Part shown: positions 1-64,000 of the stretch, in pieces
Layout of the letters: every line of letters starts with the position of its first letter
Numbering within the stretch: the first letter of the stretch is position 1
Source of the DNA: Oscillospiraceae bacterium
GTDB taxonomy: Bacteria > Bacillota > Clostridia > Oscillospirales > Acutalibacteraceae
NCBI GenBank assembly: GCA_031266365.1
Contig: JAISBE010000019.1
Span: 44,892 to 108,891 of the forward strand
DNA: 64,000 nucleotides
Direction: 5' to 3'
Notes under the pieces: model-generated
The model's input: the letters and a program-made list of their open reading frames with translations, nothing else
Database searches by the model: none
What the model was told of the DNA's origin: nothing
Translations under genes and position numbers: made by a program

Positions 1-52
1 TATGATAAAATAGCACTAAGAAAATAAAAGCTTTGAAAGGACTTTAAATACA

Positions 53-1669
53 ATGACTATAGATGAAAAATATAATCTCTGGCAAAAAAAAGCTTGCGAG
101 GACCCCAATTTAATCCAAGAGCTCAAAAATCTTCACGAAAAAGATGAAATACACAATCGTTTTTTTTGCAATTTGAATTTCGGCACAGCGGGACTTCGTG
201 GAATAATGGGTGCTGGCCCTAACCGGATGAATATATATACCGTCCGCCATGCTTCCCAAGGCCTGGCAAATTACTTAAATAAAAACTACAAAAATCCAAG
301 CGTTGCCATCGCTTTTGACTCCAGGATAAATTCTGAACTTTTTGCCCAAGAGGCTGCTCGCGTTCTTTGTGCCAACGGAATAAGTGTTTTTTTCAATCGC
401 GAGCTCCAACCAACGCCAGTTTTATCGTTTTGTGTGCGCGAATTCTGCAATCAAGCAGGGATTATGATCACAGCGAGCCACAATTCAGCCGAATACAACG
501 GCTATAAGTGCTATGGCCCTGATGGCAGTCAAATATCTGGCGCATCAGCAGAGCTTATTTATAGTGAAATTCAGAAAATTGATATATTTAACGATATAAA
601 AATTTGTAACTTTCATGAATTGGAGAAATCTGGTAAATTCAAAATTGTTGAAAACTACATTTATAAAAAATACCTCTCCTGCATACGCGAACAAAGTATC
701 AATTCTGTTGGTGAAAATTGCTCACTAAGCGTGGTTTACACCCCTCTCAACGGGACTGGCACCAAACTCGTCAAGGAAATATTATCCGCTTCCGGAATTA
801 CCGAAGTTATGGTGATACCAGAACAGGAAATGCCCGACGGTAACTTCCCCACCTGTCCTTGCCCGAACCCCGAATTGAAAGATGCCCTAGCACTCGCATT
901 GCAACTTGCAAAAAAAACTTTACCGGATATCATCTTGGCGACAGACCCCGATTGCGACCGAGTTGGTGTAGCTTACCGTTCAAAAGGCGAATTTCGCATT
1001 ATGACAGGCAATGAAGTTGGCGTTTTGTTGCTGCACTATATTCTTTCGTCCAGGCAGCAAAAAGGCACACTTCCGGCGCGCCCAATCATGGTTAAATCGA
1101 TTGTTAGCAGCAAGTTAGCTGATGCCGTCGCCAAAGAATATTTGTGTGAGGTTAAAAATGTTTTAACCGGCTTTAAATATATCGGCGAGCAAATTTTGCA
1201 TTTGGAAAAATGTGATGAACTCGAAAGATTTGTGTTTGGGTTCGAAGAAAGCTGCGGCTATCTTGCAGGGACCTATGTTCGCGACAAAGACGCTGTGGTC
1301 GCTTCGATGTTAATTTGTGAGATGGCCGCTCACTACAAAACCCAAGGCAAAACACTCGGCCAAGTGCTGGAAGAAATTTACCAAAAATATGGTCGTCACA
1401 CTCAACACACGTTCAGTTTTGAGTTTAACGGCCCAGAAGGCCTCAACAAAATGCGAGCAATTATGCGCACGCTGCGTGAAAGCAGCCTGGCGGCGGTGGG
1501 GGGCATCCGCGTTTTAGGGCGCACGGATTACCTTTCTAGCGAAGGTAGCCCCTTCTTGCCAAAAGCTGACATGTTGGCTTTTGCGCTTGAAGGGGCCGCT
1601 AACGTGATCATTCGCCCTTCCGGCACCGAGCCCAGGCTAAAAATTTACATTCATAGCCGGCTGGACTAA
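53..1669 (+). CDS. pgcA: Phosphosugar mutase (alpha-phosphoglucomutase type), C-terminus shortened
   Basis: Cytoplasmic alpha-D-phosphohexomutase, expected to interconvert glucose 6-phosphate and glucose 1-phosphate. Visible signatures: the phosphoserine loop TASHNSAEYNGYK with the catalytic serine near residue 142, the metal loop DPDCDRVG near 298, the sugar-specificity loop GFEES, and the phosphate-binding RPSGTEP near 521. It reads like Bacillus PgcA from the first residues, and an AAAGG site lies upstream of the ATG. Only about 11 residues follow RPSGTEP; PgcA-type enzymes usually continue some 40 residues with a closing helix, so the end appears cut or replaced. A second copy of its 3' coding segment lies just downstream at 1721-1840, exactly where the exported-protein array begins. 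Whether the shortened enzyme is active is unknown. Confidence 0.9.
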   Translation: MTIDEKYNLWQKKACEDPNLIQELKNLHEKDEIHNRFFCNLNFGTAGLRGIMGAGPNRMNIYTVRHASQGLANYLNKNYKNPSVAIAFDSRINSELFAQEAARVLCANGISVFFNRELQPTPVLSFCVREFCNQAGIMITASHNSAEYNGYKCYGPDGSQISGASAELIYSEIQKIDIFNDIKICNFHELEKSGKFKIVENYIYKKYLSCIREQSINSVGENCSLSVVYTPLNGTGTKLVKEILSASGITEVMVIPEQEMPDGNFPTCPCPNPELKDALALALQLAKKTLPDIILATDPDCDRVGVAYRSKGEFRIMTGNEVGVLLLHYILSSRQQKGTLPARPIMVKSIVSSKLADAVAKEYLCEVKNVLTGFKYIGEQILHLEKCDELERFVFGFEESCGYLAGTYVRDKDAVVASMLICEMAAHYKTQGKTLGQVLEEIYQKYGRHTQHTFSFEFNGPEGLNKMRAIMRTLRESSLAAVGGIRVLGRTDYLSSEGSPFLPKADMLAFALEGAANVIIRPSGTEPRLKIYIHSRLD

Positions 1670-1720
1670 CCCCTCGCACCGCAACCTGCCTCTTGAGGCA
1701 TTTCTCGCGTGGGCAACTTT

Positions 1721-1840
1721 GCGGCGGTGGGTGGCATACGCGTTTTAGGGCGCACGGATTACCTTTCTAGCGAAGCTCGCCCCTTCTCGCCAAAAGCCTA
1801 TAGGGTAGCTTTTGGCGCTCGAAGGGGCGTTAATCGCACT
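1721..1840 (+). pseudogene. Duplicated 3' fragment of the phosphosugar mutase gene
   Basis: Positions 1721-1828 repeat 1490-1597 of the upstream mutase gene with few differences; the stretch encoding GGIRVLGRTDYLSSE is almost unchanged. Similarity fades before the RPSGTEP-coding part. There is no start codon context or full domain, so this is a remnant. It sits at the junction with the array whose first stop codon is at 1905, suggesting that recombination at the array edge duplicated and truncated the neighbour. Confidence 0.75.
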
Positions 1841-1904
1841 GTTTACTTGATTTTGTTCGTTCTTTTCTTTGTGCGCATGTTGGATGTCCGGGTCGTTCGT
1901 CAGA

Positions 1905-3386
1905 TTACGTTTGTTTGAACGACTTTTCTGCCATGACCGCGCCGTTAGCCCCACGGAATTTGTAACCCAGCGTGGTGCCCGGGCTCGAGTGCTCGCCGGT
2001 TTCTGCGAACACGTCCGCGTTCTTGTTACCTTCCGTGGTTACCTTAGCGAGAGTGGTTTCCTTACCGTCCGGCGATGTTGCTGTGAAAGTTATAGTGCCC
2101 TTTAGTCCTCCTTTGAGCCCGCACACGGCCCGCCATGCACCAGGTGCCACCCTGTACAGCGCTAAGTGCTCGGCCGATGTAGCGTAAACGCTAGCTGTTC
2201 TGGCTTCTTCTGCGTTGCTGGTTAGCGCTGTCTCAGTTGCGAGTCTCGTGGATGCATCTATGTCTCCTAGTGCGAGCGCCACCGAGAAACGCCCGGCATC
2301 CGTTTTCCTCAACTGAGTCGACACAATTTTTGTGTCGCTGTTAAAGTTTACGTTTGATAGGGTAGAGGTACCGGTTGCCGTGTTGGTCCATCTACCACGT
2401 AGCGTAGTCGGCGGCGAGCCGGTTCCAGCGTAAGTTGCTTGGTAGAGCCAGTTTCCGTCCACGGTTGTCAGCGACGGCCCTGTGAGCGTCCATGCCGCCG
2501 TGGCAGGGGTGGTGGTGCCCGTCGATTGCCGGGCCCCTCCCGGGTATATTACAGTATCCGCTGAGTGGTCGTCAGGGAAGACCAGTTTCAGCCCCACTTT
2601 TTCGTCGCTTCCCCATCGTTGGTAGTTGTAGGTGTATTGGCCCGCTGCGTTTGTTCGCAATGTCGCCGTCGGCGCCGCCGGCCAAGTTCTGGTTGTGCTC
2701 ACGTACACCGATACTTCGCGCCCGCCGATTGCCTCTCCGGCCCTTGTCTGGGTACAACGGCCCGTTACCGTCACCTCCGTATCCGTTTCCGAGTAGGTTG
2801 GTTGGTCGAAGACCACTCCCGCCTCCACCGTGAACCAACCCCATGCCTTGTAGTTCGCCGTTTCACTGATCAGCATCTGCTTCGCTATCGCGGCCGAGTT
2901 CACACCGTTGTTTCCGTGTGATGCGGCCCAGTTTCCGCCGATCGCCGGTGCGCCTCCTCCTACCACTCCAGCCACCGTATGGTGGTCGTTTCCCCCCGCC
3001 TGGCATGCGCTGCTGACCATTCGGTATTTACCCGCAGGCATGTTCACGAGTGTGATGTCCAGAGGGCCCTTCACCCTGCTTACGTACCATAGGTTAGCTG
3101 CGTCTGTACTTGCTGCCCCCACTGCGTTGTTTGTTACTCCTCTCCCTTTAATGTCTATTAGGTCACCGTCTTCGTTTTCCACGCCGATTATATCGTGCGA
3201 CACTGCCGCTGTTTTTGCTACAGACGGGAAGTCCGCCTGTATCGCTGTGATGTGGACGGTGTTGCCGGTAACAGCCGCCTGGTACGCTGCGTCGGCGAGC
3301 TGGACCCGTGGAAGAAAGGTAGCAGCGGCCATCGCAGCCGCAAAGGCAAGGGAAATAATGCGTTTTTTGCGATTCATGATAGTCAT
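1905..3386 (-). CDS. Array member 1: large exported multi-domain protein
   Basis: Unrecognised exported protein of 493 residues, the largest of the array. Residues 1-33 form the family signal peptide (MTIMNRKKR, hydrophobic core, cleavage near LADA). Residues 35-130 hold the family module with TGNTVHI at the start and MPAGKY at 116-121. A bacterial Ig-like stretch follows at about 195-255 (TEVTVTGRC ... TNAAGQYTYNY), then two more beta-rich stretches up to the C-terminus. There are no catalytic motifs, membrane anchor or LPXTG signal, so release or non-covalent surface attachment is inferred. The ATG is preceded by AAGGAAG eight bases upstream, identical in most members. Body G+C is much higher than in flanking genes. 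Confidence 0.75.
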   Translation of the reverse strand: MTIMNRKKRIISLAFAAAMAAATFLPRVQLADAAYQAAVTGNTVHITAIQADFPSVAKTAAVSHDIIGVENEDGDLIDIKGRGVTNNAVGAASTDAANLWYVSRVKGPLDITLVNMPAGKYRMVSSACQAGGNDHHTVAGVVGGGAPAIGGNWAASHGNNGVNSAAIAKQMLISETANYKAWGWFTVEAGVVFDQPTYSETDTEVTVTGRCTQTRAGEAIGGREVSVYVSTTRTWPAAPTATLRTNAAGQYTYNYQRWGSDEKVGLKLVFPDDHSADTVIYPGGARQSTGTTTPATAAWTLTGPSLTTVDGNWLYQATYAGTGSPPTTLRGRWTNTATGTSTLSNVNFNSDTKIVSTQLRKTDAGRFSVALALGDIDASTRLATETALTSNAEEARTASVYATSAEHLALYRVAPGAWRAVCGLKGGLKGTITFTATSPDGKETTLAKVTTEGNKNADVFAETGEHSSPGTTLGYKFRGANGAVMAEKSFKQT

Positions 3387-3540
3387 GATATCGACTTCCT
3401 TTCGTTTGTAAAAATATTTTTAAAAAATTTTGGACCTTCTGGCGAAATGGATTTCCAGAGGTTACGCAGTCGAATTGATTTCACCAGCCTTTCCATCTAT
3501 TAGTATATAATGTTTTTAAATCATTGTCAACAGATAATAG
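3387..3540 (-). promoter_or_regulatory. Promoter and leader of array member 1
   Basis: On the minus strand TTGACA (3525-3530) and TATACT (3502-3507) are 17 bases apart. The transcript leader carries the family's A-rich block and AAGGAAG ribosome site. It is most like leader type A (members 5, 7, 9, 10), including the GGCGAAAT-like element seen on the plus strand near 3441. Confidence 0.65.
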
Positions 3541-4194
3541 AAAAATTTTTTTATAAATTACTCCAATCTACCATTCTCAAAAATTTCAATGCTAAATCAC
3601 GACGATAAGCTTGCTCTAGTCAGTACTATTATCCTCCGTACAAGCAAATAATCGTGCTCGATGTAAATTAGTGCTCACATGCCAACAGTAAGATCATTAT
3701 TTGTATGGAACTATGCTGCTCGCGACCCATTCTATGCTTTTACTTGCTGTGATTCTAGCCCGCTTTTTCTGGTAGGGCGCCTCGAGCGCCATTACGGGGA
3801 GTTACACCGAGCGCCGCGTCCCCGCCTGCAAATTAGTGCTCACATGCCAACAGTAAGATCGTTATTCTTTAGGGTTCCGTCACAGGATATGCCGGTAGCG
3901 GCGCTGTGCGTAGCACTACGGTAGTAGTCTGCTTAGCCCCCCGTTTGATGCGGCAGTAGAGGCGTGTGACAGCGTGATAAGATGCGGGGTATCCCTGTGT
4001 GCGGTTCGGTGCCGTGCGGTAGGACGCTCGGCGCGGATGGCGTGCACTAGTGGGCAAGCAAGATTTCCTAGATACTAGATATCGGTGCTTTTCGTGTCTC
4101 CCAGCCACCTTATTTGTATTACGTCCGCTGATCTTCCGCGTTGCTCCACTGTAGCAATAACGCTATGATCATGGATGGCACGCTTCAGTAGCGT
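3541..4194. other. Gene-free interval with a 31-bp direct repeat
   Basis: I see no convincing gene in this interval between members 2 and 1; the open frames lack ribosome sites and family features. An exact 31-bp direct repeat is present at 3665-3695 and 3830-3860, beginning AAATTAGTGCTCACATGCC. Composition is G+C-rich like the array bodies, so it may be decayed array sequence. Confidence 0.5.
3665..3860. repeat. 31-bp direct repeat pair
   Basis: The two copies, 3665-3695 and 3830-3860, are identical over 31 bases and 165 bp apart. The sequence between them is not obviously repeated. Possibly a footprint of recombination in the array. Confidence 0.8.
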
Positions 4195-4818
4195 TCACTT
4201 TCCTGTCGCGATCGTCGGGGAGCATCTCGATCCCGCAGTCGGTCTCTCAGTGCGCGGTCCCTTTATCTCGAACACAACTCCGTCCAGGTTGTCGAAAGGC
4301 ATCGTTTTGACCTGGGCATCAGTCGGGGGCATCCAACCCACGATATTGTACATATGGTAGCAGGATGGTTGCGCGTTGACGCAGTCCGGTTCCTCAGCCC
4401 TGGTGTCCCACTTTCTTGACGCCACATAGGCGTTCGGGTTGGGGTACCCAGCTTCCGGCGGGGCGTAGTGTATCGTTGCACCGTAGAACCCTGGTTCCAA
4501 TCCATGTATATTGTAGTCGTGGGGTCCCGTTCCCTCTAGAACTATCATATACGGACCGCTAGTCAAGCAGTCGGGGGGTACACAGCCATTGAGGTTCACC
4601 GGCTTTGCACAGCCGTGCTTGAACAAGTAAAACACTTGGCTTTGCCCCCCGGGCACCCCCGCAAGTCTACCTCGGCCCTTCACGATAACTGAGTTTCCCG
4701 TTACTTCCGCTTGCGCTTGCCACGCGCCAGCATGAAATCCATCCGTTAAAGGGGTGACGGCTAACACAGCCGCAGAAACAAGAGCAACCATGCGTTTCTT
4801 GCGATTCACTTTATTCAC
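4195..4818 (-). CDS. Array member 2: short exported protein
   Basis: Exported protein of 207 residues with no recognised function. The signal peptide is MNKVNRKKRM plus a hydrophobic core, with likely cleavage after AQA near residue 38. One copy of the family module follows: EVTGNSVIVKG, a YLFKHG strand and LEPGFY at 107-112. The mature part has several cysteines (for example 70, 79 and 84), compatible with disulfides outside the cell. Together with member 9 it is one of two single-module members. The start is supported by AAAGGACG upstream within the conserved leader. The N-terminus varies from the MNxMN pattern of the others. Confidence 0.7.
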   Translation of the reverse strand: MNKVNRKKRMVALVSAAVLAVTPLTDGFHAGAWQAQAEVTGNSVIVKGRGRLAGVPGGQSQVFYLFKHGCAKPVNLNGCVPPDCLTSGPYMIVLEGTGPHDYNIHGLEPGFYGATIHYAPPEAGYPNPNAYVASRKWDTRAEEPDCVNAQPSCYHMYNIVGWMPPTDAQVKTMPFDNLDGVVFEIKGPRTERPTAGSRCSPTIATGK

Positions 4819-4984
4819 GATATCATCGTCCTTTCATCTTATAAGGCTGTGCCGCCTGGGGATAGTATTATTTTTGAAAGCTTTTTAAAAGATTAGTTCT
4901 ATTAGTAGGCGGCTAAAAATTAAGCTTATTGCTTAACAAGTTGGCAAAAACTTTTACACTAAATACAGCAAATCTGGTGCAAGC
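4819..4984 (-). promoter_or_regulatory. Promoter and leader of array member 2 (type B/C hybrid)
   Basis: The ATG-proximal half matches the leaders of members 3 and 4 (type B), while the distal half, with CAAAAACTTTTACACTAAATAC, matches type C. A weak promoter, TTGCCA (4942-4947) with CTTAAT (4919-4924), has a 17-base spacer. In the RNA, GCCGCCU (4913-4907) can pair perfectly with AGGCGGC (4857-4851), closing most of the leader into a loop. Confidence 0.5.
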
Positions 4985-5992
4985 CTAGGCCCCTTGTCTA
5001 AGGTGTCCGACGTTGAAGTATACGATTGCGTAGCTTCCCCGTGGCCCGAAGGCGGTGTTTTCTTCGAAGTCGTTAAAGGTCCTGTTCTTTGTTGGCCACC
5101 ACCCACTTCTCGGTTCCTCCCCTGGGATAGCGATCGGACCGCCCCAGGCTCGAGGTGATCTCGGCCATTCTTGTTCGTAACATACCTTCCTCACTAGCAT
5201 GTATTTGCCGTCGGGTAGCGTGAATTGTTGCATGTCGCCCTTGTTATTACGCCTGACTATGACGGTCGGCATATTTTGCTCTAACTCGCGGGTTGTAAGT
5301 GGTAGAGGATTGGATTGTCCCTCAGCTAAGAGAAACCAGTAGTTCGCTGTTGCGTTGTACCCATATTCTGTGTCCGCCGGTATATCGCCAGTCTGAACAG
5401 CAACCCTGTTACCTTGTACTGTTACGCAGCAGTTGTGCGAGCTAAATCTGACCGCCCCCGTGTCCTTCGTATCACTAGCATCGTCACATGCTGCGTCCCA
5501 GTCAACTCGACCCGAACCAGGCGGGTTATCTGCTTCCCCGTGTTCGGGCCACGGAGGGACGCTGTGGGTCTGTCCGAATAATCCTTCGCCCTCTGGACAC
5601 CAGCTCTCTCTGAATTCATACCCTGGAGCTCTGCCACCGGTCAGAGAATCCAGCCAATCTCTATTCCTTGAGCCTACGACATAGACCAACCCCAGACCGC
5701 CAGGCCCCTGAACTGTGAAGACATTTGTCCCTGGGTGTACATTCTCCAGCATTATTGCCGCAGTCCTGTCTATTTGTCCATCGGGTAGGCGGTGTGGTAG
5801 CATCCAGGCATACTTTATTTGGCGGTCATGTGCATTTGTGCGGATTTCCCCGTACGACTTTCCGTCTTCGCTGCGCATTTGCACATGGACTCCTTTGATA
5901 TATGCTTTACCCGTGAATGATTGCGTAGCAACGGCTAGCACAGCCGCAGAAACAAGAGAAATAATGCGTTTTTTGCGATTCATGATATTCAT
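4985..5992 (-). CDS. Array member 3: exported two-module protein
   Basis: Exported protein of 335 residues with unknown role. The signal peptide is MNIMNRKKRIISLVSAAVLA, nearly identical at DNA level to members 4 and 5 although the mature part differs strongly. Two beta-rich modules: about 33-160, and 187-335, the latter with VTVQGNRVAVQ, a LLAEGQSNPLPL strand and LPDGKY at 259-264, ending in YAIVYFNVGHL. This body belongs with members 4, 5 and 7. Cysteines are few. Start chosen at the first ATG, preceded by AAAGGACG. It may be co-transcribed with member 4 because I see no good promoter in the 208-bp gap. Confidence 0.72.
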   Translation of the reverse strand: MNIMNRKKRIISLVSAAVLAVATQSFTGKAYIKGVHVQMRSEDGKSYGEIRTNAHDRQIKYAWMLPHRLPDGQIDRTAAIMLENVHPGTNVFTVQGPGGLGLVYVVGSRNRDWLDSLTGGRAPGYEFRESWCPEGEGLFGQTHSVPPWPEHGEADNPPGSGRVDWDAACDDASDTKDTGAVRFSSHNCCVTVQGNRVAVQTGDIPADTEYGYNATANYWFLLAEGQSNPLPLTTRELEQNMPTVIVRRNNKGDMQQFTLPDGKYMLVRKVCYEQEWPRSPRAWGGPIAIPGEEPRSGWWPTKNRTFNDFEENTAFGPRGSYAIVYFNVGHLRQGA

Positions 5993-6200
5993 GATATCAT
6001 CGTCCTTTCATCTTATAAGTCTGTGCCGCCTGGGGATAGCTTTATTCTCGCAGCCCGTGCGAAGATTGTTGCCGCAGGCGTCTTTGAAAACCGGGCGCAG
6101 TGCGAGAGACACTCAGCAACTTTTACAATGAAGTTAGTTGATCTCAGTTCCGCGTCCCCGCCAGCTGATAGTAGCCCGGCCATTTCGTAACAGTGTAATC
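5993..6200 (-). promoter_or_regulatory. Leader of array member 3 (type B)
   Basis: Nearly identical to 7188-7395, the leader of member 4, and the identity runs on into the 3' ends of the preceding genes. The conserved ATG-proximal block (CTTATAAG, CCCCAGGCGGC in RNA sense) is retained, but the AT-rich promoter of other leaders is replaced by G+C-rich sequence; no consensus promoter is seen. Confidence 0.5.
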
Positions 6201-7187
6201 TTAAGGTTTGCCGACCTTGATATGCACGACAGAGTAGCTACTGAGTGGCACCGTTTGGGCGCCATCGGCTCTCTCCTCTTCCCAAGCGCTACTAGGGCGG
6301 TACCCGCCCTCTGGCGGATGCGTTAGTGTCGGGTATCCGTGGTTGTCCGTAAACCTATGCTCGCTGCTGTCCTCCCACGGCAGTCCTCGCGCAACTACAT
6401 CGTAGTCTCCAGGTGGCAGTTCGATAGTCTCTATGGCGTTGGGCATCAGCGTGGGTTTGCGTTCTTCCTGATCTGATCTCGTCAAGCTTAATGGCACATC
6501 ACCGCCGCCCGATCTGAGTACGTAGCCAATCACCGCTCGTCCATTGTCATTATGCCCCAGCGGCGGTAATAGGCCACGCCAGTCCATCCGCACTGTGGTT
6601 CCCTGGACCGCTACGATGAGTCGGCCGCTCCGGTAGCGCACCAGGCCATCTTGAGGGTCCGCGAAGCGTCGTCCGTAGGCGCTTACGCCCCAGCGCCGCC
6701 CATCGTCGTCTAGCGCCCAAAGTCCATCGTAGTCTGTGTTGAAAGGTAGGCTTGTGTGTCGGTCTACGACACCATAGTCGTCGCCTAGGGTGAGGTAGTT
6801 CCGAGCTCGTTCCCCTAGAGTTCTCATCTTCTTACCGTTCCACAAGTCGGTCCATCCTTCCTCGCTGTGGGCACCCACAATGCAAGCCATGACGTGGTCG
6901 CCCTGCGGTCCTGCACGCAGCTTCGTTAACCCGGGCCGTAACCATTGTGATCTGGTACTCTCCCAACTTTCGCGCCAATTCGTGTCCCGCTCGCTCCATG
7001 CTAGGAGGGCATCTGCCCTTGACCTCCAACTACGTCTCGCTTCAATGGTCAGCCCACCCTGCTTGGTTACAATCTGGACATGAGCTGAAAGATCACATGC
7101 CAGACCCTTGAATGATGGTGTAGCAACGGCTAACACAGCCGCAGAAACAAGAGCAACAATGCGTTTTTTGCGATTCATGATATTCAT
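6201..7187 (-). CDS. Array member 4: exported two-module protein, sister of member 5
   Basis: Exported protein of 328 residues, function unknown. Signal peptide MNIMNRKKRIVALVSAAVLA with cleavage around residue 30. The second module starts near 180 (GRLIVAVQGTTVRMDW), contains YVLRSGGGDVPLSLTRSDQ and LPPGDY at 257-262, and ends VVHIKVGKP. It is clearly a tandem duplicate of member 5: both ends are nearly identical while the centre has many substitutions. No transmembrane segment beyond the signal peptide and no catalytic motif. Confidence 0.72.
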   Translation of the reverse strand: MNIMNRKKRIVALVSAAVLAVATPSFKGLACDLSAHVQIVTKQGGLTIEARRSWRSRADALLAWSERDTNWRESWESTRSQWLRPGLTKLRAGPQGDHVMACIVGAHSEEGWTDLWNGKKMRTLGERARNYLTLGDDYGVVDRHTSLPFNTDYDGLWALDDDGRRWGVSAYGRRFADPQDGLVRYRSGRLIVAVQGTTVRMDWRGLLPPLGHNDNGRAVIGYVLRSGGGDVPLSLTRSDQEERKPTLMPNAIETIELPPGDYDVVARGLPWEDSSEHRFTDNHGYPTLTHPPEGGYRPSSAWEEERADGAQTVPLSSYSVVHIKVGKP

Positions 7188-7395
7188 GATATCATCGTCC
7201 TTTCATCTTATAAGGCTGTGCCTCCTGGGGACAGCGTTATTCTCGCAGCCCGTGCGAAGATTGTCGTCGCAGGCGTCTTTGAAAACCGGGCGCAGTGCGA
7301 GAGACACTCAGCAACTTTTACAATGAAGTTAGTTGATCTCAGTTCTGCGTCCCCTTCAGCTGATAGTAGCCCGGCCATTTCGTAACAGTGTAATC
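7188..7395 (-). promoter_or_regulatory. Leader of array member 4 (type B)
   Basis: Second copy of the type B leader, nearly identical to 5993-6200. AAAGGACG lies upstream of the ATG. No consensus promoter is visible, so transcription may come from member 5 upstream. Confidence 0.5.
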
Positions 7396-8406
7396 TTAAG
7401 GTTTGCCGACCTTGATATGCACGACAGAGTAGCTACTGAGTGGCACCGTTTGGGCGCCATCGGCTCTCTCCTCCTCCCAAGCGCTACTAGGGCGGTACCC
7501 GCCCTCTGGCGGATGCGTCAGAGTCGCGTATCCGTTCTTCTCCGTAAACCAATGCTCGCTCTTCTCCGCAAACCAATGCTCGCTCCGGTCCTCCCACGTC
7601 AGCCCTCGCGCAACTACTTCGTAGTCTCCCGGCGGCAGTTCGATAGTCTCTATGGCTTTGGTCATCAGCGTGGGTGTGCGTTTTTCCTGATCTGATCTCG
7701 TCAAGCTTAATGGCACGTCACCGCCGCCCGATTTGAGTACGTAGACAATAACCGCCCGTTTATTTTCAGTATGCCGCAGCGCCGGTACTAGCCCACCCCA
7801 GCAAATTCGCACTTTGGTTCCCTGGACCGATACTGCGAGTCGGCCGCTATGGAAGTCCACCTGGTCCGAATGATGGTACTCTGAGAGGTGGCCGTGGGCG
7901 CTTACTCCCCACCAATCGCCGCGGTCGTCCCACGCCCAAAGCCGATGGTAGTCCGTGCTGAGAGGTAGTCCAGCCTTTAGATCTAGGACACCGCAGTCGT
8001 CGCCTAGCGTGAGGTAGTTCCAAGCCCTTTCTCCTAGATTCCGCGGCTTCTTACCGTGACATATCTGGGCCCACCCGTCATCGTTGTGTGCACCGACAAC
8101 GTTCGCTACGATGTCGCCGTGGTGTTCCCCTGCACGTAGTCTCGTTAGTCCGCGCCCCAAACATTGTGATCTGGTCCACACCCAGTGGTAGTCGTAATAA
8201 TGGTCCCTCTCACCCCAGGCGAGTAGGGCATCTTTACTTGAACTCCAACTACGTCTCGCTTCAATGGTCAGCCCATCCTTCTTGGTTACAATCTGGACAT
8301 GAGCTGAAAGATCGCATGCCAGACCCGTGAATGAGGGTGTAGCAACGGCTAACACAGCCGCAGAAACAAGAGCAACAATGCGTTTTTTGCGATTCATGAT
8401 ATTCAT
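7396..8406 (-). CDS. Array member 5: exported two-module protein with fresh in-frame duplication
   Basis: Exported protein of 336 residues, sister of member 4 with the same signal peptide, second module (GRLAVSVQGTKVRICW, LPPGDY at 257-262) and C-terminus VVHIKVGKP. It differs by an 8-residue tandem duplication, SEHWFAEK/SEHWFTEK, produced by a 24-bp direct repeat at 7537-7560 and 7561-7584. Its leader is type A, unlike the type B leader of member 4, so promoter and body have different histories. Start ATG with AAGGAAG upstream. Confidence 0.72.
   Translation of the reverse strand: MNIMNRKKRIVALVSAAVLAVATPSFTGLACDLSAHVQIVTKKDGLTIEARRSWSSSKDALLAWGERDHYYDYHWVWTRSQCLGRGLTRLRAGEHHGDIVANVVGAHNDDGWAQICHGKKPRNLGERAWNYLTLGDDCGVLDLKAGLPLSTDYHRLWAWDDRGDWWGVSAHGHLSEYHHSDQVDFHSGRLAVSVQGTKVRICWGGLVPALRHTENKRAVIVYVLKSGGGDVPLSLTRSDQEKRTPTLMTKAIETIELPPGDYEVVARGLTWEDRSEHWFAEKSEHWFTEKNGYATLTHPPEGGYRPSSAWEEERADGAQTVPLSSYSVVHIKVGKP
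7537..7584. repeat. 24-bp tandem duplication inside array member 5
   Basis: Two adjacent 24-bp units (7537-7560 and 7561-7584) differ at one base and keep the frame. Member 4 has a single unit at the matching place, so the duplication is recent. Confidence 0.85.
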
Positions 8407-8560
8407 GATATCGACTTCCTTTCCTTTTTTAAAAATTTGTCCTTACTGGCGAAATGCTTTCCGAAGGTTACACAGGTTAATTTAATTTCCCCAGTCAGTA
8501 CAGTTATAATTTTACACTAATTGTAAGATAATTGTCAATAGTATAGTAAAATATTTTCAC
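8407..8560 (-). promoter_or_regulatory. Promoter and leader of array member 5 (type A)
   Basis: TTGACA at 8533-8538 and TAAAAT at 8509-8514 on the minus strand, 18-base spacer. Upstream of the -35 is GTGAAAATATTTTACTA, a motif kept before other members. In the leader RNA ACUGG (8495-8491) can pair with CCAGU (8449-8445). The ribosome site AAGGAAG follows an A-rich tract. Nearly the same cassette precedes member 9. Confidence 0.7.
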
Positions 8561-8622
8561 AATTGATTTTGCGTCATTCGGAGTTAACTTCGCAACCGTC
8601 CGTAACCATCTCGCTCCTCTAG

Positions 8623-9579
8623 TCATGTTTCGCGACGGTCAGTACCGATGCTGAAACGAATCACAGTGAGATCCTCAGGAGCACTCAGAGAAAGATCATC
8701 GTTCATTCTTGGGCGTTCACAACCTAGCGGCAAACTTAGTCGTGTATGCGTCCACGGCAGATTGGGCATTGTATGTGAAGTGACGAAGATTTCACTGGTG
8801 AATCGTTGAACTAATGTATACACACCCTCCGTCAACTCTGTACTAAAATCGAGTGTATCACCTCGTCGCTTCGCTACAAAAGCCGCAGGCTTTAAGTGGC
8901 GCCCGTCTGAATTATGCATGGTGATTGGCTTTCCGTCTGGTCCCAGGACCCATGTCAGCAATACCTCCTCATCAACGTTTGGTACATCGTTCGCTTTAGG
9001 AACCGTCTGGACTCTAACTTTGTGACCATCGATCGTGAGAGTAGTTCGTCTTTGCGCCCGGACGATGGAAGAGCCAGTTCTTGAGTTTTCCATCGGAGGT
9101 ATTTTCACAAAATGGAATTCTGCCTTCTCCGCTTCCGCGACTGCGTCCCTGCGTTGTGGCGGCACCGCGAATGGATTTAATGGAAGAAGGTATCGATCTT
9201 CGTCGCCAGGTGTCTCCGGACAAAATGGGAACCGCACGACCAGAGCGTACGTATTAGAAGGCAGTTGGTCTAATCTAAACGTGACTGGCCAAAACCCGCT
9301 TTGCGGTAAATCTGGGGTGCCGTCGCTGCATAGCGCTTTCGAGAACATCGGATGCTTGGCGCCCGGCTCGTATAATTCCAATTTGACGCTCCGATAATCA
9401 CCGTTTGGAGCGGGTATTATATCCTGGTGGGATACTTCTACTTTCAAATTGTTACCATTCACCGTCCACGTTGCTCTTGGAAGCGCACTGACTGTGGCAG
9501 CAGTTGCTATCGCAGTTGCGCCTACCGAGGCCGCAAAAGCAAGGGAAATGACGCGCTTGTGGCGATTCATATTATTCAT
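8623..9579 (-). CDS. Array member 6: exported two-module protein
   Basis: Exported protein of 318 residues, no recognised function. Signal peptide MNNMNRHKRVISLAFAAS with an extended alanine/threonine core; cleavage near residue 33. The first module has LPSNTYALVVRF near 110. The second (RTTLTIDGHKVRVQ, WVLGPDGKPITMHN, LTEGVY at 249-254) ends in TVIRFSIG. The second module aligns with members 8 and 10 through the DGKP/RGEL/KGRP turn followed by a Pro/Ala stretch and a VAK/VVK strand, so 6, 8 and 10 form a body subfamily. Start supported by AAGGAAG. Confidence 0.72.
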   Translation of the reverse strand: MNNMNRHKRVISLAFAASVGATAIATAATVSALPRATWTVNGNNLKVEVSHQDIIPAPNGDYRSVKLELYEPGAKHPMFSKALCSDGTPDLPQSGFWPVTFRLDQLPSNTYALVVRFPFCPETPGDEDRYLLPLNPFAVPPQRRDAVAEAEKAEFHFVKIPPMENSRTGSSIVRAQRRTTLTIDGHKVRVQTVPKANDVPNVDEEVLLTWVLGPDGKPITMHNSDGRHLKPAAFVAKRRGDTLDFSTELTEGVYTLVQRFTSEIFVTSHTMPNLPWTHTRLSLPLGCERPRMNDDLSLSAPEDLTVIRFSIGTDRRET

Positions 9580-9725
9580 GATATCAGCTTCCTTTCGTCT
9601 TATAAATGTAAGCCGCCTAGGGGCTAACTATTCTTGCCGAGGCGTTAAAAAGCTTATTACCTTAGACGGCCATATTAGTATTTTATCATATTGCTAAGCG
9701 TTTGTCAATATGATAGCAAAAGTTT
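9580..9725 (-). promoter_or_regulatory. Promoter and leader of array member 6 (type C)
   Basis: Near-ideal promoter on the minus strand: TTGACA (9703-9708), 17-base spacer, TAAAAT (9680-9685). Upstream is GTGAAAAACTTTTGCTAT, shared with member 8. In RNA GCCGUCUA (9670-9663) pairs with UAGGCGGC (9619-9612), 8 bp with one G-U, enclosing most of the leader. Confidence 0.75.
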
Positions 9726-9814
9726 TTCACTAAATACATTATAAATAACGTGCAATTACAGCCTCTATGCAAGCGCGCCATTACCTCAATGCGAGACTGA
9801 TCAACAGTCTGAGT

Positions 9815-10828
9815 TCATCCTTGAGGGTTAAATTTACCAACTTCAAAGAACAATATTCTAAAGGGCACGTTCCACATGTCTGGTCGCAAGTTATAGTTGT
9901 CAAAGTCACCGTCCTCCAGAAGCGCGTAGCCGCCCGGCAAGCCGTGAAATCTGGTTCTTGCGGTGGGCGATGGGTTACCCTCCAATGGATCTTCCCGTAC
10001 GTACCGCCGCACAATGCAGTACCTTCCATCCGGCAGTTCAGTGGTTAATTGGCCACCAGCGAGACCTACTGCCGATAACACTGTGCCCTTCCCCGTCGTC
10101 ATACGGGCATGCGGTGGCAGGGGCACCGGTTGGTTGCCGTGTTCCTGAAGGACGTAAATCACATTGGCTTTAGCCGTTTCCAATGTCCGAGTCACAGCCG
10201 GTTCTGCGTCGGTGTCAATCGACACGATGGAACCGTTTACTTGTACGCGCATTTTAGGGGCATGGTAGGTTCTTTCTCCCTCGTATGGTCCATCCGTGCC
10301 ATCCGGTCCTGTGGCGGGTCCCACTGTTCCGCATATCCAGTGAGCTCCTTTTTGCTGAGCTGCACGACATTGTTCCGCCCCATCTTCGCCAAACGGGCTA
10401 AACGGGATTCGCCACATCCATTCTCCGCAGTCACCGCTACCCGTTCCACCGCGCGGGGGTTGCGTAAAGATTTTATCATCCCTGTCTAACGGCGCTAGGC
10501 ATGCGCCAATATCACCGCTCACTTGGTCCAGCATTGATCTGCTTCGTCCGGTGGGCACCCAGTGCCAATCTCTAGAGTCTGTGGACCGTCCAGTTGACCT
10601 GAACGGTATCGGTAGGTCGGTACGTTCACTGATCGCATAAGTCGCAAATAGTCCATCGCAGCCTTTCCGGACCCTTGTGTCCATCGCCGCCCACCCCTCG
10701 CCGGTGACCAACTGAACATGAGCGTCGTGGCGGGGTACTGCTGAGCTTGTGATCGATAGAGTAACAGCGGCTAACATAGCCGCAAAAGCAAGGGAAATAA
10801 TACGTTTTGTGTGATTCATGTTGTTCAT
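9815..10828 (-). CDS. Array member 7: exported two-module protein
   Basis: Exported protein of 337 residues, unknown role. Signal peptide MNNMNHTKRIISLAFAAMLAAVTL, cleavage near residue 30. The first module starts AHVQLVTGEGWAAMDTRVR, like the AHVQIVTK opening of members 4 and 5. The second (RVQVNGSIVSIDTD, YVLQEHGNQPVPL, LPDGRY at 265-270) ends RILFFEVGKF. It belongs with bodies 3, 4 and 5. Several cysteines in the first half could form disulfides. Start ATG with AAGGAAG. Confidence 0.72.
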   Translation of the reverse strand: MNNMNHTKRIISLAFAAMLAAVTLSITSSAVPRHDAHVQLVTGEGWAAMDTRVRKGCDGLFATYAISERTDLPIPFRSTGRSTDSRDWHWVPTGRSRSMLDQVSGDIGACLAPLDRDDKIFTQPPRGGTGSGDCGEWMWRIPFSPFGEDGAEQCRAAQQKGAHWICGTVGPATGPDGTDGPYEGERTYHAPKMRVQVNGSIVSIDTDAEPAVTRTLETAKANVIYVLQEHGNQPVPLPPHARMTTGKGTVLSAVGLAGGQLTTELPDGRYCIVRRYVREDPLEGNPSPTARTRFHGLPGGYALLEDGDFDNYNLRPDMWNVPFRILFFEVGKFNPQG

Positions 10829-10990
10829 GATATCAACTTCCTTTCCTTTTTAAAAAAATTTGTCCCTAATGGCGAAATGCACGCCTAAATGCAATTAAGT
10901 TAATTTTGCCAAGTGATATGCTTATAATTTTATTACACAATAAAGTACTTGTCAATAGGTATGATAAAAGTTTTCACTACATGCCTTACA
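10829..10990 (-). promoter_or_regulatory. Promoter and leader of array member 7 (type A)
   Basis: TTGACA at 10950-10955 and TAAAAT at 10927-10932, 17-base spacer. Upstream carries GTGAAAACTTTTATC. The leader is close to that of member 10 (shared GCAATTAAGTTAATTTTGCC on the plus strand). Confidence 0.7.
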
Positions 10991-11249
10991 GTCAGACCCT
11001 GTTGCTGTCGCAGTTGATTCATCTGAGCGAGCTCGTTTTCAAACAAAAGTAGGCTGTAGATCGCTGGGTCACCACGCTATAACTCCTCTGTGCTACAGTA
11101 TGCGTAGTCCCACATGCGTGCTAACGACTGAACAGTAGTATCGCTGTGTACGCTGCTTGGGCTTTATGTTTCACTCGAGCCACCAACCAAGTAGCGTTTT
11201 CAGTCCAGGTTATGCATCAACCAGCCGTTGTGACTAAGGTCCAGAGTCT
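10991..11249. other. Gene-free spacer between members 8 and 7
   Basis: G+C-rich sequence without a supported gene, repeat or hairpin that I can see. Confidence 0.4.
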
Positions 11250-12209
11250 CTACACGCTAAAAGGTACATCTGCCACTATAGTATGACCCGCCGCTGTATG
11301 TGCATAGCTGTGAGGGTCAACCGTAGTTAAACGTACCGGGATCGAACCGTGATCTCTGTTCCCAAATCGGCGTGTACTGGTCCACGATTTTGCCTCAGCT
11401 TGGCTGACGGCGACCGTTCGGAACGTGTAATCTCCAGGGCCTAAAGCAGAGCGCAAGGATAAAGCATCGCCCGGCGATTTCACGACCAGGCACGCGGGCG
11501 GCGAATCCGGCTTATCAGTGTTATTTATAGGCACTAGCTCCCCTCTGCTGTTTAATACGAAAGTCACGGCCACGCAGCCGTTCAGCGACTGACTGAATTC
11601 ATTCAGTGCGTCGTGATGTAAATGCACCTCAGTATTTCGCACCGTCACCATACTTTCCCCAAACGTAGTCGAGTGCCAGTACCGCCGTTCTCCATCGTGC
11701 TCGGGGTTCACATCGACGTTTACGCACAGCGCATCCATCCGGCGCGCCGCGCGGGCCCGCTGAACGCTGTTGTAGTGTTTTGTTGGGAGAGGCGCCCTCG
11801 GTTGGAGTTGCCACTCCGGAGCTCCGTTGTTCCATGTTGCATCCGACATACTCTTCTCTGTCCAATATTTGGCCATTACACTGTAGTTTCCGGGAATCAC
11901 TTCCCATTCGTTTATCAGCCATTGTCCTGTCACAAGACCATTTACCTGGGGTTCTCCTTGATCCGAATCGATTGCCATCCACTCCTTAGTGCTGTCATTG
12001 TAGACTCGGTATGACACCGGGCTTAACCGTTCCGCTTCGAGACCGAGGGCATCATCTCTTCGCAGGTGTACTCGCAGGCGCCGACCTATATGGGATACGT
12101 GTAGGTCCATCCCTGCACTGATCGTCGCTGAAGTGGATATCGTACCAGCGGCTAACATAGCCGCAAAAGCAAGGGGAATGATTCGTTTTGTGTGATTCAT
12201 GGTATTCAT
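11250..12209 (-). CDS. Array member 8: exported two-module protein
   Basis: Exported protein of 319 residues. Signal peptide MNTMNHTKRIIPLAFAAMLAAGTI with cleavage near residue 32. The first module has VIPGNYSVMAKYW near 100. The second (MVTVRNTEVHLHHD, FVLNSRGELVPINN, LGPGDY at 256-261) ends HTIVADVPFSV. Body subfamily with members 6 and 10, leader type C as member 6. No catalytic or anchoring motif seen. Confidence 0.72.
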   Translation of the reverse strand: MNTMNHTKRIIPLAFAAMLAAGTISTSATISAGMDLHVSHIGRRLRVHLRRDDALGLEAERLSPVSYRVYNDSTKEWMAIDSDQGEPQVNGLVTGQWLINEWEVIPGNYSVMAKYWTEKSMSDATWNNGAPEWQLQPRAPLPTKHYNSVQRARAARRMDALCVNVDVNPEHDGERRYWHSTTFGESMVTVRNTEVHLHHDALNEFSQSLNGCVAVTFVLNSRGELVPINNTDKPDSPPACLVVKSPGDALSLRSALGPGDYTFRTVAVSQAEAKSWTSTRRFGNRDHGSIPVRLTTVDPHSYAHTAAGHTIVADVPFSV

Positions 12210-12375
12210 GATATCAGCTTCCTTTCGTCTTATAAATTTAAGCCGCCTAGGTGCTAACTATTCTTGCTGTGGCGTTAAAAGCTTATTACCTTAGACGGCC
12301 ATATCAGTATTTTAGCATATTGCTAAGCACTCGTCAATAAAATAGCAAAAGTTTTTCACTAAATACATGGTAAAT
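12210..12375 (-). promoter_or_regulatory. Promoter and leader of array member 8 (type C)
   Basis: TTGACG (12332-12337), 17-base spacer, TAAAAT (12309-12314). Same layout as 9580-9725, including the pairing partners GCCGUCUA (12299-12292) and UAGGCGGC (12249-12242), and GTGAAAAACTTTTGCTAT upstream. Confidence 0.72.
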
Positions 12376-12742
12376 AGTGGGTAATTATATCCTTTCAAAA
12401 CACGGTGTTATAATGTGTCGATGTTGTGAATACGTCCCCTGAGCATTGACTGCTCGCGCCACCGAATGGCATACTTACTCTCCGGACAGCATCTTGAGGC
12501 GTTGGATACGACGGTCAGGTCTTCTCCCAGTTGGACGATTAACTGCATATTCAGGTCATAGATGCTACGCTTTTAAGGCACCCAGCTGCTGGCCGTCACC
12601 CACACATATTCCTAGCGTCGCGGGGTAAGCCCTCTTTCCCGATTTTTGCTCATTTAAACCACTTTATACAGCCAGACGTTATACATATGTCAGCTAGAAA
12701 CTCGCCGCACACCAGATGATATCGGCTAGCTTCGCCCGCATC
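12376..12742. other. Gene-free spacer between members 9 and 8
   Basis: About 370 bp with no supported gene. Short open frames lack ribosome sites and signal peptides. No repeat recognised. Confidence 0.4.
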
Positions 12743-13318
12743 TTACTCGTCGTGCTTGTTCATCGGATCCGTTTCACCGTCACCTATCGTGACCACTACG
12801 TACTGAGCTCTCGCGTGCTCAGCTTTTGCTTCTCGTTCTGCAGCCGGCCATTGCCACGGGTTAAAGAACCCGGTCAGCAGCATGAGCGGTGCTGTAGTAT
12901 TGAGCCACCAGGGATCGTATGTGCTTGGAACGGTGCATCCCATTTCACCATTCTTGACGTTCATGCAGCATACAGCATATTTGCCAGATTCAGTGAGGTG
13001 CCAATCCGCTATTCCTTGCTCTCCGATGGCCACCCAGTGGTCGCGAGGCAACTCGTGGCCCGACCCCCATAGGAGGCGACACGGTTCTGTTTGGCCTTCC
13101 TTCACGATGTACAGCAGTTCCACTGTGCCACCCTCATTTACTGTCGCAGGATCATCGGGGTGTTTCGCCCACACAACGTGAACTCCTCGCCCTTGTGCCG
13201 ACGCACTTAAATCAAAGGTACCGTGAACTGTCCAGCTGGTTATTGGTATCATAGCAGCGGCTATACTAGCCGCTAAGGCAAAGGGAATAATGCGTTTTGT
13301 ACGATTCATGTTATTCAT
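12743..13318 (-). CDS. Array member 9: short exported single-module protein
   Basis: Exported protein of 191 residues with unknown function. Signal peptide MNNMNRTKRIIPFALAASIAAAMI; cleavage near residue 33. The single module has LSASAQGRGVHVVW, a LLYIVKEGQTEPCRL strand and LTESGKY at 108-114. The C-terminus is charged (EREAKAEHARAQYVVVTIGDGE). The leader is nearly the same as that of member 5. With member 2 it shows that one module can stand alone. Confidence 0.7.
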   Translation of the reverse strand: MNNMNRTKRIIPFALAASIAAAMIPITSWTVHGTFDLSASAQGRGVHVVWAKHPDDPATVNEGGTVELLYIVKEGQTEPCRLLWGSGHELPRDHWVAIGEQGIADWHLTESGKYAVCCMNVKNGEMGCTVPSTYDPWWLNTTAPLMLLTGFFNPWQWPAAEREAKAEHARAQYVVVTIGDGETDPMNKHDE

Positions 13319-13475
13319 GATATCGACTTCCTTTCGTTTTTAAAAATTTGTCCTTACTGGCGAAATGACCTCCAAAGGTTGCTAGGTTAACTTAACTTCT
13401 CCAGTCAGTATAGTTATAATTTTATATTAATTGTAAGGTAATTGTCAATAGTATAGTAAAATATTTTCACAATAT
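13319..13475 (-). promoter_or_regulatory. Promoter and leader of array member 9 (type A)
   Basis: TTGACA (13443-13448), 18-base spacer, TAAAAT (13419-13424). ACUGG (13405-13401) can pair with CCAGU (13360-13356). Upstream GTGAAAATATTTTACTA is identical to that of member 5. Confidence 0.7.
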
Positions 13476-13694
13476 TAGCGTTAATAGCGCAATCGTAGCG
13501 CGCTAATCTCAATGATGTGAACTATCATCCTCGACCTCCATCGGCGGGCCCCGTTACCTCTTCTGATATTATGCGGTGATCGACACGCAAACGAGCGACC
13601 GTTAAGTTGCCTGGCCGACAAACAAGCATAAATTTAGAATTTCTTGAACGACAAAAGTCTGCGTAATTCTTCCTCTATCTAACGGATGGATTTC
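13476..13694. other. Gene-free spacer between members 10 and 9
   Basis: No gene, repeat or hairpin that I can support. Confidence 0.4.
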
Positions 13695-14660
13695 CTACGT
13701 ATTGACTGTGAAGTGTATTTCGGTCACGGGCCCATCATGGGCGGCGGCGAGGGGACAGCCGAATTCGTCGAAGGGCGTCGATTTAAAGAACACTCCCGGG
13801 AGTGATATTTGTTGCCTTTTTTCCCATGGCATACGAAATTTGGTCCGTTTTGCGAGCTCTTGTTCGCTCATAGCTGTCTGTACATATGTGTAAAATCCGG
13901 GCTTCATTTGACATTGAATGTGTACCCCGCTGCTGACGGACGAAGCTACTATTGCCGCTGGCAGTGAAGCAGGTTTTAAATCATTCGACAGTATTATAGG
14001 CCGGCCCTTGGCATCCAATATGCATGAAACCATAGTCTTTCGATCTGTTGGATCGTATGAGCAGACCCCTGGGTTTCGGCTGAGGTCTACCGTCGAACCG
14101 TTAACCGTAACTACAGTTCTACCGTTTCCGTCTACGCAGCTGTGTTGCTCGTGCGTCATCGATCTACCTGCCGTGCAACACACTCGCTCCACTAGTGCGT
14201 TTTGCTCTCTCCCGGCCCTTGCAACGTCAGCCAAGCAGTGATTTGCTGGGCAAAAGATTCGCTGCTTATTAACGTTAAAATCATCGCGGGCATCTCTACC
14301 AGGCCTCTCTCTGACTATGGCACCCGGCCACGACTGCAGCACTACCCAGTACACTCCAGGTGATAGATCAAAAGTTTCCAAGTGATCACCTCCCCCATGC
14401 ACCAGTACATAATCCATCTTCGCGCTCCCTCCACCGAGGCAAGGTAATGAGTTAGCACTATTTTCTAGGAAAACACGCACAGCAGCCGGAGGATTGCCAC
14501 AGCCGGTCATGCGAACTAAGATCTCCACTCTTGACTGATGTACGGAAACTTGCAGAATATTTTCTGCACTCACTGGTGCACCTGTTGATATAGTAGCAGC
14601 GGTTAATGCAGCCATAAAAGCAAGAGAAATAACGCGTTTCGTGCGATTCATGTTATTCAT
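13695..14660 (-). CDS. Array member 10: exported two-module protein
   Basis: Exported protein of 321 residues and probably the first gene of the array in transcription order. Signal peptide MNNMNRTKRVISLAFMAALTAATI with cleavage near SAE (31-33). Both modules carry the G-x-Y signature: LSPGVY at 99-104 and MKPGFY at 252-257. The second starts TVVTVNGSTVDLS and contains ILDAKGRPIILSN. It ends EIHFTVNT. Body subfamily with 6 and 8, leader type A. Cysteine-rich middle (about 130-185) may be disulfide-bonded. Start ATG with AAGGAAG. Confidence 0.72.
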   Translation of the reverse strand: MNNMNRTKRVISLAFMAALTAATISTGAPVSAENILQVSVHQSRVEILVRMTGCGNPPAAVRVFLENSANSLPCLGGGSAKMDYVLVHGGGDHLETFDLSPGVYWVVLQSWPGAIVRERPGRDARDDFNVNKQRIFCPANHCLADVARAGREQNALVERVCCTAGRSMTHEQHSCVDGNGRTVVTVNGSTVDLSRNPGVCSYDPTDRKTMVSCILDAKGRPIILSNDLKPASLPAAIVASSVSSGVHIQCQMKPGFYTYVQTAMSEQELAKRTKFRMPWEKRQQISLPGVFFKSTPFDEFGCPLAAAHDGPVTEIHFTVNT

Positions 14661-14800
14661 GATATCGACTTCCTTTCGTTTTTAAAAAATTTGCTCCTTC
14701 CAGCGCAATCCATGCCTAAATGCAATTAAGTTAATTTTGCCAAGTGATATGTTTATAATTTTATCACACAATAAAGTATTTGTCAATAGCATGACAAAAA
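14661..14800 (-). promoter_or_regulatory. Promoter and leader of array member 10 (type A)
   Basis: TTGACA (14781-14786), 17-base spacer, TAAAAT (14758-14763) on the minus strand. The leader is nearly that of member 7. Confidence 0.7.
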
Positions 14801-14862
14801 ATATAAGCTTAACACACCTAAATTTATATCGATATATTTTTTAAAGGATTCAATAAAAAACT

Positions 14863-14894
14863 AACTTGAAATTTTTTAAATTTCAAGTTATAAT
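14863..14894 (+). promoter_or_regulatory. tRNA promoter overlapped by a perfect 12-bp palindrome
   Basis: TTGAAA (14866-14871), 17-base spacer, TATAAT (14889-14894), followed by tRNA-Leu 14 bases later. An inverted repeat AACTTGAAATTT / AAATTTCAAGTT (14863-14874 and 14878-14889) covers the -35 and the whole spacer. It could be an operator, or merely a symmetrical AT-rich promoter. Confidence 0.7.
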
Positions 14895-14907
14895 ATTAAT
14901 AGAAAAT

Positions 14908-14993
14908 GCCGATGTGGTGGAATTGGCAGACACACCGCACTCAAAATGCGACGGATCTGATCCGTGCCGGTTCAAGTCCGGCCATCGGTACCA
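14908..14993 (+). tRNA. tRNA-Leu (CAA)
   Basis: Acceptor stem GCCGATG/CATCGGT, anticodon loop CTCAAAA with CAA at 14942-14944, a long variable arm typical of leucine tRNA (CGGATCTGATCCG), T-arm with GGTTCAAGTCC and an encoded CCA end. The first of a two-tRNA unit. Confidence 0.95.
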
Positions 14994-15024
14994 ATTATAA
15001 GTGAAATTTCAGCAAACCCCATTT

Positions 15025-15101
15025 CGAGGTGTAGCTCAGTTTGGTTGAGCGCTACGTTCGGGACGTAGAGGCCGCAGGTTCAAGTCCTGTCACCTCGACC
15101 A
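15025..15101 (+). tRNA. tRNA-Pro (CGG)
   Basis: Acceptor CGAGGTG/CACCTCG, anticodon stem CTACG/CGTAG with loop TTCGGGA (anticodon CGG), T-arm GGTTCAAGTCC, encoded CCA. Its last 12 bases overlap the end of mnmG on the other strand. Confidence 0.95.
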
Positions 15102-16958
15102 ATCGATGTTATGCGAATGATTTTTGTTTAGCCAAATCAGCAATATAGAAATATCCGCCGGCGTTACGCCGGATATTCGCGAAGCTTGGCCGATGTTGTC
15201 TGGACGGGTTTTGGCAAGTTTTTCCATCGCTTCCAAGCGCAATCCTTGAATCTTATTGTAATCGATGTCATTAGGCAATTCTTTTGCCTCTAGCCGGCGC
15301 ATCTCCTGAATTTGCGCTAGCTGGCGGCGAATGTAGCCCTCGTACTTGACCTCGGTTTCCACTTGTTCCAGGATTTCTGGCGAAATTTCGGGTCTTGTTA
15401 TGTCTATTGGCGATAGGATTTCGTAATTCAACTGCGGCCGACGGAGTAAATCGATGAGGTTAGTTCCGGAAATTATCTCGGATGTCCCATGCAAGGTTAA
15501 TATATTGTTCACAATTTTTATTGGAGAAATTGTTACTTTTTTTATCCTCTCAATTTCTTCCATTTTTTTGTTACGCTTCATTTGAAAATTATGCCATCTG
15601 CTATCGGATATTAGCCCCAATTCGTAACCCAACGGCGTTAGGCGCTCTTCTGCGTTGTTCTGCCGCAAAATTAGTCTATATTCAGATCGCGAGGTCAACA
15701 TTCGGTATGGATCACTAACGCCTTTCGCGGTTAAGTCATCAATCAAGGTGCCGATATATGAGCTTGCGCGGTCCAAAACAATGCGCTCTCTTCCAAGGAC
15801 TTTTCTGGCAGCGTTAATGCCGGCAATCAACCCCTGTGCTGCAGCTTCTTCATAACCGGAGCTGCCGCTCAATTGACCCGCACAAAAAAGCCCCGGGTGA
15901 TCAATGAACTCCAATGACGAATTTAATTGCAGCGGGTCAATACAATCATATTCAATCGCATATGCCGGCCGCGTGATTTTAACGTCCTCTAAGCCCGGAA
16001 TCGTGCGATAAAGCTGCAATTGAACATCTTCCGGCAAAGACGACGACATCCCCTGGAGATACATCTCTTCGGTGTTTATCCCACAAGGTTCAACAAAAAG
16101 TTGGTGCCGCTCTCTTTCAGGAAAACGTGCGATTTTATCCTCAATGCTAGGACAATATCGAGGCCCGATTCCCTCTATTTGGCCTGAATAGAGCGGCGAT
16201 CGATTTATATTATCCAAAATAACTTTTTTTGTGTCTTGATTCGTCCAAGATATATGGCAAATCTCTAAATTTTTTATCTGCGCTGGATCTGTTTCACGGG
16301 AAAATGGTATTATGTTTTCATCGCCAAACTGCACATCCATTTTTGAAAAATCAATGCTAGATTTTATCACCCTAGCGGGAGTGCCCGTTTTGAAGCGGCG
16401 TGTTTGCAATTTTAGCTTTTTTAATGATCCGCCTAAAAAAGTGGCTGGAAAAATTCCATCCGGGCCACTACTGAATGAAGTTTCGCCGATAAAAATTTTG
16501 CTGTCGAGGTAGGTTCCCGTCGCAAGTATTACCGTTTTTGCAAAAAATACTGCGCCTGTGCGCGTCTTTACTAAATAATTAAAATTTTCGTTTAACGCTT
16601 TTTCCATGCCGACAACCTCGGCTTGTTTTAAATCTACGCCCGGCTGCAATTCCAATTTGTGCTTCATAATCTCGCCGTACTTCCGGCGGTCTATTTGCAT
16701 CCTAAGCGACTGAACCGCCGGGCCTTTACCTCTGTTCAGCATACGGCTCTGCAAGCAGCAAGCATCGGCAGTTTTTGCCATCTCGCCACCGAGCGCATCG
16801 ATTTCAAACACCAATTGCCCCTTTGCAGTCCCTCCGATAGACGGATTACAAGGGCAATTTCCAACTGCATCCATATTTATCGTAAACACGGAGGTCTTGC
16901 ACCTCAATTTAGCCGCAACAAGAGCCGCCTCTATGCCAGCATGTCCTGCACCTATCAC
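15090..16958 (-). CDS. mnmG: tRNA uridine 5-carboxymethylaminomethyl modification enzyme MnmG (GidA)
   Basis: FAD-dependent enzyme that, with MnmE, modifies U34 of tRNAs reading NNA/NNG codons. Visible: dinucleotide-binding GAGHAG at the start, CNPSIGG and GGTAKGQ, the second signature LFCAGQLSGSSGYEEAAAQGL, and the C-terminal RPEISPEILEQVE region and PADISILL. The open frame begins at a GTG inside the FAD motif; the conserved preceding residues (D-Y-D-V-I) are encoded just upstream in frame, but a TGA lies a few codons further and no start codon intervenes. An ATG at about 16990 in the next frame, behind GGTGG, would give MYYSG and join with a one-base shift near 16975. So a small frameshift or base-call error at the 5' end is likely. 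The 3' end overlaps tRNA-Pro antisense. Confidence 0.92.
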   Translation of the reverse strand: MIGAGHAGIEAALVAAKLRCKTSVFTINMDAVGNCPCNPSIGGTAKGQLVFEIDALGGEMAKTADACCLQSRMLNRGKGPAVQSLRMQIDRRKYGEIMKHKLELQPGVDLKQAEVVGMEKALNENFNYLVKTRTGAVFFAKTVILATGTYLDSKIFIGETSFSSGPDGIFPATFLGGSLKKLKLQTRRFKTGTPARVIKSSIDFSKMDVQFGDENIIPFSRETDPAQIKNLEICHISWTNQDTKKVILDNINRSPLYSGQIEGIGPRYCPSIEDKIARFPERERHQLFVEPCGINTEEMYLQGMSSSLPEDVQLQLYRTIPGLEDVKITRPAYAIEYDCIDPLQLNSSLEFIDHPGLFCAGQLSGSSGYEEAAAQGLIAGINAARKVLGRERIVLDRASSYIGTLIDDLTAKGVSDPYRMLTSRSEYRLILRQNNAEERLTPLGYELGLISDSRWHNFQMKRNKKMEEIERIKKVTISPIKIVNNILTLHGTSEIISGTNLIDLLRRPQLNYEILSPIDITRPEISPEILEQVETEVKYEGYIRRQLAQIQEMRRLEAKELPNDIDYNKIQGLRLEAMEKLAKTRPDNIGQASRISGVTPADISILLIWLNKNHSHNIDWSR

Positions 16959-17339
16959 TATAACGTCGTAGTCGTCCGCTATAATACATAATCACCACCA
17001 TTAAAAATTTAAAAAAGCACAAACAAAGGTCGCCTGAGTATGTAAATATTATATTACAATAACTGTTATAAATAAACCCGACAATAAAACAAAAACAACG
17101 CCAAAAAGCAAGAATTTATATTTATGCAATTTAAAGCATATTGCCACTTGGATTTTGCATAAAAATGCAACGCCCGACTTATTTTGAGCTTGGCGAAAAA
17201 TTTTTTACTAATAATAACATTTATTTCTTAAATTATATTGATAAATACTAAAATATATTAAATATATTTTCATTTCAAATGGTATTTTACGATAAACTGA
17301 CCGGCGCACACATATATTAATATGAAAGGGTGGTCATTT
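16959..17339. promoter_or_regulatory. Intergenic region upstream of the double-glycine peptide gene
   Basis: AT-rich region between divergent genes. A candidate promoter for the peptide is TTGATA with AATATA 17 bases later around 17240-17270. The block TTGATAAATACTAAAATA reappears in altered form near 17703-17725. Confidence 0.4.
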
Positions 17340-17531
17340 ATGGAAAAGGACACTAATGTTGAAGAGCAAAACATTCTACAGGCGAATGCGCTGGAAACAG
17401 AAATATTAAACGAGGAAGATCTCGATGACGCAAGCGGGGGCTGCAGTTTGCCCAGACTAATCAAAGAAGCCAAGGATACGGTAAAAAATGCTGTAAAAGC
17501 TGCGGCTTGTGCCGTCATCGGCGCATTCTAA
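17340..17531 (+). CDS. Double-glycine-leader peptide, bacteriocin-like precursor
   Basis: Precursor of 63 residues. The acidic leader ends L-N-E-E-D-L-D-D-A-S-G-G (Gly33-Gly34), matching the class of leaders cut behind GG by peptidase-containing ABC exporters. The 29-residue core has two cysteines (35 and 57), five basic residues, a helical amphipathic centre and a small-residue hydrophobic tail (AAACAVIGAF), as in helical class II bacteriocins. The ATG at 17340 is chosen because AAAGGGTGG precedes it by six bases; an upstream ATG at 17322 lacks such a site. No exporter, immunity or modification gene is adjacent. A 55074-55202 peptide has a similar leader. Bacteriocin activity is inferred, and a signalling peptide is possible. 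Confidence 0.75.
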   Translation: MEKDTNVEEQNILQANALETEILNEEDLDDASGGCSLPRLIKEAKDTVKNAVKAAACAVIGAF

Positions 17532-17577
17532 GAAAAGGTCCAGCGCATTGACGGACGGAAGCATAAAAAATTTAAAC

Positions 17578-17611
17578 TGCGCGCAGGGTCGAATTAACGG
17601 CTCTGCGCGCA
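17578..17611 (+). terminator. Strong stem-loop after the peptide gene
   Basis: A 14-bp stem with a 6-base loop, core TGCGCGCAG/CTGCGCGCA. The plus-strand tail is only AT-rich, whereas read on the minus strand it is followed by a T-rich tract. Confidence 0.6.
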
Positions 17612-17696
17612 TAAATTAAATAAGCTATCCTGAATTATTTCACACTGCCCCCGTTGATTATATGGCCAATTTATTAATCCGCCTGTGAAATTTAAG

Positions 17697-17770
17697 ATTT
17701 TTATTAACAAATACTAAAATACATTATATAATAAATTATTATATATTTAATATACCAAATGCAGTTGAAT
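17697..17770 (+). repeat. Second, degenerate copy of the peptide-gene promoter region
   Basis: ATTAACAAATACTAAAATA through ACCAAATG resembles 17240-17282 upstream of the double-glycine peptide, but no peptide gene follows. Likely remnant of a tandem duplication. Confidence 0.4.
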
Positions 17771-17900
17771 ACATTTTCTCTTAAAGCGGTACCTCACAAT
17801 GAGCTGGCCTGAACACACTAGGCGAATAATCATAAAACTTAGTTCAAGCGACCTTTCGCATAATTTTGTGTGCCCTTGGCAATTACACATAAGCAAGTCG

Positions 17901-18113
17901 TTATAGTTTAAAATCCTCGGCACTAAAATTTGGCATTTTTGCTTGCTCTTCTGGCACCCGCTTAAATGGGCTATATTTATATTTATTGCATCTTCGCGAC
18001 GACGATGTCATCGGCATCAAGCCTTTTTCGCACGAAATTATATCTTCACACTTTTTACTATAAACACAATAATAGCAAGAGGGAGTGATGTTTTTTCCAA
18101 AAAATTTTCGCAT
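17901..18113 (-). CDS. Small conserved four-cysteine protein
   Basis: 70-residue cytoplasmic protein of a family I recall from Clostridia, ending in the conserved pattern K-R-V-P-x-x-x-x-K-x-P-x-F-S-A-x-D-F. It has CxxC near the start and two further cysteines in the second quarter and middle, a likely zinc-binding knuckle. AAAGGAG sits eight bases before the ATG at 18113; a TTG one codon upstream is less likely. Function unknown; no operon partner. Confidence 0.7.
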   Translation of the reverse strand: MRKFFGKNITPSCYYCVYSKKCEDIISCEKGLMPMTSSSRRCNKYKYSPFKRVPEEQAKMPNFSAEDFKL

Positions 18114-18786
18114 CAATGGCTCTCCTTTACTAAGTTTGGGCAGTGAATATTTATCTAGCTATTTAATTGAACAACAAGTACCACAGCGCTTACTTTACTG
18201 TGAATGATACTAAGAAAGCGACGTGAATCACTTTTCTGCCGAAATCGGCGACATAATAAGAGAAAGTACGGCTTTTATGGTTAAACGAAGAATTATCGCA
18301 CACCGCACTGAAATCGTTCTCATTTGAAATTACTCTCAAATACCATAGCAGCTAGTTTTTAGTACTTTTATGCTTTCAGCGCATAAGCAAACTTTGCCGA
18401 TTTCACCCTTATTTAAAGTTAGCTTTGTCGTTTTTTTATATTAGGTTACTCTTGGCTGTTTTATATAAAAATTTAGCTTCTTCGATATCATCTTCATTTT
18501 AGCCATCCGCTGGCCGAATGCGCTAGACTGATATTTAACATTATCGCACCTATTTTTTTTCAAGAAATTTAGCAAAGTTCTCTAAAATTCTACTATAACT
18601 AATATGATTATAGTTTTTCCTCCCTTAATAGGGAGGAAAACATCCAGGCTAGTTTGCATATTCAACTTATATTCGATCCATCTTTAAAGCGTCACCAATT
18701 TAGTCACGGTCTTTAAAATTTTTATCTTTTCAATCGCCGATCAAATTGGCACCATATTTCAGTGCTTTTGTGGCAAAAACCTCAGT
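18114..18786. other. Gene-free interval downstream of groEL
   Basis: About 670 bp without a supported gene. It contains the stem-loop at 18615-18640 and phrases such as GCCGAAATCGGCGA that loosely resemble the dispersed repeats near 63.3 kb. Confidence 0.4.
18615..18640 (-). terminator. Perfect 10-bp stem-loop downstream of groEL
   Basis: TTTTCCTCCC and GGGAGGAAAA with a 6-base loop. No clear T-run follows, so termination is only possible; a similar G/A-rich hairpin is part of the 27-28 kb repeats. Confidence 0.4.
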
Positions 18787-20418
<1,632 letters not shown>

Positions 20419-20491
20419 TTAATTCCCTCCATAAAGTAACACTGATTTAAAATTTAATATCTGCGTTCCACTTTAAACATAAATTTAACGT

Positions 20492-20803
<312 letters not shown>

Positions 20804-20946
20804 TTAGATTTTTTTGCAAAACACAATTAAGCTTTTTTCATTGGTTTAAGCTGCTTTATTATTTCTAGGGTAAGCGTTCCACGCAAAACGAATTCGCAAA
20901 ACCAACAAAACAAAAGCTAGCAGTTTTGCAGAAACATAATGATAGT

Positions 20947-20974
20947 TTATCACTCTAACCTTTTCGAGTGCCAA
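20947..20974 (-). promoter_or_regulatory. CIRCE-like heat-shock operator
   Basis: Read on the minus strand, TTGGCACTC and GAGTGATAA flank a 10-base spacer. The HrcA operator CIRCE is TTAGCACTC-N9-GAGTGCTAA, so the half-sites fit but the spacer is one longer. It lies about 170 bp before groES. No hrcA is in the window. Confidence 0.7.
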
Positions 20975-21135
20975 TTTTTATTCTACTACTGTATTTTCAA
21001 AAAATCAAGCAGAAATTTAACGATTAAACACGGCTTTCTTTTAACACACAGAATCCAAATTCTCATTTAGCGCTACAAATCACTAAATATATACTATAAT
21101 TTAGTTAAGTTTTCATAGAAAGGATTATAATAAAA

Positions 21136-21507
21136 ATGCGATTAAAAAAATTTTCACTATTAAGCTGTTCACTTTTAGCTATACACATGAGTACCCCTGC
21201 ATTTGCGACAAATAACAACCCTAACTTACCATTATCGCATCCGGAGCACCGCATTCTTGCATCTTTTACCATATACAAACACGGTACTGACAGTCTGGAA
21301 GCTATAATAACTTCCGTCAATATGATACTTAAGAACGTGCACTGTGAATTCAGAAGTTTAGGATTTGAGCCTAGCAAACTGAGACCTTTGTTAAATGCCA
21401 AGTTTTTTCAATACCTCAATGCTCCTGAAGAAAATTTTCCTTTTAGAATAGCCGTTGTGATCTGTGAAGAACATAATGGTTTTGGGGTAGTACAGCTGCA
21501 AATTTAA
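21136..21507 (+). CDS. Small exported protein, unknown function
   Basis: 123 residues with a signal peptide (MRLKKFSLLSCSLLAIHMSTPAFA, cleavage after residue 24). The mature 99 residues are acidic/neutral with a central helix (SLEAIITSVNMILKNV) and a strand pair ending IAVVICEEHNGFGVVQLQI. AAAGGA precedes the ATG. Convergent with 21655-22107, whose C-terminal pattern (IGIVIRR-x6-FSVDVIK) is similar, so they may be distant paralogues. No known domain recognised. Confidence 0.65.
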   Translation: MRLKKFSLLSCSLLAIHMSTPAFATNNNPNLPLSHPEHRILASFTIYKHGTDSLEAIITSVNMILKNVHCEFRSLGFEPSKLRPLLNAKFFQYLNAPEENFPFRIAVVICEEHNGFGVVQLQI

Positions 21508-21537
21508 TTGCAAAAACAAAACACTAGAACTGACGAG

Positions 21538-21566
21538 AGCTTATCGAATTTATTACTCGATAAGCT
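21538..21566 (+). terminator. Probable terminator
   Basis: AGCTTATCGA and TCGATAAGCT form a 10-bp stem with a 9-base loop, followed by TTCATTTC. Lies 30 bp after the stop at 21507, between convergent genes. Confidence 0.65.
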
Positions 21567-21654
21567 TTCATTTCAATAACATTAACTCAACTGTTTATGA
21601 TATTATATTTTTTATTCAATTCACCAAAAAGCTACGTTTTAATTATTTTATCTC

Positions 21655-22107
21655 CTAGTTTTCTTGTATAATATCTAAAAAATGCGGTTTATTCGCAGCC
21701 GGTTTTATAACATCAACACTAAATTCATCATCTGGTAACCTTCTGATCACGATTCCTATTCTTCCGCCAACTTCAAAATCATTAACAAGGCAACGGCGAA
21801 TCATGCCCTTAACATTCTCAAGATCCTCAGCCGTATTACAGCCTAAAAATTCCGGTATCGGTGAAACCTGGCTAGTAAGTATAGCAACAGCAGCTTCAGT
21901 AGTGCTGGCAAAGAAAAAACCCATTACCTCCTCTTGAGCCACTGTGTCCCTAAGCCAATATTCAACGCTCATTTTGTCAGTGGGTATTTGTACACTCGTT
22001 TGAGGTATAGCATCAGCATTTAATACAATAGCAGAAGATGGCAGAGCAGCCATGTTGAAAATTGGTAAAAATGCCAAACTTAATAATAACGCTTTCTTAA
22101 ATTTCAT
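21655..22107 (-). CDS. Small exported protein, unknown function
   Basis: 150 residues. Signal peptide MKFKKALLLSLAFLPIFNMAALPSSA. The mature part contains a helix-rich centre (AEDLENVKGMIRRCLVN) and a basic strand IGIVIRRLPDDEFSVDVIK. AAGGAGGGGG lies upstream of the ATG with a longer than usual gap. Possible paralogue of 21136-21507; no catalytic signature seen. Confidence 0.65.
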   Translation of the reverse strand: MKFKKALLLSLAFLPIFNMAALPSSAIVLNADAIPQTSVQIPTDKMSVEYWLRDTVAQEEVMGFFFASTTEAAVAILTSQVSPIPEFLGCNTAEDLENVKGMIRRCLVNDFEVGGRIGIVIRRLPDDEFSVDVIKPAANKPHFLDIIQEN

Positions 22108-22275
22108 ATTTGAAATACCCCCTCCTTAAAATTCATAATTATAATATAACTATATAATATATAAATATTATTTGCAAGTTTTTAATTTCATTCATACAAT
22201 ATATTAAATTTAATCATATAAAAATTTCCATATTATTCCAATATACTTCATTAAACAATTTTAATAAAAAGTAAA

Positions 22276-22764
22276 TTAATTCAACTGTTTATGATATCGT
22301 ACTTCATTTGCCTCAATATGTATTATTTCCTGCCCTAATATGAATTTTGTAGTTGTTCCACCAATATTTGCTAGCCTGCAGTCGACTGCATATTGAATTG
22401 TCACTTCGCCATCGTCCAAGTCATCGGGCCACATCGGTTTGCTGATTTCTACAGTGTTGCGTAAGCTCCAAGGGAGTCTCACCACCTTAGGCAGTTGTGG
22501 ACGTGAATGCCCCTCAGACCGGGTATAAAACTTCTGTACAACAAATGAGAATTCGTAGCCTGGCTGAACGGGTATGGCCACTAAGGTTATTTTAGTAGGG
22601 TCATATTTGTTTGGCAGTATGTACGAATGTTTTAAACCTGATGCTTGCGTTTTCACTACAGATTCTTCAGAATCATTAGTCCATGGGGATGGAAATGCGG
22701 TAGCGTGTAAAGTGCAGGAGCCCAATAGCATGGTAATTAGTAGCAGTTGCTTTAAAAATTTCAT
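22276..22764 (-). CDS. Exported protein related to the 42537-43682 product
   Basis: 162 residues with signal peptide MKFLKQLLLITMLLGSCTLHATA. The mature part is a beta-rich domain. Its YILPNKYDPTKITLVAIPV through PWSLRN aligns with WVIPNQFNFNDVIATVIPF through GWSLRN of the larger 42537-43682 protein. Both genes also share the leader AAATAAAAGCGAA-GGAAG before ATG. Function unknown. Confidence 0.7.
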   Translation of the reverse strand: MKFLKQLLLITMLLGSCTLHATAFPSPWTNDSEESVVKTQASGLKHSYILPNKYDPTKITLVAIPVQPGYEFSFVVQKFYTRSEGHSRPQLPKVVRLPWSLRNTVEISKPMWPDDLDDGEVTIQYAVDCRLANIGGTTTKFILGQEIIHIEANEVRYHKQLN

Positions 22765-22930
22765 GTTGATTTACTTCCCTTCGCTTTTATTTTTCGTGGA
22801 TTTGTGAAATTTGTTGTTTTTATTAATTTGATATAAATTAGTAAGTTAATTCAGTGTAGTCACCTTTTTTTCAATTAATTACATTATAACACAAATGCAA
22901 TTGTAAGATATATTTTATTGTATGTCAACA
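22765..22930 (-). promoter_or_regulatory. Promoter and leader of the 22276-22764 gene
   Basis: TTGACA (22923-22928), 17-base spacer, TACAAT (22900-22905) on the minus strand. The leader contains AACAACAAATTTCACA and ATAAAAGCGAAGGGAAG, both matched upstream of 43682. Confidence 0.7.
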
Positions 22931-23424
22931 CTTATTTGAATGCATCATTCCTGAAAATCTCTTCACAAACTTTCATTTTAGCGCGCTTAAATTTATATAA
23001 TAAATCACTGCGTTTACTCTGTTACTTAGCAACAGTAATTCTAGAAAAGCTTAGCGCAACGAACGCCGCCTTTGAGCACCGGCAGCACCTTTTTAAGGTA
23101 GCATATCTTTTTCAATTTTATCCCTTTTATTTAACATAAATATATTATTTTATAAATTTTATTATATAGCAATATATACTTAGGAAATAGGTATGGCGAC
23201 AGCATTTGTTTTACAATTTTTCACAAATCACTTGGATTAACGATCTCAAATATGTTATAATATATTATGTAGAGATTTTTTAGTTTACAAAAGCACAGAT
23301 ATTTAGAGAGAATTTTAATAAATTGGTTCTCTTTATATTTTCACAAAAGTGATTTTTTACAAAAAGTTGAATAAAATATTGATATTAATTTAGATATATT
23401 ATCTATTAAAAGGCGGATATATGA
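22931..23424. other. Gene-free interval before the ABC-F gene
   Basis: About 490 bp of AT-rich sequence. No supported gene; presumably holds the promoter of the plus-strand ATPase gene. Confidence 0.4.
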
Positions 23425-25023
23425 ATGATAACAGTATCAAATTTAAGTTTAAATTTTAGTGGCACCGATTTATTTAAAAACGTGGATCTCAAATTTATTC
23501 CCGGCAATTGCTATGGAGTTATCGGCGCTAATGGCGCTGGAAAATCAACGTTCTTAAAAATTCTTTGCGGCGAACTCGAACCCACCACGGGGGACGTCAC
23601 CGTTGCAAAAACCGTTAGAATGTCTGTGTTAAAACAAGATCATTATGCATTCGATAAATTCAGCGTTACGGACACGGTAATAATGGGAAACAAGCGGCTA
23701 TACGACATCATGAAACAGAAAGAAGAGCTCTATGCTAAACCGGATTTTAGCGATGAAGACGGTATTTTGGCATCGGATCTTGAAGGTGAATTTGCAGAAC
23801 TCGGTGGCTGGGAAGCGGAATCTGACGCCTCGAAGCTGATCCAAGGCCTTGGCTTGGACGAAAGTTTAATGTCAGCTTCCATGGCAAGCCTCTCTGGCAA
23901 TGAGCGGGTTAAAGTGCTGTTAGCACAGGCACTATTCGGTTCACCAGATATTATATTGATGGACGAGCCGACGAACCATTTAGATATTGACGCCATAAAT
24001 TGGCTAGAGGATTTTCTAACTGATTATTTGGGTACTGTTATTGTAGTTTCTCACGATAGGCACTTTTTGAACCAGGTTTGCACGCATATTGTCGATATAG
24101 ATTACGCAAAAATTAAAATGTATGTTGGCAATTACGAGTTTTGGTATGAATCCAGCCAATTGATTCAAAAGATGATAAAGCAGCAGAATAAAAAGAACGA
24201 AGAAAAAGCTAAAGAATTGAAGGCTTTCATCGAGCGATTTTCTGCAAACAAATCTAAATCCAAACAGGCAACGTCAAGAAAGCGCTTGCTCGAAAAATTA
24301 ACGATCGACGAAATGCCCGCTTCAAGCAGAAAATATCCATTCATAGGGTTTAACATGGATCGCGAAGCAGGCAAAGATATACTCTCAGTGGACTCTATAA
24401 GTAAGGCAATAAATGGTAAAAAAGTTTTGAATAAATTAAGTTTCACACTGAACAAAGGCGAAAAAGTTGCTTTTATAGGCGAAAACGAAATAGCAATTAC
24501 CACTTTATTCAAAATTTTGTTGGGTGAACTCGAACCAGATGAAGGGACATATAAATGGGGTGTCAGCACAAGCCGGTCCTACTTTCCGAAAGATAACACA
24601 AGTTACTTCGAAAATAGCGAATTAAACATACTAGATTGGATGAGGCAGTATTCTAAAGATATCTCTGAGACTTATCTTCGCGGTTTTTTGGGGCGCATGC
24701 TGTTTTCAGGAGATGATATTTTTAAGCAGGTTAAAGTTCTCTCCGGCGGCGAGAAAGTTAGATGCATGTTTTCAAGAATGATGCTTTTTGGCTCGAATGT
24801 TTTAGTGCTAGACCAGCCGACTAATCACCTGGATCTTGAGTCGATAACCGCTGTAAACAAAGGGTTAGCAGCATTTAAGGGTAACATTCTTTTTTCGTCG
24901 CACGATCACGAATTTATAGAAACTATAGCCACCAGAATAATAGAAATTATGGATGATAGCGTATTAGATCGCGCTTGTAGCTACGATGAATACATAAATT
25001 ACAAAAAAAGTAAGGCTTTATAA
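23425..25023 (+). CDS. ykpA: ABC-F family ATPase (YkpA/YbiT type)
   Basis: Soluble twin-ATPase protein of 532 residues that acts on ribosomes rather than as a transporter. First cassette: Walker A GANGAGKST near 37, signature SLSGNERVK, Walker B IILMDEPTNHLD. A charged linker at about 245-290 is followed by a second cassette with signature LSGGEKVR and VLVLDQPTNHLD. The second Walker A is degenerate (GENEIAITT instead of GxxGxGKS/T), unusual and possibly leaving one site ATPase-poor. The second Walker B has Q for the usual E after D. Start ATG with AAGGCGG upstream. Housekeeping translation factor role is inferred from family. Confidence 0.9.
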   Translation: MITVSNLSLNFSGTDLFKNVDLKFIPGNCYGVIGANGAGKSTFLKILCGELEPTTGDVTVAKTVRMSVLKQDHYAFDKFSVTDTVIMGNKRLYDIMKQKEELYAKPDFSDEDGILASDLEGEFAELGGWEAESDASKLIQGLGLDESLMSASMASLSGNERVKVLLAQALFGSPDIILMDEPTNHLDIDAINWLEDFLTDYLGTVIVVSHDRHFLNQVCTHIVDIDYAKIKMYVGNYEFWYESSQLIQKMIKQQNKKNEEKAKELKAFIERFSANKSKSKQATSRKRLLEKLTIDEMPASSRKYPFIGFNMDREAGKDILSVDSISKAINGKKVLNKLSFTLNKGEKVAFIGENEIAITTLFKILLGELEPDEGTYKWGVSTSRSYFPKDNTSYFENSELNILDWMRQYSKDISETYLRGFLGRMLFSGDDIFKQVKVLSGGEKVRCMFSRMMLFGSNVLVLDQPTNHLDLESITAVNKGLAAFKGNILFSSHDHEFIETIATRIIEIMDDSVLDRACSYDEYINYKKSKAL

Positions 25024-25143
25024 TTCACTAAATACACAAAAAAATTTTGTGATTATTAAAAATGTGAAATAAATTAATTTTCCTCCACTTTTTATTAATT
25101 AGCTTTTCATAGTTTTACAAATAAACTTAAAAAGTCATATTAA

Positions 25144-25186
25144 AAAAGTGAAGCAGTGCTGCTTTTAAAGCAGCTGCAACACTTTT
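25144..25186 (+). terminator. Nested stem-loop upstream of a mini reading frame
   Basis: AAAAGTG/CACTTTT, GCAG/CTGC and GCTGCTT/AAGCAGC stack on each other with small internal loops. It might terminate the ABC-F transcript 120 bp downstream of its stop, or be part of a leader, since AAAGGAG and ATGAAATGA follow directly. Confidence 0.45.
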
Positions 25187-25368
25187 ATAAAGAAAGGAGA
25201 TTAAATGAAATGAAGTTTTAAAAAAACATTCGCAAGCTTTTTAAGTGTAAGAAAAATTTCTTAAAATACTATTTAATTTAATTATTTCCTACACTATTTA
25301 CTATAATATATACTCAAAAAAATGTCAAGCCTTTTTTTAAAAATCTTTTGACCTTGAACTAAGGTGAA

Positions 25369-25391
25369 AATAATTACAAATTGTAATTATT
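25369..25391. promoter_or_regulatory. Perfect 11-bp inverted repeat, operator-like
   Basis: AATAATTACAA, one central base, TTGTAATTATT. It overlaps the -10 of the candidate promoter TTGACC-17-TAATTA, a typical place for a repressor. Confidence 0.5.
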
Positions 25392-25648
25392 TTGCAACTA
25401 TTTAAATTTTTACAAATTGCTGATATTTATTAACAATTTGTTCATAAAATTGATGTAAAAATAAAAAATAATGTTAATAAGAGAATTAAAAATTTTAAAA
25501 ACAAAAATCAATATAAAATACATTATGCAAAATACACAACAATACTCCAGAGACATATTTGACTTCCATGTGAAATATAGATATAATAATTTTATAGAAG
25601 TAAATTTATTATCTATTCAAAATAAAGCCAAAGCAAGGAGAAAAGTTT

Positions 25649-26932
25649 ATGTTTTGGAAAGAAAATCTGAAAAAGCAAGTTACTAAACAAATTCAAAAAA
25701 TTACAATTTTGATACTAATTGCAGCAGCTTTACTCACATTAAATGTAAATTCTCTATCACCTGAACGCACAGTCATAATCAAAGACGAAAATGGTCGCCT
25801 CTACTTTAAAACTAATTTCAGGGAATTTGCCGATATTCTAACTGAGCACGGAATTATTCTATCGCCGGACGATACGGTAACAGTTGATGGTGATACCTCA
25901 TACTTAGTCGAAATGACAATTAATCGAGCACGAACAGTTAAAGTAAACGAAGAAGTATTGCCAAGTAAAATTTTAGATGCTGATGCCAGCGTAGAAGATG
26001 CACTGGCTCAAAATGGTATCGTAGTCACACAGTATGATAAAATCGAACCTCCGCTCATAGCTAAATTCAGACAAGATACACCCATAACAATTCAACACAT
26101 GATTCCCATAGTAGTGATTAACGGCGGCGTCAAAACGGAAGCAGTTGTACCTGAAGGTACAGTGGGAACTGCTCTCACTCATTTAGATATCCACTTAAAC
26201 GAGCATGACACATGCACACCAAATTTTGACGAAGCGATAACAAACGGCTTGGAAATAACAATTGATAGAGTTACCTTCGAAGAAGAAACTAACGAAAAAG
26301 TTTTACCCTTCAGCGTCGTTCGTCGAGAATCAAACGAATTGCTGTTAGGCAAGACCAAAGTGGCTCAACCGGGGGCTAATGGCACTTTTAACGTTACCGT
26401 AGAGAAAAAATTTCTAAACGGAGAACTCACAGAAACAAAAGAAAAATCGAGACAAACTATAAAACCAGCTTTAGAGCAGATAATTTTAATTGGAACAAAA
26501 AAGCCAACCCCTAAACCACAGCCATCGCCTCCTCCTCCGCCGAAGCCAGCTATTCCTCAAGCACTTGATAAAGCAGCCGTCACCACAGCTGCGCCAAACA
26601 CATTTACCGATAAAAATGGTAAAGAAGTCACATATACTAAAAAGTTAACCGGCGATGCCACAGCGTATTATAGCGACGATCCAAACCCGCGTACCGCGAC
26701 TGGTACAATCCCCGCACGCGGCCAAATAGCAGTAAATCCAAGTGTGATACCATATGGCACTGTTGTTTATCTTAAGGTCCATGGGGCATCGAAATTCGAC
26801 GGATATTACACCGCAACCGATACAGGTGGGGCTTTGATGGATGGGCGCGTACTTGTGGATATTTATTGTAATACTGAGGGTGAATGCTACGAAGTGGGAA
26901 GAAGAGGCGTTGAAGTATTGTTCCTTAAATAA
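25649..26932 (+). CDS. Exported G5 and 3D-domain cell-wall protein (YabE/Rpf-like)
   Basis: 427 residues. A short basic N-terminus and one membrane segment (residues 17-36) lead into DUF348 repeats (about 40-190; pattern V-T-V-D-G, L-x-x-x-G-I), a G5 domain (about 200-275; ERVTFEEETNEKVLPF to KQTIKPALEQIILIGTK), a Pro-rich linker (277-300) and a C-terminal 3D domain (about 330-427) with the three conserved aspartates in YYSDDPNPRTATG, ATDTGGALMDGR and VDIY. 3D domains resemble lytic transglycosylase MltA, so peptidoglycan cleavage during growth or resuscitation is likely. CAAGGAG precedes the ATG. Confidence 0.9.
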   Translation: MFWKENLKKQVTKQIQKITILILIAAALLTLNVNSLSPERTVIIKDENGRLYFKTNFREFADILTEHGIILSPDDTVTVDGDTSYLVEMTINRARTVKVNEEVLPSKILDADASVEDALAQNGIVVTQYDKIEPPLIAKFRQDTPITIQHMIPIVVINGGVKTEAVVPEGTVGTALTHLDIHLNEHDTCTPNFDEAITNGLEITIDRVTFEEETNEKVLPFSVVRRESNELLLGKTKVAQPGANGTFNVTVEKKFLNGELTETKEKSRQTIKPALEQIILIGTKKPTPKPQPSPPPPPKPAIPQALDKAAVTTAAPNTFTDKNGKEVTYTKKLTGDATAYYSDDPNPRTATGTIPARGQIAVNPSVIPYGTVVYLKVHGASKFDGYYTATDTGGALMDGRVLVDIYCNTEGECYEVGRRGVEVLFLK

Positions 26933-28577
26933 TCAATTGCTGCTTATCTACGATGCGTTAAAAACTTCAGATTTTTCCTTTTTAATAGTACTTCAAAAAA
27001 GATTACAGTGAAATCTCACAAAAAAAGCCGCGGACAAGGTCAATCACCAGCAAACTTTTTGAAACCATACAGGTTTTGCGAAGGCACCTGGGATACCAAT
27101 GCCGCCGGCAAAAGTCATTGCACTAAACGCCACAAGTTTCAGCTCTGCTCTACACCTAAAACTTAAACAAAAATCTCCAGCAAAGTTCGTGAAAGTTTTT
27201 GCAAAACCCTTGCTCTCTAGAGAGCAAAATTTCCCTCATTTTCCCCTATTAGTGAAGGGGGAATTTATCACCTAAAAAACTCAGCACAACTCAACCCCAA
27301 ATGAGAATATTTCCACACACAACGTTGGCGTAAAATCTCACAAAGAAAGCCATATTTACAACTTCACAGTATCTTAAAAAAAATAAAAGAAGGTGCTAAA
27401 ATGCAATTTTATAGAACAATATTCAGTATAGTACCCTCAAAAAATGTTACTATAAACTAAAGTTTCACATATAATACAAGTTGAAACATAGCTAAACTAT
27501 ATAAAATAGACTCACAAAGAGGGCATGTTTAAATGTACATTGTGAAAATATCTTGGTTGAAAAAAGCTGCTTCAAATTGTTGCAAAATTAAAAAAAAGAC
27601 TCTCTCAAAGGCGAATATTACACGATCTTCTGCCGAAAGCAACCTCTTCCCGCCGCCCTTCAATGGCTGAATAACAAGCCAAATTTTCTCAAATAAATGT
27701 TGATATAAACCAAAGTTTGTCCATTAATATACAGAATAACATGTCTATATTGCACTAAATTAACCGCAAAAGAAAGGTATTCACACTTAAAAGCCCAACC
27801 CCATCTGCCACACCTCAAAACGACTTCATCTAAAATTTGAACAAAAATTTCAGATAAAGTTCGTGAAAGTTTTTGCAAAACCCTTGCCCTCTAAAGAGCA
27901 AAATTTCCCTCATTTTCCCCTATTAGTGAAGGGGGAATTTATCATCTAAAAGACTCAGCGCAACCTCTTCCCGCCGCCCCTCAATGGCTGAACAGAAAGC
28001 CAAATTTTCTCAAATAAATGTCGATATGAACCAAAGTTTGTCTATTAATATACCGAATAATACGTTCATATCGCACGAAATTAACCAAAGAAGAGAGAAA
28101 TTCACACTTAAAACCTCAACCTCACCTGCCACACCTCAAAACGACAGCACCTAAAAGTTGAACAAAAATCCCCAGTAAAGTTCATGAAAGTTTTTGCAAA
28201 AACCTTGCCCTCTAAAGAGCAAAATTTCCCTCATTTTTCCCTATTAGTGAAGGGGGAATTTATCACCTAAAAAACTCAGCACAACTCAACCCCAAATGAG
28301 AAAATTTCAAACAAATTTCCAAATATTTCCATGCACACCGTTGGCGTGAAATCTCACAAAAAAAAAAAGCCGCGGACAAAGTCCATCACCAGCAAACTTT
28401 TTGAAATCACATAGGTTTTGCGAAGGCACCTGGGATACCAATGCCGCCGGCAAAAGTCATTGCACTAAACGCCACGAGTTTCAGCTTAGCTTTGCGCCTA
28501 AAATCTCGCATAAAATTTGTACAAATTTTTCAAAACAAAACACTTGACGGCTAATTAATTTTACAGCGTGTTTTTTG
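26933..28577. repeat. Non-coding cluster of mosaic repeats
   Basis: Three repeat modules recur here. R1 (about 27009-27160 and 28346-28501) has a roughly 60-base identical core containing GGATACCAATGCCGCCGGC. R2 (27160-27310, 27830-27959, 28152-28310) contains TTTTTGCAAAA, a hairpin built on GAGAGCAAAATTT and the CCCCTATTAGTGAAGGGGG stem. R3 (27639-27829 and 27960-28151) begins GCAACCTCTTCCCGCCGCCC. The order is R1-R2 ... R3-R2-R3-R2-R1, so R3-R2 is a tandem duplication of about 320 bp. No intact gene is seen; an open frame over 27660-27878 crosses the repeat boundary and is not supported. Confidence 0.8.
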
Positions 28578-29855
28578 CTAAATTTTCGTTTGAATTTTTA
28601 ATAAATCAACAAAAAATTCGTCGTCCAAATGGATAGGGCTGAGCTCCCCTGTTTTCATATTTTTCAAACTCGCCTGTTTTTTTTCTAATTCTTCATCACC
28701 GAGCACCAAAACCAACTTTGCCCCTATTTTATCAGCGTATTTCATTTGTGCTTTTAAACTGCGCTCCACTAAATCATATTCCGTTTTGATGGAGGCTTCT
28801 CGTGCAATTTTAGCTAAATTTAAGGCTAAAATTCGCGAATTTTCTCCAATTGTCGCTATATACAGATCGCAAGCCTCTAAACTTGGCAACTTTATACCTT
28901 GATTTTCTAACAGCATGAGAAGGCGTTCTATTCCCATTCCAAATCCCAGTGCAGGAGTTGGTGCTGTGCCAAGCTCTTCCAGCAATTTATCGTACCTTCC
29001 TCCGCCACACACCGTATTTTTAGAACACATGTCCTCAAATTTAAACTCAAATACCGTGCGTGTATAATAATCAAGCCCTCTAACAATTTTGGGGTTTACG
29101 GTATATGCAATATTTGCTATTTCAAGATAATTTTTCACTTGCTTGAAGTGGTCTTCACAAGGCTTGCAGATGAAATTTAATATAATAGGTGCATTTTCAA
29201 TCAACCCATTGCAGTTAGGATTTTTACAATCTAAAATCCTCATGGGATTTCGTTCAAGCCTGTTTAGACAAGTATCACATAAATGCATTTTTTGTTTATC
29301 AAAATAGTCATAAAGCGCTTTGTGATACTCAGAGCGACATTCCTGGCATCCTATCGAGTTGATTTCCAGCGATAGTCTTTCGATTCGCAATCTGCTAAAT
29401 ATAGAGCATAGCATGTAAATTAATTCCGCATCAGCAATTGGCGAGGCAGAACCATAAATTTCTGCACCAAATTGGTAAAATTCTCTAAATCGACCAGCTT
29501 GCGGTTTTTCATATCTATAACATGAATCAAAATAATAAAGCTTTATCGGAAAACCTCGATTATAAAGCGCGTGTTCGATCAATGCCCTAACCTTACCCGC
29601 TGTTCCCTCTGGCCGCAAAGTTATCGATCTTCCGCCTTTATCCGTAAAAGTATACATTTCCTTTTGAACCACATCCGATGTTTCCCCAACAGAACGCAAA
29701 AATAACTCCGTGTGCTCAAACACAGGAGTCCTGATTTGCGAAAAACCAAAAATCGCCGCTTCAGAGCTGAGGAGATTTTCTAAAAATTGCCATTTGCAAC
29801 TCTCTTCTGGAAGAATATCCCTCGTTCCCTTCGCAGCTTTTATAATAGGTTTCAT
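28578..29855 (-). CDS. hisS: Histidyl-tRNA synthetase
   Basis: Class II synthetase of 425 residues that charges tRNA-His. Visible: motif 2 YRYEKPQAGRFREFYQFGAEIYG, the histidine-specific GLDYYTRTVFEF, motif 3 ALGFGMGIERLLMLLE and a C-terminal anticodon-binding domain (LYIATIGENS onward). Normal length. An unusual cysteine set (CQECRSEY, CDTCLNR, CKNPNCNG) sits in the insertion domain, possibly a zinc knuckle. It is the last gene of a minus-strand series after minD and mgsA. No T-box signature is evident in the 265-bp gap upstream. Confidence 0.97.
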   Translation of the reverse strand: MKPIIKAAKGTRDILPEESCKWQFLENLLSSEAAIFGFSQIRTPVFEHTELFLRSVGETSDVVQKEMYTFTDKGGRSITLRPEGTAGKVRALIEHALYNRGFPIKLYYFDSCYRYEKPQAGRFREFYQFGAEIYGSASPIADAELIYMLCSIFSRLRIERLSLEINSIGCQECRSEYHKALYDYFDKQKMHLCDTCLNRLERNPMRILDCKNPNCNGLIENAPIILNFICKPCEDHFKQVKNYLEIANIAYTVNPKIVRGLDYYTRTVFEFKFEDMCSKNTVCGGGRYDKLLEELGTAPTPALGFGMGIERLLMLLENQGIKLPSLEACDLYIATIGENSRILALNLAKIAREASIKTEYDLVERSLKAQMKYADKIGAKLVLVLGDEELEKKQASLKNMKTGELSPIHLDDEFFVDLLKIQTKI

Positions 29856-30120
29856 AGGTTCAACCTCAATTCTCTCCTGCTAATAAAATATAATCTTCCT
29901 TACCATTTTTAGATATTACTACCAAAAATTGACAAATTGGAAGATCTATACTAAAAATGTTTTCAAGGATGGTAATATTGCAAAAATGTTGCCACAATAG
30001 CCAAAATTTAGCTCCTCATCACCGGTCATCAAAGTTATTGCATATGATTAAGGCTTGCATTTTAGCTTAATTTAAACAAAAATCGAAAATACAGAGATCG
30101 TTACAATTATAAAATTATAT

Positions 30121-30525
30121 TTAACGTCTCACTTTCATATTATTTCTCCAGTCAAGATCACCTCTTGAAAGACCATGGATCATAACCTCTGCTGTGGCGA
30201 TGTTTGTGGCAATAGGGATATTATGTATATCGCAAATTCTAATCAAATTTATGTCATTCACTTCGTTTGTTTTTGCACTGAGTGCGTCGCGGAAAAATAA
30301 AAGCAGATCAATTTCGTCGCAGGCGATTCTTGCAGCAATTTGCTGGCTACCACCTTGTTTTCCACCTAGAAATTTAATAATTTGCAAGCCCGTCGATTCC
30401 GCAACCAATTTTGCCGTCATTTCGGTAGCACTCAATTCATGATTGCTCAAAATTCCACAATAAGCAATGCAAAATTGAACCATTAATTCTTTTTTAGTAT
30501 CATGCGCTATAAGTGCTATATTCAT
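30121..30525 (-). CDS. mgsA: Methylglyoxal synthase
   Basis: 134-residue enzyme converting dihydroxyacetone phosphate to methylglyoxal, a bypass of lower glycolysis. Typical IALIAHDTKKELM start, STGLQI, the GGKQGGSQQIAARI phosphate-binding stretch, and the IPIATNIATAEVMI segment. GGAGGGG precedes the ATG. Directly downstream of minD, an arrangement known from clostridial min operons. Confidence 0.95.
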   Translation of the reverse strand: MNIALIAHDTKKELMVQFCIAYCGILSNHELSATEMTAKLVAESTGLQIIKFLGGKQGGSQQIAARIACDEIDLLLFFRDALSAKTNEVNDINLIRICDIHNIPIATNIATAEVMIHGLSRGDLDWRNNMKVRR

Positions 30526-30603
30526 TTTATTAATTCCCCTCCATTAATTGGATATAGAATTTTACTTTAAACTTATATTTTTAATTAAAGCATATAACAA
30601 AAA

Positions 30604-31329
30604 TTAAAGAAAATTTTTCTCTCCTAAAAAACGTGAAGCGATACGATCAAAAGCTAAGGTAACCCGTTTACCGGGATATATCGTCCCATTAGCAGCTGCA
30701 ATTAACAGTTGATAATCCTCCGGGACTATGCCTAAAAGCTGTATACTTGCTGTGTCTATTACTTCATCAAGATCTTTATAAGCCTTAATTTTTCTGAATA
30801 TCTTTTTTGAAAATTTGTTTATCACCAACTTAGTTTCAAAATTCTTATATTCCTGAAGTTTTCTCATAACTATATTGGCATCTTTTAAACAAATAGGATC
30901 CAAAGTGGAGACAACCACAGCCTTTTCAGCTCCTGACATCGCTGCCTCAAAACCATGAGAAATTCCAGCAGGACAGTCTATAAATATATAGTGATAATAA
31001 CGCGAAAGAAGAGATACAAGTTGCTTCATTACCCCTACTCCGAGTTTATGTTTAATATCGGCAGGAGCAGGCAAGAGAAAAAGATTTTTGTGATACAGTG
31101 AAGGATAAATCGCGTTTACGATATCACAATTACCACTTATTATATCCGCTATATCATAAACTACTTTATTGCTTAATCCAAGAAGAAAATCTAAAGACCT
31201 CAAGCCTGCATCTGCATCTATTAGAAGTACCTTTTTTCCTCTATTCGATAAAGCCGCGGCCAACCCTACCGCCACAGTAGACTTTCCTACTCCACCTTTT
31301 CCCGATGTTACAACTGTTAAAATTCCCAT
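30604..31329 (-). CDS. minD: Septum-site ATPase MinD
   Basis: Membrane-cycling ATPase that positions cell division. Deviant Walker A GKGGVGKST near residue 11, switch I LIDADAGLRSLDFLLG and switch II FIDCPAGI. The amphipathic C-terminal helix (FDRIASRFLGEKNF) is present but short. Start set at the ATG at 31329, eight bases after AAGGAAG; a GTG two codons upstream is possible. Neither minC nor minE is adjacent: mgsA follows after about 80 bp, where clostridial operons often carry minE and rodA. Confidence 0.93.
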   Translation of the reverse strand: MGILTVVTSGKGGVGKSTVAVGLAAALSNRGKKVLLIDADAGLRSLDFLLGLSNKVVYDIADIISGNCDIVNAIYPSLYHKNLFLLPAPADIKHKLGVGVMKQLVSLLSRYYHYIFIDCPAGISHGFEAAMSGAEKAVVVSTLDPICLKDANIVMRKLQEYKNFETKLVINKFSKKIFRKIKAYKDLDEVIDTASIQLLGIVPEDYQLLIAAANGTIYPGKRVTLAFDRIASRFLGEKNFL

Positions 31330-31733
31330 GATCACATCTTCCTTACCTTTATTCTATCAGAGAAATTGAAAATAGTCAAAGCTTTTCGCTTTGAATTACT
31401 AAATTCTTTTTAAATTACGTCGTTGTTTTTAATCAATTTTGAGAATTTATCATTATAATTGCCGTAAATTACAACTGCCATATCAACCAAGATAACGGGT
31501 AGCTACATCTCAATTTTTAACAAATACTTCAGATATGCGCTCACCCATTCGCCCTGTAAAAGCACATCATTATAGTAAAATTTATTAATTTTTACTATTT
31601 TTATGTTGACAAAAATCTATTTTTATGTTAATATTAATGTATTACAAGTAAATTATTTCTGCATAGCTTTCTACCAGGGAAAAATTAACCGCCTTTTATG
31701 ATTATCACAATAAATTAAAAGGAGAAGATAAAA
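31330..31733. promoter_or_regulatory. Promoter and leader of the glycine-rich repeat protein
   Basis: Excellent plus-strand promoter TTGACA (31606-31611), 17-base spacer, TAATAT (31629-31634). The leader contains one arm (31642-31667) of an inverted repeat whose other arm lies beyond the gene at 33028-33052. AAAGGAG precedes the ATG at 31734. The remainder toward minD shows nothing I recognise. Confidence 0.75.
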
Positions 31734-32936
31734 ATGGAAAAATTGGCTAAATTTAATCTTTTTAAAAAAATATTTATTGTCAACCTGGCTATAATACTGT
31801 CGCAAATTTGCTTGCCGGTAAGCCATGTTAATGCATATAATAATGAGGTTGAATCTTGTCTTGGAGATTTTGTAATAACAACAGAAACTCCTGATCTTTG
31901 TTTCTATAACGAAGCTAATAAAACATTAATACTTTTTGACGGTGCAATGGTGATTTTCGAAAATTTATCTCCAATTGTGCCAAAAGAAGGCAGCATAATT
32001 TCTATCGCAGACAACGCGCACGTCTCCATTGCTTTTAACAGCGTGACAATAGATGTATCCGAAATACCAGGAGCTTGCGCTTTTAAAATCGGAAAAAATT
32101 CTACTGTTAGCTTGAATTTATACGACGAAAATCGCTTCTATAGCGGGTATAATCAGGCAGGGATAGAAGTTGGCGAAAACTCTTGCCTGATCTTTAATGC
32201 CGGAAGCCCGGGAGCATCGCTAAAAGCAAGAGGAAATGCAGCGGGCGCAGGGATAGGCGCATCTTTCAACAAAAATAGTGGAAGCATACATATTCACAGC
32301 GGATACATAAAAGCATTTGGTGGAGAGCAAGGCCCGGGAATCGGCCAATTTAATCGCAGATTTTTCGGTGGAGAAGTAATCATAAATGGCGGGACAGTTA
32401 AAGCTGAAGGAGGTGGTTCATGTGCAGGTATTTCAGGTAGTATTCTACCTAAACCAGATAAAAAAAGAGCGTTTATACATATTAAATCTGGTACAGTAAC
32501 AGCGAAAGGAGGCCCTGCAGGCGGTCCCGGTATATGTGTAAGCGACACCTCCCCTCTTGTTTTATCAGAAGGCGTACTAAAAGCATATGGCACAGGTACT
32601 AGCTCAGGTATAGACAGTATTGGTGATGCAGAAAATCCCAAACTAGGTATAGTTTCTATTAAAGGCGGCACTTTGCGCGCTTTTGGTGGCACTTTCGGCG
32701 GTTTTGGAATTGGATCTGAAGACGCCCCTTGCAAAGTAAAAATTGAAGGCGGAAGTGTGCTAGCTGTTGGAGGGACAAACGCTCATGGAATATACACAGT
32801 TTATCCAGGGGAAATAATATTCTCTGGAGGACACACAAATACTACTGGAATAACCACAATTGGTGCAAGCGGTGAAGAAAATCCTTGTATGGTAACAATA
32901 ACCAATGGTGCTGTTGTGGATATGCCCTGCACTTAA
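31734..32936 (+). CDS. Exported glycine-rich repeat protein, probable beta-helix
   Basis: 400 residues. Signal peptide with cleavage near VNA (residue 34). After an N-terminal beta region come at least six degenerate repeats (about 165-390) with the pattern I-x-I-x-x-G-x-(V/I/L)-x-A-x-G-G-x-x-x-(A/G)-x-G-I, for example SIHIHSGYIKAFGG and VSIKGGTLRAFGG. Such spacing fits a right-handed beta-helix seen in adhesins and carbohydrate-active surface proteins. No catalytic motif or anchor. It lies just before a GH5 glucanase, suggesting a role at plant polysaccharide or in adhesion, which is inference. Confidence 0.75.
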   Translation: MEKLAKFNLFKKIFIVNLAIILSQICLPVSHVNAYNNEVESCLGDFVITTETPDLCFYNEANKTLILFDGAMVIFENLSPIVPKEGSIISIADNAHVSIAFNSVTIDVSEIPGACAFKIGKNSTVSLNLYDENRFYSGYNQAGIEVGENSCLIFNAGSPGASLKARGNAAGAGIGASFNKNSGSIHIHSGYIKAFGGEQGPGIGQFNRRFFGGEVIINGGTVKAEGGGSCAGISGSILPKPDKKRAFIHIKSGTVTAKGGPAGGPGICVSDTSPLVLSEGVLKAYGTGTSSGIDSIGDAENPKLGIVSIKGGTLRAFGGTFGGFGIGSEDAPCKVKIEGGSVLAVGGTNAHGIYTVYPGEIIFSGGHTNTTGITTIGASGEENPCMVTITNGAVVDMPCT

Positions 32937-32979
32937 ATTGCTATTTTAAAAATTAAGTCTAATAAAATCTTAGCAGTAT

Positions 32980-32999
32980 AAACGCAAAAGCGTTTGGCA
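32980..32999 (+). terminator. Probable terminator
   Basis: AAACGC-AAAA-GCGTTT hairpin followed by GGCATTTT, 44 bp after the stop. Confidence 0.6.
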
Positions 33000-33102
33000 T
33001 TTTAAGCCTAAATACTCAATTTGCTCGGCTATGCAGGATAATTTACTTGTAAAAATTCTCTCATAGAATCAAAGAATTTTTATATAAATATACAAAAAGG
33101 TA

Positions 33103-33131
33103 TTGACAATATTTATAATCTATATAATAAT
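33103..33131 (+). promoter_or_regulatory. Promoter of the GH5 gene
   Basis: TTGACA (33103-33108), 17-base spacer, AATAAT (33126-33131), with overlapping TATAAT-like alternatives. The gene begins 99 bp further on. Confidence 0.65.
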
Positions 33132-33229
33132 ATAAATATAGTACTAAATTGGTAATATTTTTTAAATTATTTAGAGAAAATTTACTAATTTACATTTTCA
33201 AATTAAAAACGAAGGAAGGGTTTTAACTT

Positions 33230-35122
33230 ATGATCAAACAAAAGCGCAATATACTATCTTTACTTTTAATGTTTATGTTTGCTGTTACATGTTTATCCCA
33301 AAACTCATATTTACTGTTCGCGAAAGCGGACAACCAACTTGATTACATACTTTCGACAAAAAGCAGTTGGCCACAGGATGGTCGTAGCTTCGTACAGTTG
33401 GATATAACCGTAACAAATACCTCACAAGCCGGCATCACAAATTGGGTAATTGCAGTGCCAGTGGAGCAAGGGACAGTTGAAGGTCATTGGTGCTGTGACG
33501 TTACTCCATCACCAGATAGTTTAACAATACGCAATTTACCTTATAATGGAACGATTGAGAGTGGTAAATCTGTAACGTTCGGCATCACGTTGTCATTTAA
33601 TGGTTGCCCGAACGTAACAGAAAAAGAAATAACAGTAACACCATTCGCTGAGCCACCCGCGCCACGTCCTGAAGCTGTATCATCGGCGGTGGCAATAGCT
33701 AACAGGAGCAACGCTACCAGACTACCCGAAGTTCCCGCAGTCTCACCGCCGGGAGCTGTGTCAGCGGCACTAACAGTCGCGAATTTCAGCTTCGCTCCAC
33801 GATCGACTGAATCATTCGATGCGATAGACGACACCTACAGTGGAATCTCAGGGAAGTCGGTAGATCTCCCCGATATCGAAGAAGAGTTTAGCCCCGTTTC
33901 AAGCTGTTTTGATACAGATTGGCTATTCACACACGGCAACAAAATCGTGGATGCTTATGGCAATCCTGTGAGACTAACCGGCTTGAACTGGTTCGGATTT
34001 AACGCCACGGAGCGTGTTCTTCACGGTTTGTGGTCCGTCAATCTGGAGCAAACAGTAAGCAGTATCGCTGATAAAGGGTTTAATATCATTCGGGTTCCGA
34101 TTTCTGTGGAATTGATAAAAGAGTGGCAATCTGGTTTAAATTCCTACCCAGGAGCAGTCAATCTTTACACAAATCCGAACCTAATAGGTAAGACCAGCTT
34201 GGACATATTTGAAATTTTTCTTGACCTTTGTAGCCAAAGCGGTCTAAAAGTGCTGCTTGATATACACCACGCAGCTGCAGAGAATATGGGGCATATGCAC
34301 CCTGTGTGGTATACAGATGCCATAACAACAAATGACTATTACTCGGCACTCGCCTACCTAGCGGGCAGATATGCTGATGACGATACCATTGTTGCCTATG
34401 ACCTAAAAAACGAACCTCACGGCAAAGCATATGACGTATCACATGCAAAATGGCACGACGACGTCGCAGATCCTGATAATTGGAAAGCCGTCGCTGAGGA
34501 GGCAGCCCGACGAGTCTTAGCTGCAAACCCAAATGTGTTAGTAGTTATAGAAGGTGTCGAAACATTTCCCAAAGATATTGGTTCTAACAGAAACTCCAGC
34601 TCTTCAAACCCAGAAGATTACTACTCTTCATGGTGGGGAGCCAATTTGAGGGGCGTTAAGCATTTTCCAATAAATTTAGGGGAATTTCAAAATAAATTAC
34701 TATACAGCACACACGACTACGGCCCTGCAGTTTCACCTCAGCCATGGTTCCATAGCGGATTTACTTACGACTCTATACTCAACGAGTACTGGCTGCCAAC
34801 GTGGTTATATATCCACGAAGAAAATATAGCTCCGGTGTTTATTGGGGAATGGGGCGGTAGAATGATTGAAGAAAACTCCCCCTGGATGCAGTACATAAAG
34901 GACCTAATAATCAATAAACAATTAAGTCACACGCATTGGTGCCTAAATCCAAATAGTGGAGATACCGGTGGACTATTGCTAGATGATTGGGTTACTTGGG
35001 ATGAAGAAAAATATGAATTTGTAAAAGGCACTTTATGGCAGAAAGACGGCAAATTTATAGGACTCAGCTGCACGCAACCTTTAGGTGAAAATGGGTTAAC
35101 AAGATACGGCGCATACAATTGA
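33230..35122 (+). CDS. Secreted GH5 endoglucanase with N-terminal binding-like domain
   Basis: 630-residue exported glycoside hydrolase, expected to cut beta-1,4-glucan. Order: signal peptide (1-32), a beta-sandwich domain at about 33-145 resembling a cellulose-binding module (N-x-W-x-I, W-C-C-D-V), a Pro/Ala/Ser linker at about 146-230 with a partial internal repeat, and the GH5 barrel at about 235-620. Catalytic candidates are Glu395 in DLKNEPHG (acid/base) and Glu540 in IGEWGG (nucleophile); LLDIHH precedes them. Its own TTGACA promoter and a downstream hairpin make it a single-gene unit. GGAAGG precedes the ATG. Substrate is inferred from family. Confidence 0.92.
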   Translation: MIKQKRNILSLLLMFMFAVTCLSQNSYLLFAKADNQLDYILSTKSSWPQDGRSFVQLDITVTNTSQAGITNWVIAVPVEQGTVEGHWCCDVTPSPDSLTIRNLPYNGTIESGKSVTFGITLSFNGCPNVTEKEITVTPFAEPPAPRPEAVSSAVAIANRSNATRLPEVPAVSPPGAVSAALTVANFSFAPRSTESFDAIDDTYSGISGKSVDLPDIEEEFSPVSSCFDTDWLFTHGNKIVDAYGNPVRLTGLNWFGFNATERVLHGLWSVNLEQTVSSIADKGFNIIRVPISVELIKEWQSGLNSYPGAVNLYTNPNLIGKTSLDIFEIFLDLCSQSGLKVLLDIHHAAAENMGHMHPVWYTDAITTNDYYSALAYLAGRYADDDTIVAYDLKNEPHGKAYDVSHAKWHDDVADPDNWKAVAEEAARRVLAANPNVLVVIEGVETFPKDIGSNRNSSSSNPEDYYSSWWGANLRGVKHFPINLGEFQNKLLYSTHDYGPAVSPQPWFHSGFTYDSILNEYWLPTWLYIHEENIAPVFIGEWGGRMIEENSPWMQYIKDLIINKQLSHTHWCLNPNSGDTGGLLLDDWVTWDEEKYEFVKGTLWQKDGKFIGLSCTQPLGENGLTRYGAYN

Positions 35123-35129
35123 CAGAAAA

Positions 35130-35168
35130 TGGGCAGCGAGAGCACAAACCGCCTTGCTGCCCAAATTT
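35130..35168 (+). terminator. Terminator of the GH5 gene
   Basis: TGGGCAGC (35130-35137) pairs with GCTGCCCA (35156-35163), followed by AATTTCCCTCTT. Confidence 0.65.
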
Positions 35169-35406
35169 CCCTCTTAATTTAAACCGCAGTAGGCAATGAA
35201 ATAGCAGCTGCAAACATTAATTAATCATATACTGATATAAATTTCTCTTTAATACAAAATCTTATTTAAAGTTTAAAGCTTCTTATTTTTATAAATTTTA
35301 TTTTACAATAAAGGCACTTTAATTACACTTTGCTAAATTTATAAAACTTGAAATTCATGCATAATTTGCTTATAATTTAAATAAAAAGCATATATTAAAG
35401 AGGAAT

Positions 35407-36360
35407 TTGTATGAAAAAAAGATAATTATTATCTCATCTGTTTTTTTATTTATAATTTTCATATTTGGAATACTTATCGGAAACTATTTTTATAACTTAG
35501 CGATAAATTCCAAAACAGATAAATCAAAAATATTTAATGCTAATCATAATCTCAGCGAAGATTATGACGAAGCAAAAACTTCTGAAATTATGGATGCCTA
35601 TAGCATTTTGCAAAAACAGGAAATTTACCTTTCATCTTTCGATAATTTAAAATTACATGCAAGTTTCGTGAAAAACGAGGCATCTGATCACAAATGGGTC
35701 ATATTATGTCATGGATATGCTGGGGTTAACGTTATTTTATCCAAAGTAGCTTTAAAATTTTATAATATAAATTTTAATATCTTAATTCCAGATTTGCGCA
35801 GCTTTGGAAAAAGTGAAGGAAATTATTTAGGTATGGGATGGCATGACCGTTTAGATATTGTTTCTTGGATTCAAAAAATTTTGGAAATAGATAGCGCTGC
35901 TCAGATAGTTTTATACGGGCAATCTATGGGAGGCGCCGCTGTTATGGCAGCTTCCGGAGAAAATTTACCTGATAACGTAAAAGCTATAGCCGAGGATAGC
36001 GGATACTCTAGTTTGTGGGAAGAATTTTCATATCAACTAAAAGAGCTATATGGCTTGCCGAGTTTTCCTTTTTTAAATTTCGCGTCGATGATGACTAGCT
36101 TTAAAGCTCAATATAATTTAAAAGAGGTCGATCTCGTGAAGCAAGTGGCAAAATCTAAAACTCCCATGTTATTTATTCATGGCGAAAAAGACACATTTGT
36201 TCCAATGAGCCATGTCGAAAAGGTTTATGAGGCTGCAAACGTACCAAAAGAAAAATTGATTGTTGAAAACGCTAAGCATACTAGAGGAATCATTGCTGAT
36301 GAGTCTTTATATTGGAACACAATGGAAAAATTCCTCCAGCTGTATTTACGAGGCATATAA
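35407..36360 (+). CDS. Membrane-anchored alpha/beta hydrolase, start region probably frameshifted
   Basis: About 317 residues. An N-terminal transmembrane helix (5-27) faces an extracytoplasmic alpha/beta-hydrolase fold with oxyanion HGYAG, nucleophile elbow GQSMGG, acid in HGEKDTFVP and His in NAKHTRG. Substrate unknown; esterase or peptidase. The uninterrupted frame opens at a TTG only three bases from AGAGG. A better placed ATG at 35411, seven bases after AGAGG, reads MKKR-stop because seven A follow it; eight A would read MKKKIIIIS and join this frame. So either a poly-A base-call error or homopolymer phase variation is likely, and the true start is 35411. Confidence 0.85.
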   Translation: MYEKKIIIISSVFLFIIFIFGILIGNYFYNLAINSKTDKSKIFNANHNLSEDYDEAKTSEIMDAYSILQKQEIYLSSFDNLKLHASFVKNEASDHKWVILCHGYAGVNVILSKVALKFYNINFNILIPDLRSFGKSEGNYLGMGWHDRLDIVSWIQKILEIDSAAQIVLYGQSMGGAAVMAASGENLPDNVKAIAEDSGYSSLWEEFSYQLKELYGLPSFPFLNFASMMTSFKAQYNLKEVDLVKQVAKSKTPMLFIHGEKDTFVPMSHVEKVYEAANVPKEKLIVENAKHTRGIIADESLYWNTMEKFLQLYLRGI

Positions 36361-36409
36361 TTAAACTAAAAATTATGATAAAAGAAGAATTTTTTCTAAA
36401 TTTTATGCT

Positions 36410-36820
36410 TTAAAATTCCGTACCAGGGGTTAACGATGCAGCAAATTTCACTTCTTTCAACAAAGTCATTGGATCCTTACATACCAGGATTGTAGGATCT
36501 TCAGCACGGCGCTGTTTACGCTTTCCCTCTGCTTTCATATCCTCTTGATATTCAAGCTGCCCTTGGGTTGGTTTATCGTAATTGTCACTCAAATTTCTTC
36601 TTAATGCAAAAAGAGCGTCACCAAAATCTGTAATAACAGAATTTCCAACGTAATTTGCGATATCTTCTGGAGTTAATAAACAAACTTTTTCACAAATAAC
36701 TGGATCTAAATCAAACAATTTTTGTAAAAATACACTACGCAATTTTGGCGCTATTTCAGGGTTAATAACTGCCTTAAAAACAATATTTACTACAGTTTCG
36801 CTATTTGATTGTGCCATCAA
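36410..36820 (-). CDS. C-terminal part of a broken small exported protein, or separate overlapping gene
   Basis: 136 residues without a signal peptide: VVNIVFKAVINPEIAPKLRSVFLQKLFDL, then a polar tail. It opens with TTG-ATG but has no good ribosome site, and overlaps the preceding gene (36801-37046) by 20 bp in another frame. The simplest reading is that both were one exported protein of about 215 residues split by a frameshift near 36820. Function unknown. Confidence 0.5.
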   Translation of the reverse strand: MMAQSNSETVVNIVFKAVINPEIAPKLRSVFLQKLFDLDPVICEKVCLLTPEDIANYVGNSVITDFGDALFALRRNLSDNYDKPTQGQLEYQEDMKAEGKRKQRRAEDPTILVCKDPMTLLKEVKFAASLTPGTEF

Positions 36821-37046
36821 TACGGGTACCTGGTAAATTTAATAAATCTAATTCTCCTGCATACTGCTCGCCAAAGCAACTTTCTAACAACAAAACGACA
36901 TATTCACCTTGATAATTTAATTTTGCATTTCCCACAGCTTCGCGTTCTCCGCCGGTTAACGGCGTGATTACAGCATGCGCACTTGGTACCGATAAAAATG
37001 TGGAAACGCTGAGTAAAGATACCGCCAAAATGTTTTTAATTTTCAT
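36801..37046 (-). CDS. N-terminal part of a small exported protein
   Basis: 81 residues: signal peptide MKIKNILAVSLLSVSTFLSVPSAHA, then ITPLTGGEREAVGNAKLNYQGEYVVLLLESCFGEQYAGELDLL. AAAGGAG precedes the ATG. It stops just after the downstream frame opens, see 36410-36820. No domain recognised. Confidence 0.55.
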   Translation of the reverse strand: MKIKNILAVSLLSVSTFLSVPSAHAVITPLTGGEREAVGNAKLNYQGEYVVLLLESCFGEQYAGELDLLNLPGTRIDGTIK

Positions 37047-37403
37047 AAAAGCAACTCCTTTAAATTAATTATAATATATTCATAGAGTTATTTTACATCA
37101 ATAAATACTTAATTGTCAATACTTTTTTGATTTAGGTATTAAAAAATAATTATTGTTTTTGCGAGGAAATTAAATGAGAGTATTGTAAAAAGAATTGGCA
37201 TATGATAAAAAAAGGGAGAAAATATACAATATTCAAAATGCGAAAGCAAAAATTGTGTGAAAGTAGGCCTCAATCACGGCAGATAGCGGCTATTTTTGTG
37301 CAACATTTCGCCAACGGTGCACATGAAGATATCAGGGCACTTTTTATAGTTTTTCTGAAATATTTTCAATTGAATTATGCAAAATCCAAATAAAGAAAAC
37401 TCA

Positions 37404-38318
37404 TCATTCACTTTCTTTACTAGCCTCAGCGGACCTCTCTAAAGTTATTCTTCCTAACTTCGCATTCCTAAACTCATCAAGCAACATGTTAGCTGTGCGG
37501 TGGGTATCAATTTTCCCCCCAGGGAGAATCATGCCTCTTTTTTGGCCAATCGAGTGAAAAATTTGGTCAATTCGTAATTCTTTCTGCTCGAAATTATCTG
37601 CCGTTTCATCGCTTAAATGGTATTCTTTCAAATTGAAACGTTTTTTTAATAAATTAGGATAAAGATCCAAAAGCTTTTTAAGCAATTTCTTGGCAATAAT
37701 TTCAATATCCAATATTTTATCTTTAATAGAACCGACAAAAGCAAGATTTTCTCCAACTTTTTGGTCTTCAAACTTAGGGCTAAGTATGCCTGGTGTATCC
37801 AATATTTCTATATTATTCTTTGCCAAAAACCACTGATTTTCTTTAGTCACACCTGGCCTATTCTCCACTTTTGCTCTTTTGCCATCAGCCATTCGGTTGA
37901 TAAACGAAGATTTGCCAACATTTGGAACACCAACAACCATAATTCTTATGCGCCTTCCGCCCATTCCTTTATTCTGCCAAACAGCGATTTCTTTCCTTAA
38001 CAGTTCATTCACTTTAGGAATAAATTTATCAAGCCCTTTGCCTGACTTACAATCAACTGCAAGGGCTTGTATATTATCTTTTTTTAAAAATACTAACCAA
38101 TCTGTGGTAAAAATAGGATCAGCAATATCTGATTTATTCATTAACATGAGCCTAGGCTTGAGAATGGATCCCATAAAGGCGGGACTGCGGCTACTTATTG
38201 GAATTCTAGCGTCAATAATTTCCACTAACAAATTCACATATTTGAGATCATCATGAATTTTTCTTTTGCTTTTTGACATATGCCCAGGAAACCATTGTAT
38301 TGGGTGAATTATATCCAT
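37404..38318 (-). CDS. rbgA: Ribosome biogenesis GTPase RbgA (YlqF)
   Basis: Circularly permuted GTPase required for late 50S assembly. G4 MNKSD comes first, then G1 GVPNVGKSS and G3 DTPG, the permuted order typical for the family. Begins IQWFPGHMSKSKRKI. The ATG at 38318 fits family starts; a GTG at 38330 is in frame. Follows lepB and rplS, the usual clostridial order. Confidence 0.95.
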   Translation of the reverse strand: MDIIHPIQWFPGHMSKSKRKIHDDLKYVNLLVEIIDARIPISSRSPAFMGSILKPRLMLMNKSDIADPIFTTDWLVFLKKDNIQALAVDCKSGKGLDKFIPKVNELLRKEIAVWQNKGMGGRRIRIMVVGVPNVGKSSFINRMADGKRAKVENRPGVTKENQWFLAKNNIEILDTPGILSPKFEDQKVGENLAFVGSIKDKILDIEIIAKKLLKKLLDLYPNLLKKRFNLKEYHLSDETADNFEQKELRIDQIFHSIGQKRGMILPGGKIDTHRTANMLLDEFRNAKLGRITLERSAEASKESE

Positions 38319-38383
38319 AAATAACCACACAGCTCTTCTATCTTTATTGAGTTGTTTTAAAATATTAAATTATTAAGTATTAC

Positions 38384-38974
38384 TCAATTAAAAAACGTAA
38401 TTTGATTTAATGGCCATATGCGTAACCTAGCCCTACCCAGTACTTGATTTACATGAACTGCTCCAATTGAGCGCCAACGACTATCGCTGGAATGGTCGCG
38501 ATTATCCCCCATTACAAATAAGTGATCTTCAGGGACCGTGTATTCTTGGTTATTTCTTAAAAAATCACCTTGATTGTGTGTTAAATCTTTTATGAACAGC
38601 TCTATCTGTTTTTGCCCATTTACAAAAACTTCACCGCGGTAATAATCTATTTTAATTGTTTGTCCTGCTGTTGCAATAACGCGCTTTATTATTGGTTCCC
38701 CATTTTTCACTTTAGTGCCGGTAACCACGACTATATCACCCCGCTGTGGAGAGGAAAATAGATAATTAGTTAAAATCAACTTGTCTTTATTCTCTAAAGT
38801 GGGCAACATAGACGTCCCATCTACGTTAACAGATCTAAAAACAAAAGTAAATAATATCGCAACAAATACAAGCGCCGTTACACCTGATTCTATGAATTCA
38901 TATATATCACACAAAACGCGAGCACGTTTTTTATCCTTATCAATATATTCCTCTTGTTCCTCTAATTCTTCCAT
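38384..38974 (-). CDS. lepB: Signal peptidase I
   Basis: Membrane-bound serine protease that removes Sec signal peptides, likely including those of the exported proteins here. One transmembrane helix (about residues 31-49), catalytic Ser in GTSMLPTL, catalytic Lys in IIKRVIATAG and the box GDNRDHSSDSR. Start moved to the ATG at 38974, which sits six bases after GGAGGGGG; an in-frame ATG five codons earlier overlaps that site. Between rplS and rbgA. Confidence 0.95.
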   Translation of the reverse strand: MEELEEQEEYIDKDKKRARVLCDIYEFIESGVTALVFVAILFTFVFRSVNVDGTSMLPTLENKDKLILTNYLFSSPQRGDIVVVTGTKVKNGEPIIKRVIATAGQTIKIDYYRGEVFVNGQKQIELFIKDLTHNQGDFLRNNQEYTVPEDHLFVMGDNRDHSSDSRWRSIGAVHVNQVLGRARLRIWPLNQITFFN

Positions 38975-39049
38975 GTTTACCCCCTCCATGTTTTAGACGA
39001 ATTTTATCAATTAAAAAACCTCTACACACAAAAATATGTGATGCTATTT

Positions 39050-39394
39050 TTAACCGATTTTTTCTTTAACTTTCGCCGCTTTACCGACTCTATCGCGCAG
39101 AAAATAAAGCTTAGCCCTTCTCACACGCCCTCTTCTCACGACTTTTACCTCACCAATATGAGGCGAGTGAATCGGAAAAACCCTCTCAACTCCCACACCA
39201 TAAGAAACGCGACGAACAGTAAACGTGCGAGAAATACCGCTGCCTTTTTTAGCAATGACCGTACCTTCAAATACCTGAACCCTTTCTTTTTCCCCTTCTT
39301 TAATACTCACACTTACCCTAACGGTATCACCTATATTAAATTCAGGTAACTCTTTTTTTATAGAACTTTCTGAGATCAACCTTAGTGCATCCAT
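39050..39394 (-). CDS. rplS: 50S ribosomal protein L19
   Basis: 114 residues with the family start [33 protein letters not shown] and [21 protein letters not shown] precedes the ATG at 39394; an in-frame ATG nine codons upstream would bury that site, so it is rejected. Heads a unit with lepB and rbgA. Confidence 0.97.
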
Positions 39395-39549
39395 TTTTAT
39401 CCTCCTAAATATAAGTTTCATGAAATTTGATATAAAAATTCACGGAAACAATTAATAATTTTTAAAATATAACATCATTATTAAATCCCATATTTTATTT
39501 AGTATAACGTATAAATAAAAACTTTTCAAGCATTTATATTAGCAAATCT

Positions 39550-40218
39550 TCAATAGAAAGCCTCCATTTTCTCCGTAAATAGGCCTGTTCTCACAATGCT
39601 ATAAGAAAAAGGGAAGAAAAAAAATTTTTTTAGCGCCTTTATCAAGAGATTTGGGCTTATGTTTCTTTCATTTCCCGCCGGCATTATTGCCGTTAATTTC
39701 GAAAATTCTTTGCAGTGAATAAAGCTGTGACTTTTTATTTCCTTTTTTAGGTCGATCTGCTTATTTCCAGATTTTGTTTCTTTTTCCACCATTAAATTAG
39801 GGTGAGAAAAAACGTCTTCAATCGATTTTTGCAGTTCATTTAAATTAGGGCATTGCTCTGTCTTTTGCGGAAAAATTTTAATACTAAAACACGCATATCG
39901 TACCAAATTAGGACTCATCATCGGGTTGCCCACAGAGCTTATTTCCAATCCTTTCGGCAACCAACGGTTCATGGCATTAGCAATAGATTCCAAATTTTGC
40001 GGCTCCAAAAGCTTAATATCAAAAGATTCTCGCTCTCCCTCCACTCCTAAAGGAAGCGGGAGTGCAAAAGTGATAAATACATGAGGATTAAACCCTTGGG
40101 TATACCAAACTGGAATTTTAGTACATTTTACCGCGCGCAAAACGCATCTCTGGACATCCAAATGCGAAATAAATTTTACCTTCCCCCTCTTTCTAAACCA
40201 AACTCTAACAGTCTCCAT
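39550..40218 (-). CDS. DUF2344 (TIGR03936) protein
   Basis: About 222 residues. The opening METVRVWFRKRGKVKFISHLDVQRCVLRA and the YTQGFNPHVFITFALPLPLGVEG block are diagnostic. The family is nearly always fused or adjacent to the TIGR03960 radical-SAM protein, as here, where the two overlap by 14 bp. Probable role in RNA or ribosome modification; the reaction is unknown to me. The start METV at 40218 is preferred over an upstream in-frame codon. Confidence 0.88.
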   Translation of the reverse strand: METVRVWFRKRGKVKFISHLDVQRCVLRAVKCTKIPVWYTQGFNPHVFITFALPLPLGVEGERESFDIKLLEPQNLESIANAMNRWLPKGLEISSVGNPMMSPNLVRYACFSIKIFPQKTEQCPNLNELQKSIEDVFSHPNLMVEKETKSGNKQIDLKKEIKSHSFIHCKEFSKLTAIMPAGNERNISPNLLIKALKKFFFFPFSYSIVRTGLFTEKMEAFY

Positions 40219-42055
40219 GGCATATGCCTCCACCAAAAACGGCAGCTCCGCACGCAGAGCAAGCTTCTCTACAGTTAACCGTCGTTTCGCTTTTATAAGC
40301 GCGTTCGCATTCTTGTCTAAAAAAAGACCTCTTTATACCACCGTCTATGTGCTCCCAAGGCAAAATTTCATAAAAATCTCTGCGGCGGGTATTGTAAAAA
40401 TTTGGATCAACTGCACATTGATTAAAAATATCCATCCATTTTGAAAAATTAAAATGCTCTGACCAGCCATCGAATCGGCAGCCGCTTTGCTGGGCTTTTT
40501 CTAAAACTTCACAAAGCTTTCTATCCCCTCCTGAGAAAACGCCCTCTAAAAAACTTGTTTTTGCATCATGCCAATTAAATTTTATATTTCTGCTTTTACT
40601 TTTAATCGCGTCTCGCAACCACTTTTGCTTTTGTTCTAATTGATCTATAGAATTTTGTGCTTCCCACTGAAATGGCGTGAACGGTTTTGGTATAAAACAA
40701 GACACACTCACAGTGACCCGCACGGCCCTACTCTTTTGCCTATTGGAATTTGAATAATAAGCGTCAACTACTTTTTGCGCAAGATCAGCTATGCCTTCGA
40801 TATCGCTCTTTGATTCAGTTGGCAACCCGATCATAAAATAAAGCTTAACTAAGGACCACCCGCCAGAAAACGCAGTGTTGCATGTTTTTAGCAATTCCTG
40901 CTCGCTAACGTTTTTATTTATGGCATCTCTCAAGCGTTGTGTTCCAGCTTCCGGGGCAAAAGTTAGGCCGCATTTCTTCACAACTTTCAGCTTTTCCATA
41001 AATCTGTTAGAGAAGCCATCCACACGCAAAGACGGCATGGATATGCCCACATTTTCACTTTGAGCCCACTTGGTTAAAATATCTAATAAAGGCTCTATTT
41101 TAGTGTAATCGCTTGAGCTCAAAGAAGAAAGGGAAATCTCATCATATCCTGTGCTACTACAAAGATTTTGACATTGTTTATTTATAACTTCAGGCAATTT
41201 TTCCCTAACAGGCCGATAAACAAACCCTGCTTGGCAAAATCGACAGCCGCGAATGCAACCTCTAAAAATTTCTGCAACAGCTCTATTATGAACTATATCT
41301 ATCATCGGGACAACAAAATTTTCGGGATAATAGGCATGATTTAGATCGTTGATAATCCTCTTTTTAATATTTCGAGGGGCGTCACCTTTGGGAATGCAGG
41401 CTGATATTTCCCCATTTTCATTATAGAAAATTTCATAGAGAGATGGCACATATATGCCGCTTATTTGCGATGCCGCTAGTAAAAATTCCTCTCTCTTTTT
41501 ATTTTGTTTTTTAAATTCTCGGTAAAGTTCTATGACCTCTAATCCTGATTCCTCCCCTTCTCCAACAAAAAATATATCGATAAAATCTGCGAGAGGTTCG
41601 GGATTATAGGTGCAAGGTCCTCCTGCAACAACAATCTGCCTCAGCCCAGTTCTATCGCGCGACCTTATCGGTATACCCGCGAGATCTAGCATATTCAATA
41701 AATTGGTATAGCACAATTCGTATTGAATTGTAAATCCTATAAAATCAAAATCGCAAACGCTATCCCCACTCTCAAGAGCAAACAGAGAAATGTTTCGTTC
41801 TCGCATCTTTTGTTCCATGTCTATCCAAGGAGCAAACACCCTTTCGCACCAAATATAAGGCTTTGTGTTAAATAAACTATAAAGTATCTTCATGCCTATG
41901 TGCGACATCCCCACTTCGTATACATCCGGAAAGCAAAATGCAAAACGCACCTCTATATTCTTTTTATCTTTTACTATGCTATTCAACTCACCGCCTATAT
42001 ACCTACCCGGCTTTTGCACTTCCAACAAAATTTCTTCTAATTTTTGCTCTATCAT
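40205..42055 (-). CDS. B12-binding-like radical SAM protein (TIGR03960)
   Basis: 616 residues. An N-terminal cobalamin-binding-like region (RFAFCFPDVYEVGMSHIG) is followed by the radical SAM cluster motif CIRGCRFCQAG (three cysteines for 4Fe-4S) near residue 266, then the TIM-barrel LKLYFMIGLPTE region and a C-terminal Cys-rich end (CREACSACGA). Forms a unit with the DUF2344 protein. Its substrate is not established; RNA modification is inferred from context. Confidence 0.9.
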   Translation of the reverse strand: MIEQKLEEILLEVQKPGRYIGGELNSIVKDKKNIEVRFAFCFPDVYEVGMSHIGMKILYSLFNTKPYIWCERVFAPWIDMEQKMRERNISLFALESGDSVCDFDFIGFTIQYELCYTNLLNMLDLAGIPIRSRDRTGLRQIVVAGGPCTYNPEPLADFIDIFFVGEGEESGLEVIELYREFKKQNKKREEFLLAASQISGIYVPSLYEIFYNENGEISACIPKGDAPRNIKKRIINDLNHAYYPENFVVPMIDIVHNRAVAEIFRGCIRGCRFCQAGFVYRPVREKLPEVINKQCQNLCSSTGYDEISLSSLSSSDYTKIEPLLDILTKWAQSENVGISMPSLRVDGFSNRFMEKLKVVKKCGLTFAPEAGTQRLRDAINKNVSEQELLKTCNTAFSGGWSLVKLYFMIGLPTESKSDIEGIADLAQKVVDAYYSNSNRQKSRAVRVTVSVSCFIPKPFTPFQWEAQNSIDQLEQKQKWLRDAIKSKSRNIKFNWHDAKTSFLEGVFSGGDRKLCEVLEKAQQSGCRFDGWSEHFNFSKWMDIFNQCAVDPNFYNTRRRDFYEILPWEHIDGGIKRSFFRQECERAYKSETTVNCREACSACGAAVFGGGICHGDC

Positions 42056-42536
42056 ATTTTGCCATCCTATTAATCTATTTAAATATAATTATATCACAAA
42101 AAGTTTATTTTTAAAATTTAACACAAAAATTAGCAAAATCGCTTATGATTCTCTCCACCGCCCGCTCAACGCCGGCGCATTTGAGTAACACCGGCTATGT
42201 TTCACCTTTTTTTTCACCAAGCAGGTTTGCTGTAATCAAGTTGTAGCGATTAATTGCTCAAAACTTGTCAATCCACTATACATGTAATGCCTGGCAATAA
42301 ATATAAATCTTTCCTGAGCAAAGCGTAGGCTACAAACCGTAGCCCACGCGCGCCTATCCATCTAGGAAAATGGCAACTAATTTTACTTGGCATAGCAAAA
42401 GTACATCTGAATAGCGTCACAGATCTAGCTAAGTCTATTGGTGCATTTTTCGCAAGTCAATTTGCTGTCTCTGCGAATGTCACGTCCGGTTACACCTCGT
42501 GGTCATCCATTATATTCAAACTCCCTTGCTGCTAAT
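42056..42536. other. Gene-free interval
   Basis: About 480 bp without a gene. A hairpin at 42323-42349 (GCGT-GGCTAC/GTAGCC-ACGC) might terminate the 42537 gene; composition drifts toward the G+C-rich style of that gene. Confidence 0.4.
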
Positions 42537-43682
42537 TTAAGTGTCGGCTTGAAGAGAGTATAACTTTCGCATCGTCAGCACATATTCGGTTATCGGCTCT
42601 TGTGCACCAGCGGTTCTGAGCAAAGCTGAATAGGTTTCTCGCATGGTTGGCCCAAGGCGCACTCCCGAGAGCGGACGTCTCATGGTACAACAGTTTCGTA
42701 AGCTCCACCCGCTCCGCACCTGAGTCACCATTCTGGTTTTACTATGAGCCGTTTCGAATCCCCGGCCGACAAAATCTATTTCGCAACCATCTGTAGAAAA
42801 CGGTATTACGGTTGCTATCACATCGTTGAAATTGAATTGGTTTGGTATTACCCAGCCGTGAATGGCTGTTTCTTGTTTACCAGTCACTGGGTGTTTACCA
42901 TCGACCGTTACCACGTCCTCACCTTCCGGTTCCATAGTGGTTTGCACTGCCTTCGTCGCCTTGTTTGGCACCGGTAACGGCGGCTGGTGCGAGTCTATCG
43001 TAAAGACGTGTGCCCGTTCAATCATAGGCTCTGGTAGTTGGTGCGTTGTTGCAAGTTTAAGCTCTACATCTACCCACTCAGGTATCTCAGCATTTTCCTT
43101 CACCTTCCAGGTGGTAATGAGACACCCGACATCTGCGCTCGGGTTGGTCAGTTCAGTATTCATTTGTTCTTCCAAGTAGTCTTCATCAATGATGCTGCAA
43201 TGTAGGTCCGTGATAAGAGTTTTGAGTACTGCACGTTCTGAGTTGGTTTTCAGCGATATGTTCCTATTCTGTGTTATGTTAGTGTACGATTTTAATGTGC
43301 GTATCGACGGGTCGTAAGTGAGGTACGAATACGTGTAACCGCTATATTTTGGTACATACAAAATATTGTAGGTTACTCCGGTATCTGAGAGTAACTCTAG
43401 CGTACTCGAGCAGTCGGTAGGTAGCTGCCAGCCTTCGTGTCCCGTACCGCGTGGGTCTCCGTAGTTCCACCATGTAAATATCCAGACCTCATTGCGTAGT
43501 AACTCTCCCATTTTCTGATTCGTATCGCCGTCGATAATTTGTAACTCCAGTGTTACCTTTTCGTGGTAGGGGTAGAGTTTACTTCCTGTCCAATTTGGGA
43601 AATCGCTCACTGCGGTGGCTACGGTGGCTCGTAGCATTGCAAGCAGGGTGATGTTTAGTAACAGGTATTTTAAAATTTTCAT
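42537..43682 (-). CDS. Orphan exported protein, G+C-rich body
   Basis: 381 residues from the ATG at 43682, which follows GGAAG; an earlier in-frame ATG lies inside the leader. Signal peptide MKILKYLLLNITLLAMLRATVATA. The beta-rich mature region is G+C-rich like the array bodies. A segment about 50-110 residues from the C-terminus (IHGWVIPNQFNFNDVIATVIP to WSLRN) matches the 22276-22764 protein, which shares the leader sequence. After WSLRN similarity stops. Function unknown. Confidence 0.7.
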   Translation of the reverse strand: MKILKYLLLNITLLAMLRATVATAVSDFPNWTGSKLYPYHEKVTLELQIIDGDTNQKMGELLRNEVWIFTWWNYGDPRGTGHEGWQLPTDCSSTLELLSDTGVTYNILYVPKYSGYTYSYLTYDPSIRTLKSYTNITQNRNISLKTNSERAVLKTLITDLHCSIIDEDYLEEQMNTELTNPSADVGCLITTWKVKENAEIPEWVDVELKLATTHQLPEPMIERAHVFTIDSHQPPLPVPNKATKAVQTTMEPEGEDVVTVDGKHPVTGKQETAIHGWVIPNQFNFNDVIATVIPFSTDGCEIDFVGRGFETAHSKTRMVTQVRSGWSLRNCCTMRRPLSGVRLGPTMRETYSALLRTAGAQEPITEYVLTMRKLYSLQADT

Positions 43683-43840
43683 AAATATGCACTTCCATTC
43701 GCTTTTATTTTTTTGTAAAATTGTAAACTTGTTGTTTTGCACGGGTGGGTATTTATACCTGCCTTCCTTTGATGAATTTTATGTAATATAAATGTATTAT
43801 TTATTATATTATTAAATAAATTTTGTTTTATGTCAATAGT
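43683..43840 (-). promoter_or_regulatory. Promoter and leader of the 42537-43682 gene
   Basis: TTGACA (43831-43836), 17-base spacer, AATAAT (43808-43813). The leader has AACAACAAGTTTACAA and ATAAAAGCGAATGGAAG, matching the leader before 22764. Confidence 0.7.
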
Positions 43841-43859
43841 AATTTAAAAAAATTTGCTA

Positions 43860-44400
43860 AATATTTATGTATGAAGATGTCAGCTACGGAGGACGCGGAA
43901 TGTATGAGATAATTGAGTTTACAGTAAATCTAAGGCAGCATGCTTCAATCAATTTGTTGCACCGGAGGCATCGGGGATGTTTCACACGCATCTATCCTTT
44001 CATCAAATAAGTTTACACAATATAGACAGAATTCTGCCTTTATTATATAAAAATTTTAGGATATGTCAATATTAATTTGAGAAAATTTTGCATGATCTAG
44101 GTGCCAAAGTTTGTGATAAGGCATTTTAAAGCACTCGTGCCTTCAAACACCTTTGCCAATCTTTTCGCTAATATTATTTCACTTTAACTGTTTAAAACTT
44201 TCCATGTGTATTTACCATTTCTCTGTTAAATTATATGCATTTCAACTACTTTCTTTAATATATTATGTGTCAAACTTTGTTTTATGTCGACACTACTTTA
44301 AGAATGCTTTACACAATATTGCTGTACGAATTTTCATTGCAGCACTCTTCCATTCGTTTTAATTTTTTTGCCACTTCAGTAATACCTCTTTGTATCTTAT
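43860..44400 (-). pseudogene. Decayed tandem copies of the same promoter/leader
   Basis: The plus-strand blocks around 44060 (GGATATGTCAATATTAATTT), 44283 (TTATGTCGACACTACTTTAAG) and 44340-44370 (CTTCCATTCGTTTTAATTTTTTTG) echo the promoter and leader at 43683-43840 but no gene body is left. Probably remains of lost neighbours in a former small array. Confidence 0.5.
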
Positions 44401-44513
44401 AATTCTATTTATTATAAATAAAATCTCAATAATAGAAAACAAGCATGGCAGCAGTACTTTACTTTTCATCGACAAAATAAGTGCTGTAATCTTAATATAA
44501 TTAAAATTTTGTA

Positions 44514-44543
44514 TTGACTTTATCTTTAAAAACGTGATATAGT
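44514..44543 (+). promoter_or_regulatory. Promoter of the 44603-45130 gene
   Basis: TTGACT (44514-44519), 18-base spacer, TATAGT (44538-44543). Confidence 0.65.
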
Positions 44544-44602
44544 CGTCTCAAAATATAAAAAATTTGCATTCATCAATTAACTTTAACAGAAAGGAATTTA
44601 TT

Positions 44603-45130
44603 ATGCGAAAAATTTTATCTTTAATAACTGGTGCAATGCTCACCGCTTTCACAATTACTGCTAATTTCTTGCCTTCCAGTGCAACAAATGATGAACCAAA
44701 ATACGTAGTATTCAATTTTCCGACCTCAAAAGATCATGGCTCTCCGTTTAGATACTGTATACACGGTTTAAAGAGTGTGGGGTCGCGCAGTATGGCGACA
44801 CGCACTACAATAACATCAGAAGATACACGGTTCAATGGCGCTTTAAATGGTTTTAGATATTCATGGGTTTTTAACAATTTAACTCCTGAACAAGCTGCAG
44901 AAGGGCCATTTGTGGTCTGTGTTCCTCCAGAAGGGCAACGTGATGCCATTGCCATTTCATTTAATACCGAGTATTGGAAAAATACGTCTACAGGGTATAT
45001 AGTTACTACTCTAGAGCATATCGTAAATTTAGCTGATTGCCCACAGGAAGAACCAGATCCAGCTAATTCGACATTATCACCTTTTGTGGCCAGAGAGCCA
45101 CTTGTTGAGGAATTTTCTATCTACCCTTAA
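44603..45130 (+). CDS. Exported protein, unknown function
   Basis: 175 residues from the ATG at 44603, which follows AGAAAGGA; an in-frame ATG 13 codons upstream lies before that site. Signal peptide MRKILSLITGAMLTAFTITANFLPSSA. The mature part contains two or three cysteines and strands (YVVFNFPTS, YRYSWVFNNL, PFVVCVPPEG) and an acidic Pro-rich tail. No motif recognised. The ORF is AT-rich like the chromosome, unlike the array. Confidence 0.65.
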   Translation: MRKILSLITGAMLTAFTITANFLPSSATNDEPKYVVFNFPTSKDHGSPFRYCIHGLKSVGSRSMATRTTITSEDTRFNGALNGFRYSWVFNNLTPEQAAEGPFVVCVPPEGQRDAIAISFNTEYWKNTSTGYIVTTLEHIVNLADCPQEEPDPANSTLSPFVAREPLVEEFSIYP

Positions 45131-45156
45131 TTTAACACAGCTTGATTTTTAGATAA

Positions 45157-45196
45157 AATTAGACCTTTTCATCTAAATTGATGTAAAGGTCTAATT
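45157..45196. terminator. Bidirectional terminator between convergent genes
   Basis: AATTAGACCTTT and AAAGGTCTAATT form a 12-bp stem, extended by CATC/GATG. On the minus strand it is followed by a T-rich stretch. Confidence 0.65.
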
Positions 45197-45295
45197 AGCT
45201 TTAGGAAATATATTTTGGAATTAATCTCAATAAATCCTTAATAATTAACATTTTATAAACTTAAAATACATGCGCAATTAACAACAAATTTGATT

Positions 45296-45817
45296 TTATA
45301 CAAAAAGTTTAGTTACATTAAGCCAATCCCAACTATCGTCTAAATTTGAAGATTTACCAGGAAACCAAGTGGGAGAGTTCAACGCTATGTAATAGCTTCC
45401 GTTATGCTTAATTATTTGTCCGCGGGAATGAAGTCCCTCCGCCGATGCATCTGTGGGCGTGCCACTCAGGGTAATAGTATTACCACTTATGGTAGCTGTT
45501 GCTGCACCTGCAGAAAGTTTAGTTACATCAAACCAATTCCAGCAACCGTCTAAATCGGGAAAATCGCCAGGCAACCAAGTGGAAGGGTTCATCGCTATGT
45601 AATAGTTTTCTTTATACTTAATTACTTTTCCGCGGGAATGATTGCTCTCCGTCTGTGGATCATCTGTGGGCGTGCCATTCAGGGTAATAGTATTACCACT
45701 TATGGTAGTTGTTGCAGCGCTTGTAACCAAATTTTGCGAAAATGTTAACCCGCCAACCAAAACTAAAGATAGTGCATAGCATGCAAATTTGGATGATGTT
45801 TTCTTAAATTTAGACAT
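45296..45817 (-). CDS. Exported two-repeat protein, chitin-binding-like (CBM5/12 type)
   Basis: 173 residues. Signal peptide to about residue 34. Two tandem repeats of about 65 residues, each with TISGNTITLxGTPTD, HSRGxxIK, YYIAxN, TWxPG and W-x-W-x-x-VTKL. The pattern of glycine, paired tyrosines and tryptophans resembles small CBM5/12 modules that bind chitin or cellulose. AAGGAG precedes the ATG. The TISGNTITL opening also recalls TGNTVHI of array member 1. Binding role is inferred. Confidence 0.7.
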   Translation of the reverse strand: MSKFKKTSSKFACYALSLVLVGGLTFSQNLVTSAATTTISGNTITLNGTPTDDPQTESNHSRGKVIKYKENYYIAMNPSTWLPGDFPDLDGCWNWFDVTKLSAGAATATISGNTITLSGTPTDASAEGLHSRGQIIKHNGSYYIALNSPTWFPGKSSNLDDSWDWLNVTKLFV

Positions 45818-46051
45818 ATAATTCAGCTCCTTTATATAATTAAATAAGTAAGTTTATATTAATTATATATGACATATATAAAAATTTAACATCTCGAAGA
45901 GAAATATAGGAATTTTTTCTAAATAAATCACTGATTTCTACAAAACTAAATTCAAAGGCCTTTTGACATTTTAAGAAAAGTATTGTAGAATGAAAAAGTT
46001 AAGATTTTGTACATACTTAAAAGTTTTTACAGAGAGGATTTTATATTATCA

Positions 46052-46795
46052 ATGAAAAAAATTTCTACTAAACTTACCGCAACGACTCTATCCTTTCTGT
46101 TAATTTTTGCTTTCAGTGGTTGCAAAAAAAAGGAAAGTACTGAAAAAGCCAAAGAGCAAAAAGCGAGCAAGCCTGTTGGATATCAATTAGATCAGCCAAC
46201 TGCTGGGGAAGAAATTGCTGTTATGACAACGAATTCAGGGGAAATAAAATTGCGATTTTTTCCAGAAGAAGCTCCTAAAGCGGTCGAAAATTTTAAAACT
46301 CATTCAAGAAATGGCTATTATAATAACCTGACGTTTCATCGAATAATTAAAGGATTTATGATACAGGGCGGAGATCCAAAAGGTGATGGAACCGGCGGAG
46401 AGAGCATTTGGAAAAAACCATTTGAGGATGAATTTAGCTCTTCTGTGTTCAACGTGCGCGGATCCGTCGCTATGGCCAACAGCGGCAAAAATACTAACGG
46501 AAGCCAGTTTTTTATTAACCAGGCAACAAAAGAAAAATTCCCTGGTTGGGATAAACTCGGCACTTTCAACACGGCTAAACTCACAGATCAAATCAAAAAA
46601 CTTTACGAAGAAAACGGCGGAAACCCCAACCTGGACGGCATTTTGAGCGTAAGCGGAAAAGGGCACACAGTTTTTGCGCAGGTCTTTTCTGGGTTAGATA
46701 TCGTAGACAAAATCGCTTCACTAGAAAAAGACTCTAATGATAAACCTGTAAATCCTGTTATAATCGAAAAAATTGAAATTAAACCTTTTGAGTAA
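46052..46795 (+). CDS. Lipoprotein cyclophilin-type peptidyl-prolyl isomerase
   Basis: 247 residues from the ATG at 46052. Signal with lipobox FSGC places a lipid-anchored enzyme outside the membrane. The cyclophilin domain shows FHRIIKGFMIQGGDP, SVAMANSG and NGSQFFIN, with the usual catalytic Arg in FHR. An insertion between the strands (KEKFPGWDKLGTFNTAKL to EENGGNPNLDGIL) is longer than in minimal cyclophilins. AGAGAGG is 14 bases upstream, a wide gap. Likely folds exported proteins. Confidence 0.9.
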   Translation: MKKISTKLTATTLSFLLIFAFSGCKKKESTEKAKEQKASKPVGYQLDQPTAGEEIAVMTTNSGEIKLRFFPEEAPKAVENFKTHSRNGYYNNLTFHRIIKGFMIQGGDPKGDGTGGESIWKKPFEDEFSSSVFNVRGSVAMANSGKNTNGSQFFINQATKEKFPGWDKLGTFNTAKLTDQIKKLYEENGGNPNLDGILSVSGKGHTVFAQVFSGLDIVDKIASLEKDSNDKPVNPVIIEKIEIKPFE

Positions 46796-46923
46796 AATTT
46801 TCATTTCAAAAACAACAAGGTTTTACTGCTTTTTAACAATATATACCCATTTCCTTTTAACCATCTTATCGTTGGTCATAGGCATTGTCCGTAGCGAAAG
46901 ATATTTACAATTAAATTTAAGTA

Positions 46924-47413
46924 TATTGAATATATTTTCTGTTATATTACGCGACAGGCTTTGTTTGACATTTACACATATTTAGAGAATGTGTTGTGAT
47001 AGGTACCACGAAAAATGCTAAATCATGGCAGCAAAGTTATTTTGCAGGTTCAGATGCCAGCATTTTTATTTTTTAATGGTAAGATACACTTCAAGGAAAA
47101 GGTAAAAGCGCAGCAGGACATTTTTCTTGCTGATGCCCAGGTTTTGACAAAATCGGCAATATTAAGGAAAGGCAGCAAGATTTTCTCAATAAGTTTAGGT
47201 TAGACAGAGGATTATTCCCTTTTCCAAGAATGCCTTCTTTTGAAAAATTACATCAAATTGAATATATTTTCTGTTATATTACGCTACAGACTTTGTTTGA
47301 CATTTACACATATTTAGAGAATGTGTTGCAATAGGTACCACGAAAAATGCTAAATCATGGCAGCAAAGTTATTTTGCAGGTTCAGACGTCAACATTTTTA
47401 TTTTTAACGGTAA
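46924..47413. repeat. Two direct copies of a dispersed non-coding repeat
   Basis: 46924-47082 and 47258-47413 are nearly identical over about 156-159 bp, each starting TTGAATATATTTTCTGTTAT and containing GGTACCACGAAAAATGCTA. The part with ATGGCAGCAAAG resembles 58045-58075, so they belong to the same family as the repeats near 58 kb. No gene in 46796-47456. Confidence 0.8.
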
Positions 47414-47456
47414 TAAATTTTTTTGCAAAAAAATTTATAGCATTTATTCAAATAAT

Positions 47457-49118
47457 TTAATCAACAGAAATAATAAAGTAATAGATAGGCTGCCCACCAT
47501 TTATTATGGATACATCAGCATACGCGCCAATTTTTTCACTTACGCGTTTTTTTACTTCGGCGGCTTGTTTTTCGTTAATTTGATCTCCATAGATTATAGT
47601 GACAAAATTCGTCTTTTTATTCGCCATAATATTAACTAATTTCACTACAGCTTTAACTGGATCTCTGCTTTTAAAAATTAGCTTCGCATCGCGCAAAGCG
47701 ATGATATCTCCCTTTTTGACCTTAATATAATCCACATCACGTGATGCAAACGTTACTTGCCCTGAACCGATTTTACTTGCCGCATCGATCATCAGTTTTA
47801 AATTTTCATCCGCTTGATTATTTAAATCATAAGCCAGCATAGCGCTTATTCCCTGCGGAATTGTTTTAGTCGGTACTATAATCACGCGCCTGTCATTCAC
47901 GAGAGCAATTGTCTGTTCCGCTGCAAGTATTATATTCTTATTGTTCGGCAAAATAAAAACAGTTTTTGCAGGCGTTGCAAGTATAGCCTCACGAATTGCA
48001 TCTGTGCTGGGATTCATCGATTGGCCCCCTGAGACTATCTGATCGCAACCCAAATCGCGAAATAAAGCCATAACCCCTTCACCAGCACAAACAGCAACGA
48101 ACCCAACTTCTCTTTCCGGCGGTACTGGGTTAAAAGTTAAAGGTACAGACTCTTCTTTTGGCGCTCTCGCCTCTTGTATTAAGCGGTTTTGTTCTCTCAT
48201 ATTTTCAATTTTCACACTTAAAAGCTGACCTATCTTTAAAGCTTCCTGCAATGCCAGTCCGGGGGATTCTGTATGAACATGGACTTTCACAATTTCGTCA
48301 TCGTCCACGACTAAAACACAATCGCCGATAGTTTCCAGATAAGCCCGTAAATCGCCTACATTACCATCCAAATTTACAATTTTATCGGTTATAAATTCCG
48401 TACAATAAGTAAAATTAACGTCTTGGTCGAAGTTTTCAGGTATATCAAACAAGCTTTTAGCTGCTGAACCAGACGCTAATTTTTCTTCTTTAGAAAAAAG
48501 TGGTATAATTTCGTCATCTTTAAAGACCGATAGCATTCCTTCAAAAATCAAGCAAAGCCCTTTCCCTCCCGCATCGACCACACCTGCCTTTTTCAATACT
48601 GGCAGAAGGTCAGGTGTTGTTTTTAGCGCTTCCTGTGCTCCTTCACAAATTTCGCTCCAAACATAAACCGGATCGCCATTGCAATGAGCCGCGACCTCAC
48701 CTTTTTCGCAAGCCACTCTTGCAACAGTCAAAATAGTGCCTTCAGTAGGCTTCATCACAGCACCATAAGCCGCTTTAACGCCTATCTCCAAAGCATTTAC
48801 CAATTGCATCCCACTTGCGCTTTCAATATTACTTAAACCTTTAGCTAGACCTCTAAATATCAACGAGAGAATCACGCCAGAATTTCCTCTGGCCCCTCGC
48901 AACAACTTAGACGCCACTTTATCGGCAACATAAGAAATACTCTCACTTTCTAAATCACCAGGTATCTGAGTTGCGCAGTTTATTGTCATGGCCATATTTG
49001 TTCCTGTATCGCCATCGGGCACAGGAAAAATATTTAACTGATCAACTAATTCTTTATTCCTTGTAATATTATTTGCGCCTGAAATTATTGCATTTTTAAA
49101 ACAAAATCCATCGATCAA
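47457..49118 (-). CDS. fakA: Fatty acid kinase subunit FakA-like (YloV, DAK phosphatase domain)
   Basis: 553 residues. The N-terminal DhaL-type kinase domain has PVPDGDTGTNM (ATP/metal) and GARGNSGVILS; the C-terminal half is the DegV-like-partner domain (FILPNNKNIILAA, VPTKTIPQGISAM). Family members phosphorylate exogenous fatty acids with a FakB partner, which is not in the window. Start TTG at 49118 after AAAAGGAG. Normal length. Confidence 0.92.
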   Translation of the reverse strand: MIDGFCFKNAIISGANNITRNKELVDQLNIFPVPDGDTGTNMAMTINCATQIPGDLESESISYVADKVASKLLRGARGNSGVILSLIFRGLAKGLSNIESASGMQLVNALEIGVKAAYGAVMKPTEGTILTVARVACEKGEVAAHCNGDPVYVWSEICEGAQEALKTTPDLLPVLKKAGVVDAGGKGLCLIFEGMLSVFKDDEIIPLFSKEEKLASGSAAKSLFDIPENFDQDVNFTYCTEFITDKIVNLDGNVGDLRAYLETIGDCVLVVDDDEIVKVHVHTESPGLALQEALKIGQLLSVKIENMREQNRLIQEARAPKEESVPLTFNPVPPEREVGFVAVCAGEGVMALFRDLGCDQIVSGGQSMNPSTDAIREAILATPAKTVFILPNNKNIILAAEQTIALVNDRRVIIVPTKTIPQGISAMLAYDLNNQADENLKLMIDAASKIGSGQVTFASRDVDYIKVKKGDIIALRDAKLIFKSRDPVKAVVKLVNIMANKKTNFVTIIYGDQINEKQAAEVKKRVSEKIGAYADVSIINGGQPIYYFIISVD

Positions 49119-49323
49119 AAATAAGCACTCCTTTTAAGTTTACAGTACGGCAATTTATATATTTAAAATTCTCCACTTTATATAAACAATCAAATAAACT
49201 GACATTTTTCCTATTTTAAGCCTTTTGCCTTGAATATATGCATTCTTTTTAAATAATACAAAACAATCCGAAGATTGTCAAACACCGAACTTTTGACTAA
49301 ACTTATGGTTAAACGAGTAAAGA

Positions 49324-49791
49324 CTATTTTTCTTTAAGCAAATTTCTAAGCTCGTCCATAAATGTGCTGACGTCTTTAAATTCTCTATAAACCGAGGCAA
49401 ACCTAACATATGCTATCTCATCTATGTTTTTAAGTATCTCCACAACATATTCCCCAATTTGACTGGAAGCAACCTCTCGTTCAAGGGAATTTTGCAATTT
49501 GGTCTCGATCGTATTAACCGCTTCTTCCAAACTTTTCAAGGATATCGGTCTCTTTTCACAAGCCTTTAGCATCCCTTTCAAGAGCTTTGCTCTATCGAAT
49601 AGCTCTCGTGATTTATCTTTTTTTATCACCATTATTGAGACAATCTCAAGCGTTTCGTAAGTTGTGAATCTTTTTGCACAACCAATGCATTCTCTTCGCC
49701 GCCTAATGCGCTCCCCATCGTCAGTTGGTCTAGAATCTATCACTTTGCTTTCAGCGAAACTGCAAAATGGGCATTTCAATAAAATTCCCAC
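49324..49791 (-). CDS. nrdR: Transcriptional repressor NrdR
   Basis: 155 residues. Zinc ribbon CPFC ... CIGC and an ATP-cone domain. Represses ribonucleotide reductase genes in response to nucleotides. Opens a tight minus-strand series (49830-50132, ireB, pheT, pheS lie upstream). The conserved [17 protein letters not shown] signature is intact. Confidence 0.96.
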
Positions 49792-49829
49792 CTCAATAAA
49801 AAATTTTTATAAGTTATTTATAGAAATCA

Positions 49830-50132
49830 TTACACAGAACGCATTCTATTTAGCCAAGCTTCGGCGATGTCGATTGCAAGGTATAATCCTGATTTTTCAG
49901 TCGCTTTTATTATTCTCTTTTTGGCACTCACATCTTGGTCAGTGCACATAAGCTGCACAGAAACCCTATCCGCGATGTCTAAATCCTGAACCTTTGTTTC
50001 GCTCTTAATATCCATTTTTATAACATAAGGCTCGCTTATATCTCCATAATAGATACTTTTTCCACATCTCACTAAAGGGACATCTTTAAACTTGAATGAT
50101 ACAAAACCATTCGTTTCCTCTTTATTCGCCAT
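49830..50132 (-). CDS. Conserved small protein downstream of ireB
   Basis: 100 residues, no signal peptide. I recall similar Clostridia proteins next to ireB with the pattern VR-G-x-x-(L/I)-YYGD ... V-x-DL-(D/E)-(I/V)-AD-x-V-(S/T)-VQL ... K-R-I-(I/V)-K. Function unknown. Confidence 0.7.
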   Translation of the reverse strand: MANKEETNGFVSFKFKDVPLVRCGKSIYYGDISEPYVIKMDIKSETKVQDLDIADRVSVQLMCTDQDVSAKKRIIKATEKSGLYLAIDIAEAWLNRMRSV

Positions 50133-50179
50133 AATAATCCACTACCTTTATAAATAATCTAAAGATTTAACAATTTTGC

Positions 50180-50425
50180 TTAAACATCTAAATAATACTT
50201 CAAAATCGCCTGCAACAATTCGTCTCTGTCGATCTTTCTAATTAAACTTCTAGCTCCCATATGCGTTGTGATATAAGTCGGATCTTCAGAAAGGATATAA
50301 CCAACTATCTGGTTAATCGGGTTATAACCTTTTTCTCGCAATGCGTTGAATATCGTGACAATTACGCGTCTAATATTCTCGTCCTTGTCTTTTTTTAAAT
50401 CAAAAATCACAGTTTCGCCAGACAT
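50180..50425 (-). CDS. ireB: IreB family regulatory protein (UPF0297, YrzL)
   Basis: 81 residues; the sequence [29 protein letters not shown] is diagnostic. Substrate of the PASTA kinase IreK in enterococci, affecting cephalosporin tolerance. GAGGAGGG lies before the ATG. Between pheT and the small protein above. Confidence 0.95.
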
Positions 50426-50478
50426 TAAGATCCCTCCTCTTACACTGATTGTGAAGAAAATACATTTAAAAATATTTA

Positions 50479-52848
50479 TTATTCGCGCAGAACAACATCT
50501 ATCTTTTTTAACTCTTTTATGATTTTCTCCACAACTCTATTTATTTCATCTTCTTTAAGCGTAGAGTTACTAGACCTGAGAGTTAATCTGAATGCTAAAC
50601 TTTTCTTTCCATCAAGAACTTGATCGCCGACGTATAAGTCAAATAATTCAACTTCCTCTAATAAATCCCCCGCTTTACGTTTTATAACTTTCCGAAGTTC
50701 ATCAAATGGCATATCCAAATCGCAAACTAACGCCAAATCTCTTTTCACAGCTGGAAATTTAGGCAATTCTCGGTAAAATTTATCAAAGACAGCATCTTCC
50801 CAAAGAGCATCCAAATCGATTGAAAATACGTAAACTCTATCATCAATTCCGTAGTTTTCGCAAACTTCCGGGTGTATTTCGCCAATCACACCAATTTTTT
50901 TGAGTTTTACCTGAACATTTGCACACCTCCCCGGGTGAAAACTCGGTGAAGCCTCCGCTTTCACTTCACACTCTAAACCAAAATATTTTAAAAATTCTTC
51001 CAAAATTCCTTTTGCAGCAAAAAAATCCATATATTTTCCATAAAATCCGGCAACAAGGGTATTTTTTTCATTAGGAAGGTAATTGACATCACAGGGTGTA
51101 TATTCCTTGGCTATTTCAAAAAGATTTGCCTCAGAGTTTTGGTTATTATAGTTTTTAGAAAGAACTTCCAGCATAGAAGGCAAAGCAGTTGTGCGCATAA
51201 TGCAGGAATCTTCCCCTAATGGATTCAAAATTTTGACCGAATTTCTCAAGCCGTCGTTTTCAGGCAGAAGAATTTTATCGTAAGATTTAGGGCTAAAAAA
51301 TGAAAAAGTGATGATTTCATTCAATCCCAAGGCTATCAAACAATCAGAAATTTTACGATTAAATTTTTGCCGTTTAGTATAAAATCCTCCCGAACATCCA
51401 GAGTGAAAGGTTGATGAAATATTATTATAGCCGTAAAATCTTGCAATTTCCTCAGCTATATCAGCCATTTCTCGCAAATCATTTCGATAGGAAGGCACCA
51501 CAATTCTATCCTTCTCAAATTTACAATCCAATCTTTCCAAAATTTCCCTCATTTTTTCTTCAGATATCTTCGTGCCTAAAAAATTATTAATCCAATCTGG
51601 ACAAAATTTAATTTTAACTTCGGCTTTTTCAGTATAATCTTTTATAATCAATGGATACGCTAACTTCCCGGCATTTAAGTGTTCTATCAGCTCAATAGCC
51701 CTTTTTAGCGCAAGCACACAATTTTGAGAATCCAACCCTTTTTCGAATCTATATGAAGATTCCGTGCGCAATGCATGCGCTCTCGATGTTGATCTAACAG
51801 AATCCGCTTTAAAGTTCGCAGATTCTAAAACAATGCATTTAGTATCCTCTTGAACTCCGCTAAATTTTCCACCCATCACGCCTGCAATCGCAATTGGCTG
51901 CAATTTATCAGCTATTATGAGATCATGTTTTGATAAATTTCTTTTTATCTTATCCAAAGTTATAATCTGTTCCCCAGGTACCGCTCTGCGGACGGTTATT
52001 TCGTTTTCCTTTAAAAAATTCAAATCAAACGCGTGCAGTGGCTGTCCGTATTCTAACATCACATAGTTTGTTATATCAACTATGTTATTTATTGACCTAA
52101 CGCCCATAGCTCTTAACTTTTCTCTTATAAAGCGCGGCGATGGTCCTATATTTACATCTTTTACAACTGCAGCACAATAAACAGGACAAAGCTCTTTATC
52201 TTCAACACAGACGTCAATTTGCTTAAAGTTCTCTTCATTTTTAATGTGCAAAACAGGCTCATGAGTTTTAAATTCTTTTTTTAAAGTGGCAGCGGCCTCT
52301 CGTGCCACACCAATCACAGAAAAACAATCAGGGCGGTTAGAGGTGAGTTCAAATTCTAGTTTTACGTCGTTTAAGCCTATAGCATCGCGGATATCCTGGC
52401 CAAGCGCACATTCTTCTTGCAAGACGAAAATCCCATCTTCAACCGCATAGGGGAAATCATTCAAAGTTAAACCCAGCTCTCCCAGCGAACAAAGCATGCC
52501 ATTGCTTTCAAGTCCCCTAATTTTCCCTTTTTTTATCTTAGTGCCATCGGCTAATGTGGAACCGTGCAATGCAACCGGAACTAAGTCTTCAATCAATAAA
52601 TTTTTTGCCCCTGTAATAATTTGAATTTTTTCCTCTTTTCCCGTGTCTATAAGGCAAACAAAAAGTCTTTCGGCGTTTGGGTGTTTTTCTATAAAACTCA
52701 CTCTTCCGACAATCACATTTTCGATATTTTGGCCTTCCAGCTCATATTTGCCTATTTTTAATCCGCTCATCGTCATAGCTTCGGCAAATTCCTTCGCAGA
52801 TATATCTATATCCACAAACTCTTTCAACCACTTCATCGAAAGGATCAT
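50479..52848 (-). CDS. pheT: Phenylalanyl-tRNA synthetase beta subunit
   Basis: 789 residues. Order: EMAP/tRNA-binding domain at about 40-150 ([18 protein letters not shown]), B3/B4 editing domain, B5, the class II-like core, and the C-terminal anticodon FDX-ACB domain ([17 protein letters not shown] to [12 protein letters not shown]). Works as an alpha2-beta2 tetramer with PheS, encoded just upstream with an 87-bp gap. Confidence 0.97.
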
Positions 52849-52935
52849 ATCGTTCCTCCTGTTATAAAAAATTAAATTATTTTCCTAAAAGAAAACATGA
52901 GCTAATGAAAAATAAGTTTAAATATAGCTAATTTA

Positions 52936-53955
52936 TTAAAATTGTTTTAAAAATCTCACATCATTTTCGTAGAAAAATCGTATATCTTTAATGCTATACT
53001 TATACATAACCAAGCGTTCAAGGCCCAACGCAAAAGCAAATCCGCTATAAATTTGAGGATTAATTTTACAATTTTCAAAAACCTTTCTGTGCACCATTCC
53101 GCAACCCAAAATTTCGATCCAACCTTCGCCTTTGCAAATCTTGCACCCACTCCCTTGGCAGTGAAAGCACCTAATATCCATCTCAGCAGAAGGCTCAGTG
53201 AACGGGAAATAGTGTGGACGAAATCTAACCGCAGCACTAGCGCCATAAAATTTTTCAACAAATTTTTCTAAAGTGCCTTTTAGATCAGCAAAAGTAACAT
53301 TTTTATCGACAACCAAGCCCTCAATTTGATGAAATATCGGCGAGTGGGTTGCGTCCACTTCATCAACTCTATATACTCTCCCCGGCGATATAATGCGTAT
53401 CGGCGGACTTGCTTTCTCCATTGTGCGAACTTGCACAGTCGAGGTTTCTGTTCTCAGCAGCATTGTATCGGTGATGTAGAACGTGTCTTTTTCATCTCTA
53501 GCTGGGTGATTTTTGGGAATATTGAGCGCTTCAAAGTTATAATAATCTAACTCTATTTCCGGTCCTTCGACTATATTAAACCCCATGCCGATAAAAACTT
53601 CTTCTATTTCCTCAAGGACAGTAGTTATCGGATGCTTTGTTCCCAGCTTACGGCATTTTCCAGGCAATGTGACATCTATTTTCTCTGCTCTCAAGCGTTC
53701 CTCTTGAGTTATTTTTTTTATGCCTCTATTTCTCTTTTCGATCATTTCCTCAATAAAAGTGCGCACCTGATTCGCCATTTTCCCAATAAGCGGCCTTTCT
53801 TCCGCACTAAGCTTTGCCATCTGTTTTAAAACATCAGTTAAACAGCCCTTTTTTCCTAAATATTTTATTCTTAACGTTTCTATCTCCTGTTCAGATTTTG
53901 ATCCAGCAATTTCTTTTTCGGCAAGCATACGAATTTCTTTCAACTGCTTTTGCAT
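52936..53955 (-). CDS. pheS: Phenylalanyl-tRNA synthetase alpha subunit
   Basis: 339 residues. N-terminal coiled coil (1-90), then the class II core with HPARDEKDTFYI, motif 2 GRVYRVDEVDATHSPIFHQIEG and motif 3 GFAFALGLERLVM. Four cysteines in CFHCQGSGCKICKGEGW are the zinc-like knuckle seen in many bacterial PheS. GGCGGTG precedes the ATG. First gene of the pheST-ireB-nrdR run. Confidence 0.97.
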   Translation of the reverse strand: MQKQLKEIRMLAEKEIAGSKSEQEIETLRIKYLGKKGCLTDVLKQMAKLSAEERPLIGKMANQVRTFIEEMIEKRNRGIKKITQEERLRAEKIDVTLPGKCRKLGTKHPITTVLEEIEEVFIGMGFNIVEGPEIELDYYNFEALNIPKNHPARDEKDTFYITDTMLLRTETSTVQVRTMEKASPPIRIISPGRVYRVDEVDATHSPIFHQIEGLVVDKNVTFADLKGTLEKFVEKFYGASAAVRFRPHYFPFTEPSAEMDIRCFHCQGSGCKICKGEGWIEILGCGMVHRKVFENCKINPQIYSGFAFALGLERLVMYKYSIKDIRFFYENDVRFLKQF

Positions 53956-54068
53956 TAAATATCACCGCCTTGCATATTAAATAATTTTTCTGGCAACCAA
54001 ATACTAAAACTCGCTCCACTCAGCTCATATCACAAATATAAGTGAAATCTTTTAAAAGACATTTTAAC

Positions 54069-54842
54069 TTAGTATTTTTCATATAATTCACAAAAAAAAT
54101 CCTTAACTTGCCTCTGTCTTCCACAGGACATCCGCTTCTCCTTGCATTCACCTTTTAAGCATGAAGGGCCAACCTGTTTAAATAAATTGGGGGCAACTTC
54201 CAAAACCAACCTAAGCATTTGCAAAGCGAGCTCTCGTATTTCCCATTGCGCTCTATTGCAGAGTCGATGCCTGAAAAAATTCATCAAACTTCTGGCGTTA
54301 AAAGTGCAGATCATTTTGGTTGCACAAGCATTAGGCAATACGAATCTTGCATCTTCGATGGCGCTTTTTTCAGCCAGTTTTTCCGCCTCTATTTCGCTCT
54401 TTCCCATTGCTTGAAAGCGTTCTTTATGCTTTTTTTTCAAAAGCAAAGCGATATGATCATAGTGAATTTTATCTTCTTCCATAGCTTTAATAAATTCATC
54501 TTTTGCCTGTTCTATATTTTCTATTTCTGGCGGAATAACATAGCGAAACTGTTCTTCATTAACATAGCGCTGACTTTGCACACTAAACGAAGCAATTCTG
54601 TGCCTAGTAATCTGTGCTAATAATGATCTAGAAATTCCTTCTATTCCAAAAGTAAAGTTAACGTGTTCAATTGGGCTTTCATGTCCTAATTCAACCAGCA
54701 TATTCAAAAAATTCTTTACTTTTTCGGCATCTAATCCTTCTAATAAATCAGATATTCCATTAGAAGAATAGCAAAGCTTTGCCGCAGAGGCGACAAGATA
54801 CTCCGGATCTTTAGTATGAGAAATCAGCATAACTTTCGCCAA
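54069..54842 (-). CDS. thyX: Flavin-dependent thymidylate synthase
   Basis: 257 residues making dTMP with FAD and folate. The ThyX signature RHR-x7-S-x-R is visible in RHRIASFSVQSQR. Starts at TTG, seven bases after AAGGGGG. The C-terminus is Cys-rich (CLKGECKEKRMSC). No thyA is in the window. Confidence 0.95.
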   Translation of the reverse strand: MAKVMLISHTKDPEYLVASAAKLCYSSNGISDLLEGLDAEKVKNFLNMLVELGHESPIEHVNFTFGIEGISRSLLAQITRHRIASFSVQSQRYVNEEQFRYVIPPEIENIEQAKDEFIKAMEEDKIHYDHIALLLKKKHKERFQAMGKSEIEAEKLAEKSAIEDARFVLPNACATKMICTFNARSLMNFFRHRLCNRAQWEIRELALQMLRLVLEVAPNLFKQVGPSCLKGECKEKRMSCGRQRQVKDFFCELYEKY

Positions 54843-55073
54843 AATCTGGCCCCCTTAAAAGTCAATCAAGCTCCTAATTATATTATACTGAATTTTGAAA
54901 TTTTTTCAAGCGCTTTACCACGCCTACGAGCACAAAATAGCGCGATTTTAACAAATAAAATTAGTGAAAATAGAATTTTAATCTGACATATTATAAATTT
55001 ATTTCTTTGTTGATTAATTACAAAATATATTATATCTTTATACTCAATCTAAATTTTAAGGAGAGATATTAAC

Positions 55074-55202
55074 ATGAAAAACAATCACTGCTTAACTGAG
55101 GAAAACCTGAATGAAGCCTCTGGTGGCGTTGACACCTCAACAATTACTTCTGGGAAGTACGATGCAATAAATTATGAAAAGGGGGCCGCCCTCATGATAT
55201 AG
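55074..55202 (+). CDS. Short double-glycine-leader peptide
   Basis: 42 residues. The leader MKNNHCLTEENLNEASGG ends in the same L-x-E-x-x-L-x-x-A-S-G-G pattern as the 17340-17531 peptide. The core is only 24 residues (VDTST to ALMI), without cysteines or cationic bias. TAAGGAGAG precedes the ATG. Downstream, coding-like phrases continue in shifted frames to about 55350, so this may be the remaining front of a longer broken gene rather than a full peptide. No exporter is nearby. Confidence 0.6.
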   Translation: MKNNHCLTEENLNEASGGVDTSTITSGKYDAINYEKGAALMI

Positions 55203-55360
55203 GGGAAAAAATATAGGCGCACATCTCGAGGAAAAACTAAATTTAAAAATTCATCAGGTTGGAATAACTTTGACCGTGTTTGGGGTCGACAGCCGAAACC
55301 CAAATTGGCTACTTTATTAACGTCAATGGATCAAGCGTATATTTTAAAAAATAGTTAAAA
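55203..55360 (+). pseudogene. Frame-broken continuation of the double-glycine peptide
   Basis: After the TAG the same frame stays open for about 50 codons (GKKYRRTSRG to ILKNS). In other frames VGITLTVFGVDS and AETQIGYFINVNGSSVYFKK appear in succession; the latter ends at about 55350. The pieces look like one protein broken by indels. Confidence 0.4.
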
Positions 55361-55498
55361 TATTAGGCTAAGTGATGGTTAAGTTTATGCCAAAATGGAA
55401 TTCATAATTACAATCTTTTTTTAAAAAATCAAAGCTTAAGCGAGCTTTTTCACTAATTTTGCAGGAAGTTTAACACTACAAATGCTGAAATAGCAAAA

Positions 55499-55529
55499 GC
55501 CAAATCTGCGATTTTAGGGCAGATTTGGC
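55499..55529 (-). terminator. guaB terminator
   Basis: GCCAAATCTGC/GCAGATTTGGC, 11-bp perfect stem with a 9-base loop; on the minus strand it is followed by TTTTGC. Confidence 0.8.
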
Positions 55530-55552
55530 CATTCTTCTTGCTAAGATCCTTT

Positions 55553-58513
<2,961 letters not shown>

Positions 58514-58900
58514 ATGGGCTTATTTGAAGAAGTGGTGGTTAATGCTAAGTCTATTCTGGGAAATGCTAGCAAAAAAGCCGGAAAATTAATTGATGTATCT
58601 AAACTTAGAATAGATTTGGCAGAAACTCATGGGAAAATTTCAAAAAAACTAGAAGAATTAGGGGAAATTATTTACAACAATTATAAACAAGGCGGAAATG
58701 AATCAAATAATACCAATATATTATTCAACGAAATAGATGAATTGTATTTTACTTTTAATAAAGTTAAAGAGCAGCTTTCTCATATAAGAAATAAAGTTAT
58801 TTGTAAAAAATGCAGCTTTGAAAATGAGCAAAATTCTGTTTATTGCAGCAAATGCGGCGCTGAACTTTTAGAAAAAGAAGATTTAAGACAAGATGAATAA
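58514..58900 (+). CDS. Zinc-ribbon coiled-coil protein
   Basis: 128 residues, cytoplasmic. Residues 20-60 and 75-95 are helical/charged; the C-terminus is a zinc ribbon CKKC-x11-CSKC (about 96-115). Short tail rich in acidic residues. Similar small proteins are common in Clostridia; function unknown. GGGGGTAAG is upstream. Confidence 0.75.
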   Translation: MGLFEEVVVNAKSILGNASKKAGKLIDVSKLRIDLAETHGKISKKLEELGEIIYNNYKQGGNESNNTNILFNEIDELYFTFNKVKEQLSHIRNKVICKKCSFENEQNSVYCSKCGAELLEKEDLRQDE

Positions 58901-59124
58901 TAAAATTTTGAGGGTATTGCAAAAAGGATTATAATATGATCGTGGATAAACTGGTTAATAAGGCATCAAAAAAGCAAACACAGTACACATAGGTATAAAT
59001 GCAAAGACTTGTAGGCGGCAATTACGTAAATAGAAGATAAAAACGCCAGAAAATGAGTCTTTGCACTATATCTTTGTACAATTAAGATATTTGCTCACTT
59101 ACTTGTAACCCTTATAGAAAAAAT

Positions 59125-60051
59125 TTATTTAATATTTTCACTGGAATCTCGAAATCCTTCACCGGTAATCTCTCCTGCGTCGCCTACCACTATAAAAGCG
59201 CGCTCGTCAATGCTATGAATAAGATCGTAAATTTTATAAACCTCGTATCTTCTAACAGCGCAAAGCAAGACTTCGCCCTCTTTACCGGTGTAGCTTCCTC
59301 TAGATTTCAGTTCGGTTACGCCCCTGCTTAAATCGGTCATGATTTTTTGTGATATTTGTTTATTTTTAGGAGAAATGATAAACATCATTTTTCCTTTGCC
59401 TATATCGACACCATATAACATCGCATCGATCACTTTAGTAGTTACAAAAACAACAATTGCTGCATAAAGGGGACTTTCTAGATTTTTGTAAATAAATGCC
59501 GATGCGACTAATATAGCAGCATCCAGCACGAATAAGAGCTTTCCTATAGAAACATGACGAGCGTGTTTGCCAACTAAACTTGCGACGATGTCTACCCCGC
59601 CAGTTGTGCCTCCACGCATAAATATCAAAGCGATGCCAAACCCACCTGTAACACCGCCTAAAATGGCAACGAGTATCATGTTAAATTCAGCATCTGGGAC
59701 TATGCCTCCGTTGCTTATAGATGTATACATTGGTAAAAATGACGTTAATGGGATCATAATGGCGCTTAAGATTGTTGCAATGGCGCTTTTTGCAATGAAG
59801 TTAAGACCAGAGTCTTTCCATGCCCATATAAATACAGGAATATTGATAATTATATTTAATATTCCTATATAATTATTGCTTAATTTTAGTAAATAAGCTA
59901 ACATTGTTGCGATTCCTATAAATCCGCCGGGAGCTAAATTGTTTGGTGCGGTGAAGATATTCACAGAAATTGCAAAAAAGAAGCTTCCTATTATAAACAT
60001 AATTCCGTCAATAAATATTTTTTTTAATTTATCTTTACTAAAATTATGCAT
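59125..60051 (-). CDS. YitT family membrane protein (DUF161/DUF2179)
   Basis: 308 residues, five or six transmembrane helices in the first 190 residues (for example FIIGSFFFAISVNIF, GGVTGGFGIALIF, TTGGVDIVASLVG) and a C-terminal soluble DUF2179 domain (KMMFIISPKNKQISQKIM to VGDAGEITGEGF). Possibly a transporter; substrate unknown. AGGAGG upstream. Confidence 0.9.
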   Translation of the reverse strand: MHNFSKDKLKKIFIDGIMFIIGSFFFAISVNIFTAPNNLAPGGFIGIATMLAYLLKLSNNYIGILNIIINIPVFIWAWKDSGLNFIAKSAIATILSAIMIPLTSFLPMYTSISNGGIVPDAEFNMILVAILGGVTGGFGIALIFMRGGTTGGVDIVASLVGKHARHVSIGKLLFVLDAAILVASAFIYKNLESPLYAAIVVFVTTKVIDAMLYGVDIGKGKMMFIISPKNKQISQKIMTDLSRGVTELKSRGSYTGKEGEVLLCAVRRYEVYKIYDLIHSIDERAFIVVGDAGEITGEGFRDSSENIK

Positions 60052-60191
60052 TAATTTTCCTCCTCGTTATTTTACAAAAACTTGTAGTTTTATAAAATAG
60101 TTTGTTATATTAAATATTTAATTTCAACGTTATTAAAAAAATTGCAGCGTTAGTTATTGCACTTATAATTTCATAAAAACGATCTTTTTAG

Positions 60192-60584
60192 CTAATTATT
60201 TATTGAAAGTAATTCTCTCAGCCTCTTTAAATCACCTTTTAAATAAAGATATCCCAACAAACATTCCAGAGCTGTCGCCTCATGATATTGTGCATTTGTG
60301 GCACTTTTAGGTAGATGTGAAGTGTGGGCATTTCTACCTCTTTTACAAATAACCGTTTCTTCTTCTGTTAAACTAGACAAAACTTTTTTTAGAAGATCTG
60401 ATTGAGCTTGGCAGCAAACTTTTTCTGTTTTCAGCTTATTGAGTTCTTTTGGGCTGTGGTTAGGAAATTTGCAAACCAATTCTTCGCGAATAAACACTTC
60501 AAATACACAATCTCCTAAAAAAGCGAGGGTGTTTGGGCTCATGTTTTTGTAATCACAATAGAAATCGGAAAAAAATCTCTCCAC
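60192..60584 (-). CDS. mrnC: Mini-ribonuclease III
   Basis: 130 residues from GTG at 60584, five bases after GGAAGGAG; an earlier TTG overlaps the obgE stop by four bases. RNase III catalytic core without dsRBD (TLAFLGDCVFEVFIRE, YHEATALECLLGYLYL). Matures 23S rRNA ends in Bacillus. Immediately downstream of obgE. Confidence 0.9.
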   Translation of the reverse strand: MERFFSDFYCDYKNMSPNTLAFLGDCVFEVFIREELVCKFPNHSPKELNKLKTEKVCCQAQSDLLKKVLSSLTEEETVICKRGRNAHTSHLPKSATNAQYHEATALECLLGYLYLKGDLKRLRELLSINN

Positions 60585-60598
60585 AAAAACTCCTTCCC

Positions 60599-61888
<1,290 letters not shown>

Positions 61889-61913
61889 TCATGCTTTTTT
61901 TAATTATTAAAAA

Positions 61914-61940
61914 CTCTTAGGGAAAATGGCACCCTAAGAG
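61914..61940 (-). terminator. Intrinsic terminator between rpmA and obgE
   Basis: CTCTTAGGG/CCCTAAGAG with a 9-base loop; on the minus strand TTTTTAATAATT follows. It may end the rplU-prp-rpmA transcript and reduce read-through into obgE. Confidence 0.85.
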
Positions 61941-61973
61941 ATTGTCGATCGCTTTAAAAGCAAGTTTTAAGCG

Positions 61974-62255
61974 TTACTTTTCTGCATAAACACAAGCTCG
62001 TTTTCGCGATCTGCCAAAGCGTTCAAATTTTAACACCCCGTCAATCAAAGCAAAGAGAGTATCGTCTGAACCTCTTCCAACGTTATCTCCAGGGTGAATA
62101 TGGGTTCCACGCTGCCTGACGAGTATATTACCGGCGAGCACAAACTGGCCATCTGCACGCTTAACCCCAAGCCTTTTTGATTCAGAATCCCGACCATTTT
62201 TGGTGGATCCCATTCCTTTTTTGTGAGCAAATAGCTGAATATCTATCTTTAACAT
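61974..62255 (-). CDS. rpmA: 50S ribosomal protein L27 with cleavable N-terminal extension
   Basis: 93 residues. The extension [10 protein letters not shown] ends before [14 protein letters not shown]; in Firmicutes the protease Prp removes it. The rest is canonical L27. The ribosome site GGAGGT lies inside the end of prp, whose stop abuts this start. Confidence 0.97.
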
Positions 62256-62582
62256 TTATTTTACCTCCGTGTAGTTTATTAAAATGTTTTCAGGATACTG
62301 ATTTTTTAATTCCAATAAATGAAGTTTCAGTCCGGTTAAAATATCTTTACAAGCCATCTGGTCGGTTTCTTGTATTTTAAGAAGGAACCCGCCGTTCGCT
62401 TCCACAACAACAGTAGCATGGATGTGTAGTATTTCAGTGATAATATTGGCTGTCATGTAAACGGCAGACGAAACCGCAGCGCATATTATATCTGTTCCAT
62501 TTTCTGATTTTCCAGAATGTCCACAAATTTTAAACCCTGCTAAATCATTTATTTGGTTAACAAAAAATTCAACTGAAATCAT
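62256..62582 (-). CDS. prp: Ribosomal processing cysteine protease Prp
   Basis: 108 residues. Catalytic His in CGHSG and Cys in DIICAAVS match the family, which trims L27. Overlaps rplU (ATGA) and abuts rpmA. Confidence 0.93.
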   Translation of the reverse strand: MISVEFFVNQINDLAGFKICGHSGKSENGTDIICAAVSSAVYMTANIITEILHIHATVVVEANGGFLLKIQETDQMACKDILTGLKLHLLELKNQYPENILINYTEVK

Positions 62583-62893
62583 ACTTGATTACTAATCCTT
62601 TCAATTTGCACTTTTGTGTATGGTTGTCTGTGGCCTAATTTTCTTTTTTGGCCTTTTTTGGGTTTATAAGTAAAAACCATTATTTTTTTTCTTTTACCAT
62701 TTTCTAGCACTTTTCCTGTAACTTTTGCGGAGTTAAGATAAGGATCACCTAATTTGAGCCCGTTTTCATCCGATACGGCTACCACCTTAAAATCAACATT
62801 CGATTGAGCTTCCAAATCAAGTTTTTCTATAAAAATAGAATCTCCATTTTTTACTTTGTATTGCTTGCCGCCAGTTTCTATAATTGCATACAT
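62579..62893 (-). CDS. rplU: 50S ribosomal protein L21
   Basis: 104 residues, starts MYAIIETGGKQYKVKNGD and ends QKRKLGHRQPYTKVQIERI. First gene of the rplU-prp-rpmA unit. Overlaps prp by four bases. Confidence 0.97.
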   Translation of the reverse strand: MYAIIETGGKQYKVKNGDSIFIEKLDLEAQSNVDFKVVAVSDENGLKLGDPYLNSAKVTGKVLENGKRKKIMVFTYKPKKGQKRKLGHRQPYTKVQIERISNQV

Positions 62894-63012
62894 TTATAAA
62901 TACACCTGCTTTTATACTAGTCTCGCTATCTTTGAAGGTGAGAATTTTCTCTTGAAAACCTTAGATAAGCGGTATTACTATGATAATAACATATATTATC
63001 GTGATTTGTCAA
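62894..63012 (-). promoter_or_regulatory. Promoter and leader of the rplU operon
   Basis: Minus-strand TTGACA (63007-63012) with TTATTA 17 bases later, then a leader in which CACCU (62940-62936) may pair with AGGUG (62907-62903). L21 leaders that bind the protein are known in Firmicutes; identity is tentative. Confidence 0.45.
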
Positions 63013-63129
63013 ATTTCACTTTAAATATAAGTAGTTTTTGTGCTTTAAAATAAATAATAAGTTTATTATAAAAAGCGTCATACTTTGATTAAGATTTAGT
63101 AAATATTTTCTGAAAAGGCGACGATAAAT

Positions 63130-64000
63130 TATTATTCAGCTGGTGTTGAGCGTATTATAGTGAATCAGGTATTGCAGTGATGGGGATAACCTAAAGTAGT
63201 AAGCGGAATAACCACAGTTTAATTTAGGGCGGTAAAGATATAATTTAATATCAGGAAGCATTTTTCGAAGACACCGATATGGCCAGAATCGGCGATATTG
63301 TTGGCAAAAAGTGTGATTTTATGCAACATATTTTTCCCAAGCAGAGATGTTGATATCGGATCAGTCCCTCCCGGCAGCAAAAGGGCCAGCTTGCTGCGGC
63401 AATACAGCTTGGCTTGCGCCGGTAAAGTATATCTTAAGAAAGCTAGAAAGCGTCGAGAGAAATATTTTTCTGCAGGCAGCTACAAAACCAAGAGAGGTGG
63501 CTTTGAGGCAGAGGTACGCTTTTTTTTTTTAGTAAATTCAGTTTGAGCAGAAAATTACTACAACTTCATGCGAAAAGGCGTTCTTTTAGAAAATTATGCT
63601 TGATTGAACATATTTTAAAGTAAATTATAAGTGAGATTTTGTTGCATATAAATACAAATTTAAAAAGAGAATCGGGCCACAGCGTTTAGCTTCTGCCAGT
63701 AAGGATAGGCTAGAGAATGGATAAGGCGCTGCGTGAAACATCCTTCACGCGGTTCCTTTGCTGCCCTCCTCAATGATCAGCTAATTCTTAATTCGACCGC
63801 AACATACTTTTCCTAAACAGGAATGTTGCGCTTGGCAATATCTTTCCATTAGAGAAAGTCCAACGCGCTGAAGAAGGGCAAAGGGCAATGAAGAACATTC
63901 CCAACGCAGCGCGAAGCAAGTAAAGCTTAGCTAAAACCCAAACCGAGATCATTTGCCAAAAATTCAGCGGAGCGCGTGCCCGCTTTTTTGCAGTGAAAAA
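63130..64000. repeat. Dispersed non-coding repeats at the right edge
   Basis: 63600-63690 (TTGAACATATTTTAAAGTAAA, GTGAGATTTTGTTGCATAT) matches 57527-57600. 63770-64000 and 63320-63430 share CAACATATTTTTCCCAAGC- and GCGCTGAAGAAGGGCAAAG-type blocks with 57620-57790 and 58090-58200. The last copy runs off the window. No gene supported. Confidence 0.7.

What the first reader, a model, noticed from the sequence alone, without database searches (positions are those of the whole stretch)
1905..14660. Ten-gene array of exported proteins with constant leader and variable bodies
Seen in the sequence: ten consecutive minus-strand genes share a signal peptide (MNxMNRxKR plus core) and a near-identical promoter/leader, while mature parts range from near-duplicates to barely alignable. 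Inference: a diversifying family of secreted or surface proteins, possibly for host/phage evasion, adhesion or competition. I do not recognise it as a known system.
Basis: partly seen in the sequence, partly recalled or inferred. Interest (0 to 1): 0.85.

Follow-up and report, generated by a model that had tools for sequence, protein, structure and literature searches.

The report
Mix-and-match secreted protein arrays
A small-genome gut bacterium, possibly living in or on single-celled gut protists, carries several gene clusters in which one fixed export tag is joined to ever-changing protein bodies, apparently a recombining set of secreted proteins that may be aimed at its host.

Summary
The ten-gene array is real at the stated coordinates and is one of at least five in this 1.10-Mb genome (44 intact genes analysed, 31.8 kb). 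The organism, probably an Acutalibacteraceae, lacks enolase and ATP/ADP translocase; PheT groups it with 3 of 9 translocase-positive (endosymbiont-type) relatives, MnmG does not. Each array has its own constant module (ribosome-binding site, signal peptide, often promoter) joined to GC-rich bodies (GC3 0.55 versus 0.35 in 19 core genes). Upstream module and body have discordant histories: g3/g4 are 95% identical upstream but 23% in the body; g4/g5 are 38% and 69%; upstream and body similarity are uncorrelated in 5 of 5 arrays. This indicates recombination between units. Of 44 proteins scanned, 3 reach a Pfam cut-off, all in array C22 and all for the Initiator-binding domain (IBD), the core-promoter DNA-binding domain of Trichomonas IBP39; the matches are partial. 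Best reading: a recombining repertoire of Sec-secreted, host-directed effectors of a protist-associated bacterium, working like phytoplasma effectors but without their signal family. Shared signals and module discordance are shown; secretion, host, delivery and targets are inferred.

The parts
1905..3386 (-). g1: secreted protein, 493 aa, body unrelated to g3-g8/g10
   Evidence: ORF; signal peptide; no family; own promoter at 3530-3502
4195..4818 (-). g2: secreted protein, 207 aa, GTG start, no strong promoter of its own
4985..5992 (-). g3: secreted protein, 335 aa; upstream module 95% identical to that of g4, body 23%
6201..7187 (-). g4: secreted protein, 328 aa; body 69% identical to g5, upstream only 38%
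7396..8406 (-). g5: secreted protein, 336 aa; upstream module of g9 type (88%) with body of g4 type; probable first gene of g5-g4-g3-g2
8623..9579 (-). g6: secreted protein, 318 aa; upstream 94% identical to g8, body 23%
9815..10828 (-). g7: secreted protein, 337 aa; upstream 88% identical to g10, body 20%
11250..12209 (-). g8: secreted protein, 319 aa
12743..13318 (-). g9: secreted protein, 191 aa, short body without convincing relation to the two-part type
13695..14660 (-). g10: secreted protein, 321 aa, 11 cysteines in the mature part
5902..6201 (-). 300-nt near-identical block (94% to 7097-7396): spacer from the stop of g4 to the first 91 nt of g3; trace of a tandem duplication or conversion tract
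   Evidence: the repeat finder family D4
7097..7396 (-). second copy of the same block, between g5 and g4
14758..14786 (-). promoter of g10 (TTGACA-17-TAAAAT); similar sites before g9, g8 (TTGACG), g7, g6, g5 and g1

Best explanation
The array is one of at least five loci in which a genome-reduced, probably protist-associated Acutalibacteraceae bacterium builds and renews a repertoire of Sec-secreted, host-directed effector proteins. Each unit has a constant module (ribosome-binding site, start codon, signal peptide, often a promoter) and an interchangeable body. Homologous recombination between constant modules and conserved intergenic blocks (unequal crossing-over, gene conversion) copies units and joins leaders to other bodies, and bodies then diverge fast. 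The products leave by the Sec pathway and are released in soluble form. Because such a cell has no outer membrane, secretion from inside a host cell or vacuole would put them straight into the host compartment. Bodies in array C22 carry a stretch resembling the initiator-binding DNA-binding domain of trichomonads, so at least that array may act on host transcription. SHOWN: arrays, shared signals, discordant upstream and body histories, distinct composition, IBD match above Pfam's cut-off. INFERRED: secretion and solubility, recombination as the agent, protist host, effector role, nuclear targeting.
For: Ten genes confirmed; four further arrays with their own constant signals: C20 (13 genes analysed), C10 (7), C4 (7), C22 (7). 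The motif GAAAGGAAGT-N5-9-ATGAA occurs 39 times in this genome and 0-7 times in each of the 397 other family genomes searched; the backwards control is 0 here. Upstream and body similarity are uncorrelated in 5 of 5 arrays (Mantel r -0.37 to 0.16, p 0.09-0.94). Near-identical upstream DNA precedes unrelated bodies (C12 g3/g4 95%/23%; C10 g1/g6 96%/20%; C20 g6/g7 97%/24%) and the reverse occurs (C12 g4/g5 38%/69%; C10 g4/g6 57%/68%). In the sliding comparisons of pairs with alike leaders and unlike bodies, identity falls between about codons 20 and 35. Along g4/g5, dS is 0.05 at the leader, 0.64 mid-body, 0.08 near the 3' end. Body GC3 is 0.55 in 44 array genes versus 0.35 in 19 core genes chosen from the window (p 6.5e-10). 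IBD (PF10416): 32.7, 27.5 and 27.2 bits against a cut-off of 25 in 3 of 9 C22 ORFs; no other Pfam family reaches its cut-off in the 44 proteins. Enolase is absent here, as in 12 of 15 translocase-positive relatives tested and 2 of 8 others. PheT joins this genome to three translocase-positive genomes at 89/89. Clostridial parasites of parabasalids with Sec-signal eukaryotic-like proteins are published (PMC10579323; sections 14 and 21 read).
Against: No ATP/ADP translocase here, so it is not a typical 'energy parasite'; the paper reports one clade member without it, and whether this is that genome is unknown. In the PheT tree 6 of the 9 translocase-positive genomes lie elsewhere, and MnmG puts this genome with only one of 8, so its position is open. 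The window encodes a secreted GH5 cellulase with a CBM, which also fits an extracellular, plant-fibre life. First-69-nt similarity does correlate with body similarity in C12 (p 0.001) and C20 (p 0.042), and in C22 the closest bodies (g3/g4, 53%) also have the second-closest upstream DNA. Hydropathy is no clean proof of solubility: in 3 of 44 (C20 g1, C20 g9, C4 g1) the best mature window scores above the signal region, and C22 g3 and g7 reach 1.56 and 1.55. The IBD matches cover 65-82 of 128 positions and no PDB chain was reached by single proteins or profile. No body in C12, C20, C10 or C4 suggests a host target. No relatives were found elsewhere, so no strain comparison was possible.
Confidence: 0.52

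Rival explanations
1. Antigenically variable surface coat or adhesins: the proteins stay on the cell and vary to escape predation by protists or host recognition.
For: Constant signal with variable bodies and recombining tandem copies is typical of bacterial antigen families (recalled); mature dN/dS 0.67-1.04.
Against: No LPxTG-like end and no mature hydropathy window above 1.56 in 44; bodies differ between arrays with no cross-array BLASTP hit at E 1e-3; IBD in C22 is odd for a coat.
Confidence: 0.18
2. Secreted antibacterial proteins or competition factors against other gut bacteria.
For: Small, diversified, signal-bearing proteins in arrays; small proteins with double-glycine-type leaders also occur in this genome.
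Against: No toxin family reaches its cut-off in the 44 proteins. No immunity genes are apparent between the C12 genes (read by eye); in C20 two other ORFs lie between g1 and g2 (L031:6387-7329) and were not studied.
Confidence: 0.1
3. Extracellular nutrient- or carbohydrate-binding proteins of a fibre-associated gut bacterium, diversified for different substrates.
For: A secreted GH5 cellulase with CBM2 lies in the same window.
Against: No CBM or substrate-binding family in 10 of 10 array proteins of the window nor above cut-off in the other 34; leader/body shuffling would be unusual for such proteins.
Confidence: 0.12
4. Recently acquired foreign DNA or decaying genes kept by drift, without a function.
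For: GC3 far above the core genes; long gaps (808, 533, 421 bp), a short ORF pair at L196:7827-8516 without an intact gene, and a partial second copy of the phosphoglucomutase 3' end at the array edge; dN/dS near 1 in one pair.
Against: 44 intact ORFs, similar ribosome-binding sites in five arrays, strong promoters, and signal-region dN/dS below that of the body in six of six pairs, though by only 0.02 in one and over 28 codons each.
Confidence: 0.08

Closest known systems
Phytoplasma secreted effectors (SAPs) and sequence-variable mosaics
   Same: Intracellular bacterium without an outer membrane (recalled) that secretes many small Sec-dependent proteins into the host cell; more than 50 candidates in AY-WB (PMC4235307, passages); repeats organised as recombining clusters called potential mobile units or sequence-variable mosaics (PMC5379588, passages).
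   Different: No SVM signal family (PF12113, number recalled) among the hits of the Pfam scans of the 44 proteins; no mobile-unit genes noticed by eye in the stretches read (not searched for); different bacterial group and probable host.
Secreted eukaryotic-like proteins of Candidatus Improbicoccus / Paraimprobicoccus (Acutalibacteraceae small genome clade)
   Same: Probably the same bacterial family, reduced genome, enolase loss, Sec-signal proteins thought to act in parabasalid hosts (PMC10579323, sections 14 and 21 read).
   Different: The main text names small GTPases, kinases and Myb-like proteins and does not contain the word 'tandem'; the sections read describe no constant-leader arrays; its supplements were not read. 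This genome lacks the ATP/ADP translocase.
IBP39 initiator-binding protein of Trichomonas vaginalis
   Same: C22 bodies match its DNA-binding domain family IBD; [quoted passage not shown]
   Different: Here it is bacterial, signal-bearing, partial (within positions 45-126 of 128) and present in a diversified array. That IBD is otherwise confined to trichomonads is recalled, not tested.
Recombining surface-antigen families of bacteria (e.g. mycoplasma or Anaplasma antigen families; recalled)
   Same: Constant 5' regions, variable bodies, recombination among copies.
   Different: Whole bodies are exchanged rather than variable segments of one protein; several genes have their own promoter; no surface anchor seen.

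Membership tests
Phytoplasma SVM/SAP effectors | SVM-type signal sequence (PF12113, recalled) | tested here: not met
   Not among the hits of Pfam scans covering 44 of 44 array proteins: 10 at E up to 1, 7 at E up to 10, 27 at E up to 0.1
Phytoplasma SVM/SAP effectors | Sec signal, no further membrane segment | tested here: inconclusive
   Hydropathy only: 44 of 44 have no mature window above 1.56, but in 3 of 44 the mature maximum exceeds that of the signal region; no signal-peptide predictor was available
Phytoplasma SVM/SAP effectors | Secretion into the cytoplasm of a eukaryotic host | not testable with these tools
   Needs localisation
Acutalibacteraceae small genome clade | ATP/ADP translocase (PF03219) | tested here: not met
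   Absent from G000; present in 23 of 398 family genomes. The paper reports one clade member without it
Acutalibacteraceae small genome clade | Genome mostly of 0.86-1.4 Mb and broken glycolysis (no enolase in the paper's three genomes) | tested here: met
   1,101,550 bp, 98.67% complete; enolase absent
Acutalibacteraceae small genome clade | Phylogenetic position within the clade | tested here: inconclusive
   PheT: with 3 of 9 translocase-positive genomes, 89/89, the other 6 elsewhere; MnmG: with one of 8, 86/88
IBD family (PF10416), for array C22 only | Score above the curated cut-off | tested here: met
   Of 9 C22 ORFs 3 above 25 bits (32.7, 27.5, 27.2), 3 below (16.7, 15.9, 12.4), 3 without match
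IBD family (PF10416), for array C22 only | Full-length domain or sequence match to a solved structure | tested here: not met
   The three matches above cut-off cover 65-82 of 128 positions; no PDB chain found

The most novel reading that the evidence does not exclude
A bacterium has turned the Sec signal peptide into a plug-in export module for an evolving effector library: five or more arrays, each with its own constant module and its own body families, kept compositionally apart from the genome by recombination; one library is built on a copy of the core-promoter-binding domain of its parabasalid host and reprograms or blocks host transcription initiation at the initiator element.
Probability: 0.25. 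Interest if true: 0.9.

Novelty: new variant of a known kind. Interest (0 to 1): 0.72.

Why it matters
It would show how a heavily reduced genome can still generate protein novelty: at least 44 genes, 41 of them without any Pfam match above cut-off, in 1.1 Mb, made by recombining a fixed export module with changing bodies. If the C22 bodies are true initiator-binding domains, it would be a bacterium targeting the basal promoter recognition of a eukaryote, and sequence alone would point to a parabasalid host for an uncultured gut lineage. The shared body composition (GC3 0.55 versus 0.35) across families that do not match each other also makes recombination-biased base composition in bacteria testable.

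Tried and rejected
Known families: the ten C12 proteins have no match in Pfam (E up to 1; one chance-level hit far below cut-off), PHROGs or NCBIfam. All 34 other analysed array proteins were scanned against Pfam (20 of them also): apart from IBD only hits below the curated cut-off (best DUF3301, E 0.0032, 17.6 bits against 25). Only four C22 members were scanned against NCBIfam, and the other arrays not against PHROGs or NCBIfam. Profile searches of the PDB gave chance-level hits. Profile-profile comparisons C12-C20, C20-C4 and C20-C10 found nothing, and the two halves of the C12 bodies are not demonstrably one duplicated domain.

Conserved mRNA leader structure: C20 leaders form a 5' hairpin (z -0.85 to -3.68 in six tested) but the seven C12 leaders do not exceed shuffles (z -0.77 to 0.24) and two C10 leaders give -0.27 and -1.03; only 1 of 15 C20 pairs shows a two-sided change. 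I claim no RNA element for this array. Rfam on window 1-17000: only the two tRNAs reached their cut-offs.

Mobile element: tRNA-Leu and tRNA-Pro lie beside the C12 array; none lies in the stretches read around C20, C10, C4 and C22. I noticed no integrase beside the arrays but ran no search for one. Remnants of bodies in the C12 gaps: none convincing.

Relatives: none in 59 relatives by the g10 protein, in 397 family genomes by the C20/C10/C4 profile beyond short signal hits in 3 (at most 8 candidates per genome scored), in 23 genomes by the C12 profile, viral contigs, phages (g5 only), plasmids (g10 only), or GTDB genome contigs by the C12 signal pattern. Records very near the window's genome may be left out of several of these by the tools.

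Rows left out: G027 gave no PheT match and was left out of the MnmG search; 5 of the 28 genomes of that search (G001, G007, G019, G034, G090) had split, partial or paralogous matches and were left out of the MnmG tree. The partial C20 gene L031:19721-19933, the C22 pair L196:7827-8516, the C3 genes, the C2-end gene and the L201 ORFs were left out of the 44-gene counts. The scripts stopped with an error after printing: one search was completed; the results used here were printed before the error.

Changes after re-checking: confidence lowered from 0.55 to 0.52 because 6 of 9 translocase-positive genomes lie elsewhere in the PheT tree and hydropathy is less clear-cut than first written; the Pfam scan was extended to all 44 proteins.
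Full report
WHAT IS THERE. The ten minus-strand genes exist at the stated coordinates and share a signal peptide with M1, N5, K8, R9 and A17 invariant. None of the ten has a credible match in Pfam, PHROGs or NCBIfam. Bodies g3-g8 and g10 share a two-part profile; g1, g2 and g9 do not convincingly. Seven genes have a strong sigma-70-type promoter; g2-g4 do not and probably follow g5 in an operon.

THE ARRAY IS ONE OF SEVERAL. A profile of the ten gave weak signal-region hits on other contigs of the same genome. Reading those stretches and a search for the ribosome-binding-site motif revealed four more arrays: C20 (13 genes analysed, signal like MKFTAKKFMSLVFAA), C10 (7), C4 (7, perhaps continued by one gene at the end of contig C2) and C22 (7, signal like MNLNFRKLKNSLLSLGLSA), plus a smaller group on C3. 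The five analysed arrays hold 44 intact genes, 31,848 bp, mean GC 0.53. Between arrays no mature part matches another by BLASTP at E 1e-3. The motif GAAAGGAAGT-N5-9-ATGAA occurs 39 times here; 234 of 398 family genomes searched have it at least once, the 397 others at most 7 times each (genomes drawn evenly from a larger family).

MODULES WITH DIFFERENT HISTORIES. In each array the 120 nt upstream and the body disagree: their similarities are uncorrelated in 5 of 5 arrays (Mantel r -0.12, 0.16, -0.11, -0.37, 0.16 and p 0.80, 0.09, 0.64, 0.94, 0.31 for C12, C20, C10, C4, C22). Examples: C12 g3/g4 95% upstream, 23% body; g4/g5 38% and 69%; g5/g9 88% and 21%; C10 g1/g6 96% and 20%, g4/g6 57% and 68%; C20 g6/g7 97% and 24%; C4 g5/g7 99% over the first 69 nt and 17% body. 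In such pairs identity falls between about codons 20 and 35 (windows of 60 columns). Against this, similarity of the first 69 nt follows the body in C12 (p 0.001) and C20 (p 0.042), and the closest C22 bodies (g3/g4, 53%) have the second-closest upstream DNA, as expected where whole units were duplicated. A 300-nt block spanning spacer and next leader is repeated at 94% between g4/g3 and g5/g4, and within g4/g5 dS rises from 0.05 at the leader to 0.64 in the body and falls to 0.08 near the 3' end. Tandem duplication and gene conversion through shared leaders and spacers explain these facts better than point mutation alone. Recombination itself is inferred.

FAST-EVOLVING, COMPOSITIONALLY DISTINCT BODIES. 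Mature dN/dS (Nei-Gojobori) in six paralogue pairs is 0.67, 1.04, 0.86, 0.72, 0.83 and 0.67; over the 28 signal-region codons 0.33, 0.19, 0.84, 0.42, 0.54 and 0.21. These averages do not prove positive selection. Body GC3 averages 0.55 in 44 array genes versus 0.35 in 19 core genes that I chose from the window (p 6.5e-10); the 45 nt before the start have mean GC 0.18-0.39 by array, and nine other secreted genes of the window have GC 0.37-0.46. That body families without mutual matches share this composition suggests a common process, such as biased gene conversion, or a common foreign source; I cannot separate these.

EXPORT. All 44 have an N-terminal stretch with the basic start and hydrophobic core of a signal peptide. 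No mature 19-residue window exceeds hydropathy 1.56 (C22 g3) and no LPxTG-like end was found, but in C20 g1, C20 g9 and C4 g1 the best mature window scores above the signal region. No signal-peptide predictor was available, so export and cleavage are inferred.

THE ORGANISM. MnmG's best named relatives are Ruminococcus sp. zg-924 (69%) and an Acutalibacter MAG (68%); that the family is Acutalibacteraceae is inferred from these. The genome is 1,101,550 bp, 98.67% complete. It lacks enolase, as do 12 of 15 translocase-positive relatives and 2 of 8 others tested, and lacks ATP/ADP translocase, found in 23 of 398 family genomes. PheT places it with three translocase-positive genomes (89/89), but the other six positive genomes in that tree lie elsewhere; MnmG pairs it with one positive genome (86/88) and leaves the rest scattered. 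Protein kinase domains are present in 24 of 24 genomes tested and so say nothing about lifestyle. Takahashi et al. 2023 (PMC10579323; abstract, sections 14 and 21 and passages read) describe a small genome clade of this family, with members intracellular in termite-gut parabasalids and Sec-signal eukaryotic-like proteins; one clade member lacked the translocase. Whether this genome is that one is unknown.

A CLUE TO THE TARGET. Of the 44 array proteins, three reach the cut-off of any Pfam family; all three lie in C22 and match IBD (PF10416) with 32.7, 27.5 and 27.2 bits against 25. Of the nine C22 ORFs scanned three more match below the cut-off (16.7, 15.9, 12.4) and three not at all. A model of the three passing cores finds g7, g1 and g2 of the same array (E 4.5e-8, 1.5e-6, 3.4e-5), g6 weakly (0.062), and nothing better than E 0.98 in the other arrays. 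IBP39 of Trichomonas vaginalis recognises the initiator and interacts with the RNA polymerase II C-terminal domain (PMC5366954, passages).

COMPARISON AND NOVELTY. It works most like phytoplasma secreted effectors (PMC4235307 and PMC5379588, passages) but fails the sequence test of membership (no SVM signal). Nine full-text searches were run; in the titles and abstract starts listed I saw no description of constant-leader arrays in this bacterial family. I rate it a new variant of a known kind.

HOW SURE. Arrays and shared leaders: near certain. Module recombination: about 0.85. Secretion: about 0.85. Protist host: about 0.55. Host-directed effectors: about 0.52. Action of C22 on host transcription: about 0.3.

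Noticed in passing
window 1713-1833: Partial second copy (81% identical) of the 3' end of the phosphoglucomutase gene (1482-1602), between that gene and the array; an edge scar of duplication or insertion.
   Followed up: partly
L196:6361-13397 (G000 contig C22): Secreted array whose bodies partly match the trichomonad initiator-binding domain PF10416.
   Followed up: yes
L199:261-4479 and L196:1404-2690: Several small proteins with double-glycine-type leaders (e.g. LNDDEL...GG) and differing cores, a second possible constant-leader export set; NCBIfam hits only weak and below cut-offs in the four scanned.
   Followed up: partly
window 33230-35122: Secreted GH5 cellulase with CBM2, unexpected for an obligate intracellular parasite.
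   Followed up: no
L035:4934-7985 (contig C3): Smaller group of signal-bearing genes with yet another shared start (like MLPTKIKKRIISLSFAA).
   Followed up: no
L031 and L032 leaders of array C20: 5' hairpin right after the predicted start of transcription in the C20 leaders, z -0.85 to -3.68 in six tested; not above chance in the C12 array.
   Followed up: partly
window 45296-45817: Signal-bearing protein with two similar repeats, each ending in a WxWxxVTKL-like motif; no family above cut-off.
   Followed up: no
L031:6387-7329: Two overlapping ORFs without the array signal lie between the first two C20 array genes.
   Followed up: no
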